Part shown: positions 1 through 64,000 of the stretch, one piece after another
Numbering within the stretch: the stretch's first letter is position 1
Layout: each line of letters begins with the position of its first letter
NCBI RefSeq assembly: GCF_016025255.1
Contig: NZ_CP065592.1
Span: 1,717,122-1,781,121 of the forward strand
Origin: Sphingosinicella flava
Lineage (GTDB): Bacteria; Pseudomonadota; Alphaproteobacteria; Sphingomonadales; Sphingomonadaceae
DNA length: 64,000 bases
Direction: 5' to 3'
Notes under the pieces: model-generated
The model's input: only the letters and a program-made list of their open reading frames with translations
Databases searched by the model: none
What the model was told of the DNA's origin: nothing
Program-made: the position numbers and the translations under genes

Positions 1-838
1 CGACGCTGGGTGGAACTCCCAGCAGGCTGTGAACAATATCGAGAAGCTTGTTGACGGTTTAGATCTGGATCTCTTCACTGAGGTCGTTGACTGGCCGGAG
101 ATGAGAGATCTTCAACTTGCGTTCTTTAAAGCCAATGTGCCCCATCTTGACACCCCCCAAGACCACGCTTTTTTCGCTGGGCTTTATAACTTCGCTGCGA
201 AGAACAAGGTAAAGTATATCCTGACTGGCGCGAATTACTCGACCGAGTGCGTGCGCGAGCCGTTGGAGTGGCATTACCATGCTTCCGACCTGCGCCAGCT
301 TAAGGACATTCATCGTCAATTCGGCACCCGCCCGCTCAAGAAATTCCCCCTCGCGGGGATTTTACGCTTCAAGGTGTGGTACCGGTTTGCGAAGGGGGTG
401 CGGGTCGTGAAGCCGCTAAATTACGTTCCTTACCGCAAAGAGGATGCGATGCAGGAACTGGTGGACCGCTTCGGCTGGCAGCGTTACGCGCACAAACACT
501 ATGAATCCCGCTTTACTCGCTTTTACGAAAGCTACTGGTTACCGACGAAATTCGGGTATGACAAACGACGAGCGCATTTTTCTAGCCTGGTCCTGACGGG
601 GCAAATGACCCGGGAAGAGGCACTGCAGAAGGTTGCCGTTCCCGCATATGATCCTGAAACGATCATCCAGGACTTCGAGTACATTGCGACAAAGCTTGGG
701 ATCACCACATCTGAACTTCGTGCCTTACATGACGCACCCAAGAAAACGTTCCGTGATTACAAGAATGACATGGCTATTATGGATTTAGGAGCCAAGGTTC
801 TTCGCCTCGCCGGCGTCCAGCGGGCGATCGTCCGTTGA
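1..838 (+). CDS. N-acetyl sugar amidotransferase, WbuX/LfnA/WbpG type (5' truncated by window edge)
   Basis: This is the C-terminal part (about 278 residues) of an N-acetyl sugar amidotransferase. These enzymes convert an acetamido group on a sugar of an O-antigen or related glycan into an acetamidino group, using ammonia from a HisH/HisF-like partner pair. The frame is open to the left edge: codons 2-28 read DAGWNSQQA and join the GTG at 29, so that GTG is not the true start and the N-terminal PP-loop region lies outside the window. Visible family stretches are LTGANYSTEC near residue 80 of the visible part and the region around RRAHFSSLVLTGQ. Its stop overlaps the TTG start of the HisH-like gene, which indicates translational coupling. 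WbpG and PseA act on other sugars; the FnlABC genes downstream favour a FucNAc substrate. Confidence 0.88.
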   Translation, partial: DAGWNSQQAVNNIEKLVDGLDLDLFTEVVDWPEMRDLQLAFFKANVPHLDTPQDHAFFAGLYNFAAKNKVKYILTGANYSTECVREPLEWHYHASDLRQLKDIHRQFGTRPLKKFPLAGILRFKVWYRFAKGVRVVKPLNYVPYRKEDAMQELVDRFGWQRYAHKHYESRFTRFYESYWLPTKFGYDKRRAHFSSLVLTGQMTREEALQKVAVPAYDPETIIQDFEYIATKLGITTSELRALHDAPKKTFRDYKNDMAIMDLGAKVLRLAGVQRAIVR

Positions 839-1449
839 CCACGATTGTTGACTACGGTCTGGGGAACATCGGCGCGTTCCTCAACATGTACAAGAGAATG
901 AATCTGCCCGCCAAGGCGGCGCGTACAGCTGAGGAATTGCGCGATGCTGAGCGGATCATCCTGCCAGGCGTCGGCGCATTCGATCACGCGATCGAGTTAC
1001 TCGATGCGTCCGGGATGCGGCCGCTGCTTGAGGAAAAGGTCATTCACGAGAAGGTCCCCGTTATTGGCGTCTGCGTTGGCATGCAGATCTTAGCTGACAC
1101 AAGCGAGGAAGGCGAGGGACCAGGCTTGGGTTGGATCCCTGGGATTGTTCGCCATTTTCGTTCCATGCCGGCCCCGAACGACCTACCGCTTCCGCATATG
1201 GGCTGGAACGATGTGGAACCGCGTGGTGAAGAAAAGCTCTTCCGCGGCCTAGAGCGCGATGCACGTTTCTACTTCCTACATTCCTTCTATTACGAATGCG
1301 CCAACCTGTCCGATAGGGTTGCCACCGCGACTTACGGGTCGCCGTTCGCCTGCGCAGTTCGGCGCGATAATGTGTGGGGGGTCCAGTTTCACCCGGAAAA
1401 GAGCCATCACTTCGGTGCGATGCTGCTTAAGAATTTTGCGGAGATTTAG
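835..1449 (+). CDS. HisH-like glutamine amidotransferase subunit (WbuY type)
   Basis: This 204-residue class I glutamine amidotransferase is related to HisH. It has the nucleophile-elbow Cys80 in GVCVGMQIL and the His186/Glu188 pair in QFHPEKS, so glutaminase activity looks intact. Start codon TTG at 835 overlaps the preceding stop. Placed between the sugar amidotransferase and a HisF-like gene, it most likely supplies ammonia for acetamidino-sugar formation and not for histidine synthesis; no other his genes are present. It is the usual length for HisH. The histidine-pathway alternative cannot be excluded from sequence alone, but the context argues against it. Confidence 0.9.
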   Translation: MTTIVDYGLGNIGAFLNMYKRMNLPAKAARTAEELRDAERIILPGVGAFDHAIELLDASGMRPLLEEKVIHEKVPVIGVCVGMQILADTSEEGEGPGLGWIPGIVRHFRSMPAPNDLPLPHMGWNDVEPRGEEKLFRGLERDARFYFLHSFYYECANLSDRVATATYGSPFACAVRRDNVWGVQFHPEKSHHFGAMLLKNFAEI

Positions 1450-1452
1450 GAC

Positions 1453-2229
1453 GTGCTACGGCCTCGCGTTACTCCTTGCCTGCTGATCCATGAAGGCGGC
1501 CTTGTGAAAACGGTGGGTTTTAAGGATCCAAAATACGTCGGCGACCCGATTAACGCGGTGAAAATATTTAACGAGAAAGAGAGTGACGAACTTATCGTTC
1601 TCGACATTGATGCAACTGTGCAGGGGGTGGAGCCAGACTACAAAGTAATCGCACATCTGGCGGCCGAATGCAGAATGCCACTCTGTTACGGCGGCGGTGT
1701 ACGCACCGCCGAGCAGGCGAAGCACATCATTGGTCTTGGAGTCGAGAAGGTGGCTCTCAGCGCTGCAGCCGTGGAGCGGCCGGAGCTGATCAATGAGATC
1801 GCCGTCGAGATTGGACGCCAGAGCGTCGTCGTTGTGCTCGATCTGAGGAAGAAGAGGCTCAGCGGATATGAACTGCGAACACACAACGGGAGCCGTGCCC
1901 ACAGGCTTGATCCCGTGACCTTCGCGCAAGATGCGGTTCAACTGGGCGCTGGCGAGATTGTCGTTAATTCTATCGACCTTGATGGAACGATGCGCGGCTA
2001 TGACCTGAAGCTCGCTCGCCGTATGCGCGACGTACTACCGGTGCCCGTTACTTTCCTCGGTGGCGCCGGGTCTCTGGCGGATGTTGAGTCTCTCATTCGG
2101 CAAGTGGGTGTGGTCGGCGCGGCGGCAGGCAGCCTCTTCGTGTTCAAGGGGGCTTATCGCGCAGTTCTGATCAACTACCCGGATCCCGAAACCAAGGAGC
2201 AGATCGTGCGCTCCGCGCTCGCCGCCTGA
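1453..2229 (+). CDS. HisF-like (beta/alpha)8 barrel subunit (WbuZ type)
   Basis: This 258-residue HisF homologue starts at GTG 1453, three bases after the HisH-like stop. Barrel landmarks are visible: LIVLDIDAT, CYGGGVRT, KVALSAAAVE, GAGEIVVNSIDLDGT and FLGGAGS. The N-terminal motif reads CLLIHEGG. In true HisF the same place is CLDV, whose Asp is the cyclase acid, so the cyclase residue appears to be replaced by Leu. That fits an ammonia-channelling partner for the WbuX-type enzyme and not an imidazole glycerol phosphate synthase. The alignment was made by eye from memory of HisF. Confidence 0.9.
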   Translation: MLRPRVTPCLLIHEGGLVKTVGFKDPKYVGDPINAVKIFNEKESDELIVLDIDATVQGVEPDYKVIAHLAAECRMPLCYGGGVRTAEQAKHIIGLGVEKVALSAAAVERPELINEIAVEIGRQSVVVVLDLRKKRLSGYELRTHNGSRAHRLDPVTFAQDAVQLGAGEIVVNSIDLDGTMRGYDLKLARRMRDVLPVPVTFLGGAGSLADVESLIRQVGVVGAAAGSLFVFKGAYRAVLINYPDPETKEQIVRSALAA

Positions 2230-2242
2230 TAAAGGAACAATC

Positions 2243-3283
2243 ATGTTCGATGATAGAACGCTTCTTATCACCGGCGGCACTGGATCGTTCGGCAATGCTG
2301 TGCTCCGCCGCTTTTTGGATTCCGGCCTTCGCGAAATTCGCATCTTCAGTCGCGACGAGAAGAAGCAAGATGATATGCGGAAGCTGTACAGCAGCTCTCG
2401 CATAAAGTTTTACCTAGGGGACGTTCGCGATGAAGGTAGCGTCGCGGCAGCCATGCGCGGTGTAGATTATTGTTTCCATGCCGCAGCTCTCAAGCAGGTG
2501 CCGTCTTGCGAGTTCCACCCGATGCAAGCCGTCCGGACCAATGTTCTCGGCACTGAGAATGTATTGGCGGCCGCAATTGCAGCGGGAGTGCAACGAGTAG
2601 TGTGTTTGTCGACGGACAAGGCGGTCTACCCCATCAATGCCATGGGGATCAGCAAGGCAATGATGGAGAAGGTGATGGTCGCCTCCTCGCGCAATCTCTC
2701 CACAACACAAACGGTCATCTGCGGTACGCGTTACGGAAATGTCATGGCTTCACGCGGCTCCGTAATACCCCTGTTTGTCGATCAGATACTGGCAAACCGG
2801 CCCATCACGATCACCGATGGGAGCATGACACGGTTCATGATGACGCTCGAAGATGCGGTCGAATTGGTGCTCTACGCCTTCAACAATGGAGGCAATGGAG
2901 ACATATTCGTCCAAAAAGCGCCGGCAGCTACCGTCGACACGCTCGTTGCGGCGCTGAAGGATCTTCTCAACCAAGCAGATCATGAAGTACGCGTCATTGG
3001 CACCCGTCATGGGGAGAAGCTCTACGAATCCCTGCTGAGCCGCGAAGAACGCGCAGTTGCCGACGACATGGGCGAGTATTTTCGTGTGCCGCCGGACGGT
3101 CGTGACCTAAACTACGACAAGTTTATAGATCAGGGAGAGGCGCGCCTCAGCCAGAGCGAGGAATACAACTCGCATAATACACATCGTTTGGACGTTGAGG
3201 AGATGAAGGCGCTTCTCCGCAAGTTGCCGCTGATCCAGAAAGTTCTAAAGGGTGAACCAATCTCTGAGGATGCCTACGCGTGA
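2243..3283 (+). CDS. fnlA: UDP-GlcNAc 4,6-dehydratase/5-epimerase, FnlA/WbjB/CapE family
   Basis: This 346-residue extended short-chain dehydrogenase begins with the NAD(P)-binding motif GGTGSFG and continues with IRIFSRDEKKQDDMR, characteristic of FnlA/WbjB/CapE. The usual SDR Tyr of YxxxK is replaced by Met (MGISK), as in that family. It performs the first step from UDP-GlcNAc toward UDP-L-FucNAc. A ribosome binding site (AAAGGAAC) precedes the ATG. The gene follows the HisF-like gene by 13 bases, and its stop overlaps the next gene's GTG start. Confidence 0.92.
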   Translation: MFDDRTLLITGGTGSFGNAVLRRFLDSGLREIRIFSRDEKKQDDMRKLYSSSRIKFYLGDVRDEGSVAAAMRGVDYCFHAAALKQVPSCEFHPMQAVRTNVLGTENVLAAAIAAGVQRVVCLSTDKAVYPINAMGISKAMMEKVMVASSRNLSTTQTVICGTRYGNVMASRGSVIPLFVDQILANRPITITDGSMTRFMMTLEDAVELVLYAFNNGGNGDIFVQKAPAATVDTLVAALKDLLNQADHEVRVIGTRHGEKLYESLLSREERAVADDMGEYFRVPPDGRDLNYDKFIDQGEARLSQSEEYNSHNTHRLDVEEMKALLRKLPLIQKVLKGEPISEDAYA

Positions 3284-4380
3284 GGCTCTTGGTTACCGGA
3301 GCCAACGGCTTTCTTGGAAAGAATGTCGTAGTTCGGGCTGGAGAATTGGGCCACGAAGTAATCCGCCTAGGTCGCGACGATGACCAGGATGCATGGAGTG
3401 CCGCGGTCCGGAACGCAGATGTAGTCGTTCATCTGGCTGGCGTGAACCGTGCCACCGAAGAATTCGAATTTGCGATGGGAAATGTCGAGCTCACACAGCG
3501 ACTTTGCGACCTGCTGGCCCGGGCTGGCAATCGTGCGCCAATCCTTTATTCCTCCTCTATTCAGGCGGGCCATGATCACCCTTACGGTCAGAGCAAGGCA
3601 GCGGCAGAAGATGCCCAACTAGACTATTCAAGCAGAATGAATTCTCCAGTCGCAATCTTCCGACTGCCTAATGTTTTCGGGAAGTGGGCTCGGCCAAATT
3701 ATAATTCTGCTGTTGCTACGTTCTGCCACCGCGTGGCGCGCGACGAACCTATTGAAGTGCACGACGCTGCGGCAGCGTTGCAACTCGTCTATGTGGACGA
3801 TGTCGTCGATACTTTTCTGCGCCTGATCGAAGCTAGCTTCAAAACCGGCTATCACCACATCGCGCCGGTATACGAAACCACCGTGGGCGAAGTCGCGGAT
3901 ATTATACGGAGCTTCCCATTAAGCCGCGATACCTTGATCACCCCACGTGTGGGCACCGGCCTCGTGCGGGCACTTTACTCGACCTACCTCAGCTACCTGC
4001 CCACCGAATGTTTCGAATACCATCTTCCGATCCATGCTGATCCGCGCGGCCGCTTCGTTGAGATGCTTAAGACTCCGGATTGCGGTCAGTTCTCTTATTT
4101 CACAGCCGGGCCCGGAGTAACGCGCGGCGACCACTACCACCATAGCAAGGTTGAGAAGTTCTTGGTGATCTCCGGTACAGCCCGTTTCGGATTCCGCCAC
4201 ATTCAAACCGAAGAGTGCCATGAGATTGTGGTTCAAGGGCAAGAGGCCCGCGTTGTGGAAACCATTCCAGGGTGGACGCATAACATCACCAATATCGGGG
4301 AGGGCGAATTGGTGGTGATGCTTTGGGCGAACGAGATCTTCGATCGAGATCGACCCGACACCTTCGCAATGAAGGTATGA
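3280..4380 (+). CDS. fnlB: UDP-2-acetamido-2,6-dideoxy-hexulose reductase/epimerase with cupin domain, FnlB/WbjC/CapF family
   Basis: This 366-residue two-domain protein has an N-terminal Rossmann SDR domain, starting VTGANGFLGKN, with roughly residues 1-245 as the reductase/epimerase part. A C-terminal cupin follows, with RGDHYHHSKVEKF as a metal-binding-type motif near residue 285. This is the CapF/WbjC architecture, second step of UDP-L-FucNAc synthesis. GTG at 3280 overlaps the fnlA stop (GTGA), and its own stop overlaps the next ATG, so the genes are tightly coupled. Length matches the family. Confidence 0.92.
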   Translation: MRLLVTGANGFLGKNVVVRAGELGHEVIRLGRDDDQDAWSAAVRNADVVVHLAGVNRATEEFEFAMGNVELTQRLCDLLARAGNRAPILYSSSIQAGHDHPYGQSKAAAEDAQLDYSSRMNSPVAIFRLPNVFGKWARPNYNSAVATFCHRVARDEPIEVHDAAAALQLVYVDDVVDTFLRLIEASFKTGYHHIAPVYETTVGEVADIIRSFPLSRDTLITPRVGTGLVRALYSTYLSYLPTECFEYHLPIHADPRGRFVEMLKTPDCGQFSYFTAGPGVTRGDHYHHSKVEKFLVISGTARFGFRHIQTEECHEIVVQGQEARVVETIPGWTHNITNIGEGELVVMLWANEIFDRDRPDTFAMKV

Positions 4381-5519
4381 GAGCGATGACCAAACTGAAG
4401 GTGATGACCGTCGTCGGCACGCGACCGGAGATCATCCGGCTCTCGCGGGTGCTGTGTGCCCTGGACCAGCACTGCAACCATGTGCTCGTCCACACCGGGC
4501 AGAATTATGACTATGAACTGAGCCAAGTGTTCTTTGATGATCTCGGGATCCGTATGCCGGATCGCTTCCTCGAGGCTGCCAAGGGCAGCCCGTCGGCCAC
4601 GATCGGGCATATACTGATTGCCATGGAAGAGGTGCTGAAGGCGGAAAATCCTGATGCTTTGCTGGTTCTAGGCGACACCAATAGCTGCCTTTCAGTGATC
4701 CCTGCGAAGCGCCTTCGCGTTCCCGTCTTCCACATGGAGGCAGGGAACCGCTGTTTCGACCAGCGGGTGCCCGAGGAAACGAATCGAGTGATCGTTGATC
4801 ACACGGCGGATATCAACATGACGTACAGCGATATCGCGCGCGAATATCTATTGCGCGAAGGTCTGCCGGCGGATCGGATTATCAAGACCGGTAGCCCGAT
4901 GTTTGAAGTGCTCCATCACTACATGCCTCAAATCGACGCGTCAGATGTGCTTGCACGGCTAGGCCTCACTGAACATCAATATTTCGTCGTCAGCGCCCAT
5001 CGCGAGGAAAACATCGAATCAGATCGCACGTTCTTCCGCCTCGTCGATATCGTGAATTATCTGGGCGAGAGCTACGATCAGCCAGTCATTGTTTCAACTC
5101 ACCCCCGGACCAAGAACCGAATAGATGCAGCCGGCGTTTCCTTCCACCCGCATGTGCAACTCGGAAAGCCGCTCGGCTTCCACGATTACGTGCGTCTGCA
5201 GAAATCCGCTCGTGCAGTGCTGTCCGACAGTGGAACTATCACGGAGGAGGCTTCGATCCTTAATTTTCCTGCGCTTAACATCCGTGAGGCACATGAGAGG
5301 CCGGAAGGCATGGAAGAAGGTGCGGTAATGCTAACTGGGCTCAACCTTGATCGGGTCCGGCAGTCGTTATCCATCCTTGAAGATCAAGCTCGGGGTGAAC
5401 AGCGTGACCTACGCCTCGTGTCTGATTATTCGATGCCCAACGTTTCTGCTAAGGTCGTTCGAATCCTGCACAGCTACACGGATTACATCCGCCGTGTGGT
5501 ATGGCGAGAGTATGACTGA
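4377..5519 (+). CDS. fnlC: UDP-N-acetyl-L-fucosamine synthase (C2 epimerase), FnlC/WbjD/CapG family
   Basis: This UDP-GlcNAc 2-epimerase-fold enzyme carries out the last step to UDP-L-FucNAc. It opens with VMTVVGTRPEIIRLSRV and contains HMEAGNRCFDQRVPEE, SAHREENI and SDSGTITEE, all family hallmarks. I chose ATG 4377, which overlaps the fnlB stop as ATGA and gives 380 residues; ATG 4386 is an alternative. An in-frame upstream start at 4323 would lie inside fnlB and adds residues unlike the family, so it was discarded. Confidence 0.92.
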   Translation: MRAMTKLKVMTVVGTRPEIIRLSRVLCALDQHCNHVLVHTGQNYDYELSQVFFDDLGIRMPDRFLEAAKGSPSATIGHILIAMEEVLKAENPDALLVLGDTNSCLSVIPAKRLRVPVFHMEAGNRCFDQRVPEETNRVIVDHTADINMTYSDIAREYLLREGLPADRIIKTGSPMFEVLHHYMPQIDASDVLARLGLTEHQYFVVSAHREENIESDRTFFRLVDIVNYLGESYDQPVIVSTHPRTKNRIDAAGVSFHPHVQLGKPLGFHDYVRLQKSARAVLSDSGTITEEASILNFPALNIREAHERPEGMEEGAVMLTGLNLDRVRQSLSILEDQARGEQRDLRLVSDYSMPNVSAKVVRILHSYTDYIRRVVWREYD

Positions 5520-5522
5520 GCC

Positions 5523-6761
5523 GTGCGGATTCTAATTGTTAGCCAATACTTCTGGCCAGAGAATTTCAGAATCAACGACCTAACAGACGAGCTATCGCGC
5601 CGGGGGCACGAGGTGACCGTGCTGACCGGAGAGCCGAACTATCCCGAAGGACGCATCTTTCCCGACTTTTGCTCAAATCGGAAAGCCTACCGGTGTTTCG
5701 GAGACGCTACTGTCATCCGCGTCCCCATTGTGCCGCGTGGAAATACAAGTCTGCGCTTGGTATTCAACTATTTGAGCTTCGCGCTAAGCGCCTCGATCCT
5801 TGGCCCGCTGCGCTTGCGCGGGCGCCGATTCGACGCAATTTTTGTATTTCAAACCTCACCCATAACAGCGGCGCTGCCCGCAATACTGTTGCGACGCATC
5901 AAACGGGCACCCATGCTGATGTGGATTCTCGACCTGTGGCCTGACACATTGTCCGCCATCGGCGTCGTCAAGTCCCCACGCCTACTCCGCTTGGTCGCAC
6001 ACCTAGTGTGTTTTGTGTACAAAAGGTGTGATCGGATTCTGCTTCAATCGCGTGCATTTTCACCCAAAGTCACCTCGTTGGTAGGGGGAAGTGAAGCGCT
6101 CCGTTATTTTCCGGGATGGGCAGAAGCTGTTTTCGATCGAGGGGACATACCAGTTGCCATGCCGCCGGAACTGGTTCCGTACGCTGACGATTTCAAGATC
6201 TTGTTTGCCGGCAATATCGGGGAAGCGCAGGACTTTCCGGCGATCCTGAATGCGGTCGAAGCCCTGAGAGATACCCCCCGGCTACGGTGGATTATCGTCG
6301 GAGATGGTCGGGCCGCGCCACATGTGCATGAGGAGGTCAAGCGTCGAGGGTTAGGCGACAAAATCATCTTCTTGGGTCGATACCCCTTGGAGCGAATGCC
6401 CTCCTTCTTAAATAGCGCCGATGCGTTACTCGTGTCGCTTCGCAAGGAGCCAATCTGGAGCATGACCATCCCCGGCAAGGTGCAAGCTTACCTCACGACG
6501 GGCAAGCCCCTACTGGCGATGCTGGACGGTGAAGGTGGCCGCGTCGTTGCCGAGGCAGAGGCAGGGCTAGTTGGCCCAGCTGGAGACAGCGCTGCGCTAT
6601 CTGCCAACGTGTTGCGCTTGATGAAAAGTGATACAGAAACTCGCAGGCGAATGGGACGAAACGGTCAACGATACGGAAAACGGGAGTTTGACCGCGAGCG
6701 TTTGGTGGACGCGCTCGAAGGCTGGATAGAAGAGTGCCGTGAAGATCAACATCACTCGTAG
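5523..6761 (+). CDS. wbuB: Glycosyltransferase, GT4 family, WbuB-like (probable L-FucNAc/L-FucNAm transferase)
   Basis: This 412-residue GT-B glycosyltransferase starts at GTG 5523, three bases after the fnlC stop. The N-terminus (ILIVSQYFWPENFRIND, then GHEVTVLTGEPNYPEG) is typical of WbuB/WcaI-like enzymes. The C-terminal nucleotide-sugar domain shows FAGNIGEAQDF, IVGDG and an acidic LDGEGGR region. It is cytosolic, probably membrane-associated, and adds the sugar made by the upstream genes to a lipid-linked glycan. WbuB in E. coli transfers L-FucNAc, so the adjacency is consistent. Exact donor and acceptor are inferred. It is the last gene of the operon. Confidence 0.85.
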   Translation: MRILIVSQYFWPENFRINDLTDELSRRGHEVTVLTGEPNYPEGRIFPDFCSNRKAYRCFGDATVIRVPIVPRGNTSLRLVFNYLSFALSASILGPLRLRGRRFDAIFVFQTSPITAALPAILLRRIKRAPMLMWILDLWPDTLSAIGVVKSPRLLRLVAHLVCFVYKRCDRILLQSRAFSPKVTSLVGGSEALRYFPGWAEAVFDRGDIPVAMPPELVPYADDFKILFAGNIGEAQDFPAILNAVEALRDTPRLRWIIVGDGRAAPHVHEEVKRRGLGDKIIFLGRYPLERMPSFLNSADALLVSLRKEPIWSMTIPGKVQAYLTTGKPLLAMLDGEGGRVVAEAEAGLVGPAGDSAALSANVLRLMKSDTETRRRMGRNGQRYGKREFDRERLVDALEGWIEECREDQHHS

Positions 6762-7056
6762 CCACGGCCTTTGTATCGAGCTCATTGGGCGATTTGCTAA
6801 TCTATCACACGGAGCGGATGCCATTGATAGCGATAGGCCTAGGTTTTTGGTAGACTATTCTGCTTCGATTTAAACTTCTCGGCTCGGCCATTAATTCACC
6901 CTAAATCTCCTTCACAACTCCCGTTTCCCTGAGCCTTAAACACTTAGTCCAACGACTAAATCTCACGCCGAACGTCTTTTAGAATGTATGGAGAAGGTGC
7001 AACGTTCACCTTCCGCCCTATAGGAGACGTAACTTCTATAGAGAGGGATCTATCCT
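6762..7056. other. Intergenic region, no gene recognised
   Basis: These 295 bases separate the polysaccharide operon from two small minus-strand genes. The base composition is visibly more A+T-rich than the core genes on the right. I see no convincing reading frame, no long hairpin with a T tract for the operon end, and no recognisable RNA gene. A weak stem (AGAGGGATC / TATCCTCT, about 7041-7056) lies just after the stop of the minus-strand gene and could be a minor terminator. Confidence 0.5.
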
Positions 7057-7293
7057 CTAGTAATACGCTACGGCGCACGTGATGTTAGCTGTTCTGTTCC
7101 AAGTGCGGTATTCTCCGGCATTCTGAGCTTGGAGATAGGCATCCGCTACCATCCGAGCCTTCTCACATACTTCTGCCGGCGATCCGCCGTTTCTCCTGAC
7201 AATCTCATATTGCTGTTTCGCTGTCGTCGGAGCGTCGCTGCAGGCTGCGAGCTGCGGGAGGCCTGCGGCAGTGATGATGAACTTCAGATTCAT
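7057..7293 (-). CDS. Small predicted lipoprotein of unknown function
   Basis: A 78-residue product is read from ATG 7293, whose ATGA overlaps the stop of the upstream gene. This coupling decides the start over a longer frame beginning at 7338. The N-terminus (NLKFIITAAGLPQLAAC) resembles a signal peptide with a lipobox-like LAAC. The remainder has two further cysteines (EVCEKA and NITCAVAYY) and no motif I recognise. It is probably exported together with its neighbour. Confidence 0.55.
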   Translation of the reverse strand: MNLKFIITAAGLPQLAACSDAPTTAKQQYEIVRRNGGSPAEVCEKARMVADAYLQAQNAGEYRTWNRTANITCAVAYY

Positions 7294-7727
7294 TCTTGGA
7301 TCATCCGCTGGATCTCGGCGTCCGAGACGCGAGTGCAACTCCCTAACAGCTTACTGCTTGGAGACATCCCGGTTGAACCCAACATCACGGGTTTGTCTGC
7401 ATAGAAAACCGCAGCCATTTGCTCGAGGCCGGTATAGCCGCCATAACTGTTCTTCGCGTTCAGGGATAACATGATCGTCCAACGAACAGGCCTGCCGTCC
7501 TTGAACTTGACTTTGACAGGTGGGTAACAGGCCGAGAAGTTCGTGACCGATCCGGCATCGAGAAGATTATCACGCAACGCCTTGGCAATGAAGGGGAGTG
7601 TCTGCTCAGGCGACATCTCCCGATAGGCGCTAAGGTCCACGTTCTTACCATTGGCAAAACCCGCAGCCGGCTGTGCCGCTGCCAGCACGGCTACCAACCA
7701 CACGAGGTCGTTCTTTAGATTGTGCAT
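7290..7727 (-). CDS. Hypothetical exported protein
   Basis: This 145-residue protein has a short N-terminal hydrophobic signal (LVWLVAVLAAAQPAAGFA) and a probable cleavage after FA near residue 25. The mature part has two cysteines (SACYPP and LGSCTR). I do not recognise the family. It forms a two-gene unit with the small lipoprotein gene downstream. The codon usage is less G+C-rich than in the core genes, fitting an accessory region. Confidence 0.55.
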   Translation of the reverse strand: MHNLKNDLVWLVAVLAAAQPAAGFANGKNVDLSAYREMSPEQTLPFIAKALRDNLLDAGSVTNFSACYPPVKVKFKDGRPVRWTIMLSLNAKNSYGGYTGLEQMAAVFYADKPVMLGSTGMSPSSKLLGSCTRVSDAEIQRMIQE

Positions 7728-8226
7728 CGTCCCTCCCTTTCAGGGGCGACGCTTCGATCAGCTTCCACGTCGCTCCTATGTCCTCTCGGGGCGACGGCCG
7801 AAGCCGGATGTTGGAAACCTGCTTACAGACAGGCGCATGCGCCTTTACCGTTGCCGGCTGGACATACGCGCATGCCACCCGGCCACAGCATGCTGTCGAC
7901 CGAGCACTGTAAGAAGGGGTTTCCACGCCCCGCTCCTCGGCTTTCACGAGGAGTGCGAGCAATTTGCTCGACTGGCATACAGAAGCAAGAAGTTTTGCAG
8001 TGATGTGACTCGCACTCGAAAGAAGCTGCCAGCAGATATGCGATCTGCGGACAGGGATGGCCTGTATTTGTCGCGGAACGCAGAGACATTGAGCGGAGCA
8101 AGATTCCGCTGGCTTCACTTTCAGACCCAGAGCAATTCGCCCATCGAGACTGAGGCTACTCTCAGCCTCTGAGACGACAGGTGCTCCATCGAGACGTATG
8201 GCTCAATGAGATTGCGGGAAGACGGC
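7728..8226. other. Intergenic or decayed region without a supported gene
   Basis: About 500 bases between the exported-protein pair and the DUF2924 relic. Several overlapping open frames exist on both strands, but their translations are Cys- and Arg-rich and resemble no family. I therefore see no gene here. The region lies in a strip that ends with broken recombination genes and may be leftover island DNA. Confidence 0.4.
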
Positions 8227-8655
8227 ATGCCGAAGAACATCTCTTGGGAGCAAAAGCGCGGCCCAATCAGAACACCCCAGCTCAGGCTGTTGTGGGAACA
8301 AGAATTCGGGGTACCCGCTCCCGGATGGCTTAGGTCATGAGCTTCTTTATCGTGGCATCCGGTGGAAGGAGCAGGAAAAGGCCCATTGTGGCTATACGCG
8401 ATCGCTTCAGCTCGAACTCACGTGCCCTGCCGAGCAGCTGGATTCCTCGGCAGACTTGGACGTGGAGCGTCGGCTTGCCCTCAAGCCCGGGACGCGAATA
8501 GTCCGCGAGTGGCAGGGGCGCACCTTTCAACTTCTGGTTCTTCAGGACGGCTTTCAGTATGAAGGGGAGCGCTACGCTTCGCTTTCGCAGATCGCCAGGG
8601 TAGTGACCGGAACGAAGTGGGTCGGGGCCCCGGTTTTTTGGACTGACACACTCGA
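8227..8655 (+). pseudogene. DUF2924 protein gene, frameshifted
   Basis: From ATG 8227 the frame reads MPKNISWEQKRG and then TPQLRLLWEQEFGVPAPGWL, typical of the DUF2924 N-terminus. It then meets a stop at 8337. Removing one G near 8332-8334 restores the family sequence LSHELLYRGIRWKEQEKAH and joins the downstream frame, which ends in the conserved GTRIVREWQGRTF, YEGERYASLSQIA and GTKWVGAPVFW. One base insertion therefore broke the gene. DUF2924 genes commonly sit directly upstream of large serine recombinases in alphaproteobacterial islands and prophages, as here. Confidence 0.75.
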
Positions 8656-8676
8656 CTCCCGCAGGGATTTAACTGC

Positions 8677-9255
8677 GTGGCTCCCCCTTGCATTCCATCC
8701 CACCCAATCCGTTGTGCCATCTATACCCGCACGTCCACGGAAGAAGGTCTGGACCAGGCATTCCAACAGCCTCGATGCGCAGAAGGAAGCCTGTGCTGCC
8801 TACATCACGAGCCAGAAGCACGAGAGATGGACTCTGCTTCGGGGCGATTATGATGACGGTGGTTTTTCCGGTGGTACAATGAACCGACCAGCTCTCAACC
8901 GGCTGCTAGAGGACGTCCGCGCGCGCCGAGTAGATGTGATCGTCGTGTATAAGGTGGACCGCCTGACGCGTCATCTTAGCGACTTCCCGCGCATGGTAGA
9001 GATTCTGGACGCAGTCCACGCGAGCTTCGTGTCGGTGACACAAGCGTTCAATACTACGACGAGCATGGGACGGCTGACGCTGAACGTCCTCCTGTCGTTC
9101 GCGCAGTTTGAGCGAGGGGTGACCGGCGAAGGCATCCGCGACAAGATCGCAGCCTCCAAAGCGAAAGGCATGTGGATGGGCGGCGTAGTCCGGTCGGATA
9201 CGACGTCGTGGAGAGGAAATTGGTGGTCAATGCGGAGGAAGCACTCCATTTAACG
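8677..9255 (+). pseudogene. Large serine recombinase (resolvase family), frameshifted and truncated
   Basis: Starting from GTG 8677 the frame reads IRCAIYTRTSTEEGLDQAF, the N-terminus of a serine recombinase with the catalytic Ser in RTSTEE. An extra C near 8763 shifts the frame, after which NSLDAQKEACAAYI, DDGGFSGGTMNRPAL, DVIVVYKVDRLTR and FAQFERGVTGEGIRDKIAASK continue in another frame. A second shift near 9190 follows: GYDVVERKLVVNAEEAL resumes in a third frame, and similarity ends at about 9255. The long C-terminal DNA-binding part is missing. The gene is dead, a scar of a former mobile element beside tRNA-Phe. Confidence 0.85.
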
Positions 9256-9351
9256 CCCAATTTGCCCGATCAATTCACATGGCGAAATGAAGCTGCATGC
9301 CCGCGATAACACCCAATCTCTGTATGGCCGTGTTTCGGAGATGAGACGTAA

Positions 9352-9427
9352 TGGTGCCCAGGGACGGGATCGAACCGCCGACACTGCGATTTTCAGTCGC
9401 ATGCTCTACCAACTGAGCTACCTGGGC
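9352..9427 (-). tRNA. tRNA-Phe (anticodon GAA)
   Basis: The reverse complement folds as a 76-nt tRNA with an encoded CCA. The acceptor stem GCCCAGG pairs with CCTGGGC, followed by discriminator A and CCA. The D arm is TAGCTCAGTTGGTAGAGCA, the anticodon loop is CTGAAAA with GAA at positions 34-36, and the T arm contains GGTTCGATCC. The 3' end faces the broken recombinase. I did not see a second copy of its 3' end elsewhere in the window. Confidence 0.97.
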
Positions 9428-9482
9428 ATGTCCGGCGAAGCGGAAGCCGCGCTATAAGCAGGGGGCGGGCGGGCTGTCCAGC

Positions 9483-9674
9483 TTATTTCTCCTCGAAATC
9501 GCCGGAGGCGGGCTCGGCGGGGAGGCCGGGGACGCGATAGCCTTCGCCAAGCCAATTCAAGAGGTCACGATCCTTGCAGCCCCGACTGCAAAAGGGGGCG
9601 TGATCCGCGCTTTCCGGCTTGCGGCAGAGCGGGCAGACGGCGCGGGTGCGGTCAGGGGTGCTGGCTGTGGACAT
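9483..9674 (-). CDS. yacG: DNA gyrase inhibitor YacG (zinc-binding)
   Basis: This 63-residue protein binds zinc with CPLC near residue 14 and a second pair in CSRGCKDRDLLNWL; the C-x2-C...C-x3-C pattern and the LxxWL segment are YacG hallmarks. In E. coli YacG binds GyrB and inhibits gyrase. I chose the start at MSTASTPD; longer frames upstream only add Arg/Pro-rich sequence. It overlaps the 3' end of the RNase gene by 23 bases and is the last gene of the maf-rng-yacG group. Confidence 0.88.
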   Translation of the reverse strand: MSTASTPDRTRAVCPLCRKPESADHAPFCSRGCKDRDLLNWLGEGYRVPGLPAEPASGDFEEK

Positions 9675-10644
9675 CGCCCGCCGATATGGCGCGGCCCGGA
9701 TCGGCCCGCAAGGCGGCCGTGGCGCCGATCCGGACGGACAGCGCCGCGATCCAGTCCGGCCGCGCCGCGATCGCCGCGACGACCGCGGGATGGGCAAGGA
9801 TGGTCCGTTCTCCCATGCCGCCAGAACGCTCCGCGCGGCGCAGCAGGGCGCGGGCGGCAGCCTGCACCGGATCGGATTGCAGAAGTTCCGGGATCGACGC
9901 GCGCTCCCGCCGCCGCACGATCTGCAGGAAGCCGAAGCCGTTCATCGCCGTCCGTTCGAAGGGCTGGGGCAATTCGGCATCGAGCGCGGCGGCCACGGCC
10001 TGGCGGTCGGCCTTCGCCGCGAGGGTCGGCAGATCGAGCCCGATCGACCCGCCGATGCCGAGGCGCCGGATCGCCCGCCCCGCCGCCGCGGCGCCGGCCT
10101 TGGCGAGGGCGAGAGGCGGCAATGGCCCGTCGACGTCGAACAAGGTCATGGCCGGCGTCAGCGCCATCCGCAGCGCGCCGCCGGCAAAGGCGATCTCGCC
10201 GGTTTCCGCTTCCTCAAGCAGTTCCGACCAGCCCGCATCTTCGAATCGATCGGGGCCGTGCGCCGGATGCGGCACGACACTATGGCCGGCGGCGATCAGG
10301 CGGTCGCGGAGAGAGGGGCCGGATCGGGAAGCATCGTCCGTCATGCGCGCCTTGGCCCGCTTCGGGCGGCCGGGCTCGGGCAGGGCCTCGCGCACGATCT
10401 CGACATGCAGGGCCTGGCCCTCGGTCAGGCCGCCGGGCAAGGGCTCGAGCAACGCCTCCACCCCGCAATCGAGTTGAACAAGGCCCCGGCGGCCTGGAAT
10501 CATGATGCCGGCAAGGCGTCCGCGCGCCACCGTGCCGACGCGCAGGGTTTCATCCAGTTCGATGGCGGCTTCGACGATCCCCTCGCCTTGGATCCGGATG
10601 GCGCGGCTTTCCCCGATTCCGTCCTCGAACAGCCACATAGCCAT
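9652..10644 (-). CDS. Ribonuclease E/G family protein, short form
   Basis: This 330-residue protein resembles the compact RNase G-like proteins of alphaproteobacteria. An S1-like N-terminal section (RVGTVARGRLAGI) is followed by the catalytic-core segments GIGGSIGLDLPTL and FERTAMNGFGFLQIVRRRER, equivalent to the conserved RNase E/G part with acidic residues. It is shorter than E. coli RNase G (about 490 residues). The location between maf and yacG is the usual alphaproteobacterial order. The role, RNA processing or decay, is inferred from the family. Confidence 0.82.
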   Translation of the reverse strand: MAMWLFEDGIGESRAIRIQGEGIVEAAIELDETLRVGTVARGRLAGIMIPGRRGLVQLDCGVEALLEPLPGGLTEGQALHVEIVREALPEPGRPKRAKARMTDDASRSGPSLRDRLIAAGHSVVPHPAHGPDRFEDAGWSELLEEAETGEIAFAGGALRMALTPAMTLFDVDGPLPPLALAKAGAAAAGRAIRRLGIGGSIGLDLPTLAAKADRQAVAAALDAELPQPFERTAMNGFGFLQIVRRRERASIPELLQSDPVQAAARALLRRAERSGGMGERTILAHPAVVAAIAARPDWIAALSVRIGATAALRADPGRAISAGDVHSQHP

Positions 10645-10656
10645 GTTAGGCGCCGG

Positions 10657-11226
10657 TCATGCCAGCGGATAGCCGGCGGCGGCGAGCAGCGCGCGGGTTT
10701 CGAAGAGCGGCAGGCCGACGACGCCGGAATGGCTGCCGCCGATCGTGCGGATCAAGGCCTCGGCGCGGCCCTGGATCGCATAGCCCCCTGCCTTGCCCAG
10801 TCCCTCTCCGCAGGCGACATAGGCGTCGATCTCGGCATCCGACAGGCGCTTGAAGGCGACGATCGTGTCGGCGATGCGGGTGCGGGCGCGGCCTGCGCCG
10901 TCGATCGCGCAGATCGCCGAGAGGGCGTGGTGGCGCCGCCCGGACAAAAGGCCGAGCAGGCGGCGCTGCACCTCTTCCGTGTCGGCGGGCGGCAGGATGC
11001 GGCGGCCGACCGCAATGGCCGTGTCGCCCGCCAGGATAATCGTCCCCGCTTCTCGCGGCACCGCGCGCGCCTTCGCCTCGGCGAGGCGAAGCGCATAGGC
11101 ACGCGGCAATTCGCCGGGCAGCGGACTTTCGTCGATCTCGGGGCTGTGAACGGCATCCGGCACGACGCCGATCCGCGCGAGCAGATCCAGGCGCCGCTGG
11201 CTGGACGAAGCGAGGATGAGCCGCAC
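10657..11226 (-). CDS. maf: Maf family nucleoside triphosphate pyrophosphatase
   Basis: This 189-residue Maf/HAM1-like protein has the N-terminal motif LILASSSQRRLDLL and the catalytic segment ILAGDTAIAVGRRILPP. A GGSHSGVVGLPL segment near the C-terminus is also typical. Maf proteins hydrolyse dTTP/UTP or modified nucleotides. The start is GTG 11226. It lies 14 bases downstream of infA on the same strand and 12 bases before the RNase gene, which suggests one transcript. Confidence 0.92.
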   Translation of the reverse strand: MRLILASSSQRRLDLLARIGVVPDAVHSPEIDESPLPGELPRAYALRLAEAKARAVPREAGTIILAGDTAIAVGRRILPPADTEEVQRRLLGLLSGRRHHALSAICAIDGAGRARTRIADTIVAFKRLSDAEIDAYVACGEGLGKAGGYAIQGRAEALIRTIGGSHSGVVGLPLFETRALLAAAGYPLA

Positions 11227-11240
11227 CGGCGGACCCGCGC

Positions 11241-11459
11241 TTATTTGAAGCGGTAGGTAATCCGACCCTTGGTCAGATCGTAGGGGGTGAGCTCGACGAG
11301 CACTTCGTCGCCCACGAGCACGCGGATGCGGTTCTTGCGCATCTTGCCCGCGGTGTGGCCGAGAATTTCGTGATCATTCTCAAGCTTCACGCGGAACATG
11401 GCATTGGGGAGAAGCTCCACCACCTGCCCGCGCATTTCCAGAAGTTCTTCCTTGGCCAT
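11241..11459 (-). CDS. infA: Translation initiation factor IF-1
   Basis: This 72-residue S1/OB-fold protein reads [19 protein letters not shown], with [21 protein letters not shown] style features and the C-terminal KGRITYRFK of bacterial IF-1. It binds the ribosomal A site during initiation. Length and sequence are standard. It heads the infA-maf-rng-yacG run. Confidence 0.97.
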
Positions 11460-11527
11460 TCAGTCTCTTCAATATCAGGTAAAGTTGCGGGGCATGTAAC
11501 GACTTGAGCTTCAAAAGGGAAGCGGGG

Positions 11528-12793
11528 CTAGTCCGGCTGGCCGAAGCGGTCGCCCGCTTCCGCGATCGCGGCGAAGATGCGGGCGGCTTCCTCCTCCGTG
11601 AGACAGTAAGGCGGCATGACATAGATGGTGTTGCCGAGCGGCCGGAGGAGGAGGCCCTTTTCCAGGAAGAAAGCGCGCAGGGCAGGCGCAAGGCTGGACA
11701 GATAACCGGCGTCTCCGGCCTTCAGGTCGACCGCGGCGACCGCACCGATATGGCGGGGATTGTCAAAGGCGGGATGACCGGCGAGCGTTTCGAGGCCGCG
11801 GGCCAGGGCGGCGCCGACGCGGGCGATCCGGCCGATCACGTCCTCCTCCTGCCAGATCTCTATGTTGGCGGCGGCGGCGGCGCAGGCGATCGGGTTCGCG
11901 GTATAGCTGCTCGAATGGTAGAACATATCGGCGCGGTCGTTCGACAGATGCGCCTCGAATATGGCTTCGCTGGCAAGGGTCGCGGCGAGTGGGAGCGCGC
12001 CGCCGGTCAGCCCCTTGGCGATGCAGAGGATGTCGGGCGCGATCCCTGCCTGCTCCACGGCGAGGAAGCTGCCGGTGCGGCCCCAGCCGGTCATCACCTC
12101 GTCCGCGATGAAGAGAATGCCGTGACGGGCGCAGATCGCCGCCATCTCCCTTAGCACCGCCGCCGGGTAGATCAGCATGCCGCCCGCGCCGAGAAGGAGC
12201 GGCTCGATGACGAAGGCCGCCGGACGGTCCGGCCCCGTCGCGGCGCTTTCCAGCGCGTCGAGCGCCGCCTGTTCCCGGCCGGGCGCGGGAAAGGGAATGG
12301 TGCCGACGTCGAAGAGCAAGGGTTCGTAGCGGCGGTTGAAGACGCCGCGCGCGCCGATCGACATCGCGCCGATCGTGTCGCCATGATAGCTGTGCTCGAG
12401 AACCAGGATGCGATGCCGGGCCTCGCCGCGCCGGTGCCAGTAGCCGAGCGCCATCTTGAGCGCGACCTCGACGGCGGTCGATCCGCTGTCGGAGAAGAAG
12501 ATGCGGGTGAGCGAGGGTGGCGTCATCGCGACGAGCGCCGCCGCGACCCGCTCGGCCGGTTCATGGGTGTGCCCCGCGAAAATGAGCTGGTCGAGCCTGC
12601 CCGCCTGGGCGGCGATGGCGGCTGCGATGCGCGGCTCGCAATGGCCGTGCGTCGTCACCCACCAGCTCGAGATGCAGTCGATGAGGGTGCGGCCGTCGGC
12701 GAGATGCAAGAGCGCGCCTTCCCCCCGCTCGACGCGCGGAATATCCTCGCCGAGCCCATGCTGGGTGAAGGGATGCCAGACGGCGGACATCAC
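11528..12793 (-). CDS. bioA: Adenosylmethionine-8-amino-7-oxononanoate aminotransferase
   Basis: This 421-residue class III PLP aminotransferase converts 8-amino-7-oxononanoate to diaminopelargonate with SAM as donor. It shows WHPFTQH at the N-terminus, SWWVTTHGH, FFSDSGSTAVEVALKMA, HSYHGDTIGAMS, the FIADEVMTGWGRTG segment and the PLP lysine in CIAKGLTGG. Its ATGA start overlaps the bioD stop, and bioD overlaps bioF, giving a bioF-bioD-bioA operon. The biotin synthase gene bioB is not in this window. Confidence 0.95.
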   Translation of the reverse strand: MMSAVWHPFTQHGLGEDIPRVERGEGALLHLADGRTLIDCISSWWVTTHGHCEPRIAAAIAAQAGRLDQLIFAGHTHEPAERVAAALVAMTPPSLTRIFFSDSGSTAVEVALKMALGYWHRRGEARHRILVLEHSYHGDTIGAMSIGARGVFNRRYEPLLFDVGTIPFPAPGREQAALDALESAATGPDRPAAFVIEPLLLGAGGMLIYPAAVLREMAAICARHGILFIADEVMTGWGRTGSFLAVEQAGIAPDILCIAKGLTGGALPLAATLASEAIFEAHLSNDRADMFYHSSSYTANPIACAAAAANIEIWQEEDVIGRIARVGAALARGLETLAGHPAFDNPRHIGAVAAVDLKAGDAGYLSSLAPALRAFFLEKGLLLRPLGNTIYVMPPYCLTEEEAARIFAAIAEAGDRFGQPD

Positions 12794-13425
12794 ATCGCCT
12801 TCCGGATGGTGCCGAGATCCATCGCCGCCATCGCCGTCGCCAGCGAGGCCGCGTCCAGCCTGTCCAGCATCGGCAGCCGGCCGAGATGCGGCACGCCCGC
12901 GAGCTTCGGCACGATCCGCTCATTCTCCGGATGGGGATCGCCGATGAAGGCGATGCCCGCCACCGGCACGCCCCGCGCGCGGAGCGCCTCGACGCTCATC
13001 AGGCTGTGGTTGATCGTGCCGAGCCCGGTGCGCGCGCAGAGGATGACGGGCGCCGCGAGCCGCGCGAAATAATCCGCGATCAGCAGCGTTTCGGTGAGGG
13101 GCACGAGCACGCCGCCCGCGCCTTCGATGATCAGGGGTCCATCCTGGATAGGCGGCATCAGGCGCGCGAGGTCGATTTCCACGCCTTCCTCGCGCGCCGA
13201 AAGATGCGGCGATGCGGGCAATTGCAGGCGATAGGCCTCGGGAAGAATGCGGCTGGCGGCGAGGCCGGAGAGGCGACGGACGGTCTCGCTGTCGCCTTCC
13301 GGATCGATGCCGGATTGAACGGGTTTCCAGTAAAAACCGCCGAGCGCGCCCGCCAGGCCCGCCGCGAACACCGTCTTGCCGACGCCGGTATCCGTACCGG
13401 TGACGATGATCCTGCTCACCATCAA
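12790..13425 (-). CDS. bioD: Dethiobiotin synthase
   Basis: This 211-residue P-loop enzyme forms the ureido ring of dethiobiotin from diaminopelargonate, CO2 and ATP. The N-terminal GTDTGVGKT is the P-loop; KPVQSG, the EGAGGVLVPL segment and ARTGLGTINHSL are conserved in BioD. It overlaps its neighbours on both sides by four bases, so translation is coupled. Confidence 0.95.
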   Translation of the reverse strand: MMVSRIIVTGTDTGVGKTVFAAGLAGALGGFYWKPVQSGIDPEGDSETVRRLSGLAASRILPEAYRLQLPASPHLSAREEGVEIDLARLMPPIQDGPLIIEGAGGVLVPLTETLLIADYFARLAAPVILCARTGLGTINHSLMSVEALRARGVPVAGIAFIGDPHPENERIVPKLAGVPHLGRLPMLDRLDAASLATAMAAMDLGTIRKAM

Positions 13426-14558
13426 GAGACCCTTTCCATGATATCGGCCAGCGCGCCGGACAGCGCGTCGATATCGTCCAGCCCGGCGTTGAGCGTCAGT
13501 GAAATGCGCAGGCGCGACGTCCCGTCCGGCACGGTCGGCGGCCGGATGCCGCGCACGTCGAACCCCGCCTCCTGCAACGCTGCGGCGGCCGCCATGGTGC
13601 GCCCTTCACCGCCCAGAATGATGGGCAGGATCTGGCTGTCCGGCCGGGGAAGGCCGTAAGGCGCGCAAATCCGCTTCCCGGCATAGGCGACGCGCTCCGC
13701 CAGGCGCGCGCGGAGATCGTCGCCCGCCGCGATCCGGTCGAGCGCGGCGGAAACGGCGACCGCCATCAGCGGCGACGGCGCGGTCGAGAAGATGAAGGGC
13801 CGCGCCCGATTGACGAGAAAATCCATCATGACGCGCGGACCGGTGACGATGGCGCCTTCCACGCCCAGGGCCTTGCCGCACGTGTGGAGGGCGATGACAT
13901 TGTCCCGCCCCTCCAGCGCGGCGGCGAGGCCGCGCCCGGCCGGGCCGAAGACCCCCGTCGCATGCGCCTCGTCGATCAGCAGCCAGGCATCCTCCGCCTC
14001 CGCGAGAGCGGCCAGCGCATCAATAGGCGCACGGTCGCCGTCCATCGAATAGAGGGTTTCGACGGCGATCCATACCCGCCCCGTGCCGCCCCGCCGCCGC
14101 CAGGCGCGGATCGCGGTTTCGAAGGCATCGGCGTCATTATGGGCGGCGAAAACATGTTCCGCCCGCGCCCGCCGCAGGCCGTCATGGGCGCTGGCATGGA
14201 CGAGCGCATCGGCGACGATGAGATCGCCCCTCTGCGGCAGGGTCGACAACAAAGCCATGTTCGCGGCAAAGCCGGAGGAGAAGAAAAGCGCCGTTTCGGC
14301 TCCGAAAAAGACCGCGGCCTTCGCCTCCAGCGCCTCATGTTCGGGCGCATTGCCGCGGAGCAGCCGGGATCCGCCCGATCCCACCGGCACGCCCGCCGCA
14401 ACCGCCTCCGCCACCGCGCGCGCGATCCCCGGATCGCCCGCCAGGCCGAGATAGTCGTTCGAAGAAAAATCCCGTCCGGCGCGCGGCGAAAGCCGCCGCA
14501 GCCGTCCCGCCGCGCTTAATTGCGCGAGCTGATTTTCGAAGGCCCCGATCCGCGTCAT
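13422..14558 (-). CDS. bioF: 8-amino-7-oxononanoate synthase
   Basis: This PLP-dependent alpha-oxoamine synthase condenses pimeloyl-ACP/CoA with alanine. Motifs: FSSNDYLGLAGD, GSGGSRLLRGN, LIDEAHATGVFGPAGRG and HTCGKALGVEGA with the PLP lysine. I prefer the start MTRIGAFENQ at 14558 (378 residues). An upstream ATG at 14591 adds 11 residues unlike the family and would lie beside the terminator stem of hppA. It is the first gene of bioFDA. Confidence 0.94.
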   Translation of the reverse strand: MTRIGAFENQLAQLSAAGRLRRLSPRAGRDFSSNDYLGLAGDPGIARAVAEAVAAGVPVGSGGSRLLRGNAPEHEALEAKAAVFFGAETALFFSSGFAANMALLSTLPQRGDLIVADALVHASAHDGLRRARAEHVFAAHNDADAFETAIRAWRRRGGTGRVWIAVETLYSMDGDRAPIDALAALAEAEDAWLLIDEAHATGVFGPAGRGLAAALEGRDNVIALHTCGKALGVEGAIVTGPRVMMDFLVNRARPFIFSTAPSPLMAVAVSAALDRIAAGDDLRARLAERVAYAGKRICAPYGLPRPDSQILPIILGGEGRTMAAAAALQEAGFDVRGIRPPTVPDGTSRLRISLTLNAGLDDIDALSGALADIMERVS

Positions 14559-14597
14559 GCCGCCTGATAGACGGATGGAAACCGGCCGCAACAGAAA

Positions 14598-14625
14598 AGG
14601 CCCGCCCGAATATTCGGACGGGCCT
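14598..14625 (-). terminator. Rho-independent terminator after hppA
   Basis: A nearly perfect inverted repeat with arms AGGCCCG and CGGGCCT and an inner GAATATTC palindrome lies 23 bases past the hppA stop. On the minus strand it is followed by TTTCTGTTG. It sits between hppA and the bioF start. Confidence 0.7.
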
Positions 14626-14648
14626 CTCCCTTGAAAAAGATCAGCCGA

Positions 14649-16796
14649 TCAGCCCGCGCCGTGTCCCGCCAGCGCCGCGAGGAGCAGCAGGGCCACGATG
14701 TTGGTGATCTTGATCATCGGGTTGACGGCGGGACCGGCGGTGTCCTTGTAGGGATCGCCGACCGTGTCGCCCGTCACGGCCGCCTTATGGGCTTCCGAGC
14801 CCTTGCCGCCGTAATTGCCGTCCTCGATATATTTCTTGGCATTGTCCCAGGCGCCGCCGCCGCTCGTCATCGAGATGGCGACGAACAGGCCGGAGACGAT
14901 CACGCCGAGGAGCAGGGCGCCGAGGGCCGCGAAGCCGTTGGCCTGGCCCGCGGTCCAGCTGATGACGTAATAGACGAGGATCGGCGCCAGCACCGGCAGC
15001 AGCGAAGGGATGATCATCTCCCGGATTGCTGCCTTGGTGACGAGGTCCACCGTCCGCGCATAATTGGGGCGGCTGGTGCCTTCCATGATGCCCGGATTGT
15101 CGCGGAACTGGCCGCGCACTTCCTCGACCACCGCGCCGCCCGCGCGGCCGACGGCGGTCATGCCCATCGCGCCGAAGAGGTAAGGCAGAAGCGCGCCGAG
15201 GAGCAGGCCGACGATGACATATGGATTGGACAGCGAGAAATCGACCGCCACGCCCGGGAAGTAGAGCCCGAGATCGGTCGTATAGGCGCCGAACAGCACC
15301 AGGGCGGCGAGACCGGCCGAACCGATCGCATAGCCCTTGGTCACCGCCTTGGTCGTGTTGCCGACCGCGTCCAATGCGTCGGTGCGCACCCGTACGGCAT
15401 CCTCAAGCCCCGCCATTTCGGCGATGCCGCCCGCATTGTCGGTGACCGGACCATAGGCGTCCAAGGCCACGACCATGCCCGCCAGCGCCAGCATCGCGGT
15501 GGCCGCGAAGCCGATGCCGATGAGGCCCGCAAGCTGATAGGCGACGATGATGCCGACGCAGATGACGAGGGTCGGCAGCGCCGTCGATTCCAGGCTGATC
15601 GCGAGGCCCTGGATGACGTTGGTGCCATGGCCGGTTTGGGAGGCCTTGGCGATCGACTTCACCGGGCGGTAGTTGGTGCCGGTATAATATTCGGTGATCC
15701 AGACGAGGAGGCCGGTGACCGCAAGGCCGACCAGCATCGAATAGAAGAGATCCCAGCCGGTAAAGCCCGCCGCCGCAGCCGCGACCTGCGGTTCGACTTC
15801 AAGACCCGCCGCTTGTTCCGCGCCGCCAATGACGGCGTTCATGTCGCCCAGCGCCCATTGCGTGACGATATAAAGCGCCGGGACCGACAGGATCGCAGTG
15901 GTCCAAAAGCCCTTGTAGAGGGCGCCCATGATCGATTCCTTGGCGCCCAAACGGACCATGTAGGTGCCGATGATGGAGGTGATGATGCACACGCCGCCGA
16001 TGATGAGCGGCAGCGACATGAGATTGAGGATATTGGACGCCGCGCTGCCGACGAGCAGGGCGACGAGCACCATCGTCGCGCCGACGGTCACGACATAGGT
16101 TTCGAAAAGGTCGGCGGCCATGCCCGCGCAATCGCCGACATTGTCGCCGACATTGTCGGCGATCACGGCCGGGTTGCGGGGATCGTCCTCCGGAATGCCC
16201 GCCTCGACCTTGCCGACGAGGTCGGCGCCGACGTCGGCGGCCTTGGTGAAGATGCCGCCGCCGAGGCGCGCGAAGATGGAGATGAGGGAAGCGCCGAACG
16301 CCAGCGCGACGAGCGCGTCCACCACTTCACGGCTGGCAGGTTCGGCGCCGCCGTCGACCAGCACGTAGAAGAAGATGGCGATGGCGAGGAGCGCGAGGCC
16401 CGCGACCAGCATGCCGGTGATGGCGCCCGCGCGGAACGCGACGGTGAGGCCCCTCTGCAGGCTGGTCCGCGCGGCTTCGGCGGTGCGCACGTTGGCGCGC
16501 ACGGAAATGTTCATGCCGATATAGCCCGCGACGCCCGACAGGATCGCGCCGATCAGGAAGCCGATCGCCTCGGTCAAACCGAGAAAGTAGAATACCAGCG
16601 CAGCAACCACCACGCCGACGACGGCGATGGTGGTATATTGGCGGCCGAGATAGGCCTTGGCGCCTTCCTGGATGGCGCCGGCGATTTCGATCATCCGCTC
16701 GTTCCCGGCGGGCGCGGCGAGCACCTGCCGCGAGGTCACGAAGCCATAGAGCACTGCGAGTATCCCGCAGGCGATGGCGACTAGCACAACCGTCAT
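14649..16796 (-). CDS. hppA: Membrane-bound proton-translocating pyrophosphatase, K+-independent type
   Basis: This 715-residue polytopic inner-membrane pump couples PPi hydrolysis to proton export. It has the catalytic loop [19 protein letters not shown] followed by [20 protein letters not shown], and a second acidic loop near [16 protein letters not shown]. The segment [10 protein letters not shown] has Lys where K+-dependent enzymes have Ala, so it should be K+-independent. The start at 16796 ([14 protein letters not shown]) begins directly with the first membrane segment; an in-frame start 96 bases upstream gives a hydrophilic extension and was rejected. It lies downstream of thiL. Confidence 0.95.
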
Positions 16797-16901
16797 TGAG
16801 TTTCCTTCCCCTGATTGTTCCCGGGCAGGATTGCTTTGCTTTGGCATGCCCGGTTTGGCGCCAAGGTGTAACAGCGGCGCGCGCGGTTGCAAGAGTCGCG
16901 A

Positions 16902-18224
16902 TCAGGCGCCGTGTTCGTAGCCGAGGCGGGAGGGCAGCGGGATTTCCTCTCCATTTTCGACGAGGCGGAGGCCCAGGCCTTCACGGACCTCGCCGATCAT
17001 CGTCATAAGAAGGCCGAGCCTGTCGGCAATCCTGCCGATCTCTTCGCTCTTCTCGGGCGGGGCGGCGAACAAGAGCTCATAATCGTCCCCCGCCGTCGCC
17101 GCCCGGAGGCGCGCCGGGCGGTCGTTGCCCAAGGCAATCTCGAAATCTCCCGACAGGGGAATGCGGGCAAAATCGACGACAAAAGCAGCGCCGCTCGCCT
17201 CCGCCATGCGGGAAGCGTCGATCAACAGACCGTCCGACACGTCCATCATCGCATCGACATGGGGCGCGAGCGCCTGTCCCGCCGCCAGGCGTGGCATCGG
17301 GCGGCGATAGCGTTCGGCCAGTCCCCCCGGCCCCTCCAGGCGCCCTGCGGCAATGTCCAGCCCGGCGCCGGCATCGCCGATGGTGCCCGTTACCCAGACA
17401 AGATTGCCCGGTCGCGCCCCGTTGCGCGCAGGCGCATGAGCCGCACTGCCGATTGCGGTCAGGCCAAGCACGCGCGCCGACCCCTCCGGCACCGCCACCG
17501 TATCTCCGCCGAGCAGAGGCGCGGCGAACGTCCGGGCCGCCTCGCCTAATCCCCGTACAAAACGGTCATCCCAATCCGCATCGCCTGCAAGGCAATAGCC
17601 TGCGATCAGGCCGAGCGGCCCCGCGCCCTTCGCCGCGAGATCGGACAGATTCACCGCAACCAGCTTCCAGGCGACATCTTCCGGCGCGTCGCTGGGCAGA
17701 TAGTGGACCCCTTCCACGATCATATCATGGGTCAAGACCAGCTTCGTCCCGCTTACTTCTAAAACGGCGGCATCGTCGATTAGTCCACGGGCGGCGGGAT
17801 CGGTGACGACGCCGCGCAGACTGGAAATGAAGTCGCGTTCTAAAGCCCTCCCCCTTGATGGGGGAGGGTTGGGTGGGGGTGATGCCGGACGTAGAGCTAA
17901 GAAGATAGCTTCAGCAACACCTTCATGGTTCTCAAGAACGTCATTGTTCCAAAAGCGAAGTATACGATAACCTTCGGCCTCGATCATTTTGCTTCGGTTC
18001 GCATCCGCTTGTTCCGAATGCTGCCCTCCGTCGACTTCAACAACAATCTTGGCGCGATGACTCGCGAAATCGGCGATATAATGCCGGATCGGCACTTGGC
18101 GTCGGAACCGCTGCTCCGGGAAATCCTCCCGCAACAACTTCCACATCGTCTTTTCGGCTTCCGTAGGATTACCGCGCAATTCCCGTGCGCGCTTCGTCGA
18201 TCCTGATGGCGGGTGGCTTTTCAC
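16902..18224 (-). CDS. thiL: DUF559 endonuclease domain fused in frame to thiamine-monophosphate kinase
   Basis: This 440-residue frame starts at GTG 18224. Residues 1-113 are a DUF559 (Vsr-like PD-(D/E)xK) endonuclease: NPTEAEKTMWKLLRE, IADFASHRAKIVVEVDGGQH and GYRILRFWNNDVL. Residues 114-124 (SPPPNPPPSRG) are the translation of a repeat. From about 125 on it is ThiL, which phosphorylates ThMP to ThDP, with IDDAAVLEV, AVNLSDLAAKGA, GGDTVAVPEG, MMDVSDGLLIDASRMA and AGDDYELLF. There is no ATG, GTG or TTG in frame between the nuclease and the ThiL part, so ThiL appears to be made only as a fusion or from a non-standard start. Gene order nusB-thiL-hppA is the usual one, so the nuclease cassette is the newcomer. 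Confidence 0.85.
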   Translation of the reverse strand: MKSHPPSGSTKRARELRGNPTEAEKTMWKLLREDFPEQRFRRQVPIRHYIADFASHRAKIVVEVDGGQHSEQADANRSKMIEAEGYRILRFWNNDVLENHEGVAEAIFLALRPASPPPNPPPSRGRALERDFISSLRGVVTDPAARGLIDDAAVLEVSGTKLVLTHDMIVEGVHYLPSDAPEDVAWKLVAVNLSDLAAKGAGPLGLIAGYCLAGDADWDDRFVRGLGEAARTFAAPLLGGDTVAVPEGSARVLGLTAIGSAAHAPARNGARPGNLVWVTGTIGDAGAGLDIAAGRLEGPGGLAERYRRPMPRLAAGQALAPHVDAMMDVSDGLLIDASRMAEASGAAFVVDFARIPLSGDFEIALGNDRPARLRAATAGDDYELLFAAPPEKSEEIGRIADRLGLLMTMIGEVREGLGLRLVENGEEIPLPSRLGYEHGA

Positions 18225-18288
18225 GATGGCACCCTACGCCAACCATCACCCCCACCCAACCCTCCCCCGTCGAGGGGGAGGGCTTTAG
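17840..18288 (-). mobile_element. DUF559 endonuclease cassette bounded by 45-bp inverted REP-like repeats
   Basis: The left end 17840-17884 (CTAAAGCCCTCCCCC to GGGTGGGGGTGATG) and the right end 18244-18288 are inverted copies, 43 of 45 bases identical by my comparison. Each contains its own palindrome, a C-rich and a G-rich arm around TGATG or GTCGA. Between them is only the DUF559 reading frame (18224 to about 17885). The outer edges coincide with the nusB stop codon on one side and the first ThiL codons on the other, indicating insertion exactly between two otherwise adjacent genes. I saw no Y1 transposase or IS transposase in the unit. Confidence 0.75.
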
Positions 18289-18740
18289 CCACGCACGTCC
18301 TTCGCGATGGCGTCCAGCAATCCGTTCACGAAGGCGGCTTCCTTCTTGTCGTAAAAGGCGTGGGCCACGTCGACATATTCGGAAATGACGCTGCCGGTCG
18401 GCACGTCGATGCGGGCGGCGAGCTCATAGGCGCCGGCGCGGAGGATCTGGCGCATCGGCTTGTCGAGGCGGGAGAGGCTCCAGCCTTCGGCGAGCCTCTT
18501 CTCGATCATCCCGTCCAGCTCCGCGCGGCGCGCGTCGACGCCGCTCACCACATCGTCGAAGAAATCGACTTCCGCATCGGCATATTCGACCTCCTCGATC
18601 GTCGCGCCGAGGCGGTGATGGTGGAATTCGTGGAGCAAAGTGCGCAGCGGCGTCTTCTCCATCTCCTGCTGATAGAGCGCCTGCACGGCGGCGAGCCGGG
18701 CGGCGGAGCGGGATTTCGAACGGGCGGGAGTCGCGGACAT
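18285..18740 (-). CDS. nusB: Transcription antitermination factor NusB
   Basis: This 151-residue all-helical protein is part of the rRNA antitermination complex. It shows AARLAAVQALYQQEM at the start, LSRLDKPMRQILRAGAYEL and PTGSVISEYVDVAHAFYDKKEAAFVNGLLDAIAKD at the end, all NusB features. The start at 18740 (MSATPARSKS) is chosen because upstream codons add an atypical extension. Its TAA stop is part of the terminal CTAAAG of the inserted repeat, so the last residues may have been altered by the insertion. Confidence 0.94.
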   Translation of the reverse strand: MSATPARSKSRSAARLAAVQALYQQEMEKTPLRTLLHEFHHHRLGATIEEVEYADAEVDFFDDVVSGVDARRAELDGMIEKRLAEGWSLSRLDKPMRQILRAGAYELAARIDVPTGSVISEYVDVAHAFYDKKEAAFVNGLLDAIAKDVRG

Positions 18741-18811
18741 GAGGCGCGGCATAGCGGCACGCCGCGAAAAGCACCACACCCCTCCCGCTAGCGCCACTCC
18801 CCACTTTCTGT

Positions 18812-18838
18812 CGTCATTCCGGCGGAAGCCGGAATCTC
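18812..18838. repeat. Family B REP-like palindrome
   Basis: A single palindrome, CGTCATTCCGGCGGAAGCC with its mirror half GGAATC, lies between nusB and the alpha/beta hydrolase. It is the half-unit of the paired elements seen at 29500, 31989, 39691 and 43223. Confidence 0.75.
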
Positions 18839-18888
18839 ATGGGAGAAGGGTGCCATCTCGTCCCGAAATCCCGTCCGCCAGGAAGGCG

Positions 18889-19779
18889 TCAGGTGGAGAG
18901 GAAATCGCGAATCGCCCCCGTCACCGCGTCCGGCTTTTCCCAGGGGACGAAATGGCCCGCATCCTCCACCCGCACCAACGCCAGATCATCGACCAGCGCA
19001 TCAAGCCCCTCCAGCTGCACCGGCAGCAGCGCCTTGTCCTTCATGCCCCAGACGACCAGCACCGGCATCTTGAGCTTCGGAAAAGGCGCGTGCGTCCAGA
19101 GCGGCTTCATCGCCCGCCTGCCGGTCTTGGGCACCTTGATGTTCGACGCGCGATACCAGTTGAGCATGGCGGTGAGCGCCCCCTCCCGCCCCCAGTCGCG
19201 GAGATAGGCCTGCTTTTCCTCCTCGGGAATGCGCGCAAGGTCGACATGCGCGCCGAAACTCTTCTCGAAGAAGCGCTCCAATCCCATCGCCCTCACCCCC
19301 GTCTCCATCAGCGGATTGCGGAAGGCGCGGATATATTGGGACGCGGCGCGCTGCTCCGGATCGTCGATCAGGCTCTTCTGGAAAATGAGCGGATGCGGCG
19401 CATTAACGATGACCAGCCGCACGACCCGGTCCGGATGGCGCAGCGCCGCGAGCCACGACGCCGCGCCGCCCCAATCGTGGCCCACCAGGGTGAAGCGCCC
19501 GATCCCAAGCTGGTCGGCAAGCGCGATCAAGTCTTCGATGATCCTGTCGGTCTTGTAAGCCTTCACCGCGCCCGGCTTGTCCGACGCTCCAAAACCGCGC
19601 TGATCCGGCGCGACGCAGAAGTGATCGCGCGACAAGTCCGCGACCTGATGCCGCCAAGTGCGGTGCGATTCGGGAAAGCCGTGGAGGAAGAGGATCGGAT
19701 CGGCCTCGCGCGGCCCAGCCATCCGCACCGCGAGCATGACGCCCGTCGACAGCGCGATCCGTTCCAGCCCCTCGTTCAT
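18889..19779 (-). CDS. Alpha/beta hydrolase, epoxide hydrolase-like
   Basis: This 296-residue protein (start MNEGLERIALS at 19779) has the oxyanion motif HGFPES near residue 33, the nucleophile elbow GHDWGG with Asp102, and the C-terminal catalytic His in DAGHFVPWE. Asp as nucleophile and HGFPES place it with epoxide hydrolases and haloalkane dehalogenase relatives. The substrate is unknown. A frame extending 16 codons upstream reaches nearly to the start of the divergent protease gene and is less likely. Confidence 0.85.
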   Translation of the reverse strand: MNEGLERIALSTGVMLAVRMAGPREADPILFLHGFPESHRTWRHQVADLSRDHFCVAPDQRGFGASDKPGAVKAYKTDRIIEDLIALADQLGIGRFTLVGHDWGGAASWLAALRHPDRVVRLVIVNAPHPLIFQKSLIDDPEQRAASQYIRAFRNPLMETGVRAMGLERFFEKSFGAHVDLARIPEEEKQAYLRDWGREGALTAMLNWYRASNIKVPKTGRRAMKPLWTHAPFPKLKMPVLVVWGMKDKALLPVQLEGLDALVDDLALVRVEDAGHFVPWEKPDAVTGAIRDFLST

Positions 19780-19827
19780 CGCCGGTTCTCCCTCGCCTTG
19801 GCATCCGGCCTCGTCTAGCGTTCGCAT

Positions 19828-20802
19828 ATGCCCAAGCTCCTGTCCTTCCTTGCCCTTCTGGCGCTCGCCGCTCCCCTTCGCGCAGAAGAACCCGGCGCGC
19901 CCTTGCGCGCGCTACAAGCCCTGGACCAGCGCGTCGCCACCATCGGCCATCGCATCGCGCTCGCCAACCGGGAAATCTGCCCCAAGGTCGAGCCGGTGCC
20001 GGGCTTCTCGATCCACGCCCTCGACCAATATGACCCCAAGGCGCGCAAGATCGTCGCCGCGACCTTCGGCTTCACCGACACGCCCGTCGTTCTTCTCGTC
20101 GCCCCCGGCTCCGCCGCCGAGCGTGCGGGCCTCAAGGTCGGCGACCGGATCGCCGCGATGGCCGGTCAGACGCTCGCCGCGGCGCCTTCGAAGAAGAGAA
20201 GCTATGCGCGGATCAAGGCCTTCGAGGAACGGCTGGAAAGCCTCCTCGCCCAAGGCCCGGTGGACCTCATTATCGCCGGCGACGGACAAGCCCGCACGAT
20301 CACGCTCCAGCCCGAAACCGGCTGCGCGTCGCGCGTGCAGCTCATCCCCGCCCGCCGCCTTAACGCCTCGGCTGACGGCACCTATGCGCAGCTCACCACC
20401 GGCATCGTCGCCTTTGCCAAGAATGACGACGAGCTCGCCCTCATTGTCGCGCATGAAATGGCCCACAACATCCTGGGCCACCGCGCCCGGCTGGACGCGC
20501 AGAACGTCTCGCGAGGCCTCCTGAAGACCTTCGACGGCAGCGCGGGCAAGATCAAGGTGACGGAGAAGGAAGCCGATTATCTCGCCCTCTATCTGATGGC
20601 GCGAGCGGGCTTCGACATCGGCGCGGCGCCCGGCTTCTGGGACCGTTACGGCCGCGCGATGGGCCCAGGCTTCCTGTCCGACGGCACCCATCCGGGCCGG
20701 GGCGCGCGCATGGAAGCGGCGAAGCGCGCCATCGCGGAAATTCAGGCCAAGCAGGCGGCGGGGCAGCCGCTGGTTCCGGAGCTGCCGGTTACCGCCTCTT
20801 AG
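19828..20802 (+). CDS. Periplasmic M48-family metalloprotease with PDZ domain
   Basis: This 324-residue protein has a cleavable signal peptide (MPKLLSFLALLALAAPLRA). A PDZ-like segment follows (VAPGSAAERAGLKVGDRIAAMAG, residues about 90-113), then an M48 zinc site HEMAH at residues 209-213 with a downstream Glu in EKEADYLALY. Proteins of this kind are thought to act in envelope protein quality control. It is divergently arranged with the hydrolase gene, 48 bases apart. Its stop abuts a repeat. Confidence 0.85.
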   Translation: MPKLLSFLALLALAAPLRAEEPGAPLRALQALDQRVATIGHRIALANREICPKVEPVPGFSIHALDQYDPKARKIVAATFGFTDTPVVLLVAPGSAAERAGLKVGDRIAAMAGQTLAAAPSKKRSYARIKAFEERLESLLAQGPVDLIIAGDGQARTITLQPETGCASRVQLIPARRLNASADGTYAQLTTGIVAFAKNDDELALIVAHEMAHNILGHRARLDAQNVSRGLLKTFDGSAGKIKVTEKEADYLALYLMARAGFDIGAAPGFWDRYGRAMGPGFLSDGTHPGRGARMEAAKRAIAEIQAKQAAGQPLVPELPVTAS

Positions 20803-20857
20803 TGCTCCGGCGAAGGCCGGAGCCCAGCCTCTGGATACCGGCTTTCGCCGGGATACA
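20803..20857. repeat. Family B paired palindromes between convergent genes
   Basis: Two short palindromes (CTCCGGCGAAGGCCGGAG and ATACCGGCTTTCGCCGGGAT) fill exactly the gap between the stop of the protease gene and the stop of the convergent pirin gene. They could serve as a bidirectional terminator. Confidence 0.75.
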
Positions 20858-20859
20858 AG

Positions 20860-21759
20860 CTAGGGATAGCTGACCGTCTTCGGCACTTCGGGAAGCGGGA
20901 TGCGGTCCACATTGTCCCCCGGCACGACCGGAAAGCGCTCCGCCTTCCACTCCTCCCGCGCATGGCGGATGCGGTCGCGGCTGGAAGAGACGAAATTCCA
21001 CCACACATGGCGTGGCCCGTCCATCGTCGCGCCGCCGCACAGCATGACGTGGCCGCCGCGTTCCGAGCGCAAGGTCGCGCGCGTTCCGGGGCGCAGGACG
21101 TAGAGCGTCCCCGGATCGAGCTGCAGTCCGTCGAGGCTGGCATCCCCTTCCGCGACATAGAGCGCACGCTCCTCGGCGGACGGATCGACCGGAATGCTTC
21201 CGCCCGCGGAAAGGGCGATGTCGGCGTAGATGGTTTCGCTGTGGCAGGTGACCGGCGAGGCGCAGCCCCAAAGCGTCCCCATCACGATCCGGGCGCGGGC
21301 ACCGCTTCCTTCCGCGACCGGCAGGGCGTCCTTGCTGACATGCTCGAAGGCCGGGTCCATTTCTTCCTTGGCCTGCGGCAAAGCGAGCCAGGTCTGGATG
21401 CCGGACAGTTCCGGCCCGCCCGGACGCATGCTGGCCGGCGAGCGTTCCGAATGGACGATGCCTTTTCCCGCCGTCATCAGATTGACCGCGCCCGGCTCGA
21501 TGGTCCGGAAAGTGCCCAGCGAATCCCGGTGATCGATGGCGCCCGCGAACAGATAGGTGACGGTCGCGAGGTTGATGTGCGGGTGGGGCCTGACATCGAT
21601 CCCCTCGCCCGGCGGCAGGTGCGCCGGTCCCATCTGGTCGAAAAAGATGAACGGCCCCACCATCGTCCGCTCCTTGTGCGGCAAGGTGCGATGCACCTTG
21701 AACCCGCCGAGATCGTGGGTGGTGGGCAGCAAGGTCTGGAGAATGAGGTCGTCGGTCAT
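20860..21759 (-). CDS. Pirin family protein
   Basis: This 299-residue bicupin starts at MTDDLILQTLLP (21759). The N-terminal cupin has the pirin signature: FIFFDQMGPAHLPPG, DVRPHPHINLATVTYLF and GIVHSERSP, with conserved metal-binding His residues. Pirins have quercetinase or regulatory roles; the function here is unknown. Gene ends next to the family B repeat. Confidence 0.9.
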   Translation of the reverse strand: MTDDLILQTLLPTTHDLGGFKVHRTLPHKERTMVGPFIFFDQMGPAHLPPGEGIDVRPHPHINLATVTYLFAGAIDHRDSLGTFRTIEPGAVNLMTAGKGIVHSERSPASMRPGGPELSGIQTWLALPQAKEEMDPAFEHVSKDALPVAEGSGARARIVMGTLWGCASPVTCHSETIYADIALSAGGSIPVDPSAEERALYVAEGDASLDGLQLDPGTLYVLRPGTRATLRSERGGHVMLCGGATMDGPRHVWWNFVSSSRDRIRHAREEWKAERFPVVPGDNVDRIPLPEVPKTVSYP

Positions 21760-21805
21760 ATGCGGCTCCGGGCTGTGAGGCACTTTTACCGGTTACCCCT
21801 CCAGT

Positions 21806-21893
21806 CGTCACCCTGGACTTGATCCAGGGTCTATGAACACGGCTTTATCCGGAGAAGTTCGTGTTCATGGAGCCGGATCAAGTCCGGCATGAC
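21806..21893. repeat. Family B composite element with inner hairpin
   Basis: Outer palindromes CCTGGACTTGATCCAGG and GCCGGATCAAGTCCGGC flank a central hairpin with arms GAACACG and CGTGTTC around CTTTATCCGGAGAA. The central part is almost identical to that of the element at 29500-29588. It lies between pirin (upstream side) and bolA. Confidence 0.75.
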
Positions 21894-21896
21894 CGG

Positions 21897-22181
21897 CTAC
21901 TCCCCCGGCGCCTTGGCCCTGATTGCGAGGGCATGGACGCGTTCCTTCAGCAATTCGGCCAGCGCCTCGTTGACCAGCCGCTGCCGCTGCACGCGGCTCA
22001 ACCCCTGGAACCGCGCCGACACCATTTCCACCGTGAAATGGCTTTCGCCGCGCGGATCGTGGCCGGCATGGCCGCGGTGCATCTCGCTGTCGTCGCGGAC
22101 GACGAGGTGCGACGGATCGAGGCTTTCGGTCAGCCGCTTCGTGATTTCGGCGGCGACGGGGCCGGTGCAAGGTTCGGACAT
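21897..22181 (-). CDS. BolA family protein
   Basis: This 94-residue protein starts MSEPCTGPVAAEITKRL (22181) and contains SHLVVRDDSEMHRGHAGHD and the BolA core SHFTVEMVSARFQGLSRVQRQRLVNEAL. BolA proteins pair with monothiol glutaredoxins in iron-sulfur handling. A longer frame upstream overlaps the divergent J-domain gene and was rejected. ATG 22190 is an alternative start. Confidence 0.9.
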   Translation of the reverse strand: MSEPCTGPVAAEITKRLTESLDPSHLVVRDDSEMHRGHAGHDPRGESHFTVEMVSARFQGLSRVQRQRLVNEALAELLKERVHALAIRAKAPGE

Positions 22182-22203
22182 AATCCCCATATAGGCCGTT
22201 TGC

Positions 22204-22812
22204 TTGGTGAAAGGCAGCAGGGTTTTGAGCGAGACGGAACGAAAGCGGGCACGGTTCCACGGACGGATGGACAATCGCGGCCAGCCCTGCTCCGCCCCCG
22301 GCTGCGCTGAGCCCGGCGAATTCCGCGCGCCTGCGGATCGCCGCGCCAGTTTCGACGGGCCGGGCGACTGGCGCTGGCTCTGCCTCGACCACGTCCGCGC
22401 CTTCAACAGCGGCTATAATTATTTCGAAGGCATGAGCCCGGAGGAGATCGAAGCGGCGCAAACGCCCTATGGCGGCTGGGACCGGGAAACCCGCGCCTTC
22501 GCAACCGCGGGCACCACGCCCCCGCCCAAATGGGCCGACTTCTCCGATCCATTGGACGCCATCGGCGCCCGCTTCAAGCGCCGCGCGCATGAGCGGAAAG
22601 ACGGCAAGGAGCTGAGTGAGAAGGACCGCAAGTCCCTTCGCATCCTCGGCCTCGACGTCGACGCCGACCGCAAGGCGCTCCGCCAGCGCTACACCGCGCT
22701 CGTCCACAAATTCCATCCCGACAGGAATGGCGGCGACCGCAGCCACGAACGCGCGCTGCAGGCGGTGATCGAAGCCTATCAGCAGCTAAAAGGTCGTCCC
22801 GCGTTCGCTTAA
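22204..22812 (+). CDS. J-domain protein with N-terminal Cys/His motif
   Basis: This 202-residue protein is a conserved alphaproteobacterial J-domain protein. The N-terminal half has CSAPGCAEPGEFRAP and WRWLCLDHVRAFNSGYNYFEG, whose Cys/His residues look like a metal site. The J domain is at the C-terminus (residues about 145-198) with the HPD tripeptide in VHKFHPDRNGG. It probably recruits DnaK. It is divergent from bolA. Confidence 0.87.
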   Translation: MVKGSRVLSETERKRARFHGRMDNRGQPCSAPGCAEPGEFRAPADRRASFDGPGDWRWLCLDHVRAFNSGYNYFEGMSPEEIEAAQTPYGGWDRETRAFATAGTTPPPKWADFSDPLDAIGARFKRRAHERKDGKELSEKDRKSLRILGLDVDADRKALRQRYTALVHKFHPDRNGGDRSHERALQAVIEAYQQLKGRPAFA

Positions 22813-22829
22813 GCCCTCTCATCCCTCTC

Positions 22830-22944
22830 GAGCCCTCCCCCTCGATGGGGGAGGGTTGGGTGGGGGTGATCTACGACGTAGAGCGCGTTCCTTCCGAAAA
22901 CATCACCCCTCCCCAGCCCCTCCCCATCGAGGGGAGGGGTTTAG
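22830..22944. mobile_element. Short family A element, an internally deleted DUF559 cassette
   Basis: Left end AGCCCTCCCCCTCGATGG to GGGTGGGGGTGAT (22831-22870) and right end CATCACCCC to GGGGTTTAG (22901-22944) are inverted. The 30-base core reads, on the minus strand, GCTCTACGT just before the left repeat. That corresponds to the codons Ala-Leu-Arg that end the DUF559 domain in the full cassette. This looks like a non-autonomous derivative in which nearly all of the gene was lost. The right end's TTA supplies the TAA stop of the next gene. Confidence 0.7.
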
Positions 22945-23405
22945 CGCGCCATCTCCTCCGCGATCTCGGCAAGCTGGCTGGCCACCTGCCCCCAACCCGC
23001 TTCGAAGCCCATCTCCCGATGCTTCTTCATCGCGTCCTCGGTCCAATGCCGCGCCGTCACCGTGTAACGCGTCTTGCCGTCCTCCGCGTCCTCGAATGTG
23101 CACACCCCAACCATGAACGGCCCCTGCGGCACCCAGCCTGCCTTGAAAGCATCGGTAAAGGCGATCCGTTCGTTCGGCGTCACTTCCAGGAACACGCCGT
23201 CCCCCTCCGACGTCTCGCCATTCGGGCCGGTCATCACGACGGCGGAGCGACCGCCGGCACGGAAATCCTGCTCGATCACTTTCGTCGTCCAAGGCTTCGG
23301 CGCGAACCATTCCGGCAGACGCTCTGTCCAGGCACGATAGACGATCTCGCGCGGCGCATCGATGATGCGAGTGATCGACAATTCGAATCCGTTCGTATCG
23401 GTCAT
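22941..23405 (-). CDS. SRPBCC/AHSA1 family protein
   Basis: This 154-residue START-like lipid/ligand-binding fold protein shows ITRIIDAPREIVYRAWTE at the N-terminus and a C-terminal helix MGFEAGWGQVASQLAEIAEEM typical of the AHSA1/COG3832 group. Function is unknown. It is last in a five-gene minus-strand run with the GST, PhnB-like, DUF1428 and VOC genes, 16 bases after the GST stop. Its stop codon lies within the adjacent repeat. Confidence 0.87.
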   Translation of the reverse strand: MTDTNGFELSITRIIDAPREIVYRAWTERLPEWFAPKPWTTKVIEQDFRAGGRSAVVMTGPNGETSEGDGVFLEVTPNERIAFTDAFKAGWVPQGPFMVGVCTFEDAEDGKTRYTVTARHWTEDAMKKHREMGFEAGWGQVASQLAEIAEEMAR

Positions 23406-23421
23406 CTTCGAAACCTCCTTC

Positions 23422-24081
23422 TTAATCCCGGTCCGGCGCGCCGGGCGGGAAGAGCGGGCGGTAGGGCCGCGCCTCGTCCACCGCGCGGGCGAAGGAGGGC
23501 CGCGCCAGCAGCCGGGCGCGATAGGCCTTGAGATTGGTCATGCCCGCCGGGATCGGATGCACCCAATCGGCGTAAAAGAGCGACGGCGCGGCGGCACAAT
23601 CGGCGAGGGTGAAATCCTCTCCCGCCGCCCATGCCTGGCCATCCAGCCGCGCGTCGAGCCAGGCATAGCTCCGGTCGAGCAACGCCTTCGCCTCCGTCAC
23701 GGTTCGCCTGTCCCGCTCCGCTTCCGCCCGCATGAAATCGGCGACGATCCGCTGCATCGGCGTCATCACATAATTGTCGAAGACGCGGTCCAGCATGCGA
23801 ACCTCCAGCGCCGTCTCCCGGTCCTCCGGCACGAAGCGCACCGGACCCGGATAGCGCAGGTCGAGATATTCGACGATCACGCTCGCCTCGGCGACCATAT
23901 GCCCATCGTCCGCCAGCACCGGAAACTTGCCGATCGGCCACAGCCCGGCAAAGCGGGCGCCATTCTCCGGCGTGTCGGGGCCCAACGCGCGATAGTCGAA
24001 CGGCGTGCCGTTCTCGTACAGCGCGGTCAGGACTTTCTGGCAATAGGAGGAGAAAGGGTGGGCGAAGAGCTCAAGCGCCAT
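23422..24081 (-). CDS. Glutathione S-transferase family protein
   Basis: This 219-residue protein has a thioredoxin-like N-terminal domain (ELFAHPFSSYCQKVLTALYENGTPF, with the SSYC active-site region and later EASVIVEYLD for glutathione binding) and an all-helical C-terminal domain containing AGEDFTLADCAAAPSL. A conjugation or detoxification role is likely. It overlaps the upstream gene by 11 bases. Confidence 0.9.
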   Translation of the reverse strand: MALELFAHPFSSYCQKVLTALYENGTPFDYRALGPDTPENGARFAGLWPIGKFPVLADDGHMVAEASVIVEYLDLRYPGPVRFVPEDRETALEVRMLDRVFDNYVMTPMQRIVADFMRAEAERDRRTVTEAKALLDRSYAWLDARLDGQAWAAGEDFTLADCAAAPSLFYADWVHPIPAGMTNLKAYRARLLARPSFARAVDEARPYRPLFPPGAPDRD

Positions 24082-24550
24082 CGGCCGCCGCCTCCAGCGT
24101 CGCGATGTCGAGCTTCTTCATGTCCATCATCGCCTTGAACGCCCGCTGCGCCCGCGCCGGATCGGGATCGGCGAGCAGCGCGTTCATCCGCTTCGGCACG
24201 ATCTGCCAGGAAAAGCCGTATCTGTCCTTCACCCAGCCGCATTGCTCCGCTTCCGGCACGGCGGAGAGCGCCTCCCACAGCCGGTCGACCTCGGCCTGGT
24301 CGTCGCACATGATCTGGAAGGACACGGCCTCGTTGGGCGTGAAATAAGGCCCGCCGTTCAGCGCCGTATAGGATTGCCCGGCCAGCGTGAATTCGACGAT
24401 CAGCACGTCGCCTTTCTTGCCGGACGGATAATCGTCCGGCGCGCGATTGACCGTGTCGATGCGGCTGTCGGGGAGCAGCGACACGTAGAAGTTCGCCGCT
24501 TCCTCGGCCTGTTTGTCGAACCACAGGCAGGGGATGATCTTGTCGCTCAT
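24071..24550 (-). CDS. VOC family protein, PhnB/3-demethylubiquinone methyltransferase-like
   Basis: This 159-residue protein starts MSDKIIPCLWFDKQAEEAANFY at 24550 and contains NGGPYFTPNEAVSFQIMCDDQAEVDRLWEAL and CGWVKDRYGFSWQIVP, typical of the PhnB-like vicinal oxygen chelate group. The start ATGA overlaps the DUF1428 stop, which decides it over a longer frame. Function is unknown; its operon partners suggest small-molecule detoxification. Confidence 0.88.
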   Translation of the reverse strand: MSDKIIPCLWFDKQAEEAANFYVSLLPDSRIDTVNRAPDDYPSGKKGDVLIVEFTLAGQSYTALNGGPYFTPNEAVSFQIMCDDQAEVDRLWEALSAVPEAEQCGWVKDRYGFSWQIVPKRMNALLADPDPARAQRAFKAMMDMKKLDIATLEAAADGA

Positions 24551-25281
24551 GCCATCCCTCCCAGGCTGTCGACCAAAGTCGCAAAACCGCCATAGATCAT
24601 GCGCTTGCCATCGAACGGCATCGGCTTGTCGCCAGGCTGCATGCGCGGATCCTCCATCACCTTCTTCCAGCCCGCGTCGCGCGTGTCCTTGTCCGGCCAT
24701 TCGATCCAGGAATAAGCGATCGTCTCGCCGTCCCGCGCTTCGATGGCCTTCTTGTAGTCGGTGACCTTGCCGTCCATGACATCGTCGCCGAACGTCTCGA
24801 CCACCCGGGTCGCGCCATATTCGGTGAACACCTGCGCGCCGACCTCCGCCAGGTCGCGATAGGCCTGCTCGTTCCCGGCCGGGATCGGCGCCACGAAGCC
24901 GTCCAGGTAGCGGCCCTTGCCCGCCTCGCCCTTGTCGAGGATGGGGGAAAAGCCCGACCAGATCATCCGCATCCCGTCGAAGGGCATGTCCTTGGCCATA
25001 TCCTCCATGCGCGGATCGTCCATCATCCTCTTGTTGGCGGCACCGCGCACCTCTTTCGAAGGATATTCGATGAAGGAGAAGAGCACCGTCTCATCCGCCT
25101 TCGCCTGCACGGCGCGTTTGAAGTCGGTCTGCTTGCCGTCCGGGACATCGTCGCCCCAGCCTTCGTAAAGGCGGGTCGCGCCAAGATCCTTGAACATCGC
25201 CGTCGCACTCTCGGCATGCTTTCGGTATGCCTCCTTGTTCGCGCTGGGAACGGGGGTCACGAAACCTTCGATATAGCTCAT
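24547..25281 (-). CDS. Tandem DUF1428 protein
   Basis: This 244-residue protein consists of two consecutive DUF1428 domains. Copy 1 begins YIEGFVTPVPSANKEAYRKHAE and ends MPFDGMRMIWSGF. Copy 2 begins YLDGFVAPIPAGNEQAYRDLAE and ends MPFDGKRMIYGGF. Single DUF1428 proteins are about 115-120 residues, so this is an internal duplication or fusion. The fold is ferredoxin-like (dimeric alpha-beta barrel); a fused pair would replace a homodimer. Function is unknown. Confidence 0.88.
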   Translation of the reverse strand: MSYIEGFVTPVPSANKEAYRKHAESATAMFKDLGATRLYEGWGDDVPDGKQTDFKRAVQAKADETVLFSFIEYPSKEVRGAANKRMMDDPRMEDMAKDMPFDGMRMIWSGFSPILDKGEAGKGRYLDGFVAPIPAGNEQAYRDLAEVGAQVFTEYGATRVVETFGDDVMDGKVTDYKKAIEARDGETIAYSWIEWPDKDTRDAGWKKVMEDPRMQPGDKPMPFDGKRMIYGGFATLVDSLGGMA

Positions 25282-25306
25282 CTCACCTCTCCTCGTTTCG
25301 TCCCGC

Positions 25307-25735
25307 TCAGGCCGCGGCGGGTTCCGCCATCGCCTTGGCCGCCGCTTCCATGTCCATATGCATCACTTCCCAGGTGTGGCCGTCCGGATCCTCGAACGCG
25401 CGCTCATACATGAAGCCATGATCGTTCGGATCGCGCGGCTGGCGTCCGCCGGACGCGAGGGCCGCCTCGGCGATCCGGTCCACGTCCGCGCGGCTGTCGG
25501 CGGAAATGCAGATCAGCACCGCGCTCGTTTCATGCGCGTCGGCGATCCGCTTCGACGTGAACTGGCGATATTTGTCGTGGGTGAGCAGCATAATGTGGAT
25601 CGTGTCCGAAAAGACCATGCAGGACGCGGTGTCGTCCGAAAATTGCGGATTCTTCGTCGCGCCGATGGCTTCATAGAAAGCGGTGGATTTCTGCAGGTCC
25701 GTCACCGGCAGGTTCACGAAAATCATCTTGGCCAT
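25307..25735 (-). CDS. VOC family protein (glyoxalase/bleomycin-resistance fold)
   Basis: This 142-residue protein begins KMIFVNLPVTDLQKSTAFYEAIGA and ends with DHGFMYERAFEDPDGHTWEVMHMD, the typical VOC start and metal-site end with a conserved Glu. It heads the five-gene minus-strand operon and is divergent from the HxlR regulator with a 67-base spacer. Confidence 0.9.
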   Translation of the reverse strand: MAKMIFVNLPVTDLQKSTAFYEAIGATKNPQFSDDTASCMVFSDTIHIMLLTHDKYRQFTSKRIADAHETSAVLICISADSRADVDRIAEAALASGGRQPRDPNDHGFMYERAFEDPDGHTWEVMHMDMEAAAKAMAEPAAA

Positions 25736-25766
25736 CGGATTTTGCTCCCTTTTCTCCGATTCGATG

Positions 25767-25801
25767 GTTGCACCCTAAGCATAGGAGTCATATATTGCAA
25801 C
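25767..25801. promoter_or_regulatory. Candidate operator in the HxlR/VOC divergent promoter
   Basis: GTTGCA (25767-25772) and TGCAAC (25796-25801) form an inverted repeat with a TATATT stretch beside the right arm, in the spacer between the divergent genes. HxlR-type regulators usually bind such dyads in divergent promoters. Assignment is by position only. Confidence 0.45.
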
Positions 25802-25802
25802 T

Positions 25803-26489
25803 ATGCAGTTAGAAAAGATAACTGAAGGCAAGTCTTCCCGCCGCCGCTACCACGATGCGTGCGGCGCCGCGCATGCGCTGGATATCGTGGGCGAGCGCTG
25901 GGCTCTCCTCGTTATGCGGGAGCTTATGTTCGGCCCGAAACGCTTCAGCGACATTCGGGCCAGCCTGCCCGGAATCAGCGCCAATGTGTTGACGCAGCGG
26001 CTGGAGGGGCTGGAGGGGCATGGCGTGCTGACCCGCAAGCGCCTGCCGCCGCCCGCTTCGGCCTGGGTCTATGAACTCACCCCTTGGGGCTATCAGTCCG
26101 AGCCGATCTTTCAGGTGCTCGGCCGCTGGGGCGCGTCCTCGCCGCTCCACGATCCGATCCTGCCCTTGAGCGCCGCCTCGATCCTTCTTTCCTTCCGCAC
26201 GATGATCGATGCGCAGCGCGCCGGGGAATTCTCCGCCCGGATTGGCTTTACCCTCGGCAGCGAAGATTTCGTCGCGACCGTCGCGGACGGCGAAATCGCG
26301 GTCGTCCGGGAGGAAGCAAGGGATATCGGCGCGCATTTCATCGGGCGGGCCGAAGGGCTGGCCGCCGCCGCTTATGGCGGCGTTCCGCTCGACGCGCTGG
26401 AGCAGGATGGCGCGCTTCGCGTTGAAGGGGACAGAGCATTGGCCGCGCGCTTCCTCACCCTGTTCGTGCTTCCGGACAAAGCGGGCTGA
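25803..26489 (+). CDS. HxlR-family transcriptional regulator with C-terminal SCP2-like domain
   Basis: This 228-residue protein has an HxlR winged helix: CGAAHALDIVGERWALLVMRELMFGPKRF, then LPGISANVLTQRLEGLEGHGVL. A C-terminal half of about 100 residues (FTLGSEDFVATVADGEIAV and following) resembles the sterol-carrier-like ligand domain found in some HxlR proteins. It is divergent from the five-gene VOC/GST operon, which it probably controls in response to a small molecule. Confidence 0.9.
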   Translation: MQLEKITEGKSSRRRYHDACGAAHALDIVGERWALLVMRELMFGPKRFSDIRASLPGISANVLTQRLEGLEGHGVLTRKRLPPPASAWVYELTPWGYQSEPIFQVLGRWGASSPLHDPILPLSAASILLSFRTMIDAQRAGEFSARIGFTLGSEDFVATVADGEIAVVREEARDIGAHFIGRAEGLAAAAYGGVPLDALEQDGALRVEGDRALAARFLTLFVLPDKAG

Positions 26490-26552
26490 AGGATTGCGGG
26501 ATAAGGGCTGACGTTCTACCGAGCGGCGACACGCCCGAGGCAGGATTTTCTG

Positions 26553-27560
26553 ATGACCGACATTCCCAACGTCAACCCAGACAGCCGCGCGACCACGGTG
26601 ATGGACGCGCCCGACAAGATCGTGAAGGTGCGCGACCTGTTCGGCGTCGACAGCGACATGGAGGTTCCGGCTTTTTCCGAAGCCGACGAACGGGTGCCGG
26701 ATATCGATCCCACCTATGTCTTCGATCCCGACACGACGCTCGCCATCGTCGCAGGGTTCGCCAAGAACCGCCGCGTCATGGTGCAGGGCTATCACGGCAC
26801 CGGCAAGTCGAGCCATATCGAGCAGGTCGCCGCGCGTTTGAACTGGCCGCTCATCCGCATCAACCTCGACGCCCATATCAGCCGCATCGACCTCATCGGC
26901 CGCGACGCCATCGTGCTGAAGGACGGCCAGCAGGTGACGGAATTCAAGGAAGGCCTCCTCCCCTGGGCGCTGCAGACTCCGACCGCCCTCGTCTTCGACG
27001 AATATGATGCGGGTCGCCCGGACGTGATGTTCGTCATCCAGCGCGTGCTGGAAACGGAGGGGAAATTGACCCTCCTCGACCAGAATAAGGTGATCCGCCC
27101 CAACCCCTGGTTCCGCCTCTTCGCGACGACCAACACGATCGGTCTCGGCGACACGACCGGCCTCTATCACGGCACGCAGCAGATCAATCAGGGCCAGATG
27201 GACCGCTGGAACATCGTCGTGACCCTCAATTACCTCCCCGCCGCGACCGAGGCCCGCATCGTCCTCGCCAAATCGGGCGAATATGATCATGAAGGCGGCC
27301 GCCAGGAAGTCGAGCGCATGATCAAGGTCGCGGACCTCACCCGCCAGGGCTTCATCAATGGCGACATCTCGACCGTGATGAGTCCCCGCACCGTCATCAG
27401 CTGGGCGCAGAACAGCCTCCTCTTCGGCGACGTCGGCTTCGCCTTCCGCCTGTCCTTCCTGAACAAATGCGACGAGGCGGAGCGGCCCCTTGTCGCGGAA
27501 TATTACCAACGCGTCTTCGGCAAGGATCTCCCCGAAAGCATCGTGGGACGCGCGGGATGA
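26553..27560 (+). CDS. cobS: CobS-type AAA+ ATPase (cobaltochelatase subunit CobS)
   Basis: This 335-residue AAA+ protein has Walker A GYHGTGKS (residues 79-86), Walker B-like [10 protein letters not shown] near residue 150 and sensor motif [21 protein letters not shown]. Sequence and length match CobS of the aerobic cobaltochelatase. With CobT it forms the chaperone-like pair that drives CobN. No cobN or other cobalamin gene lies in the window, so the partner here is unknown. Confidence 0.92.
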
Positions 27561-27576
27561 GGCCCTCCCTTCGCCC

Positions 27577-27602
27577 AATAGCCCTCCCCATCGAGGGGAG
27601 GG
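27577..27602. repeat. Solitary family A palindrome between cobS and cobT
   Basis: Arms CCCTCCCC and GGGGAGGG around ATCGA form a very stable hairpin in the 70-base gap between cobS and cobT. It lacks the GGGTGGGGGTGAT tail and the second inverted copy. It could attenuate transcription or protect the cobS transcript. Confidence 0.7.
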
Positions 27603-27630
27603 GCTTTGAGATCGAAGGGAAGGGCTAGCC

Positions 27631-29463
27631 ATGCCCCCCGACAACCCCCTCGAAACCTTCCGCCAGGCGCTGGCCGGGGCTTCGCGCGCGCTGGCGCATG
27701 AGCCGGAACTGGAACTGAGCTTCACCGCCGAAGGCTCCGGCGCGTCCGGCAAGACGGTGCGTGTTCCCATTCCCAGCCGAACCCTTCCCGCCCGCGACGT
27801 CGCCGAAGCGCGCGGCTATGCCGACGCCGCCGCCCTGAAGCTCCGCCACCACGACGCCGCGCTCCACGCCAAGGGCGCCCCCGCCGACGACATCGCCCGC
27901 GCCGTGTTCGACGCCGCCGAGCAGGCCCGCGTCGAGGCTTTGGGCGCCCGCGCGATGGAAGGCGTGCGCGCCAATCTCGCCAGCGCGCTCGATCTCAAGG
28001 TCCGCACCGATCCCATCACGCGCGCTCGAAGTCGCGCCGAAGTGCCGCTTGCCACCGCTGTCCAGCTCATCGTCCGCGAACGCCTCACCGGCGACGCGCC
28101 GCCGCAAGCCGCGCGCGAAGGGCTGAAGCTCGTCTCCGGCTGGATCGAGGAGAAAGCGGGCGCCGACCTCGACGCGCTCGGCCTCGCCCTTGACGACCAG
28201 GCCGCCTTCGCTGGCCTCGCGACCAAGATGCTCCGCGACCTCGAGCTGATCGAGGCCGAACCCGAATCCGATCGCCCCGAGGAGCAAGGCGAGGAGGATG
28301 AGGAGGGCGACACTTCCGAAGGAGGCGAAAGCGAGGAGGAGGAAGAGGACGAATCCGGCGGCGGCGAGGGCCAGTCCGAGATACGCGGCGAACCGGAAAA
28401 GGGCGAGGAGGAGGAAAGCGAGACAGACTGGTCGCAGGAGGACATGTCGGACGCCGCCGAAGGCCTGGCCGAGGATGCGGAGGAGGGCATGATGCCCGTC
28501 CGTCCCAACCGTCCGCTATCCGACCTCACGCCCCAATTCGACTACCAAATCTATACCGACCGCTTCGACGAATTGGTCGAGGCGACCGAGCTTTGCGACG
28601 AGGAAGAGCTGACGCGCCTCCGCGCCTATCTCGACCAGCAGCTCGTCCATCTCCAGGGCGCGGTGACCAAGCTCGCCAACCGCCTCCAGCGCCGCCTGAT
28701 GGCGCAGCAGGCCCGCTCCTGGGATTTCGATCAGGAAGAAGGGCTATTGGACGCCGCCCGCCTCGCCCGCGTCGTCATCAATCCGGCGCATAGCCTGTCC
28801 TACAAGATCGAGCGCGATACCGAGTTCAAGGACACGGTCGTGAGCCTGCTCATCGACAATTCGGGCTCCATGCGCGGCCGCCCCATCTCGATCGCCGCCA
28901 TTTCCGCCGACATCCTCGCCCGCACGCTCGAGCGCTGCGGCGTGAAGGTGGAGATATTGGGCTTCACCACCCGCGCCTGGAAGGGCGGCCAGAGCCGCGA
29001 GAAATGGCTGTCCGAAGGCCGCCCGCCGCTCCCCGGCCGCCTCAACGACCTGCGCCACATCCTCTACAAGAAAGCCGACGAACCCTGGCGCCGCGCCCGC
29101 AAGAATCTCGGCCTGATGATGCGCGAGGGGCTATTGAAGGAAAACATTGACGGCGAGGCCCTGCTTTGGGCGCACAACCGCCTCCTCGCCCGCACGGAGG
29201 AACGCCGCATCCTGATGGTCATCTCAGACGGCGCGCCGGTCGACGATTCCACCCTGTCGGTGAACAGCGGCACCTATCTCGAGCGCCACCTGCGCCAGGT
29301 CATCGCCTGGATCGAAAACCGCTCGCCGGTCGAGCTCGCCGCCATCGGCATCGGCCACGACGTCACCCGCTATTACCAGCGCGCCGTCACCATCATGGAC
29401 GCCGAACAATTGGGCGGCACGATGATCGAGCAACTCGCCAGCCTGTTCGACGCGCGCGCCTAA
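27631..29463 (+). CDS. cobT: CobT-type VWA protein (cobaltochelatase subunit CobT)
   Basis: This 610-residue partner of CobS has an N-terminal domain (residues 1-205), a highly acidic Glu/Ser-rich linker (about 210-290) and a C-terminal VWA domain with the MIDAS motif DNSGSM near residue 408 and [12 protein letters not shown] further on. This is the standard CobT architecture. It lies 70 bases after cobS with a stable palindrome between them. Confidence 0.92.
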
Positions 29464-29499
29464 CCGGCGTTCAAGCCTTAGGCGTCATTTCCCTCCGAC

Positions 29500-29588
29500 C
29501 GTCATTCCAGCGAAAGCTGGAATCCATGAACACCGCTTTATCCGGAGAAGTCCGTGTTCCGGGATGCCGGATCAAGGCCGGCATGACG
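29500..29588. repeat. Family B composite element
   Basis: It begins CGTCATTCCAGCGAAAGC and ends GGCCGGCATGACG, with the inner hairpin arms GAACAC and GTGTTC around GCTTTATCCGGAGAAG shared with 21806-21893. It lies downstream of cobT. Confidence 0.8.
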
Positions 29589-29620
29589 ATTGATGATACC
29601 GCGAAGATACAAAAACAAAT

Positions 29621-29652
29621 GGGGGCCGGAACCCTTGCAGGCTCCGGCCCCC
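29621..29652 (-). terminator. Rho-independent terminator of the glycine-zipper protein gene
   Basis: Ten-base arms GGGGGCCGGA and TCCGGCCCCC form a strong stem. On the minus strand it is followed by ATTTGTTTTTGT, a good T tract. It lies about 30 bases past the stop of the gene at 29682. Confidence 0.85.
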
Positions 29653-29681
29653 TCCCTCGCTACGCGACTCGAGGGATACGC

Positions 29682-30059
29682 TTAGCAGCGGTTGCGGCTG
29701 CTATCCTTGTCGATGGCGCGTCCGGCGAGCGCGCCTGCGGCGCCGCCGATGATCGTGCCCACGGTGCGGTCGCCCCGCCCGGCGATCTCACGTCCAAGCA
29801 GGCCGCCCGCAATGGCGCCGACGATGGTGCCGGTCGTGCCTTCGTTCCGGCAACGGTCGCCATAATAGCGGCCTTGATAGGCGCGGTTGTCGTAACGGCC
29901 GTAACGGTCGCCCCGGCTGTAACGGCTGCCGTCGCGATAGGACTGGCTGTAATAGCCATTGTCGCTGTAACCGCGGCGGTGGCCCGCTTCGGCCGCCGTC
30001 GGAAGGGCGGTCAGCGCGGTGACGGCGGCGACAGCGCCAAGGGTGAACTTCTTGAACAT
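29682..30059 (-). CDS. Glycine-zipper 2TM domain exported protein
   Basis: The start MFKKFTLGAVAAVTALTALPTAAEA (30059) is a clear signal peptide. A Tyr/Arg/Gly-rich section follows (GYSDNGYYSQSYRDGSRYSR), then a glycine-zipper stretch TTGTIVGAIAGGLLGREIAGR with a second similar run GGAAGALAGRAID. Such proteins are small outer-membrane or periplasmic proteins of unknown role. An ATG three codons upstream is possible. It has its own terminator. Confidence 0.85.
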   Translation of the reverse strand: MFKKFTLGAVAAVTALTALPTAAEAGHRRGYSDNGYYSQSYRDGSRYSRGDRYGRYDNRAYQGRYYGDRCRNEGTTGTIVGAIAGGLLGREIAGRGDRTVGTIIGGAAGALAGRAIDKDSSRNRC

Positions 30060-30169
30060 GGTACGCACTCCTCACAAAAACGATACAGATACCGGATGTC
30101 CGGCATGTCCCCCTTCTGCGCTGATTCGCTTGAGCTTTGTCTGAATGCCGTCGACAGCTATGGTTAATC

Positions 30170-31150
30170 GTGGTTAACGTCCTTCCGGCCCTGAAACGGC
30201 TCCGGCGGATCGTGCCGCCGCTGATCGCTCTCCCGCTGCTCGCGAGCGTCATCCAGCCGCCCCGCTATGGCGGCGAATTGCTGGCGCGCCAGGCGCAGCT
30301 CGTCTTCACGCCCCTCGCGCTGGATGCGGACGATCCCGCCCGCCGCCGCCTCGGCGAACTACTCTACCTGGGCGGCTGGGCGGTGCAGAGCGCCGACGCG
30401 CGGTTCGGCGGCCTGTCCGCCCTCCATGTCGATGATGGCGATGCGATCGCGCTCAGCGATGGCGGCGATTTGGTCCGCTGGCGGCTGGGCGGCGGCGCGG
30501 CCACGATCCAGCCCCTCGCGCAAGGGCCGGGCGCGGCCTTCACGAAGCGCAACCGCGACAGCGAATCATTGGTCGCGGGCGAGGGCCGGCTCTGGATCGG
30601 TTATGAAGGCGCCAATGAAATCTGGACTTATGATCCGCTCACCCTCGCGCCGCTGGGCCGCGCCGCGCCCCGCGCCATGGCGGGCTGGGGGCGCAATGCC
30701 GGGGCCGAAGCGATGGCGCGCCTGCCAGGCGGCCGCTTCCTGATTCTGGAAGAAGCGGCGGCGGGCGCGGACGGCACGGTCGCGGCGCTACTGATGAATG
30801 GCGACCCCGCCGATCCGGCGACGGAGACGGCGGCGCTGCGCTATCGTCCGCCCGCCGGCTATCGTCCGGTCGACGTGGCGGCCCTCGCCGATGGGCGGTT
30901 GCTGATCCTCAACCGGCGCTTTTCCCTGTTCGGCGGCTTCACCGCCAAACTGGTCATGGCGCGGATCGCGGGCGGGTCGATTGAAGTGGAAAGGGAGATC
31001 GCCCATTTCGCGCCGCCGGTCGTCACCGACAATTACGAGGCGCTGGCCTTGACCCAAGAAAACGGACGCCAGATCCTATGGCTGGCGTCCGACGATAATT
31101 TCAATCCGCTGCAGCGGACGTTGCTGTTGAAGTTCGAACTGGGCGGCTGA
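30170..31150 (+). CDS. Exported esterase-like phytase-family protein
   Basis: I chose GTG 30170 (VNVLPALKRLRRIVPPLIALPLLAS), which begins directly with the basic and hydrophobic signal or anchor. A longer frame from 30137 adds 11 residues. The body shows ADARFGGLSALHVDDGDAI, SESLVAGEGRLWIGYEGANEIW, AEAMARLPGGRFLILEE and TDNYEALALTQENG, the pattern of beta-propeller esterase-like phytase family proteins. Catalysis has not been shown for most members. It is convergent with rpmB. Confidence 0.75.
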   Translation: MVNVLPALKRLRRIVPPLIALPLLASVIQPPRYGGELLARQAQLVFTPLALDADDPARRRLGELLYLGGWAVQSADARFGGLSALHVDDGDAIALSDGGDLVRWRLGGGAATIQPLAQGPGAAFTKRNRDSESLVAGEGRLWIGYEGANEIWTYDPLTLAPLGRAAPRAMAGWGRNAGAEAMARLPGGRFLILEEAAAGADGTVAALLMNGDPADPATETAALRYRPPAGYRPVDVAALADGRLLILNRRFSLFGGFTAKLVMARIAGGSIEVEREIAHFAPPVVTDNYEALALTQENGRQILWLASDDNFNPLQRTLLLKFELGG

Positions 31151-31166
31151 TCCGCCGCCCGCCGAA

Positions 31167-31457
31167 TCAGGCCGCGGCCTGCGCCTTCTTGGCGATCTCG
31201 CGCTTCAGGCGACGGGCATTCAGGCTCAACTTCTCGTCCGACGTCTTGGCGAGCCAGTTGTCGAGGCCGCCGACATGCTCGACCGAGCGCAGGCCGCTCA
31301 TCGACACGCGCAGCTTCACGCCGCGGGCGAGCGCGTCCGACATCAAGGTGACCGTCTGCAGGTTGGGCAGGAAGGTGCGCTTCGTCTTGTTGTTGGCGTG
31401 GGAAACGTTGTGGCCCACCTGCCGGCCCTTGCCGGTCAGCTCGCAAATACGCGACAT
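31167..31457 (-). CDS. rpmB: 50S ribosomal protein L28
   Basis: This 96-residue protein begins [20 protein letters not shown] and continues [14 protein letters not shown], the standard L28 N-terminus; the C-terminal extension with [23 protein letters not shown] is alphaproteobacterial. It is single and monocistronic here. Confidence 0.96.
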
Positions 31458-31640
31458 GATCGAATCTCTTCTGTTGGGTTGGGGACAATGTCCCCTTCAA
31501 AGCGTGCGCCGATAGCGGGCGGGGCGGATTTCGTCAACACTTGGCGCCGCTTCCGGCCGCATCATTCGTTCCGGTCGTGCAACTCTCTTCCCCGCTTTTC
31601 GTTGTCCGCCAGCATCCTTGAAGGTTCAGACGGAGGAAAT

Positions 31641-31913
31641 ATGCGCAAAATTCTCATCCTGCTGGCGATCCTCGTGATCGTCGCCATCATTCTTTTCGCC
31701 ACCGGTTTCTGGAAAGTCGACCAGACCAGGGAAGGCGCGCTTCCCGACGTCAATGTCAGCGCTTCGGGCGGCCAGCTCCCGGCTTTCGACGTCGATTCGA
31801 AGGAAGTGGTGGTCGGCACCACCGAAACCAATGTGGAGGTGCCGAAGATCGAAACTGAGACCGAGAAGGTCGAAGTCCCGGTCGTTGGCGTCAAGGATAA
31901 TGGCGAGGAATAA
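31641..31913 (+). CDS. Small single-pass membrane protein of unknown function
   Basis: A GGAGG sequence six bases before ATG 31641 fixes the start of this 90-residue protein; longer in-frame starts upstream run across the rpmB promoter. One N-terminal membrane helix (ILILLAILVIVAIILFATGF) is followed by an acidic periplasmic tail with repeated valine/glutamate segments (TNVEVPKIETETEKVEVP). I do not know the family. Confidence 0.75.
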   Translation: MRKILILLAILVIVAIILFATGFWKVDQTREGALPDVNVSASGGQLPAFDVDSKEVVVGTTETNVEVPKIETETEKVEVPVVGVKDNGEE

Positions 31914-31932
31914 AAGCCGCGCCGTTTAAGGA

Positions 31933-31966
31933 GAAGGCCGTGCTTTCCAAGCGAAAGGCGGCCTTC
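31933..31966 (+). terminator. Probable terminator of the small membrane protein gene
   Basis: Arms AAGGCCG and CGGCCTT enclose a loop, about 20 bases past the stop of the gene at 31641-31913, followed by a pyrimidine-rich tract. Confidence 0.5.
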
Positions 31967-31988
31967 CCCTATCCCCTTCTCTTTTAAA

Positions 31989-32068
31989 GTCATTCCCGCG
32001 AAGGCGGGAATCCAGACGATGTTGGGGCCTTGCCTCGAGTCAATCTGAATTCCGCCTTCGCGGGAATG
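31989..32068. repeat. Family B paired REP-like palindromes
   Basis: The left unit GTCATTCCCGCGAAGGCGGG and the right unit CCGCCTTCGCGGGAATG are inverted copies about 40 bases apart, between the small membrane protein gene and nhaA. Confidence 0.8.
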
Positions 32069-32128
32069 TATTGGGGTTGATCGCAGGCTGCGCCTTTCCC
32101 CTAAGGTTCCATCCCGATAGGAAGGCGC

Positions 32129-33370
32129 ATGCCTCCGGCCCTCAAACGATCCGCGCTCCGCGCCTTCCTTCGCAGCGAAGCGGCGGGCGGCCTTCTGCTG
32201 ATGGGCGCGGCGGCGCTGGCCGTGATCGTCGCCAACAGCCCCTTCGCATCCGTCTATCACCACATCCTTCACGCCCCGATCGGCCCCGAACTGGCGCCGA
32301 AGCTCGGGCCGATGACGCTCCATCTCTGGATCAACGACGGGCTGATGGCCGTCTTCTTCCTGCTCGTCGGGCTGGAGATCAAGCGCGAGTTCCTGGACGG
32401 CGCCCTCAACAGCTGGGAAAAACGCCGCTTGCCGGTCGTCGCGGCGGCGGCGGGGATGGCGGTCCCTGCCTTGCTCTACCTCGCGGGCGCGGGCGGCGAT
32501 CCGGCGCTCGCCGGCGGCTGGGCGATCCCGGCGGCGACCGACATCGCCTTCGCCATCGGCGTCCTCGCGCTTCTCGGCAGCCGCGCGCCCGCTTCGCTGA
32601 AGCTCTTCCTCGCCACCGTCGCCATCGTCGACGACATGGGGGCGGTCGCGATCATCGCGCTCGCCTACACCGCCGCCATCGATACGCTGGCACTGGGCGC
32701 GGCGGCGGCGATCCTGCTCATCCTCTATGTGATGGGCAAAAGCGGCGTGACGCGCCTCTCGCTGTATCTGATCGGCGCGGCCGCCCTCTGGTATGCGATC
32801 CTCCTCTCGGGCATCCACGCGACCATCGCGGGTGTGCTCGCCGCCAGCGTCATCCCGATCGTGCCGAGCAAGGCCGCGCCGGACGCCGTCGATTCGCCGC
32901 TCCACCGCCTCGAACATGCGCTCGCGCCCTGGGTCGCCTTCCTCATCGTGCCGGTTTTCGGCTTTGCCAATGCAGGCGTCTCGCTCGCCGGGATCGGCCT
33001 TGGCGACATCCTCGCCCCGCTTCCGCTCGGAATCGCGCTCGGCTTGTTCCTCGGCAAGCAGATCGGTATCTTCGGCGCCGTCTGGCTGGCCGTAAGGGCC
33101 GGTTTCGCGACGAAATTGCGGGGCGCGACCTGGCTTCAGATCTACGGCGTCTCCGTCCTCTGCGGCATCGGCTTCACGATGAGCCTGTTCATCGGCGCGC
33201 TCGCTTTCCCGCACGATCCTGCGCTGATCGAGGAAGCGAAAATCGGCGTTCTTTCAGGCTCGTTGCTGTCGGCCCTTGCCGGATATGCGATATTGCGCTT
33301 TGCTCCGCCTTATCCCCATCAGGCACGCGGCACCGCAACGGCCGCCCGCCACGAGGACGCCTACCCATGA
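32129..33370 (+). CDS. nhaA: Na+/H+ antiporter NhaA
   Basis: This 413-residue, 12-helix antiporter has the ion-binding aspartates in IPAATDIAFAIGVLALLG and ATVAIVDDMGAVAIIALAY, plus the N-terminal GGLLLMGAAALAVIVANSPF. It exchanges Na+ for protons in the inner membrane. ATG 32129 gives the normal length. Its stop overlaps the ATG of the next gene. Confidence 0.95.
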   Translation: MPPALKRSALRAFLRSEAAGGLLLMGAAALAVIVANSPFASVYHHILHAPIGPELAPKLGPMTLHLWINDGLMAVFFLLVGLEIKREFLDGALNSWEKRRLPVVAAAAGMAVPALLYLAGAGGDPALAGGWAIPAATDIAFAIGVLALLGSRAPASLKLFLATVAIVDDMGAVAIIALAYTAAIDTLALGAAAAILLILYVMGKSGVTRLSLYLIGAAALWYAILLSGIHATIAGVLAASVIPIVPSKAAPDAVDSPLHRLEHALAPWVAFLIVPVFGFANAGVSLAGIGLGDILAPLPLGIALGLFLGKQIGIFGAVWLAVRAGFATKLRGATWLQIYGVSVLCGIGFTMSLFIGALAFPHDPALIEEAKIGVLSGSLLSALAGYAILRFAPPYPHQARGTATAARHEDAYP

Positions 33371-34656
33371 AGCTCCCCGCTTTTCTTCTCTCCCTATTCC
33401 TCCTCGCCGGCTGCGTGTCGAACGGCGTCCGCCAGGACAATCTGGGCGAGATCGCCGCCGACTATGTCCAGATGACGCTGGAAATCGGCGAGCGCGAGCC
33501 CGGCTATGTCGACGCTTATTATGGGCCGAAGGAATGGCAGGACGCCGCCAAGGCCGCGCCCCGCTCGCTCGCCGACCTGGCCGAGGAAGCGCGCCGCCTC
33601 ACCGGCCGCGTCAACGCGCTGAAAACGGACGGCCTCGACGCGACGAGCCTGCGTCGCCGCGATTTCCTCCTGGCGCAACTCACCGCCGCGACGACGCGAT
33701 TGCGCATGCTGCAGGGCGAGAAGCTCTCCTTCGCCGAAGAAGCGAAGGGCCTGTTCGGCGTCACGCCGGAATTGAAGGAACTCTCCGCCTACGATCCCAT
33801 CCTCGCCCGCATCGAAACCCTCGTGCCAGGCACTGGCCCCTTGTCCGAGCGCGTCGACGCCTTCCAGGATCGCTTCACCATTCCCAAGGACCGCCTGAAG
33901 CCGGTGTTCGACGCCGCCATCGCCGAATGCCGCCGCCGCACCGCGGTGCATATCGCGATGCCCGCGAACGAGAGCTTCAAGATGGAATTCGTCACCGGCA
34001 AGAGCTGGTCCGGCTACAATTACTACCAGGGCAACGCCCATAGCCTCATCCAGATCAACACCGACCTGCCGATCCGCATCAGCCGCGCCGTCGATCTCGG
34101 CTGCCACGAAGGCTATCCGGGCCATCATGCGCTCAACATGCTGCTCGAGGAGCGGCTCACCAAAGGCAAGGGCTGGATCGAATTCAGCGTCTATCCGCTC
34201 TATTCGCCCCAGTCGCTGATCGCCGAGGGCTCGGCCAATTACGGCATCGACCTCGCCTTCCCCGGCCCCGAGCGCCTCGCCTTCGAGACGCGAGCCCTTT
34301 ATCCACTCGCGGGCATCCCCACCGCGGACGCCGCCAAATATCTGGAACTCCTCAAGGCCACCAGCGAACTCGCCGGCGCCCGCTTCACCATCGCCCGCGA
34401 TTTCCTGGAAGGCCGCATCGACCGTGCCAAGGCGGTCGAACTCACCCAGAAATACCAGCTGGTGTCAAAAGCGCGCGCCGAACAGTCGATCGACTTCACC
34501 ACCCAGTATCGCAGCTACGTGATCAATTACGGCCTCGGCCAGGACATGGTCCGCACCTATGTCGAAGCCGCCGGGCCGTCATCCGACGCCCGCTGGAAGA
34601 GGATGGAAGAAGTGATCTCGGAACCGACGCTGCCGAACGATTTGTTGAGGCGATAA
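33367..34656 (+). CDS. DUF885 family lipoprotein, putative metallopeptidase
   Basis: This 429-residue protein starts at ATG 33367, overlapping the nhaA stop (ATGA); a much longer in-frame frame from 32071 crosses nhaA out of frame and is not real. The lipobox is LLAGC (Cys16). The zinc-type motif HEGYPGHH lies near residues 247-254, with the DUF885 features [12 protein letters not shown] and [14 protein letters not shown]. It is probably anchored to the envelope. The substrate is unknown. Confidence 0.85.
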
Positions 34657-34662
34657 TTTCTG

Positions 34663-34690
34663 CCCTCTCCCGTCAAAGGGAGAGGGGATT
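34663..34690. terminator. Hairpin between convergent genes
   Basis: Arms CCCTCTCCC and GGGAGAGGG around GTCAAA lie between the stops of the DUF885 gene and etfA, suitable as a bidirectional terminator. It resembles family A palindromes but with a different loop and no tail. Confidence 0.65.
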
Positions 34691-34693
34691 TCA

Positions 34694-35619
<926 letters not shown>

Positions 35620-35623
<4 letters not shown>

Positions 35624-36369
35624 CCCACCACTCCCGTTTCACGCAATTTGTCGATCAGTTCGTCGACCGAGCCGACCTTGACGCCCGCCGAGCGTTTCGC
35701 CGGTTCGACGACCTTCAGCGTCTTGAGGCGCGGCGCGGTGTCGACGCCGTAATCGGCCGGACTCTTGGTCGCGAGCGGCTTCGACTTCGCCTTCATGATG
35801 TTCGGCAGCGAGGCGTAGCGCGGCTCGTTCAGGCGAAGATCGGTCGTGACGATGGCCGGGAGCTTGAGGTTCACCGTTTCGAGACCGCCATCCACTTCGC
35901 GCGTCACGTTGACGCTGTCGCCGGTCACTTCGACCTTCGACGCGAACGTGCCCTGGCCCCAGCCGAGCAGCGCCGCGAGCATCTGGCCGGTCTGGTTGCT
36001 GTCGTCGTCGATCGCCTGCTTGCCGAGGATCACCATGCCGGGCTGCTCTTCCTCGGCGACCTTTTGGAGGATCTTGGCGACGGCGAGCGGCTCGACTTCA
36101 TCGTCGGTCTGGACCAGAATCGCGCGGTCGGCGCCCATGGCGAGCGCGGTGCGGAGCGTTTCCTGCGCCTTGGCCGGGCCGATCGACACCACGACGATCT
36201 CGCTCGCAGCACCCTTTTCCTTCAGCCGGATCGCCTCTTCCACGGCGATCTCGTCGAACGGGTTCATGCTCATCTTGACGTTGGCCAGGTCGACGCCCGT
36301 TCCGTCCGCCTTCACGCGCGGCTTCACATTATAGTCGATGACCCGCTTCACGGGGACCAGCAGCTTCAT
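35620..36369 (-). CDS. etfB: Electron transfer flavoprotein beta subunit
   Basis: This 249-residue AMP-binding subunit starts [16 protein letters not shown] and includes [56 protein letters not shown] and the C-terminal recognition region. It precedes etfA in one operon. Confidence 0.96.
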
Positions 36370-36384
36370 GCTCTTTCCTCTCTC

Positions 36385-36437
36385 GTATCCCGGCGAAGGC
36401 CGGGATCCAGACTGGGCACCGGCCTGCGCCGGTGCAC
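36385..36437. repeat. Family B palindrome plus short hairpin upstream of etfB
   Basis: TATCCCGGCGAAGGCCGGGAT is followed by GCACCGGCCTGCGCCGGTGC, between sucC and etfB. Confidence 0.65.
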
Positions 36438-36476
36438 ATGATCGAGCGGGCAGCTATCCCGCCCCTTACGTTAACG

Positions 36477-37676
36477 TCAAGCGGCTTGCTTCACCTGCGC
36501 AACGATCTTCTGCGCGGCGTCGCCCAGATCGTTGGCCGCCACGATGGGCAGGCCGCTCTCGGCGAGGATGCGCTTGCCTTCCTCGACGTTCGTGCCTTCG
36601 AGGCGCACGACCAAGGGCACGCCGAGGTTCACTTCCTTCGCCGCGGCGATGATGCCTTCCGCGATGATGTCGCAGCGCATGATGCCGCCGAAGATGTTGA
36701 CGAGGATGCCCTTCACCGCCGGATCGGACAGGATGATCTTGAACGCCGCCGTCACCTTCTCCTTGTTGGCGCCGCCGCCGACGTCGAGGAAGTTGGCCGG
36801 GAAGGCGCCGTGCAGCTTGATGATGTCCATCGTGGCCATGGCGAGGCCCGCGCCGTTCACCATGCAGCCGATGTCGCCGTCCAATTTGATGTAGGCGAGG
36901 TCGTATTTGGACGCCTCGACCTCCATCGGATCTTCTTCGGTGAGGTCGCGCAGCTCGGCGAGGTCCGGGTGACGGAACATCGCGTTCGAATCGAAGCCGA
37001 CCTTGGCGTCGAGCACCATCAGTTGGCCCGTGTCGGTGACGGCGAGCGGATTGATCTCGATCTGGCTCGCATCGGTACCGAGGAAAGCGTTGTAGAGCCC
37101 CTGCAGCACCTTCGCCGCCTGCTTGGCGAGATCGCCCTCCAGCTTCAGCGCGGCGGCCACGGCGCGGCCGTGATGCGGCATCAGGCCGGTCGCCGGGTCG
37201 ATGGTGATCGTCGTGATCTTCTCCGGCGTGTTGTGCGCCACGTCTTCGATGTCCATGCCGCCTTCGGTGGACGCCACGACCGCGATGCGGCCCGTCGCGC
37301 GGTCGACGAGCAGCGCCAGGTAGAATTCCTTCGCGATGTCGACGCCGTCCGTCACGTAGAGGCGCTGCACCTGCTTGCCTTCCGCCCCGGTCTGGATGGT
37401 GACGAGCGTATTGCCGAGCATCTCACCGGCCGCGTGGCGCACTTCGTCCTCGGTCCGGGCCAGCCGAACGCCGCCCTTCGCATCCGGGCCCAATTCCTTG
37501 AATTTGCCCTTGCCCCGGCCGCCGGCATGGATCTGCGCCTTCACGACGTAAAGCGGCCCGGGCAGCTTCTTCGACGCCTCGACGGCTTCCTCGACGCTCA
37601 TCGCGGCATAGCCCTGCGGCACCGCGACTCCGAACTTGGCGAGCAATTCCTTGGCCTGATATTCATGGATGTTCAT
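36477..37676 (-). CDS. sucC: Succinate-CoA ligase beta subunit
   Basis: This 399-residue ATP-grasp subunit begins [20 protein letters not shown] and has [28 protein letters not shown] and [11 protein letters not shown] with [15 protein letters not shown], all SucC hallmarks. It acts in the TCA cycle with SucD, whose gene is not in the window downstream. A long antisense open frame across it is a codon-bias artefact. Confidence 0.96.
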
Positions 37677-37779
37677 GGAAAGGCACTCCCTTTGGCAAAG
37701 AGTTTGCGCGCCCTAAAGCACAGACGGCCCCGCTTTGGAAGGGCAGGGAAGGGAACAAGGCGCTGGATCGGTTCAGGCA

Positions 37780-38652
37780 CTAGCCGGTCCGCGCCTCCTC
37801 CGCCCTCAGCCAAGCCGCGAAAGCCTGCATCGCCGCCGTCTCCGGACGGGACTTCAAACGCGTGAGCCAATAATGTCCGCCGTCCAGTTCCGCGGCGAAA
37901 GGCCGCACCAGCCGCTCGGCCGCGAGCTCGCCTTCGAACAAACGCGCCGGCAGCAAGGCGACCCCCGCCCCGCTCGCCGCCGCCAGCGCCATGGCGGGCG
38001 AGGAATCGAAGACCGGCCCCCTGATATGCGGTGCGTCCGCCGCCGCCGCCGCGAACCAGCGCGGCCATTCGTCGGCGCGATAGGAACGCAGCAACGTTTC
38101 CCGCGCCAGATCCTGCGGCGCCTTGAGCCGCCGTGCGATGCCCGGCGCGCAGAGCGGCGTCAGCGGCGCATCCATCAGCGCCGTCGCCTCCACCCCGTGC
38201 CAGGCCCCGTCGCCGAAGCGGATGGCGAGGTCCAGCCCTTCGCCCGCCAGGTCGACGCGATTGTTGTTGGTGAGGAGGCGCAGGTCGATCGCCGGATGCG
38301 CCGCCTCGAATCCGGGCAGGCGCGGCAGCAGCCAGCCGGTCGCGAAGGTGCCGACCACCCCGACCGTCAGCACCTCGCTATAGCCGCCCTCGAACCGCGC
38401 CATCACCGCGCCGATCCGCGCGAACGCCTCGTCCAGCACCGGCACGAGGGCCGCGCCTTCGTCGGTCAGCGCCAGCCCGCGCGGCAGGCGGCGGAACAGC
38501 GGCACGCCCAATCGCGCCTCCAGCGCCTTGATCTGATGGCTGACCGCCGCCTGCGTCACGCAGAGGTCCAGCGCCGCGCGGGTAAAGCTCAAATGCCGGG
38601 CGGACGCGGCAAAGGCGCGCAGGGCGTTGAGCGGAAGCTGGGACAGGTCCAT
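37780..38652 (-). CDS. LysR-family regulator, AmpR/GcvA type
   Basis: This 290-residue regulator has an N-terminal winged helix (LPLNALRAFAASARHLSFTRAA, then TQAAVSHQIKALEARLGVPLF) and a periplasmic-binding-like effector domain. It is divergent from a class A beta-lactamase gene with a 97-base spacer. That matches the AmpR arrangement of chromosomal beta-lactamases controlled by muropeptides, so it probably regulates that gene. GcvA-like regulators have the same architecture. Confidence 0.88.
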   Translation of the reverse strand: MDLSQLPLNALRAFAASARHLSFTRAALDLCVTQAAVSHQIKALEARLGVPLFRRLPRGLALTDEGAALVPVLDEAFARIGAVMARFEGGYSEVLTVGVVGTFATGWLLPRLPGFEAAHPAIDLRLLTNNNRVDLAGEGLDLAIRFGDGAWHGVEATALMDAPLTPLCAPGIARRLKAPQDLARETLLRSYRADEWPRWFAAAAADAPHIRGPVFDSSPAMALAAASGAGVALLPARLFEGELAAERLVRPFAAELDGGHYWLTRLKSRPETAAMQAFAAWLRAEEARTG

Positions 38653-38685
38653 CGCCCGCCATTAGCAAAATTCATGGCTCCTGCG

Positions 38686-38702
38686 AACAATCGTCGTTTG
38701 TT
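38686..38702. promoter_or_regulatory. Candidate LysR-type operator
   Basis: AACAA (38686-38690) and TTGTT (38698-38702) form an inverted repeat with a 7-base gap in the divergent promoter of the LysR gene and the beta-lactamase. Assignment is by position and symmetry only. Confidence 0.4.
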
Positions 38703-38749
38703 GCGTCCGCGGCGCGCCTGCACTCTCGCCTTCGAAAAGGGAGACGACC

Positions 38750-39631
38750 ATGATCGAGAGGCGTACCATTCTTGGCGGCCTGGCCAGCGCGGCGCTGCTG
38801 GCAACCGTTCCAGCCTGCGCGGCGAAAAAACCCGCGAAAACAGGCAACAAGCTGGGCGATGCGATGGCCGCGCTGGAACGCGAAAGCGGCGGCAGGCTTG
38901 GGCTGGCCTGGCTCGACAAGGCCAGCGGCGAACGCTCCGGCTGGCGCGGCGGCGAACGCTTCGCCATGTGCAGCTCCTTCAAATTTCTATTGGCTGCCGC
39001 GACCCTCGCCCGCGTGGACAAGGGCGTGGAGACGCTCGATCGGGCCATTTCCATCGCCAAGACCGACATGGTGCCGAACAGCCCGTTCAGCGAAGGGCGC
39101 GTCGGCGGGAGCGCGACCGTTGCGGAGCTTTGCCAGGCGACCGTCCAACGCAGCGACAATGCCGCCGCCAATTTGCTGCTCGCGCCGCTCGGAGGCCCGC
39201 CTGCCTTCACCCGCTATCTGCGCGCGGCGGGCGATCCCGTCACCCGCCTCGACCGCATCGAGCCGCAGATGAACGACATGAAGGGAAGCGACCCGCGCGA
39301 CACCACCACGCCGGACGCGATGGTCGGCAATTTGGGCCGCTTCCTGATCGGCGATGCCCTAACCCCCGCCTCGCGCGCGCGCCTCCTCGCCTGGATGAAC
39401 GGCAACCTCACCGGCGACGGCCGCATCCGCGCGGGCGTGCCCAAAGGCTGGACGGTCGCCGACAAGACCGGCACCAGCGGCCACGGCAATTATAACGACG
39501 TCGCCCTTATCCAGCCGCCGGGCCGCGCGCCGATCCTGCTCGCCATCTATCTCGCCGAAACCCCGCTCGAATGGGCCGCTGCCGAAGCGATCCACGCCAG
39601 GGCAACGCGCGCCGTCCTCGCCAGCCTCTGA
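38750..39631 (+). CDS. Class A beta-lactamase
   Basis: This 293-residue serine beta-lactamase has S75-S-F-K78 (family Ser70/Lys73) preceded by Cys74, the SDN loop at 135-137, the general-base Glu171 in RIEPQMND (family Glu166) and KTG at 239-241. The residue after KTGT is Ser, so there is no Cys238 partner and the carbapenemase-type disulfide is absent. The N-terminus RRTILGGLASAALLATVPACA looks like a Tat-type signal. The gene is under a divergent AmpR-like regulator. The substrate range cannot be read from sequence alone. Confidence 0.93.
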   Translation: MIERRTILGGLASAALLATVPACAAKKPAKTGNKLGDAMAALERESGGRLGLAWLDKASGERSGWRGGERFAMCSSFKFLLAAATLARVDKGVETLDRAISIAKTDMVPNSPFSEGRVGGSATVAELCQATVQRSDNAAANLLLAPLGGPPAFTRYLRAAGDPVTRLDRIEPQMNDMKGSDPRDTTTPDAMVGNLGRFLIGDALTPASRARLLAWMNGNLTGDGRIRAGVPKGWTVADKTGTSGHGNYNDVALIQPPGRAPILLAIYLAETPLEWAAAEAIHARATRAVLASL

Positions 39632-39690
39632 TCCTGACGCTCCGATCATAACCCCTCTAAAACCACCACTCACACCTTCCCACCTCTCCG

Positions 39691-39778
39691 CGTCACTCCA
39701 GCGAAAGCTGGAGTCTCGGCAGCGCCGTCACCCGCATATTGAGATTCCAGCTTTCGCTGGAATGACCCTGGAATGACG
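39691..39778. repeat. Family B paired REP-like palindromes
   Basis: CGTCACTCCAGCGAAAGC at the left and TTCCAGCTTTCGCTGGAATG at the right are inverted partners about 30 bases apart, followed by a partial third unit GGAATGACG. It lies between the beta-lactamase gene and dinB. Confidence 0.8.
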
Positions 39779-39854
39779 AAAGGGCGAACGGAGCAGGGGC
39801 GGATGAGGTGGACGAAACTTCCCCTCCGCCCCGCACCTTGCTAAAGAACAAGGC

Positions 39855-40940
39855 GTGAACGACTTAGCCCCCCTCCGCAAGATCATTCATGTCGACATGG
39901 ACGCCTTCTTCGCGTCGGTGGAGCAGCGCGACAATCCGGAGCTTCGCGGCAAGCCGCTCGCCGTCGGCGGCATGCACCGGGGCGTGGTCGCGGCGGCGAG
40001 CTATGAGGCGCGGCCCTTCGGCGTCCGCTCCGCCATGCCGTCGGTCACCGCGCTCCGCAAATGCCCTGACCTCATCTTCGTGAAGCCCCGCTTCGACGCC
40101 TATCGGGAAGTGTCGAACCAGATCCGCGCCATCTTCCACGATTATACGCCGCACGTCGAACCGCTGTCGCTCGACGAAGCCTATCTCGACGTGACGGAAG
40201 ACCTGAAGGGCATCGGCATCGCGACCGACATCGCCAGGGAAATCCGCGCCCGCATCAAGGCGGAGACCGGCCTCACCGCCTCGGCGGGCGTCTCCTACAA
40301 CAAATTCCTCGCCAAATTGGCGTCCGACCAGAACAAGCCAGACGGCCTCTGCGTCATCACCCCCGCCAAGGGCCCCGCCTTCGTCGCCTCCCTGCCCGTC
40401 AGCCGCTTCCACGGCGTCGGGCCCCGGACGGCGGAAAAGATGGCGCGGCTCGGCATCGTGACGGGCGCCGACCTGCGCGATTGCTCCCGCGAATTTCTCG
40501 CGCAGCATTTCGGCAGCAGCGCGGATTATTATTACGACCTCGCCCGCGCCGTCTGCCACCGCCAGGTCAAGGCGAACCGCGAGCGCAAGTCGATCGGCGC
40601 GGAAGACACTTTCTTCTCCGACCTCACCGACGAAATTGCGATGATCGCCGAACTCGATCGCATCAGCCAGACCGTGTGGCGCCGCATCGGCGAGAAGGGT
40701 GGCATCTCCGGCCGCACCGTCACGCTCAAGGTCAAATATCAGGATTTCCGGATCGTCACGCGCGCCAGAAGCCTCGACCGGGCGGTGAGCGGGCGGGAGG
40801 AATTTCTGGAGATCGGCAGCGCGCTGCTGCGCACCCTTTTGCCGGTACCGAAGGGCGTCCGGCTGCTCGGCCTCACCCTCTCCAACCTCGGCGAGAACGC
40901 CGCCCCTGCTCCGGAACGGGAATTGGCTCTGCCGCTCTAG
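39855..40940 (+). CDS. dinB: DNA polymerase IV (Y-family)
   Basis: This 361-residue translesion polymerase shows HVDMDAFFASVEQRDNPEL, SLDEAYLDVTED with the catalytic acidic pair, and the helix-hairpin-helix VSRFHGVGPRTAEKMARLGI. The C-terminal little-finger domain is complete, but the end (ERELALPL) is not an obvious QL-type beta-clamp motif. The start is GTG 39855. Confidence 0.94.
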   Translation: MNDLAPLRKIIHVDMDAFFASVEQRDNPELRGKPLAVGGMHRGVVAAASYEARPFGVRSAMPSVTALRKCPDLIFVKPRFDAYREVSNQIRAIFHDYTPHVEPLSLDEAYLDVTEDLKGIGIATDIAREIRARIKAETGLTASAGVSYNKFLAKLASDQNKPDGLCVITPAKGPAFVASLPVSRFHGVGPRTAEKMARLGIVTGADLRDCSREFLAQHFGSSADYYYDLARAVCHRQVKANRERKSIGAEDTFFSDLTDEIAMIAELDRISQTVWRRIGEKGGISGRTVTLKVKYQDFRIVTRARSLDRAVSGREEFLEIGSALLRTLLPVPKGVRLLGLTLSNLGENAAPAPERELALPL

Positions 40941-41072
40941 GAAGAAATCCGACTCAGGTCGTCGCGCATACCATGCGCTTCATTCCCAAAGGCCTGAAAT
41001 CGCTTCCGAAACGACAGGAACGTTACGCCTTGCGCTGCGCTTGAAGAGCTTTCCGGAACAACGGAAGCTGAA

Positions 41073-41441
41073 ATGACGGAAGAGCAGAATCTGGTGATTC
41101 CGCTGGTGGAGGAGCGCGTCTCCACCGCCAAGCGGGAAGTGGAGACCGGCCGCGTGCGGCTGCGCACCCGGGTCGAGGAACGGCAGGAAATGGCGCGGGC
41201 CGACCTCGCTCGCGACGAGGTCGAGATCGAACGCGTTCCGCTGAACGTCGAGGTCGATGCCGTGCCCGATGTCCGCCAGGAAGGCGACGTCACCATCGTG
41301 CCGGTGGTCGAGGAAGTGCTCGTCGTCGAAAAGAAATGGGTGCTGGTCGAGGAAATCCGCTTCCGCCGCACCCGCAGCCACGAAGAATTCGCGCAATCCG
41401 TGACCGTCCGCGCGCAGCGGGCCGAAGTGGAGCGTGAGTGA
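41073..41441 (+). CDS. DUF2382 domain protein
   Basis: This 122-residue, very charged protein is a single DUF2382 (YsnF/AvaK) domain: IPLVEERVSTAKREVETGRV and EVEIERVPLNVEVDAVPDVR, ending in repeated arginine/glutamate strands. Members occur with stress-response genes; molecular role is unknown. It sits 43 bases before a longer DUF2382 protein, suggesting one unit. Confidence 0.87.
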   Translation: MTEEQNLVIPLVEERVSTAKREVETGRVRLRTRVEERQEMARADLARDEVEIERVPLNVEVDAVPDVRQEGDVTIVPVVEEVLVVEKKWVLVEEIRFRRTRSHEEFAQSVTVRAQRAEVERE

Positions 41442-41484
41442 GAGAGCGGGAACCAACCACGACAATCTTTAAGGAGTAGATGCC

Positions 41485-42459
41485 ATGTCGCGTACCATCA
41501 CCGCCATATTCGACAGCCAGAGCGAGGCCGACGCCGCCAAGATGCGGCTCACCTCCAGCCGCATCGACGCGGACAATATCCGGATCATCGACCAGAATGC
41601 GTCGGGAAGCACCGGTTCCAGTTCCAGCGCGGGCGGCCAGAATAAGGGCTTCTTCGATTCGCTGAAGGACATGTTCCTCCCCGACGAGGACGCTCATGCT
41701 TATGGCGAAGGCATCAGCCGCGGCGGCTATCTCCTTTGCGCGCAGGTGGACGAAGACGAGGCGGACGAGGCGATCCGCATCCTCGACGAAGCCGAGAGCG
41801 TCGATTTCGACCAGCGCCAGGACGAATGGCGCAGCCAGGGCTGGACCGGCTGGGCGGGCCGCACCGACACCGGCGCGGTATCCGGCGCGGGCATGGGCGC
41901 CTCGGGCCTCGGCACGGCCGCCATGGGCGGCACCAGCATGGAAAGCGGCTCCGGCATGACAAGCGGCCAGTATGAAAGCGGCCGGACGGTCGAGGAGGAA
42001 CGCATCCCGATCGTCGAGGAAGAGCTTCGCGTCGGCAAGCGCGAAGTCGCCCGCGGCGGCGCCCGCGTCCGCTCCTACATCCGCGAAACCCCGGTTCACG
42101 AGCAGGTCAGCCTGCGCGAGGAGCAGGTCAGCGTCGAGCGTCGCCCGGTCGACCAGCGCCTCTCCTCCGCCGATCTCAGCAGCGGCGACATGCTGCGCGA
42201 GCATGACATCGAAATGACCGAAACGGCCGAGGAAGCCGTGGTCGGCAAGGAAGCCCGCGTGCGCGAGGAGCTGGTCGTCAGGAAGACCGCCGAAGAGCGT
42301 GTCGAGGATATCGAGGAGACGGTGCGCAACACCGAGGTCGAGGTGGACGAAGGCCTGCGCGAGGACCGCCCTGCCTTCGGTTTCAAGGGCGATGCGTCGA
42401 AGAGCGACATGGACCGCGAACGCAGCGATTTCGAACGCGACGACAAGAGCCGCTATTAA
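41485..42459 (+). CDS. DUF2382 protein with N-terminal general-stress (GlsF/YflT-like) domain
   Basis: This 324-residue protein begins RTITAIFDSQSEADAAKMRL, a YflT-like ferredoxin-type domain. A glycine/serine linker (GMGASGLGTAAMGG region) leads to a C-terminal DUF2382 region from residue about 170 (ERIPIVEEELRVGKREVARGG). Paralogous to the preceding gene through the DUF2382 part. It is followed by a strong terminator. Confidence 0.87.
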   Translation: MSRTITAIFDSQSEADAAKMRLTSSRIDADNIRIIDQNASGSTGSSSSAGGQNKGFFDSLKDMFLPDEDAHAYGEGISRGGYLLCAQVDEDEADEAIRILDEAESVDFDQRQDEWRSQGWTGWAGRTDTGAVSGAGMGASGLGTAAMGGTSMESGSGMTSGQYESGRTVEEERIPIVEEELRVGKREVARGGARVRSYIRETPVHEQVSLREEQVSVERRPVDQRLSSADLSSGDMLREHDIEMTETAEEAVVGKEARVREELVVRKTAEERVEDIEETVRNTEVEVDEGLREDRPAFGFKGDASKSDMDRERSDFERDDKSRY

Positions 42460-42470
42460 GGTTCGTTGAG

Positions 42471-42497
42471 AAAGGGCGGCGCACCATGCCGCCCTTT
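42471..42497 (+). terminator. Rho-independent terminator
   Basis: Perfect ten-base arms AAAGGGCGGC and GCCGCCCTTT with loop GCACCAT, followed by CTTTCGTTTTGTC. It ends transcription of the DUF2382 pair. Confidence 0.92.
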
Positions 42498-42540
42498 CTT
42501 TCGTTTTGTCATGTTCTTGTTATGTTCTATACGCTTGGAC

Positions 42541-43275
42541 ATGCAGGAGTCGTTCGGATTCGCCCGTCTCGAAATCGACGCATGGCGCTTCGCCCTCACC
42601 GGGCATTTTGGCCCGATCCCCGATGTGCCGCGCCGCCCACCGCATGCGCAAATGGTCAAATCGCTGATCAGCAGCCGCACGAAGGATGCCGTGTCGCTCG
42701 CCGCCTACCGCCGCCTTGGCCGCAAGTGGCCGAGCGCCCTCCAATTGGCGGGGGCCGCGCCGCCGCACGTGGAAAAGGTGATCCATGACGTCACCTTCGC
42801 CGACCGGAAAGCGGTCAACCTTCCCGCCGCCTTGCGGATGATCGCCCGCGAAAGCGGCGACCTGCGCCTCGACTTCCTTGGGAACTGGCCGGTGCCCGAC
42901 GCGCTCGCCTGGCTGGAGCGGCTGCCGGGCGTCGGCCGCAAGGTCGCCGCCGCGACGCTCAACGCCAGCACGCTCCGCCGCCCCGTCTTCATCGTCGACA
43001 GCCACGTCCACCGCGTCCTCCAGCGCCTCGGTTATATCGGCAGGGCCGCGACGCCGCGCCCTGCCAGCGAAAAGGTCACCGCGAGCGGCCTCGACGCCGA
43101 GGAGCTGAACAGCTTCTTCATCCACCTGAAGCATCTCGGCCAGACGGTCTGCCGCTTCGAATCCCCCGATTGCGCCGCCTGCCCGCTCAGCACCTCTTGT
43201 CCCAAAATCATCAGCCCAAACGCGTCCCTCCAGCGAAAGCGGGAGTCTCAACACACCCTCCATCCGGACGCATAA
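42541..43275 (+). CDS. Endonuclease III-like DNA glycosylase
   Basis: This 244-residue HhH-GPD protein (start MQESFGFARL at 42541, just after the terminator) has the HhH motif LPGVGRKVAAA with Lys134 and the GPD aspartate D153 in VDSHVHRVL, so base excision with AP-lyase activity is expected. The iron-sulfur cluster cysteines C204, C211, C214 and C220 fit C-x6-C-x2-C-x5-C. The last residues (about NASLQRKRESQHTLHPDA) are encoded by a family B repeat, so the C-terminal tail is repeat-derived. Confidence 0.88.
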   Translation: MQESFGFARLEIDAWRFALTGHFGPIPDVPRRPPHAQMVKSLISSRTKDAVSLAAYRRLGRKWPSALQLAGAAPPHVEKVIHDVTFADRKAVNLPAALRMIARESGDLRLDFLGNWPVPDALAWLERLPGVGRKVAAATLNASTLRRPVFIVDSHVHRVLQRLGYIGRAATPRPASEKVTASGLDAEELNSFFIHLKHLGQTVCRFESPDCAACPLSTSCPKIISPNASLQRKRESQHTLHPDA

Positions 43276-43301
43276 GGATTCCAGCTTTCGCTGGAATGAC
43301 G
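43223..43301. repeat. Family B paired REP-like palindromes overlapping a gene end
   Basis: CGTCCCTCCAGCGAAAGC at the left lies inside the 3' end of the endonuclease gene; the inverted partner ATTCCAGCTTTCGCTGGAATG follows after about 30 bases, upstream of the TPP riboswitch. Confidence 0.78.
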
Positions 43302-43315
43302 ATCGGAGTAGAAGG

Positions 43316-45339
<2,024 letters not shown>

Positions 45340-45368
45340 GGTCGTAACAACGAATCCTCCGGACCCTG

Positions 45369-46157
45369 CTACTCCTCGTGCCCTTCCACGACGCCGGTGA
45401 AGTCGACGAGCAAGGCCACGATCGATCCGTCTGCGGCCAGGCCGTAAGATGTGTTGAAGCAGCCGTCGCCCACGCCCGTTCGCATCAGAAAGGCGTCGCC
45501 CTTGGGCGCGCGCAGGCCCAGCGGATAGTCTGTCATGACAAGATCGACCTCCCCGTCCGGGCGCGGGCGTTTGGATCGAGGCAGGCGGTCGGGTAACGCG
45601 AAAAAATAATCGGCAAGATCCTGGACAGCGCCGCTGTCGATGAACGCGACGGTGCCGCCGTCCGTCACGATGCACCCAGGCTCGCCATCCTCCCGGAAGC
45701 TGGCCGGTTGCCACCGCGCGACCGGCTTGGCCGAAAACAGGATCGCCCCCATTTGCGGATCGTCATAGGCTCTCGCTGGACTACCAGGCGCTGGCGTGCC
45801 CGGCTGACGCGCCATCAGCACTTCGACGGCGAATGTCCCTTTGGGAAAGTCGAAAGCGAGTTGCTGGTCCTCAAAGCCGGGGCCGTCGACCGCGGCGATC
45901 CTGCCGCTCGGAAAGCGCAGGCGGGGGCCGGCGAGGACGAAAAATCCGGTAGGCCGCTGCGGGGGATCGATCGAACGCAGGATTTCGTCGGTAAAGGCTT
46001 CGAACACCCCCAGCTCCAGCCGCTTCGAAAAACCGGTCACAACCTCCGGCCGGTGTGTCTCCGACAATGGCTTGCGCGTCACCGGCTGGCCGCTGAAACA
46101 TTGCGCGACCAACGTCGCGCATGCGAAAATCGCGATCCAGATGATGATGAGTCGCAT
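45369..46157 (-). CDS. DUF4241-like exported protein
   Basis: This 262-residue protein has a short N-terminal hydrophobic segment (LIIIWIAIFACATLVAQC). The body resembles DUF4241: FPKGTFAVEVLMAR, ILFSAKPVARWQPAS, CIVTDGGTVAFIDSGAV, and the C-terminal pattern GVGDGCFNTSYGLAADGSIVALLVDF. No known function; some relatives sit near toxin-immunity loci. It is convergent with thiC. Confidence 0.65.
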   Translation of the reverse strand: MRLIIIWIAIFACATLVAQCFSGQPVTRKPLSETHRPEVVTGFSKRLELGVFEAFTDEILRSIDPPQRPTGFFVLAGPRLRFPSGRIAAVDGPGFEDQQLAFDFPKGTFAVEVLMARQPGTPAPGSPARAYDDPQMGAILFSAKPVARWQPASFREDGEPGCIVTDGGTVAFIDSGAVQDLADYFFALPDRLPRSKRPRPDGEVDLVMTDYPLGLRAPKGDAFLMRTGVGDGCFNTSYGLAADGSIVALLVDFTGVVEGHEE

Positions 46158-46257
46158 GATCCCCCCTTGTTCCCCGCGCTTGGCGTAAAGGAGAGAGCGT
46201 TAACAGCCCGCTACCACCCTCGCTCCGCCCGCCTTTTGTCGCGGCTCCAACCTTGAC

Positions 46258-46350
46258 TGCCCGCGCCCGCGTGTCCGCCAAGCATATGAAATTGGTCGCT
46301 TTGACTGAAGCAGGAGCACGGCATGGGCCATGGCCACGCCATGCACGGTG
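46258..46350 (+). pseudogene. Degenerate 3' fragment of a DUF4287 gene
   Basis: Bases from CGCCAAGCATATG through GGCATGGGCCATGGCCACGC match the second half of the DUF4287 gene at 47570-47782 with roughly ten differences and a deletion. No frame is kept. It directly precedes the partial copy of the restriction endonuclease gene. Confidence 0.65.
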
Positions 46351-46422
46351 GCGCACAGGGCAGAAATAGGCAAGCGCTTCAGCCAACTTTACAGGACCAC
46401 AATCCCGGGCGATGATATGTAA

Positions 46423-46836
46423 ATGTTCCCGCGTTCAATCACTTCAAAAGCCGTAGAGCGGCGCCGCTATTGGCTGGAAGAAATCGTCCAACTTTCCGAT
46501 AATTTTGGGACCGATTCAACAAGGCTGCAAGCTGAGCTGGCAGCGGAAGTGGATCGTGACGGCGCAACCGCCGTGATAGATCACCTTCGCTTTTGCGGAA
46601 ACATCCCAGAACGTTATGAGCATGATTCCAGTGAAGAAAAGCTCTACTCCAAATATACGGATGTCGTCCTGGCCAAAGCACTCGAGCAGTTGGGCCTGCG
46701 CACGGCCGTGCTTGTCGAACGCGGCGACTCAGCCGATGTCGAGGCTGTCGCCGATGAACAGGTGGCGCCTGCCCTGGCGCCGCGGCTAAGCTGTCCGCAC
46801 TCTACCTCCCCCCCACGGAATAACGAACGGGCATAG
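46423..46836 (+). pseudogene. Truncated copy of the HindIII-like endonuclease gene
   Basis: From about 46350 to 46757 the DNA matches 47815-48210 with only about three differences, covering 46 bp of leader and the first 109 or so codons of the restriction gene. It then diverges (GAACAGGTGGCGCC) into 27 unrelated codons. The catalytic D-x-K lies just beyond the break, so the product of 137 residues cannot cut DNA. It could still fold as a partial subunit, but I have no evidence for that. Confidence 0.85.
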
Positions 46837-46910
46837 CCGCCTGTCAATCGCCCGGCCTAGCGCGTCGCTGACCTAGGCATTATCCTGTTGGAGGGCAGAA
46901 GGAGGTAAGC

Positions 46911-47516
46911 GTGGCTATTTCGACACAAGAGCGAATGTGGCGCACCTGCAGAATGGCTCTCATGACGATGAGCCTGATCGGGTGTTCGCAAGAGCCGGTG
47001 AAGGAAAAGACCCAGCCTGCCGCCGGTGAGGGCATGACCATTTCCAATCCGGTACAAGCGCCTGCCGGTAAGCCGGACCTGGGCGGCTCTTCCGGCACAA
47101 GCTTCACCCTGGCCGATTACCGATCCTTCTCGGTCACGGAAAAGCAGGTCAGCGGCGAAACAAGCCAGGTCTTCAAGGACTGCCTGGATAGCGCGGTGAC
47201 GACCACGGGTGCTTATGCCTCCTGCTACTATGCCGAATATGAAGATCAGACCTCCGCTTTGGAAGAAGCATTGAGCGAGGCGATCGAGCGCCTGCCGGAT
47301 GCGGCGTCGAAAAATGCCCTCCGCCGCGATCAGGCGGCGTGGCTGAAGAACAGGGAGGTTTATTGCGAGAAGAAGGTAGAGCCGTTTCTCGAAGGCGGCT
47401 CCATCGACATCATCACGCGCCAAGACTGTGCACTTACCGAAATCGTCCGGCGCACCCTCTGGCTTTGGGAACAGGCAAAGCGGGCTGGAGAGGGACCGGC
47501 CCAATCTCGCGGCTGA
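46911..47516 (+). CDS. Lipoprotein with LprI/DUF1311-like domain
   Basis: This 201-residue protein starts at GTG 46911 after a strong AGGAGG site. The N-terminus carries a lipobox-like MSLIGC (Cys25). The C-terminal half has the LprI-type pattern DCLDSAVTTTGAYASCYYAEYEDQ-like (split by Cys pairs), then LRRDQAAWLKNREVYC. Mycobacterial LprI inhibits lysozyme; here only the fold is inferred. It is bracketed by the two copies of the restriction gene segment. Confidence 0.75.
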   Translation: MAISTQERMWRTCRMALMTMSLIGCSQEPVKEKTQPAAGEGMTISNPVQAPAGKPDLGGSSGTSFTLADYRSFSVTEKQVSGETSQVFKDCLDSAVTTTGAYASCYYAEYEDQTSALEEALSEAIERLPDAASKNALRRDQAAWLKNREVYCEKKVEPFLEGGSIDIITRQDCALTEIVRRTLWLWEQAKRAGEGPAQSRG

Positions 47517-47569
47517 TACGGCTTTCAGTAGCCTTGACGGCCCCCGCGCGCCTGCGTCACCATGCCCGC

Positions 47570-47782
47570 ATGAGCGAAGACAAGGTCAAGGGCCCCGCCT
47601 CCTATTTCCCGTCGATCGAAAAGGCGTACGGCCGCCCGATCGCCGAATGGAAAGCCCTCCTCCGCGCCCGCCCGCCCGCCAAGCATATGGAACTGGTCAA
47701 CTGGCTGAAGCAGGAACACGGCATGGGCCACGGCCACGCCAATGCTTTGGTGGCGCATATGCTGAGCGAGGATAAGGGGTGA
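47570..47782 (+). CDS. DUF4287 domain protein
   Basis: This 70-residue protein starts at ATG 47570: MSEDKVKGPASYFPSIEKAY, then GRPIAEWKALLR and HMELVNWLKQEHGMGHGHANALVAH. This is the complete DUF4287 family length. Function is unknown. A degenerate copy of its 3' half lies at 46258-46350. Confidence 0.85.
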   Translation: MSEDKVKGPASYFPSIEKAYGRPIAEWKALLRARPPAKHMELVNWLKQEHGMGHGHANALVAHMLSEDKG

Positions 47783-47875
47783 GTTGCGGCTGATGAGGTG
47801 AAACAGGACAGGGCAGAAATAGGCAAGCGCTTCAGCCAACTTTACAGGACAACAATCCCGGGCGATGATATGTAA

Positions 47876-48793
47876 ATGTCCCCGCGTTCAATCACTTCAA
47901 AAGCCGTAGAGCGGCGCCGCTATTGGCTGGAAGAAATCGTCCAACTTTCCGATAATTTTGGGACCGATTCAACAAGGCTGCAAGCTGAGCTGGCAGCGGA
48001 AGTGGATCGTGACGGCGCAATCGCCGTGATAGATCACCTTCGCTTTTGCGGAAACATCCCAGAACGTTATGAGCATGATTCCAGTGAAGAAAAGCTCTAC
48101 TCCAAATATACGGATGTCGTCCTGGCCAAAGCACTCGAGCAGTTGGGCCTGCGCACGGCCGTGCTTGTCGAACGCGGCGACTCAGCCGATGTCGAGGCTG
48201 TCGCCGATGATTGGGCTTTGGTCGGGGATGCAAAGGCTTTCCGCTTAAGCCGGACTGCAAAGAACCAGAAAGACTTCAAGGTTGAGGCCATGCACGGCTG
48301 GAAGCGCGACCGCCGCCATGCGCTGCTGGTATGCCCGAGTTATCAATTGCCGATGCGCTCCAGCCAAATTTACCAATCGGCGATTAATCGCGACGTGACG
48401 ATCATCTCTTATGGTCATCTCGCCGCGCTGGTCGCGCTCGCGGTTTCCGCCAGTCCGGCTGTTGCCTTGAATTGCCTCGTCGACGCCATGCGCTGCGCAG
48501 AGAATCAATCCCCCACTAAGGACGCCGTATTTTACTGGACGCTCATCAACCGAAGCATGTTGTCGCGATCCGAAGCCCTGCAGGTGCTTTGGAAGGAAGA
48601 GAAATCGGCAACGCTGGAAGTGCTGTATTACGCAAAGCAGGAAGGTTTAACAGCTCTCGACGCAGAGCGCGATCGTATCCAACGCATGAGCCGCGAAGCG
48701 GCCGTTCAAGAATTGATGCGCTTTCGTAAGCTCGACAGCCGCGTGAAGACGATTGAGGCTATCTCAGATAATGATTTGTTGCTGATCAAATAA
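47876..48793 (+). CDS. Type II restriction endonuclease, HindIII family
   Basis: This 305-residue protein closely resembles R.HindIII (300 residues, cuts A^AGCTT). EEKLYSKYTDVVLAKALEQL, VERGDSADV, GDAKAFRLSRTAKNQKDFK and SSQIYQSAINRDV correspond to EKLFSKAGDIVLAKAF, EQRGNAGDV, ADAKSFRLSRTAKNQKDFK and KSQIFKQSLDENV of HindIII as I recall it. The catalytic D118-x-K120 is intact, with a candidate acid at E99. Convergent with its methylase, overlapping by 8 bases at the ends. Codon use is less G+C-rich than core genes, suggesting transfer. Recognition of AAGCTT is inferred, not shown. Confidence 0.9.
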   Translation: MSPRSITSKAVERRRYWLEEIVQLSDNFGTDSTRLQAELAAEVDRDGAIAVIDHLRFCGNIPERYEHDSSEEKLYSKYTDVVLAKALEQLGLRTAVLVERGDSADVEAVADDWALVGDAKAFRLSRTAKNQKDFKVEAMHGWKRDRRHALLVCPSYQLPMRSSQIYQSAINRDVTIISYGHLAALVALAVSASPAVALNCLVDAMRCAENQSPTKDAVFYWTLINRSMLSRSEALQVLWKEEKSATLEVLYYAKQEGLTALDAERDRIQRMSREAAVQELMRFRKLDSRVKTIEAISDNDLLLIK

Positions 48794-49844
48794 GCGAGGG
48801 AAGCTCATTCTCTAATCGCTTCCGCGCTATCTTTACATAGCTTGCATCCTGCTCGATTGCGATGAAACGGCGGTTTAGAAGTGCTGCGGCGACCGCCGTG
48901 GTTCCCGAGCCAGCGAATGGGTCCAGCACAATTTGGTCCGGCTGGCTGGCCAGCTCAATCAGCGCCTGCATTAAGCGAACAGGCTTTTGCGTGGGGTGAA
49001 GGCCGCCTTCTCCAGGCGCATTGCCTATGCGCAGTACATTCTCGGATTTATCGCAGTACCTGCTGAACGCCGCATCGTTATAGGCACCTACTCCGTGGTG
49101 AAGCATGTTGTCAGCCAAGGTTGCGCCAATCGTGTAAGGCTTCACAAACCAAAGGATCGGCTCAAATGTCGGCCGTAAATTTCCGAGTTTCCATCCATTC
49201 CATTTATCGGCCGAGCGAATGTCTCCCCGGCGCCTGAAGACCTCGCTTAACCGCTGGGCACGATGCGCGGCACGTGGACGCTCCCAAGCGAGCATGTCCT
49301 TAAGAGAGAATCCCGCATCTTCCATTGCGCAAATGCAACGATGAGAAAAACGGCGACCCGCGAACACGAAGGCGCTGGCGCCGGGCTTCAGAACGCGAAA
49401 CCATTGTCCCGCCCAATTACCAACCCATTGTTGATATTGTAGAGGTATCTGCCGGTCTGCCTCTGACCACCCATTGATCGGCTTACCCCTATTCTTGAAG
49501 ATTGCACCGGCATTCTGCTGTGCCGGGCTCGATCCGAGCAAAGCACTATTGGTGTTATCGTGCAGAACATCCCAATGATCGGCGGCGATCCCATATGGGA
49601 TATCGCTCACGATGAGATGAACAAACTCAGATTCCAGGCGATTTAGCTCAGCGATGCAGTCGCCTTCGACGATTTCCCCCTTCCGGGGATCGGGATGCGG
49701 CTGCATGGCGAACGTCGATTGATGGGGAACGGCGCTGACTGCATCTCTTGATTGCTCGATGTCGAAAACATCTGGCTGCCGCCCGGCCTCGCCATATTCC
49801 GTCAAGATCGATTCAATTCGGCGTTGGACATCCTTGTGGAGCAT
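48786..49844 (-). CDS. Adenine-N6 DNA methyltransferase of the HindIII-like system
   Basis: This 352-residue beta-type amino-methyltransferase has motif IV as SDIPYGIA, the conserved HDNTNSALLGSSPAQ and KPINGWSEADR segments of this subgroup, GLHPTQKPV, and the SAM-binding motif I DPFAGSGTTAVAAALLNRR near the C-terminus. It would protect host sites from the convergent endonuclease. ATG 49844 gives the full domain. The two genes end within each other by 8 bases. Confidence 0.9.
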   Translation of the reverse strand: MLHKDVQRRIESILTEYGEAGRQPDVFDIEQSRDAVSAVPHQSTFAMQPHPDPRKGEIVEGDCIAELNRLESEFVHLIVSDIPYGIAADHWDVLHDNTNSALLGSSPAQQNAGAIFKNRGKPINGWSEADRQIPLQYQQWVGNWAGQWFRVLKPGASAFVFAGRRFSHRCICAMEDAGFSLKDMLAWERPRAAHRAQRLSEVFRRRGDIRSADKWNGWKLGNLRPTFEPILWFVKPYTIGATLADNMLHHGVGAYNDAAFSRYCDKSENVLRIGNAPGEGGLHPTQKPVRLMQALIELASQPDQIVLDPFAGSGTTAVAAALLNRRFIAIEQDASYVKIARKRLENELPSLI

Positions 49845-50063
49845 GTTCCATGTTTAAAACACCAGTGCAAAAAGCACGAGAGTTTTCTCGGTCGCGGTCT
49901 AAGACGTAAAACCTGCCTCGCTCATAATTTTGAGGTATGGCGAGATATCGCCTAGTTCCATCAAAATGGCTTTGCCTCATGGAGGATATTAGCTCCTGAT
50001 CGAAGTATCACTTCGATCAGATTTCATTTTCCTACACAGGCCTTTTGTGATTCATCCTTCCGG
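49845..50063. other. Promoter region of the methyltransferase, with a perfect palindrome
   Basis: This 219-base A+T-rich gap contains no gene. It should hold the methylase promoter on the minus strand. The palindrome at 49996-50020 is described separately. No C-protein (controller) gene is present. Confidence 0.5.
49996..50020. repeat. Perfect 11-bp inverted repeat with 3-base loop
   Basis: CTGATCGAAGT and ACTTCGATCAG are exact inverted arms around ATC, followed by ATTTCATTTTCC. It could be a + strand terminator, but no + strand gene ends nearby; a protein-binding dyad upstream of the methylase is the alternative. Confidence 0.7.
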
Positions 50064-50522
50064 ATGACGCAGCACCGCACCACACGCCCTTCGCCCGCCA
50101 TCCATACCCGCGTGCCCGCCTTCGCGCCCGTCCCGCTCCGCTACCGCGCCGACGGCTGGACGCCGGGACGGCAGGCGGATTTTCTTGGGGCTCTCGCCGA
50201 AACCCAATCCGTCGCCGCCGCCGCGCGCCATGTCGGCATGACGCGGGAAAGCGCCTATCGCCTGCGGGATAGGCAAGGCGCGGGAAGCTTCGCCGCCGCC
50301 TGGGATGCGGTGCTCGGCTTGAGGCTCCGGCCCCGGAAGGTCACACCGTCACCCAATTTCCACCGCGCTTTCTACGGCACGCTCAAACCCATCATGCGCG
50401 GCGGCAAGCATGTCGCCACGCTCCATTCGTCGAGCAACGACGCGGCCCTGCAGCTCTACCGGCGCGACATGCTCATCCGCCGCCTGGCGCGCCGCAAGGC
50501 CGAAAGGTCACAGGTGAAATGA
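50064..50522 (+). CDS. Helix-turn-helix hypothetical protein
   Basis: This 152-residue basic protein has a putative helix-turn-helix: FLGALAETQSVAAAARHVGMTRESAYRLRDR (middle part, residues about 40-70). The remainder is Arg-rich. Similar small HTH proteins are common in sphingomonads; targets are unknown. Confidence 0.65.
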   Translation: MTQHRTTRPSPAIHTRVPAFAPVPLRYRADGWTPGRQADFLGALAETQSVAAAARHVGMTRESAYRLRDRQGAGSFAAAWDAVLGLRLRPRKVTPSPNFHRAFYGTLKPIMRGGKHVATLHSSSNDAALQLYRRDMLIRRLARRKAERSQVK

Positions 50523-50580
50523 TTTGCTGAACCGTCAACTTCGCTCCATCTTCGCCCTCCGCGCCTCAACGGAGAAAGCC

Positions 50581-51180
50581 ATGACGCGATATCCCGCCGC
50601 CGCCTTGTTGCTGGCCCTCGCCGCCTGCTCGTCCGAACAGCCCATGAATGAGGAAACCGGGCCGGCCGCGACGAACAGCGCCGTTCCTCCTTCCGCCGCG
50701 CGGGAACCGAAGGCGCCGGTGCCGCCCGCGGCCCTGGCGCCCGCCAACCTGCTGACGCTCGAGGGCCTCGGGCCGCTCAGGATCGGCCAGCCGGTCCCGG
50801 CGAACAGCGGCTGGGCGGAGCGCGGCGCGCAGGCGTCCGACACCTGCCGCATCGTCACCTCCCCATCCTATCCCGGCATCTATGCCATCGTCGAGGACGG
50901 CCGCGTGCGCCGCATCACCGTGGGCGAAGGGGAGCGCGCCACCGTGACGCTCGCGGAAGGGATCGGCGTCGGCGCGACGGAAGCCGAAGTCCGCGCCGCC
51001 TTCCCCGGTTTTCGCGAAGAGCCCCACCATTATGTCGAGGCGCCCGCCAAATATCTCACCGCCCCGAATGCGGAGAGCGGCGATCCCGCCTTGCGCTTCG
51101 AAACCGGCGCGGACGGCAAGGTCAGCCTGATCCATGTCGGCACCATGCCGGTCCTCGGCTATGTGGAGGGCTGCGCATGA
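50581..51180 (+). CDS. Predicted lipoprotein of unknown function
   Basis: This 199-residue protein starts at ATG 50581 (MTRYPAAALLLALAAC, lipobox Cys16). After a Pro/Ala-rich linker comes a globular part with GLGPLRIGQPVPANSGW and ASDTCRIVTSPSYPGIYAIVEDGRVRRI. I do not recognise a named family. Its stop overlaps the next ATG (ATGA). Confidence 0.75.
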   Translation: MTRYPAAALLLALAACSSEQPMNEETGPAATNSAVPPSAAREPKAPVPPAALAPANLLTLEGLGPLRIGQPVPANSGWAERGAQASDTCRIVTSPSYPGIYAIVEDGRVRRITVGEGERATVTLAEGIGVGATEAEVRAAFPGFREEPHHYVEAPAKYLTAPNAESGDPALRFETGADGKVSLIHVGTMPVLGYVEGCA

Positions 51181-51575
51181 CCGGCGGCGAGAGCCCCTCC
51201 GCCCTGATCGACGCGAAGATCGCGGGCTTGGGCGATTGGCGGGGCGAGACGCTGGCCCGCCTTCGCGCGCTGATCCGGGAAGCCGATCCCGATGTCGTCG
51301 AAACCGTGAAGTGGCGAAAGCCCTCCAACCCCTCCGGCGTTCCAGTCTGGGAGCATCAGGGCATTCTCTGCACCGGCGAGACCTACAAGACCTATGTGAA
51401 GCTGACCTTCGCTTATGGCGCCGCGTTGCCGGACCCGTCCGGCCTGTTCAACGCCAGCCTCGACGGCAACACGCGCCGCGCCATCGACGTGAAGGAAGGC
51501 GCCGCGATCGACGCGGACGCCTTTAAGGCCCTCATCCGCGCCGCGGTGGCACTCAACGTCGCCAAGGGCGCCTGA
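51177..51575 (+). CDS. DUF1801 domain protein
   Basis: This 132-residue protein contains ALIREADPDVVETVKWRKP and a C-terminal DVKEGAAIDADAFKALIRAAV, the DUF1801 pattern. The fold is ligand-binding; the function is not known. It is translationally coupled to the lipoprotein gene and lies 17 bases before the GFA gene. Confidence 0.87.
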   Translation: MTGGESPSALIDAKIAGLGDWRGETLARLRALIREADPDVVETVKWRKPSNPSGVPVWEHQGILCTGETYKTYVKLTFAYGAALPDPSGLFNASLDGNTRRAIDVKEGAAIDADAFKALIRAAVALNVAKGA

Positions 51576-51592
51576 CGACAGGGAGACATGCG

Positions 51593-51940
51593 ATGCCGAT
51601 GACCGGAAGCTGCCATTGCGGCAAGATCACTTATACGCTGGACGAGGACGCACCGGCGAACGCGATGGCGTGCAATTGCTCCATCTGCCGCCGCAAGGGC
51701 TATCTCCTCCACTTCTCGACGCCGGACAAGTTCACGCTCCACGGCTCGCGCGACGATATCCAGGCCTACACCTTCAACAGCCACACTATCCGCCATCAAT
51801 TCTGCAAGACCTGCGGCTGCGCGCCGTTCGGCGAGGGGGAGGGGCCGAACGGACCGGCGGTGATGATCAACCTGCGCTGCGCCGCCGATGTGGATCTGGA
51901 CGCCCTTGCCATCACCCATTTCGACGGGGCGAGCCGATAG
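51593..51940 (+). CDS. GFA/CENP-V family zinc protein
   Basis: This 115-residue protein has the GFA zinc ligands: C7-H-C9, C27-N-C29-S-I-C32 and FCKTCGCAPF. The family was named for glutathione-dependent formaldehyde activation, but most members have unknown substrates. It is the last gene of a short run and is followed by a hairpin. Confidence 0.9.
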   Translation: MPMTGSCHCGKITYTLDEDAPANAMACNCSICRRKGYLLHFSTPDKFTLHGSRDDIQAYTFNSHTIRHQFCKTCGCAPFGEGEGPNGPAVMINLRCAADVDLDALAITHFDGASR

Positions 51941-51946
51941 GCAAAA

Positions 51947-51973
51947 GGCGCCCCGGCACTGGGCCAGGGCGCC
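51947..51973. terminator. Bidirectional terminator hairpin
   Basis: Arms GGCGCCC and GGGCGCC, preceded by AAAA and followed by TCCTT, lie between the convergent GFA gene and the gene at 52002. Confidence 0.7.
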
Positions 51974-52001
51974 TCCTTGGCTTCCCGCTCGGGGAAAGGG
52001 G

Positions 52002-52688
52002 TCAGTCGATCGGATCGACCCGCGTGACGAGGTTGGTCCGCGCGTCGATCTGGTAGATCACACGGCCGTCGGAACGGTAATAATAGCCGCCGTCGTCGCG
52101 ATACTCGTCGCGCAGGTCGACCGGCACGCCGTACAGGTTGTTCGTGGCGCGCTGGCCGGGCTGGAGGATACAGTCATTATTCCGGTTGCCGCCGAAGATG
52201 TTGCCGATCACACCGCCGATTCCGGTGCGGTTCGGGCAAGGCTCCAGATCCTCCAGCGGTCCGCCCTGGCCGTAATAGCCGCTGTCGAGCCGCCCGTCAT
52301 GATTGGCGTCGCGGTCGTCCCAGCCGTCGTCGTTGCGGTCGATGAAGCCGGAACTGCCGTAGCGGGTCATGGTGTTGCGCTCCGCGATCCGGATCTGCTG
52401 GCGCAAATTCTGGATGCGAGCCTGCAGGTCGCGGCGTTCGGTGCTGGTGAGGCCGCCCCGGCTATACCGCCGCTCGGTCTGGCGCAGCAGGCGAAGCTGC
52501 TCGCGCAGCGTCGCCGCTTCGCTCTGGGTAATCGATCCGGCCTGAATGCCGGTTTGCAGCCGGGTCTGGAGCTGGTTGACGCGGGCGGTGACGCCGGCAT
52601 TGGCGTTGACGTTCGCGGTCTGCGATACCGCCGGTCCGGTCAGCGCGATGGCCGACACCGCGGCGAGGGTCATGATGGTTCTGGTCAT
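52002..52688 (-). CDS. Exported protein with EF-hand-like loop
   Basis: This 228-residue protein starts MTRTIMTLAAVSAIALTGPAVSQ (52688), a clear signal peptide. A coiled helical region rich in Gln/Arg (residues about 35-110) is followed by DRNDDGWDDRDANHDGRLD, a calcium-binding-type loop, and a C-terminal RcnB-like tail (GGYYYRSDGRVIYQID). Function is unknown. A longer frame begins 60 bases upstream but lacks the signal at its N-terminus. Confidence 0.8.
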   Translation of the reverse strand: MTRTIMTLAAVSAIALTGPAVSQTANVNANAGVTARVNQLQTRLQTGIQAGSITQSEAATLREQLRLLRQTERRYSRGGLTSTERRDLQARIQNLRQQIRIAERNTMTRYGSSGFIDRNDDGWDDRDANHDGRLDSGYYGQGGPLEDLEPCPNRTGIGGVIGNIFGGNRNNDCILQPGQRATNNLYGVPVDLRDEYRDDGGYYYRSDGRVIYQIDARTNLVTRVDPID

Positions 52689-52865
52689 TTCTCTACTCCA
52701 CTCGAAACGCCCCATGCTTCCGCGCTTCAACGGGCGGGCAGCGGACATAGTTTAGCCCGGCGCGGCGAAGTGTGGCCTCGGAGCGCGGAATCGAGCAAAA
52801 GCGGCCTTGTGCTGAAAAGACGGCCCGGCACGGCACCTCGACGCCCTTCTTTTGAAAGGAAAATC

Positions 52866-53744
52866 ATGCGCTCATCGGCCCTTATCGCTTTGCTGCTCCT
52901 TGGTGCCTGCCGGAACGCGGAGGAGGAGACGGCGCTCTCCGGCAATGCGAGTGAAGGAATGGCTCCCACCGCATCTTCCGACCCGAAGGCAAGTGCCGCG
53001 AGCCGTTGGGATCTGCAATCGCGGGACGACGGGACCGCGCTGGTCCTTCTTGCCGCGAATGGCAGCGCGGCCGTTCGCCTTTTTTGCCCGGCGGGCGGAC
53101 GCAACCTGGTCGTCAATGTGCCCGCCTTCCGCCCAGTTGGGAGCGAGGAGCGGCTGTCTTTCGGCAGCGGCGGCAGCGTGACGGCTCTCGTCGCCGGATC
53201 GCACGGCGATGCCGGGCGCGGGGGCGTCAGCGGCACCGGCCCGGCGCCCAGCGATCTCGACGCCTTGATCGCTGGACCGGTGGCGGTGACTTACGGCTCT
53301 CAGACGAGCGGTCCCCTTCCCGCGCCCCCCGCCGCCTTCGCGGACCGTTTCGTCGCGGCCTGCGCGGGAGAAGACGCCCCGGACAGTCCGAAGCCGGTGC
53401 CACCTGTGGCTGCCAGCCCCTGCATGATGCAGGGCGAAACCCGCCTTGCCGTCGCCCCCTTGCGCGCCGCCGGGACGGAGCCGTTCTGGGCGGCGCGGAT
53501 CGAGGGCCGCTGCGTCACTTATTCCCATCCGGAAGATCAGGCGGGCACCCGCGTCTGGACCCGCTACACGCCGGGCGCGGAGGGCGGGGGCACCTGGTCC
53601 GGCGCGCTGAACGGCCGGGCCTTCGAACTGCGCCTGCGGCCGGAGGCCGGTTGCTCCGACGGCATGTCGGACACCGCCTACCCGCTCGCCGCCGATCTCC
53701 TCGTCAATGGCGAGCGCCGCCGGGGCTGTGCGGCCCCGCTTTGA
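52866..53744 (+). CDS. Predicted lipoprotein, COG3650-like C-terminal domain
   Basis: This 292-residue protein starts at ATG 52866 (MRSSALIALLLLGAC, lipobox Cys15); a much longer in-frame frame crosses the divergent gene and was discarded. The C-terminal part, APLRAAGTEPFWAARIEGRC then AGCSDGMSDTAYPLAADLLV, resembles COG3650/MliC-type envelope domains. The middle section has no match I recognise. Confidence 0.75.
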   Translation: MRSSALIALLLLGACRNAEEETALSGNASEGMAPTASSDPKASAASRWDLQSRDDGTALVLLAANGSAAVRLFCPAGGRNLVVNVPAFRPVGSEERLSFGSGGSVTALVAGSHGDAGRGGVSGTGPAPSDLDALIAGPVAVTYGSQTSGPLPAPPAAFADRFVAACAGEDAPDSPKPVPPVAASPCMMQGETRLAVAPLRAAGTEPFWAARIEGRCVTYSHPEDQAGTRVWTRYTPGAEGGGTWSGALNGRAFELRLRPEAGCSDGMSDTAYPLAADLLVNGERRRGCAAPL

Positions 53745-53826
53745 CCGGGTGGGGACGATTTTTCGCTGTCCTACAGCCGCCCGCACGTTTTACGGTCGGC
53801 TCCGTTCTTTCTCATCGCTGGCGGGA

Positions 53827-54261
53827 TCAGAGGGCGATTTCACCTTCGTCCATGCCGTCCCAATAATGCAGCCGCTGCGCGCGCACGCGGATCATCACCA
53901 GGCCGGGCGTGTCGATCCCCTGCTCGAACCAGCGGTCGAGGCCCTTGGACCAGCGCTCCGCGAATTGCGCCTTGTCGCGGATCAGTTCGGCCCGGCCTTC
54001 GACGGCGACGAAGAAGGGGCGCTGCCCGACAATGCCCGATTTATCCTGGAAATTCAGCGCGACCTGATCGTCGCGGGTGATGTCCTCGACGGTCCGCGTA
54101 CTATCGTAGGTGAAATAATAAGAATCGCCGTCATAATCGACCTCGCGATTGTTGCTCATCGGCCGGCCCGCGATCGCGCCGTTTTCGGTCCGGGTGGACA
54201 GGATCGCGAAATCGATGTCGCGCAGCTTTTCGGCGATGTCGGCCAATGTCTTGTCGGGCAT
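53827..54261 (-). CDS. Pyridoxamine 5'-phosphate oxidase-like flavin protein (general stress type)
   Basis: This 144-residue split-barrel protein starts MPDKTLADIAEKLRDIDFAILST and contains GAIAGRPMSNNREVDYDGDSYYFTYDSTRT and VALNFQDKSGIVGQRPFFVAVEGRAEL, matching the general-stress-protein 26 group. It probably binds FMN. ATG 54282 is an alternative start. Codons before it extend into the ung region. Confidence 0.87.
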   Translation of the reverse strand: MPDKTLADIAEKLRDIDFAILSTRTENGAIAGRPMSNNREVDYDGDSYYFTYDSTRTVEDITRDDQVALNFQDKSGIVGQRPFFVAVEGRAELIRDKAQFAERWSKGLDRWFEQGIDTPGLVMIRVRAQRLHYWDGMDEGEIAL

Positions 54262-54322
54262 GGTCTTCTCCTGCGTTGGCATTTTCGAAAAGCCGAACGC
54301 ACGGTCGGGGCTCCGTTTCCCG

Positions 54323-55021
54323 TTACACGTCCGGAAGCGTCCAATCGATCGGCGTCCGGCCGTGATCGGCCAGGAACGCATTGGCGCGGGAGAAATGGCG
54401 GCATCCGAAAAAGCCGTTATGGGCGGAAAGGGGGGATGGATGCGCCGCCTTCAGCACCAGATGGCGCCCGCCCTTGTCGACGCTGTCCACGAACGCCGCT
54501 TTCTTCTGCGCATAGCTGCCCCACAGCATGAAGACGACCGGCTCCTCGCGCCCGTTGACTTGCCGGATGACGGCGTCGGTGAAGCGTTCCCAGCCCTTGC
54601 CCTGATGAGAGGCGGCCTGACCCATTTCCACGGTCAGCACGCTGTTGAGGAGCAGCACGCCCTGGGCCGCCCAATGTTCGAGGAAGCCGTGGCGGGGCCG
54701 CTTGACGCCGAGGTCGCTCTCCAGCTCCTTATAGATGTTGACGAGGCTGGGCGGCGTGCGGACGCCGGGCTGGACGCTGAAGCACAAGCCGTGCGCCTGC
54801 CCGAGCCCGTGATAGGGATCCTGTCCCAAGATGACGACCTTCACCGTGTCGAGCGGCGTCAGATCGAGCGCGCGGAAATATTCGCTGCCCTTGGGAAAGA
54901 TGCGCTTCCCTTCCGCTTTCTGCGCGACGAGGAACCCTTTCAGCGCCTGCATGTAGGGCGCCGCGAATTCCCCGGCGAGGGGCTCCCGCCAGCTTTCGTG
55001 CAGCTTCACTCCGTCCGTCAT
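54323..55021 (-). CDS. ung: Uracil-DNA glycosylase
   Basis: This 232-residue family 1 UDG has the catalytic water-activating motif GQDPYHG with Asp68, [11 protein letters not shown] and the DNA-intercalating HPSPLSA loop. It removes uracil from DNA. Length and motifs are standard. Confidence 0.96.
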
Positions 55022-55036
55022 CGAATCATGCCTCTC

Positions 55037-56029
55037 TTAGACCGCATCGTCGGCCTGCATGTGGCAACGGCTATCCCCGATGAGTTCGATCTGCAGCGTG
55101 ACATGGCCGATGCCGAAACGGTCCTCCATCAAATGCTGCACGTCGTGAAGGAAGGCGTCGCCCGGATGGCCGCCGGGCATGACGAGATGGGCGGTCATCA
55201 CCGTTTCCGTCGTGCTCATCGGCCAGATGTGGAGATCGTGAACCGCCGAAATGCCCGGCAAGGCGGCCAGCGCGCCCTCCACCGCTTCCGGGTCGATGCC
55301 CGCCGGAACCCCGCCAAGCGAAAGAGCCAGGGCCTCCTTCAGCAGCCCCCAGCTGTTCCAGAAGATGACGGCCGCGACGACCAGGCTGACGACCGGATCG
55401 ATCCACGTCATGCCGGTGGTGAGGATGAGAAGGCCGGCAACGACCACCGCCGCCGACACGCCCGCATCGGCCGCCATGTGAAGATAGGCGCCGCGAATGT
55501 TGATGTCGCCCTTCCGTCCGCGCGCGAACAGGAGCGCGGTGGCGAGATTGACCGCCACGCCCGCCGCCGCGACCGCCATCACCGTGCGGCCGGCCACGGG
55601 ATGCGGATCGCCGATCCGTTGCGCGGCCTCCAGCACGATCGCGCCCAATGCCACCATCAGCAGCAGGGCATTGGCGAGCGCGGCGAGAATGGTCGAGCCG
55701 CGCAGACCGTAGGTGAAGCGGCGGCTCGGCGGCTTCTTCGCCAGCGCCGCGCCCGCCCAAGCGACGCCGAGGCCCAGCACGTCGGACAGATTATGGCCGG
55801 CGTCGGCCAGAAGGGCGACGGAGCCGGACAGGAAACCGAACACCGCTTCGACCGCCACGAACAGAATGTTGAGCGTGATTCCGATCGCAAAGGCGCGTCC
55901 GAAGTCGGCGGGCGCGTGGACATGACCCTGATGCCCATGGCCGTGATGCCTGTGGCCGTGATGGCCATGGGCGGCATCCCTGGAGCCAGGATGAGCGTGA
56001 GTGTGGTGTCCGGTGCGGTGCTGGGTCAT
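55037..56029 (-). CDS. Cation diffusion facilitator (CzcD-type metal exporter)
   Basis: This 330-residue inner-membrane antiporter has a His-rich N-terminus (HHGHRHHGHGHQGHVH), six membrane helices, and the metal-site motifs LADAGHNLSD in helix 2 and HMAADAG in helix 5. The C-terminal cytosolic domain includes AVHDLHIWPMSTTETVMTAHLV. Zn2+ or Cd2+/Co2+ export is likely. Confidence 0.93.
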   Translation of the reverse strand: MTQHRTGHHTHAHPGSRDAAHGHHGHRHHGHGHQGHVHAPADFGRAFAIGITLNILFVAVEAVFGFLSGSVALLADAGHNLSDVLGLGVAWAGAALAKKPPSRRFTYGLRGSTILAALANALLLMVALGAIVLEAAQRIGDPHPVAGRTVMAVAAAGVAVNLATALLFARGRKGDINIRGAYLHMAADAGVSAAVVVAGLLILTTGMTWIDPVVSLVVAAVIFWNSWGLLKEALALSLGGVPAGIDPEAVEGALAALPGISAVHDLHIWPMSTTETVMTAHLVMPGGHPGDAFLHDVQHLMEDRFGIGHVTLQIELIGDSRCHMQADDAV

Positions 56030-56127
56030 TTTCGCTCAACGCCTTAACCGACAAAGGGCCGGGGATGCTAGCGCCCGGACCTTTCCTGGGTTCCGCCGGT
56101 TCAACGGGGAGGGAGAAAGGAGATCCG

Positions 56128-56745
56128 ATGCTCGAACATATTCCCGCTTGGCTTGGCGCCAGCTTGCGCTCGGTGCGCGCCGGGGCGGACAAGCTCGCCA
56201 TCACCCAGCCCAATCTCGGCGATTTCAGCTATATCGACCTCGCCAGCCCCGCTTTCGCGAATGGCGCGGCATTGCCGCCGCGCTTCACCGCCGATGGCGC
56301 GGGCCTATCGCCGCCGCTCGTTTGGGGTGAGGTGCCGCCAGACACGAAGAGCCTCGCGCTCATCGTCGAGGATTTCGATGCGCCGTCCCCTCACCCTTTC
56401 GTTCACGCCATCATCTGGGGCATGGCTTCCGATGCGCACCGCCTTGGGGAAGGCGACATCGTGGCGGATGGCGATGGCGGCGGTGAGGGCGATGTCGGGC
56501 GCAACTCCTATCTCCGCGAAGGCTGGCTTCCGCCCGACCCCCCTTACGGACACGGCCTCCACCATTATGCCTTCCAGCTCTTCGCCTTGTCTGGCGCGCA
56601 CGACCCGGGTCCAAGCCCGGGCCGCAACGCTTTTCTGGACGCGATCCGCGGTCATGTGATCGCCGCCGGTCTTCTCATCGGCACCTATACGCGCGACGAA
56701 GCCGCGCCGGACCCTGCTTTCCGCCCTGCTACCGCGCCGGGTTGA
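56128..56745 (+). CDS. YbhB/YbcL family (PEBP-like) protein
   Basis: This 205-residue protein starts at ATG 56128 after AAGGAG. The PEBP fold is indicated by LPPRFTADGAGLSPPLVWGEVPPDTKSLALIVEDFDAP, HPFVHAIIWGM and PPDPPYGHGLHHYAFQLFAL, split over residues 45-165. Ligand and role are unknown. Confidence 0.9.
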   Translation: MLEHIPAWLGASLRSVRAGADKLAITQPNLGDFSYIDLASPAFANGAALPPRFTADGAGLSPPLVWGEVPPDTKSLALIVEDFDAPSPHPFVHAIIWGMASDAHRLGEGDIVADGDGGGEGDVGRNSYLREGWLPPDPPYGHGLHHYAFQLFALSGAHDPGPSPGRNAFLDAIRGHVIAAGLLIGTYTRDEAAPDPAFRPATAPG

Positions 56746-56767
56746 TAAAAGGGCAGAACCGCCATCC

Positions 56768-57298
56768 TCAACGTCGCGCGGCCTTCCATTCGCGTACGGC
56801 GGCGAGGGTATTCTTCACATGATCGCGCGGATTCATGTCGCTGTGGACGTAGGTCACCCGTCCATCGGGCGCGATGACATAGGAGGTGCGGTTGGACAGC
56901 CCCTCGCGCGCGGGGAGCTTCACGTCATATTTGGCGATGAGCGAGGGTCCGGCCGACGCCACGGCAAACTTGTCGCGGCACGCTTCCCTCGAAAATTTGG
57001 ACAATTTGTCGATGGGGTCGGCGGAAAGGCCGATCACCTGGGCGCCCATTTTCCGGAAATCGTCGCTGGCTTCGGCGAATTCATGGGCTTCCAAGGTGCA
57101 GCCGGGCGTGAAGGCGGCGGGAAAGAAGTAGAGGACGACGGGGCCCTTCTTCAACTCGTCCGACAGCTTCAGCGTGCGGACCTTGCCCGCCAGCGCCGCA
57201 TAGGTTTGGAAATCGGGCGCCTTGGCCCCGACGCTCAACGAGGCGAAGGCGGGGGCGGCGATCGTGACGGCGGCGATGAAGGCGATCAGGGGACGCAT
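56768..57298 (-). CDS. Periplasmic peroxiredoxin
   Basis: This 176-residue protein starts MRPLIAFIAAVTIAAPAFA (57298), a signal peptide, followed by the AhpC/BCP-type fold with VLYFFPAAFTPGCTLEAHEF (peroxidatic Cys67) and a second Cys in SREACRDKF. Location after export would be periplasmic. An upstream in-frame extension runs into the divergent DUF72 gene and was rejected. Confidence 0.9.
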   Translation of the reverse strand: MRPLIAFIAAVTIAAPAFASLSVGAKAPDFQTYAALAGKVRTLKLSDELKKGPVVLYFFPAAFTPGCTLEAHEFAEASDDFRKMGAQVIGLSADPIDKLSKFSREACRDKFAVASAGPSLIAKYDVKLPAREGLSNRTSYVIAPDGRVTYVHSDMNPRDHVKNTLAAVREWKAARR

Positions 57299-57366
57299 GA
57301 ATGGGCTCCTTGTTGGACGGCGCCCGCCATAGCATAAGAAAAAAGGTTTGCACCACGGAGCAAAAG

Positions 57367-58119
57367 ATGGCGGACGGGCGCATACGGGTCGGGATCGGCG
57401 GCTGGAATTACGAACCGTGGCGCGGCACCTTTTTCCCGCCGGGCCTGCCAAAGACACGGGAGCTGGACCATGCCAGCCGCCAAGTCACGGCGATCGAAAT
57501 CAACGGCACCTATTACGGGTCGCAAAAACCCGAGACCTTCGCCAAATGGCGCGATGCAGTGCCGGACGATTTCGTCTTCACGGTAAAGGCGTCACGCTTC
57601 TGCACCAATCGCAAGATTCTTGCCGAAGCGGGCGGATCGATCGAAAAATTCCTGACCCAGGGCATTACCGAGCTTGGCGCGAAACTGGGCCCGATCCTCT
57701 GGCAATTCGCCGCGACCAAGACGTTCGATGAAGCGGACATTGCCGCTTTCCTCGCGCTTCTGCCGGACAAGCAGGACGGCGTGGCGCTCCGCCACGCGCT
57801 GGAGGTCCGGCACGACAGTTTCGACGATCCGCGCTTCGTCGCGCTGGCCCGGAGGCACAATGCGGCGATCGTCTATGCCGACACCAAATATCCGACTCTT
57901 GCCGAACAGACAGCGGATTTCACCTATGCTCGCCTGCTCGGCTCGGTCGAGGCCGAACCCTTGGGCTATCCGGCAGCGGATCTCGACCGTTGGGCTGAAA
58001 CGGCGCGGCAATGGGCAAAGAATGGCCGCGACGTATTCGTGTTTTTCATCGCGGGCGAGAAAGCGAGGAACCCGGCGGCGGCAATGGCCCTCATCGATCG
58101 GTTGCGAACCTCGGCCTGA
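57367..58119 (+). CDS. DUF72 (YecE) family protein
   Basis: This 250-residue TIM-barrel protein shows GIGGWNYEPWRGTFFPPGL, VTAIEINGTYYGSQKPETFAKW, VFTVKASRFCTN, LGPILWQFAATKTF, ALEVRHDSF and a C-terminal GRDVFVFFIAGEKARNP. The family has no firmly known function. Divergent from the peroxiredoxin. Confidence 0.92.
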   Translation: MADGRIRVGIGGWNYEPWRGTFFPPGLPKTRELDHASRQVTAIEINGTYYGSQKPETFAKWRDAVPDDFVFTVKASRFCTNRKILAEAGGSIEKFLTQGITELGAKLGPILWQFAATKTFDEADIAAFLALLPDKQDGVALRHALEVRHDSFDDPRFVALARRHNAAIVYADTKYPTLAEQTADFTYARLLGSVEAEPLGYPAADLDRWAETARQWAKNGRDVFVFFIAGEKARNPAAAMALIDRLRTSA

Positions 58120-58125
58120 ACCGGC

Positions 58126-58464
58126 TCAGTTTCCGTTATCGCGCACGCCCGCCGCATCGAGCTCAGGGCCGAGGCGGCCTGTGAGCCAGAGCCACCACAT
58201 CTTGAAATCCGCCATCAGCGACCAGAGCGGATAAGTGAAGGTCGCCGGCCGGTTCCGCTCCAAGATCGCATGGCTCGCCCAGGCAAAGGCATAACCGGCG
58301 AGCGGCATGACGAGAAGGAGCCGCCATTCTCCGGTCACGATCGCCGCGCTGGCAAGGAGAATGACGAAGCTCGTCCCCGCATAATGCAGGCCGCGCGTTG
58401 CCGGTCGCGCATGTTCGCGAAGGTAGAAGGGCCAGAAGGCCTTAAAGCTCGTGTACCTCGTCAT
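58126..58464 (-). CDS. Mpo1-like (DUF962) membrane protein
   Basis: This 112-residue protein starts MTRYTSFKAFWPFYLREHA (58464). It has the His-bearing family segments RGLHYAGTSFVILL, AWASHAILERNRPATFTYP and SLMADFKMWWLWLTGRL with two or three membrane helices. Yeast Mpo1 oxidises 2-hydroxy fatty acids using iron; the bacterial function is inferred. It overlaps the upstream gene by 23 bases. Confidence 0.85.
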   Translation of the reverse strand: MTRYTSFKAFWPFYLREHARPATRGLHYAGTSFVILLASAAIVTGEWRLLLVMPLAGYAFAWASHAILERNRPATFTYPLWSLMADFKMWWLWLTGRLGPELDAAGVRDNGN

Positions 58465-58882
58465 GCGGCACCTCTTCGTCAACGGCATCCCGCCGCGCCC
58501 GGCCCGCCCAACGATGGGCCAGTGCGGCGCCAAGCAGTGGGCCGACGATTCCGGCGATCTGCATCCACAGCGGATGGGGGATGCTGCTCATCTCGACGAG
58601 CAGATAGAGGGCGAGGATCACCCCGATCACCCATGCGAGCCAGCCCCGTCCCCCGATCGCGACCGCCGCCCAGCCGCCGCCCAAGGCCCCGAGGAAACGG
58701 CCGGCGACGATGGCACCCAAGGTCGCGATTGGCGCGTTCAAATAGTAATTGGCGAGATCGGCCTGGCTCTTGGGATTGAAGCCGTCGGGGAAAGGGAAAA
58801 GGAGGACGGCGACGATGGTCGCCGCGAGGGCGATCACGAACCCGATCAGCAAGCCGGCCACAAGACCGCCAAATTCCCGCAT
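58442..58882 (-). CDS. Small polytopic membrane protein, unknown
   Basis: This 146-residue protein (start MREFGGLVAGLLIGFVIALA at 58882) has about four membrane helices and a charged C-terminal tail RRDAVDEEVPHDEVHEL. No family recognised. Co-oriented and overlapping with the DUF962 gene. Confidence 0.75.
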   Translation of the reverse strand: MREFGGLVAGLLIGFVIALAATIVAVLLFPFPDGFNPKSQADLANYYLNAPIATLGAIVAGRFLGALGGGWAAVAIGGRGWLAWVIGVILALYLLVEMSSIPHPLWMQIAGIVGPLLGAALAHRWAGRARRDAVDEEVPHDEVHEL

Positions 58883-58951
58883 TCCACCGTCTCCCTGCTT
58901 CGTTTCGGGATCAGTATAGCGGCAATGGGGCACCGGCAGAAGGCGGTTCGT

Positions 58952-59809
58952 TCAGCTGCCCACGATCGTGCCGCCATTGGGATGGAGAACCTGCCCCGAC
59001 ATATAGCGGGAATCGTCGCAGGCGAGGAACAGGAAGCTGGGCGCGACCTCGTTCGGCTGGCCTGGACGGCCCATCGGCGTGCTTTTGCCGAAATCCTTCA
59101 ATTTCTCCGGCGATGCGCCGCCGCAGGGATTGAGCGGCGTCCAGATCGGGCCGGGCGCGACGCCGTTCACGCGGATGCCCTCGCCGACCAGATTTTCCGA
59201 CAAGCTGCGCGTGAAGGCAGTGATCGCCCCTTTCGTGGAGGAATAATCGAGCAGCTCCTTCGAGCCCTGATACATGGTGATCGAGGTGCAATTGATGATT
59301 GCCGAACCGTCCTTGAGATGGGGACGCGCGGCCTGGGTCAGGAAGAACATCGAGAAGATGTTGGTCTGGAAGGTGCGCTTCAACTGCTCTTCGGTGATGT
59401 CGGCAATATCCTGATCGGGATGCTGCTCCCCCGCATTGTTGACGAGAATGTCGAGTCCGCCAAGCGCGTCGACCGTCTTCCGGACGACAGCGCCGCAAAT
59501 ATCCTTCGAACCGAGATCGCCCGGCAGGAGTACCGCCCTGCGCCCTTCCTTCTCGACTATGGCCTTGGTTTCTTCCGCATCGTCATGTTCGCAAAGATAG
59601 GAGATCCCGATGTCCGCCCCTTCGCGCGCGAAGAGCGCCGCGACGGCCCGGCCGATGCCGCTGTCGGCGCCGGTGATGAGTGCGACCCTGCCCGCAAGAC
59701 GGCCCGCTCCCGGATAGAAGGGCTCCCATTCCGGCTTTGGCTCCAACCTGCTCTCATGACCGGGCAAGGCGTCCTCGTGAATCATGCCGAGGGTTTCGGT
59801 ATCGTTCAT
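58952..59809 (-). CDS. Short-chain dehydrogenase (YdaD/YhdF/YghA-like)
   Basis: This 285-residue SDR has an N-terminal extension (EPKPEWEPFYPGAGRLAG) typical of the YghA/YhxD group, the cofactor motif GADSGIGRAVA, NNAGEQ, and the catalytic Ser in NCTSITMYQG with Tyr/Lys in DYSSTKGA. Substrate unknown. ATG 59809 is preceded by AGAAAAATC; a start 33 bases upstream is weaker. Confidence 0.92.
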   Translation of the reverse strand: MNDTETLGMIHEDALPGHESRLEPKPEWEPFYPGAGRLAGRVALITGADSGIGRAVAALFAREGADIGISYLCEHDDAEETKAIVEKEGRRAVLLPGDLGSKDICGAVVRKTVDALGGLDILVNNAGEQHPDQDIADITEEQLKRTFQTNIFSMFFLTQAARPHLKDGSAIINCTSITMYQGSKELLDYSSTKGAITAFTRSLSENLVGEGIRVNGVAPGPIWTPLNPCGGASPEKLKDFGKSTPMGRPGQPNEVAPSFLFLACDDSRYMSGQVLHPNGGTIVGS

Positions 59810-60024
59810 GATTTTTCTCCGTCGATTTAAACTTACCCTCAAAGACTCTAAGTCCCTGAAGGAAGAGGGGCGTCTTTCGATAAACCGGCCAAGACACGGC
59901 CCGTTCCAGCCCCTGCCCCGCCTTGCCGGACGCTTTTCGTTCGGCTGCCGTTCATATTTCCCATTGTCTATGTGCTACATCTGTGGCAGTGTTAGAAACA
60001 TAACACACCTTGAGGGAGCATGAC

Positions 60025-62127
60025 GTGACGATTAGGGGAATGCGCGGGAAGCGTGCACTTTGGCTGGCGACAGCAAGTTTGCTGGCGTCTGCACCGAGTT
60101 TGAGTCAGGCGCAGGAAACGGGCGATGCGCCGCAGCCGGTGCCCGCCCTTCCGGCCGTGGTGGAAGGCGCCAAAAGCTACACGCCCGCCGACTTCGCCCG
60201 CTTTGCACCCAAGACCGCGATGGACATGCTGGGCCAAGTGCCGGGCTTCGTCGTCCGGGTGACGGCGCAGGAACGCGGCTTGGGGCAAGCCTCCACCAAC
60301 GTCCTCCTGAACGGGGAGCGTTTTTCCGGCAAATCGAACGACGTGGTCGCCGAACTTGGCCGTATATCCGCTGCCGATGTCGTCCGCATCGACATTATCG
60401 ACGGCGCGACGCTGAACGTTCCCGGCCTGTCCGGCGAAGTCGCCAACATCCATTACACGCGCCGCAACACGCTCAGCGGCCAGTTCCGCTGGAATCCGCA
60501 AATCCGGGCCAAACGCACGCCCGCGAGCATCACCAACGGCAATGCATCGTTGAGCGGTGCGATCGGCAAGGTCGATTTCACCCTGGGCTTCGACAATCAA
60601 AGCCGCGTCAACGGCAATGCCGGCCCGGAAATCGTCACCGACCGCGACGGCAATGTCATCGACCGCCGCGACGAACGGATCGACGTTTTCGTCGAGCAGC
60701 CGAAGATTTCATTGGGCCTCAAGCACAAAAGCGCGTCGGGGGCGCTCGCCAATCTCAACGCTTCCTACCAGATTTTCAATTTGGATGCCGACGAGACGTC
60801 CTTCCGATCCGGGCCGAACCAAGTCGACCGCGACCGGCGCTTCTTTGAGAAGGAGCGCGAATATAATTATGAGATTGGCGGCGATTATGAATTCGCAATC
60901 GGCCCGGGCCGATTGAAGATGATCGGCCTTCATCGCTTCGAACACAGCCCCTATTCGCAAACCGTCATCACGCGTTATGCGGATGACCGCGCCCCAACCG
61001 GCCAGCGCTTCGAGCAGAAGGCTGACGAGGGTGAATCGATCTTGCGTGCCGAATATGGTTGGAGCGCGGGCAAGAGCGATTTGCAGGTCGCTGCGGAAGG
61101 CGCCTATAATTATCTCGACAACGTCAGTAGCCTGTTCCTGCTGGACGCAAATGGCGTATTTCAGCCCCAGTCGCTCGACAATGCGGTCGCCCGGGTCGAG
61201 GAGAAGCGGGCTGAGGCGAGCGCCACATTGACGCGGCCGCTCAGCAGCAAGCTCACGTTGCAAGCCTCGCTGGGAGGCGAATATTCAAAGCTGAGCCAGA
61301 CCGGCGCCAACGGCTTGTCGCGCGCCTTCTACCGTCCCAAAGGCTTCGTGTCTCTCGCCTGGAAGCCCTCGCCCCGGCTCGATATCAGCGCCAAGGTGGC
61401 ACGCGAGGTCGGCCAGCTTAATTTCTACGACTTCGTCGCTTTTGTGAATGTGGGCTCCGAAACCGGCAATGCCGGCAATCCGGAGATCGTGCCCCAGCAA
61501 AGCTGGCTCGGCGAGGTGTCGGCAACACGCAATTTCGGCGCTTACGGTACCGTGACGGCGCGTTTCTACGGCCGCTTGTACCAGGATATCTTCGACTATG
61601 TGCCGATCGGCGATGACGGACAGGCGCCGGGCAATCTCGACAAGGCAACGCTCATCGGAACATCCTGGACAGGCACGCTCAATCTTGATCCCTTCGGCCT
61701 CAAGGGCGCGAAAATCGATCTGTCCGGCCAATTCCAGCATAGCCGGATCGAAGATCCGCTGACCGGCATTCACCGGCCGATCAACGACACCATGTCGCGG
61801 TCGATCGAAATTTCATTCCGCCACGACGTGCCGGGGACGGATTGGGCTTATGGCAGTTATTACAATGAGTTCGAACATCAATGGCAATATCGCCTGAACG
61901 AAAAGTCGCGGCCATCCAACGATCCCGGCGGCGTCGGCATCTTCGTCGAAAATAAGGACGTGCTGGGCCTCACCATTCGCGGCAGCGTGGACAATTTGCT
62001 CGGCACGCAGGAGCAATTTACCCGCATCGTCCATGACGGGCGGCGCACCGACCCCGTGCTGTTCACCGAATTTCGCGACCGCGATTACGGCCCGATCTTC
62101 ACGCTGTCGATCAGCGGAAAATTCTAA
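60025..62127 (+). CDS. TonB-dependent receptor-like outer-membrane protein
   Basis: I place the start at GTG 60025, eight or so bases after GAGGGAG; TTG 60010 and ATG 60040 are alternatives. The signal peptide (ALWLATASLLASAPSLSQAQ) is followed by a short plug-like domain (SYTPADFARFAPKTAMDML, then DVVRIDIIDGATLNVPGLSG). A long beta-barrel ends in the characteristic aromatic PIFTLSISGKF. About 700 residues. Ligand is unknown; no regulator or TonB genes nearby. Confidence 0.88.
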   Translation: MTIRGMRGKRALWLATASLLASAPSLSQAQETGDAPQPVPALPAVVEGAKSYTPADFARFAPKTAMDMLGQVPGFVVRVTAQERGLGQASTNVLLNGERFSGKSNDVVAELGRISAADVVRIDIIDGATLNVPGLSGEVANIHYTRRNTLSGQFRWNPQIRAKRTPASITNGNASLSGAIGKVDFTLGFDNQSRVNGNAGPEIVTDRDGNVIDRRDERIDVFVEQPKISLGLKHKSASGALANLNASYQIFNLDADETSFRSGPNQVDRDRRFFEKEREYNYEIGGDYEFAIGPGRLKMIGLHRFEHSPYSQTVITRYADDRAPTGQRFEQKADEGESILRAEYGWSAGKSDLQVAAEGAYNYLDNVSSLFLLDANGVFQPQSLDNAVARVEEKRAEASATLTRPLSSKLTLQASLGGEYSKLSQTGANGLSRAFYRPKGFVSLAWKPSPRLDISAKVAREVGQLNFYDFVAFVNVGSETGNAGNPEIVPQQSWLGEVSATRNFGAYGTVTARFYGRLYQDIFDYVPIGDDGQAPGNLDKATLIGTSWTGTLNLDPFGLKGAKIDLSGQFQHSRIEDPLTGIHRPINDTMSRSIEISFRHDVPGTDWAYGSYYNEFEHQWQYRLNEKSRPSNDPGGVGIFVENKDVLGLTIRGSVDNLLGTQEQFTRIVHDGRRTDPVLFTEFRDRDYGPIFTLSISGKF

Positions 62128-62131
62128 CGGC

Positions 62132-62422
62132 TCACCCCTTGGCGGGCGCCGGCTTTCCAAGCCCCGCCCGCCGCGTTTTCATCCGGTCAGGCTCGGGGAG
62201 CCGGACCTCGTCCGCGGCAAGGACCGGAGCTGTTCCTGCCTCGCCGCATTGCGCGACGACGACAGGGAAAAGGATATCGCCCTGCCGGGCCAAGGCATCC
62301 TCGGCCGCGGCATTGCAAGCCGCTTCGCTTTCATAACGGGCCGGGAGAGTCGCGACCTGCCGGCAAGCTCCGTCGGCTTCACCGCATCCTAAGATCGCCA
62401 TGACAAAATAAACCGGTCCCAT
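62132..62422 (-). CDS. Small Cys-containing hypothetical protein
   Basis: This 96-residue protein begins MGPVYFVMAILGCGEADGAC and contains four cysteines in GCGEADGAC, AACNAA and AQCGEA. No signal peptide is evident and I recognise no family. It is convergent with the receptor gene, four bases apart. Confidence 0.6.
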   Translation of the reverse strand: MGPVYFVMAILGCGEADGACRQVATLPARYESEAACNAAAEDALARQGDILFPVVVAQCGEAGTAPVLAADEVRLPEPDRMKTRRAGLGKPAPAKG

Positions 62423-62532
62423 CGCCCGCTCTCCTGTGCCTCTGATGCGATAAACCGTTGAAGTAGGACGGCGTTCCTAACTTTACGCAGGCGTAATTTG
62501 GTTCTCGCGAAAGTGTCCCTATCTTGGGCGCA

Positions 62533-64000
62533 ATGGCGTCTTCTTCCCAATCCACCGAACCCGAAGCAGGCTGGGCGGCGCTCCGCCGCTTCCTGCCCTA
62601 CCTCTGGCCCAGCCATGCGCCCGCATTGCGCGCCCGGGTGATCCTGTCGCTACTGCTGGTGATTGTTTCGATCCTGATCACCACCCTCGTCATGCCGCTC
62701 GCCTACAGCGCGGCGGTCAACCGGATGACGACGGGGATGGAGGCTGCTGCGCAGATCGCGATCGCCCTCGTCGCCGCTTACGCCGCCGCACGGTTCGGAG
62801 GCGTCTTGTTCGACAATCTGCGTAACGGCATTTTCGAGCGCGTGGGGCAGGACGCGACGCGGCGGCTCGCCGAAACGACCTTCCGGCATCTCCACGACCT
62901 GTCGTTGCGCTTCCATCTCGAGCGGCGCACCGGGGCGGTGACCAAGATCATCGAACGGGGAACGAAGAGCATCGATTCGATGCTGTATTTCCTCCTCTTC
63001 AACATCGGCCCGACGGTGATCCAGCTCGCCATCGTGCTTGGCCTCTTCTGGATCAAGTTCGGCATCGGTCTCGTCGTCGCCACGATCGTGATGGTCGTCG
63101 CCTATATCCAATTCACCCGGATCGTCACCGATTGGCGCGCGCGGCTGCGCGTCGAGATGAACGATCTTGACACCGGTGCCGTCGCCCGCGCGGTGGACAG
63201 CCTCCTCAATTTCGAAACGGTCAAATATTTCAACGCCGAGGATCGGGAAGCGGAGCGGTACGGCCGGGCCGTTGCCCGCTATGCCGACGCAGCGGTGAAG
63301 AACGAGACGTCGCTCGCCTGGCTCAACATTGGCCAATCGCTCATCACCAACCTGATGATGGCGGGCGCGATGGGCTTCACCGTCTGGGGGTGGTCGGTCG
63401 GTCGCTTCACGCCGGGCGACGTGGTGCTGGTGAACACGCTTCTCGCCCAGCTCTTCCGGCCGCTCGACATGCTCGGCTGGGTCTACCGCAACATCCGCCA
63501 GGGCCTGATCGACATGGAGGCGATGTTCGGCATCGTCGACACCAAGGCCGAAGTGGTCGACATTCCGGATGCCCCGCCGCTCCACGTTGCCCAGGGACAT
63601 GTCCGGTTCGAGGACGTACATTTCGGTTACGAGTTGGAACGGCCGATCCTGAAAGGCATCGATTTCGACGTACCGCCGGGCACGATGCTGGCCGTGGTTG
63701 GTCCGTCGGGGGCGGGCAAGTCCACCCTGTCGCGCCTCCTCTTCCGTTTTTACGATCCGCTGTCCGGGCGCATCACCATCGATGGCCAGGACATATCGCA
63801 GGTCAGCCAGCAAAGCCTGCGCGCCGCCATCGGCATCGTTCCGCAGGACAGCGTCCTTTTCAACGACACGATCGGCTACAATATCGGCTACGGCAAGGAC
63901 GGCGCGACGCAGGCGGATATCGAGGAGGCGGCGCGGGGCGCGGCCATCGCCGATTTCATCGCCGAGCTTCCGGACGGCTATCAGTCGCGCGTCGGCGAGC
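62533..64000 (+). CDS. ATM1/HMT1-type ABC transporter (3' truncated by window edge)
   Basis: The frame is open to the right edge (489 codons visible). An N-terminal six-helix transmembrane domain contains GQDATRRLAETTFRHLHDLSLRFHLERRTGA split over residues 115-145, and FETVKYFNAEDREAERY, typical of the ATM1/HMT1 family. The ATPase domain shows Walker A VGPSGAGKST near residue 390 and the Q-loop GIVPQDSVLFNDTI. Family members export glutathione-linked metal or sulfur compounds. The signature and Walker B motifs lie beyond the window. Confidence 0.92.
   Translation, partial: MASSSQSTEPEAGWAALRRFLPYLWPSHAPALRARVILSLLLVIVSILITTLVMPLAYSAAVNRMTTGMEAAAQIAIALVAAYAAARFGGVLFDNLRNGIFERVGQDATRRLAETTFRHLHDLSLRFHLERRTGAVTKIIERGTKSIDSMLYFLLFNIGPTVIQLAIVLGLFWIKFGIGLVVATIVMVVAYIQFTRIVTDWRARLRVEMNDLDTGAVARAVDSLLNFETVKYFNAEDREAERYGRAVARYADAAVKNETSLAWLNIGQSLITNLMMAGAMGFTVWGWSVGRFTPGDVVLVNTLLAQLFRPLDMLGWVYRNIRQGLIDMEAMFGIVDTKAEVVDIPDAPPLHVAQGHVRFEDVHFGYELERPILKGIDFDVPPGTMLAVVGPSGAGKSTLSRLLFRFYDPLSGRITIDGQDISQVSQQSLRAAIGIVPQDSVLFNDTIGYNIGYGKDGATQADIEEAARGAAIADFIAELPDGYQSRVGE

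What the first reader, a model, noticed from the sequence alone, without database searches (positions are those of the whole stretch)
17840..18288. DUF559 endonuclease flanked by inverted REP-like repeats: candidate new mobile unit
A single gene for a Vsr-like DUF559 nuclease is enclosed by 45-bp inverted repeats (43/45 identical by eye), each itself a palindrome with a GGGTGGGGGTGAT tail. The unit sits exactly between nusB and thiL, normally adjacent genes. No known transposase is present. I infer that the DUF559 protein may mobilise or maintain this repeat family, in the way RAYT (Y1) proteins act on REPs, but with a PD-(D/E)xK nuclease. I am not aware of such a system being described.
Basis: partly seen in the sequence, partly recalled or inferred. 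Interest (0 to 1): 0.85.

Follow-up and report, generated by a model that had tools for sequence, protein, structure and literature searches.

The report
Nuclease genes boxed in by repeats
A small DNA-cutting enzyme gene sits between two mirror-image copies of a repeat scattered around the same genome, and its relatives in many bacteria sit in the same way inside repeats of their own, which suggests that these enzymes, and not a known transposase, may be what spreads such repeats.

Summary
It is not a one-off. In the sphingomonad family, 92 of 112 DUF559 genes scored lie between inverted REP-like repeats, against 1 of 848 shifted windows and 2 of 457 other genes in the same loci. Repeats differ between DUF559 subtypes, and subtype predicts repeat within pairs of genomes (0 of 1000 permutations). 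The window's repeat has 10 or more copies in 4 of 119 family genomes (three genera); all four carry a DUF559 gene boxed in by it, and none has a Y1 (RAYT-type) match. One site, cobS-cobT, holds the full unit in one species, a gene-less repeat pair (REPIN) in another and a lone palindrome here. I conclude that this is a REP/REPIN system that works like RAYT-REPIN but with a Vsr-like, homing-endonuclease-type nuclease. Cutting or mobilisation is not shown. Exceptions exist (genomes with the gene and few repeats; one genome with 16 repeats and no gene boxed in by them). In passing, GIY-YIG nuclease genes were found inside mostly CGTC-type REPs (8 of 13 plasmid loci, 2 of 2 fetched loci), a repeat class described in 2013 as lacking a dedicated transposase.

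The parts
17840..17884 (+). REP copy at the thiL side: palindrome CCCTCCCCC-TTGAT-GGGGGAGGG plus G-rich tail pointing into the unit (arm extends to 17894)
18244..18288 (-). inverted REP copy at the nusB side; overlaps the nusB stop codon (arm starts at 18234)
17892..18197 (-). DUF559 (PF04480) nuclease domain
   Evidence: (G000:C1:1735013-1735318)
16902..18224 (-). continuous 440-codon frame: DUF559, repeat-encoded PPPNPPPSRGRA linker, ThiL; the congener G053 also has an open frame of 443 aa here
18285..18758 (-). nusB (upstream neighbour)
22831..22942 (.). REPIN of the same family: two inverted REPs without a gene, folds as one hairpin (z -4.7 as ssDNA)
27579..27607 (.). lone REP palindrome at the cobS-cobT junction, where G053 has a REPIN and S. 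cavernae a full DUF559 unit
34663..34686 (.). palindrome of another G-rich type (CCCTCTCCC..GGGAGAGGG); not studied further

Best explanation
The 449-bp unit is the gene-bearing member of a REP family. The DUF559 protein is a small Vsr-like (homing-endonuclease-type) nuclease that recognises its own REP (palindrome plus G-rich tail), probably as the hairpin that inverted REPs form in single-stranded DNA, and cuts one strand at or near its AT-rich outer edge. Host replication and repair then copy or re-insert the element in intergenic DNA. The dispersed REPINs (two REPs with about 30 nt between them) are the gene-less derivatives that move with the enzyme supplied in trans, as REPINs are thought to do with RAYTs. 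Shown: architecture, generality, subtype-repeat matching, co-occurrence, filled/unfilled and unit/REPIN/lone-palindrome sites. Inferred: recognition, the cut, its position, and the copying route. The protein has no second domain that could do strand transfer, so the joining step would have to be the host's.
For: Boxing-in of DUF559: 92 of 112 against 1 of 848 shifted windows and 2 of 457 genes; 25 of 41 in other families of the class, control windows 0 of 84 and 0 of 83. Four of the five DUF559 genes in this genome have four different repeat families. Subtype predicts repeat: within-genome-pair permutation, observed 4.63, null -0.02 (sd 0.74), 0 of 1000, syntenic pairs excluded. Window repeat with 10 or more copies only in G000 (28), G053 (19), G001 (15) and G112 (12) of 119 genomes; the three best matches to the window DUF559 are in G000, G053 and G001 (99, 81, 56%), and G112's DUF559 L137 is boxed in by the G112 variant. 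A prediction that came true: G076 had 39 copies of a repeat (up to 3 mismatches), and its DUF559 gene whose flanks had not been read proved to be boxed in by a close variant. Two units in S. cavernae, 77% alike, whose likeness ends at the REP palindromes. REPIN inner ends match unit inner ends in 23 of 34. No Y1_Tnp match in G000; 38 of 52 genomes with boxed DUF559 have none, and 0 of 8 testable Y1 loci are boxed in within 250 bp. Fold: nearest solved structures are a DUF559 protein, homing endonuclease I-Bth0305I and Vsr.
Against: No activity is shown. 20 of 112 DUF559 genes miss the threshold, among them L006 of this genome. The four genomes rich in the window repeat are only three genera, so shared descent accounts for part of the match. 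Copy number does not always follow: the genomes of L166 and L181 have the boxed gene but only 2 and 4 copies; G042 has 16 copies of a repeat (3 mismatches from the query) and none of its three DUF559 genes is boxed in by it; G026 has 3 copies of another family with no DUF559 at those three sites (its own three DUF559 genes were not read). G095 has 4 copies and only a distant DUF559. No target-site duplication was resolved. Several units are at the same site in many genera (beside trpA in 8), so many are inherited rather than moving. A DUF559 protein of Caulobacter (VsrA) is read by its authors as a mismatch-repair nuclease (PMC12907096, passages).
Confidence: 0.6

Rival explanations
1. DUF559 is a free-standing homing endonuclease gene whose target is the middle of a REPIN: it cuts its cognate REPIN and is copied into it. 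The REPINs are then its landing sites and are spread by something else.
For: Nearest non-DUF559 fold relative is a homing endonuclease. Cognate matching and the cobS-cobT unit/REPIN pair fit equally well. REPIN inner ends are found at both inner ends of the unit.
Against: All four genomes with 10 or more copies of the window repeat have the boxed gene, whereas targets without the gene should be common (but G042 is such a case for another family). 0 of 55 unfilled nusB-thiL gaps hold a palindrome of the window type. No other driver was found; only Y1_Tnp was searched for.
Confidence: 0.2
2. Passenger: REPs are spread by an unknown factor and the DUF559 gene is cargo, or a host repair or defence gene, caught between two REPs that act as terminators or insulators.
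For: A DUF559 protein is described as a Vsr-like repair nuclease in Caulobacter (PMC12907096, passages). REPs are abundant in this genome.
Against: Other genes are almost never caught (2 of 457), and the repeat family follows the DUF559 subtype, not the genome.
Confidence: 0.1
3. RAYT system in disguise: REPINs moved by a Y1 transposase that was missed or lost.
For: Architecture is that described for RAYT units (PMC2817692, abstract and passages).
Against: 0 Y1_Tnp matches in this single-contig genome, while the same search rings in 5 of 14 control genomes; 21 of 119 family genomes have one, and 0 of 8 testable Y1 loci are boxed in within 250 bp. No GTAG tag on the repeat.
Confidence: 0.03

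Closest known systems
RAYT / REP / REPIN systems (REPtrons)
   Same: Gene between two inverted REPs; REP family specific to the gene; dispersed REP doublets that fold as hairpins; REP abundance goes with the gene (description from PMC2817692 and PMC3116915 abstracts).
   Different: Enzyme is a Vsr-like DUF559 nuclease, not a Y1/HUH transposase; repeat has a G-rich tail and no GTAG tag.
Vsr-like homing endonuclease I-Bth0305I, and Vsr
   Same: Predicted fold; conserved acidic residues and His (E24, D52, E63, D65, H69, D74 in the window protein; that these are the catalytic ones is my inference).
   Different: Flanked by terminal inverted repeats with gene-less derivatives; Vsr family model is far below its cut-off (14.5 of 97.85 bits).
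MITEs of insertion sequences
   Same: Gene-less elements that share the ends of a gene-bearing element.
   Different: No known transposase domain in the unit; no target-site duplication resolved.
CGTC-tagged REPs (PMC3733652)
   Same: Palindromic REP dimers, common in alphaproteobacteria, not tied to a RAYT.
   Different: Different sequence; the window repeat carries no CGTC tag. The CGTC class itself was found here around GIY-YIG genes.

Membership tests
RAYT/REPtron | Y1 (HUH) tyrosine transposase gene | tested here: not met
   DUF559 only in the unit; no PF01797 match in the genome
RAYT/REPtron | GTAG-type tag at the REP end | tested here: not met
   sequence of the repeat
[quoted passage not shown]
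RAYT/REPtron | abundance of the REP goes with presence of the cognate gene | tested here: met
   4 of 4 genomes with 10 or more copies of the window repeat; exceptions in low-copy genomes and other families
RAYT/REPtron | enzyme processes REP DNA | not testable with these tools
   needs biochemistry
DUF559 (PF04480) | score above the curated cut-off | tested here: met
   120.1 against 20.6 bits
Vsr mismatch endonuclease | TIGR00632 score above cut-off | tested here: not met
   14.5 against 97.85 bits
Vsr-like (EDxHD) homing endonuclease | fold of the catalytic domain | tested here: met
   3r3p, Foldseek E 3e-5, TM 0.65/0.75; hmmsearch E 2.5e-4
Vsr-like (EDxHD) homing endonuclease | cuts an unoccupied allele and is copied into it | not testable with these tools
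   needs experiment
Insertion sequence/MITE | target-site duplication | tested here: inconclusive
   four sites compared between G000 and G053, too diverged to resolve
CGTC REP | terminal CGTC tag | tested here: not met
   window repeat has none (definition from PMC3733652 section 6)

The most novel reading that the evidence does not exclude
Two unrelated homing-endonuclease-type nucleases, DUF559 for G-rich REPs and GIY-YIG for CGTC-type REPs, are the dedicated drivers of REP families that have no RAYT, in alphaproteobacteria and beyond (Deinococcus loci for DUF559). This would fill the gap left by the 2013 survey, which found no dedicated transposase for CGTC REPs, and would define a class of nuclease-driven REP elements built independently of RAYTs.
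Probability: 0.4. Interest if true: 0.93.

Novelty: categorically new. Interest (0 to 1): 0.86.

Why it matters
REP sequences are common bacterial repeats, and the only enzyme tied to them in the papers I saw is RAYT. If small homing-type nucleases drive other REP families, then the many genes annotated as DUF559 or GIY-YIG 'endonuclease domain' proteins gain a testable role, the missing enzyme of alphaproteobacterial REPs has candidates, and REP-driver partnerships would have arisen more than once from unrelated enzymes. The test is simple: each enzyme should prefer its own repeat.

Tried and rejected
RAYT as driver: rejected, no Y1_Tnp match in the genome, and the Y1 loci tested are not boxed in within 250 bp. 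Inverted palindromes at 418-420 bp spacing elsewhere in the genome as further DUF559 units: of two such spacings, the one looked at (265465-265883) is two REP insertions in a sucB-like coding region, not a unit (gene name is my reading); the other (744644-745064) was not looked at. A strict rule 'many copies means gene present, gene means many copies' was tested on 40 more genomes and two more repeat families and holds only in part. Site A as a clean empty site: it is a lone palindrome, which can arise by deletion between the two palindromes of a REPIN. Target-site duplication: sought at four sites, not resolved. An excess of same-strand neighbours around DUF559 (45 of 91 against 124 of 409 triplets) rests on crude gene calling and is not used. 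Literature: the library has 14 papers with the word DUF559, and searches list none that by its title or the start of its abstract ties DUF559 or GIY-YIG to REPs (GIY-YIG with 'repetitive extragenic palindromic': 0 papers). I saw passages of PMC12907096, PMC3733652 (and its section 6), PMC2817692 and PMC6083498, the outline and abstract of PMC3116915, and listings of the rest. Subscription papers and preprints are mostly not in the library, so 'not described' holds for these searches only.

Full report
What is there. The window unit (17840-18288) consists of two inverted copies of one REP-like repeat, 43 of 45 bases alike, around a DUF559 gene on the minus strand. It lies between nusB and thiL. 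The repeat is a palindrome CCCTCCCCC-N5-GGGGGAGGG with a tail TTGGGTGGGGGTGAT that points inward. The DUF559 frame runs without a stop through the 3' repeat into ThiL, and the congener G053 has an open frame of 443 codons at the same place (sequence).

The repeat in this genome. The palindrome (up to 3 mismatches) has 89 matches in the 2.42-Mb genome against 2 for the reversed control pattern; with the tail, 28 against 0. Many are doublets 82-84 bp apart in inverted orientation, that is, REPINs. The one at 22831-22942 folds as a single hairpin, z -4.7. Among 34 REPINs picked by spacing and tail from the G000 and G053 loci, the inner spacer is 29-32 nt, and in 23 of 34 the spacer ends match the inner ends of the DUF559 unit better than 95% of shuffles.

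Five DUF559 genes, at least four repeats. The genome has five DUF559 genes. Four are boxed in by inverted repeats, each of a different family: nusB-thiL, serA-serC, YqeY-dnaG, and one between two acyl-CoA carboxylase-type genes (the last three neighbour names are my reading; S. parapaucimobilis has an annotated YqeY-DUF559-dnaG order). The fifth (L006) shows repeats on one side only.

Generality. PF04480 occurs in 102 of 119 sampled genomes of the family, 270 matches by adding the table. I scored 115 of them, taken from the best-scoring places listed. Score: best local alignment of the left 250 bp with the reverse complement of the right 250 bp; 20 is used as threshold, and 18 and 25 were computed beside it. 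Of 112 with full flanks 92 pass; of 848 windows shifted within the same loci 1 passes; at 25 it is 78 of 112 against 0. Pairing flanks across genomes, 110 of 957 pass; in direct orientation 41 of 112 pass, because each repeat is itself a palindrome. Gene-level control: 2 of 457 other genes, 1 of 134 of similar size. Seven further family loci read later, outside this count: six pass (L300; L318, L319, L320, L323, L328, with 350-bp flanks), L324 does not. In other families of the class, 16 of 29 loci pass and 9 of 12 further ones (L303-L314), together 25 of 41; control windows 0 of 84 and 0 of 83. Among 10 DUF559 loci read of 43 plasmid records (300-bp flanks), 6 pass, including the three read from Deinococcus, which share neighbours in part; Synechocystis, Picosynechococcus, A. 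brasilense and E. coli do not.

Specificity. With 94 boxed loci from 52 genomes, protein likeness and repeat likeness were compared inside each pair of genomes that both have two or more boxed genes (24 genomes). Shuffling proteins within genomes gave 0 of 1000 values as high as observed; pairs with alike outer flanks were left out. Without that blocking, non-syntenic pairs at 60-70% protein identity have mean repeat likeness 0.70 against 0.36 at 40-50%.

Co-occurrence. The window repeat is found in 7 of 119 genomes: G000 28, G053 19, G001 15, G112 12 (a loop variant), G095 4, G027 2, G029 2. G000 and G053 are one genus, so this is three genera with many copies. The best three matches to the window DUF559 are in G000, G053 and G001, and G112 has a DUF559 boxed in by its variant; none of the four is among the 21 genomes with a Y1_Tnp match. 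A second family occurs, with 2-3 copies each, in 4 of 119: three with the boxed gene (G104, G006, G116) and G026 without a DUF559 at its three repeat sites. A third is numerous in G108 (40, boxed gene L101) and G076 (39), whose gene L318 was found afterwards to be boxed in by a close variant; G089 has the boxed gene and only 3 copies. G042 has 16 related copies and none of its three DUF559 genes is boxed in by them. In 40 further genomes, the two with the unit at nusB-thiL have only 2 and 4 copies, and five others have 1-2; the one with 12 copies, S. prati, shows the same coordinates as G112 and is not counted again.

Sites. nusB-thiL: of 80 named ThiL loci, 61 have nusB within reach; 55 have a gap of 5-256 bp, and 0 of these 55 hold a palindrome of the window type (5 hold some other G-rich palindrome); two (Sphingosinicella sp. 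LHD-64, Sphingomonas cavernae) hold a DUF559 unit with this repeat; four have gaps over 1 kb. serA-serC: G000 has the unit, G053 does not, though it has another short inverted sequence there. cobS-cobT: S. cavernae has a second full unit, G053 a REPIN, the window a lone palindrome at 27579-27607 (cobS/cobT is my reading of the proteins). At a fourth site G053 has a REPIN and G000 none. The two S. cavernae units are 77% alike, and the likeness ends at the outer palindromes. G001 has its cognate unit about 11 kb from an unfilled nusB-thiL. Against frequent movement: eight loci in eight genera share a unit beside trpA, so many units are inherited.

No RAYT. Y1_Tnp: no match here, a match in 21 of 119 family genomes. 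Of 52 genomes with a boxed DUF559, 38 have none. Of ten Y1 loci handed out, eight could be tested: none is boxed in within 250 bp; at 400 bp two are, by a different repeat.

The enzyme. 44 family proteins share R17, W28, F40, E63, D65, G66, H69, D74, R77, R90 without exception, and E24 and D52 in 90% or more. The model (pLDDT 85.7) is nearest to a Neisseria DUF559 structure (3hrl), the homing endonuclease I-Bth0305I (3r3p) and Vsr (1cw0). In Caulobacter, a DNA damage response seen when a cytosine methyltransferase is missing depends on VsrA, a DUF559 protein (PMC12907096, passages), which suggests that a member acts on DNA in cells.

Reading. The layout is that described for RAYTs: gene flanked by two inverted REPs, cognate REP abundance (PMC2817692, abstract and passages), with REPINs as the gene-less units (PMC3116915, abstract). 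The enzyme and the repeat are unrelated to RAYT and GTAG REPs. I hold that DUF559 drives its own REP family (0.6). The main rival is that DUF559 genes home into REPINs (0.2). Which strand is cut, where, and how copies are joined is inference.

GIY-YIG. The one size-matched control gene that passed (L096) encodes a protein related to annotated GIY-YIG nucleases (57% to that of A. lipoferum) and lies between CGTC-type REPs. Both tblastn matches among the 335 sequences then held are boxed in, L096 by CGTC-type repeats and L109 by another repeat. Of 13 loci read from 33 plasmid records, 8 pass the threshold (300-bp flanks), with CGTC-type repeats, among them one between sufB and sufC of Azospirillum lipoferum; three more score 17-18 and two have nothing. 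Two Shinella loci share neighbours and are not independent. The 2013 survey states that CGTC REPs seem to lack a dedicated transposase (PMC3733652, abstract, section 6 and passages). This part has no whole-genome count and no control of its own yet.

Noticed in passing
L096:1505-1831 (minus), L109 (GIY-YIG match on the minus strand), L335-L347: GIY-YIG nuclease genes lie between inverted REPs, mostly CGTC-type, as DUF559 genes do between G-rich REPs; 2 of 2 fetched loci and 8 of 13 plasmid loci pass the threshold.
   Followed up: partly
window 16902-18224: DUF559 and ThiL form one open frame, the repeat being read as a PPPNPPPSRGRA linker; the codon before the ThiL body is TTA where relatives have their start region. 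The congener G053 has the same open frame.
   Followed up: partly
L050, L055, L070, L077, L081, L092, L115, L132: The same DUF559 unit type stands beside trpA in eight genomes of eight genera: an old insertion kept in a tryptophan gene pair.
   Followed up: partly
L014 (G000:C1:265383-265905): REP elements of the window family lie in and beside a sucB-like coding region.
   Followed up: no
window 18810-18838 and 31989-32012: CGTC-type REP palindromes (GTCATTCCGGCGGAAGCCGGAATC and a variant).
   Followed up: no
L084 9069-9183 against window 22808-22948: The same intergenic gap holds a G-rich REPIN in the window genome and a different, CGTC-like repeat pair in G053: a shared landing spot for two REP kinds.
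   Followed up: no
L162, L165: Two Y1 transposase loci of sphingomonads carry other inverted ends (GGTGACAGTTTACTTAA type in L165) within 400 bp.
   Followed up: no
L295 (S. cavernae) 5505-17655: Three DUF559 copies of this subtype within 13 kb: two boxed units and a third broken over two frames.
   Followed up: partly
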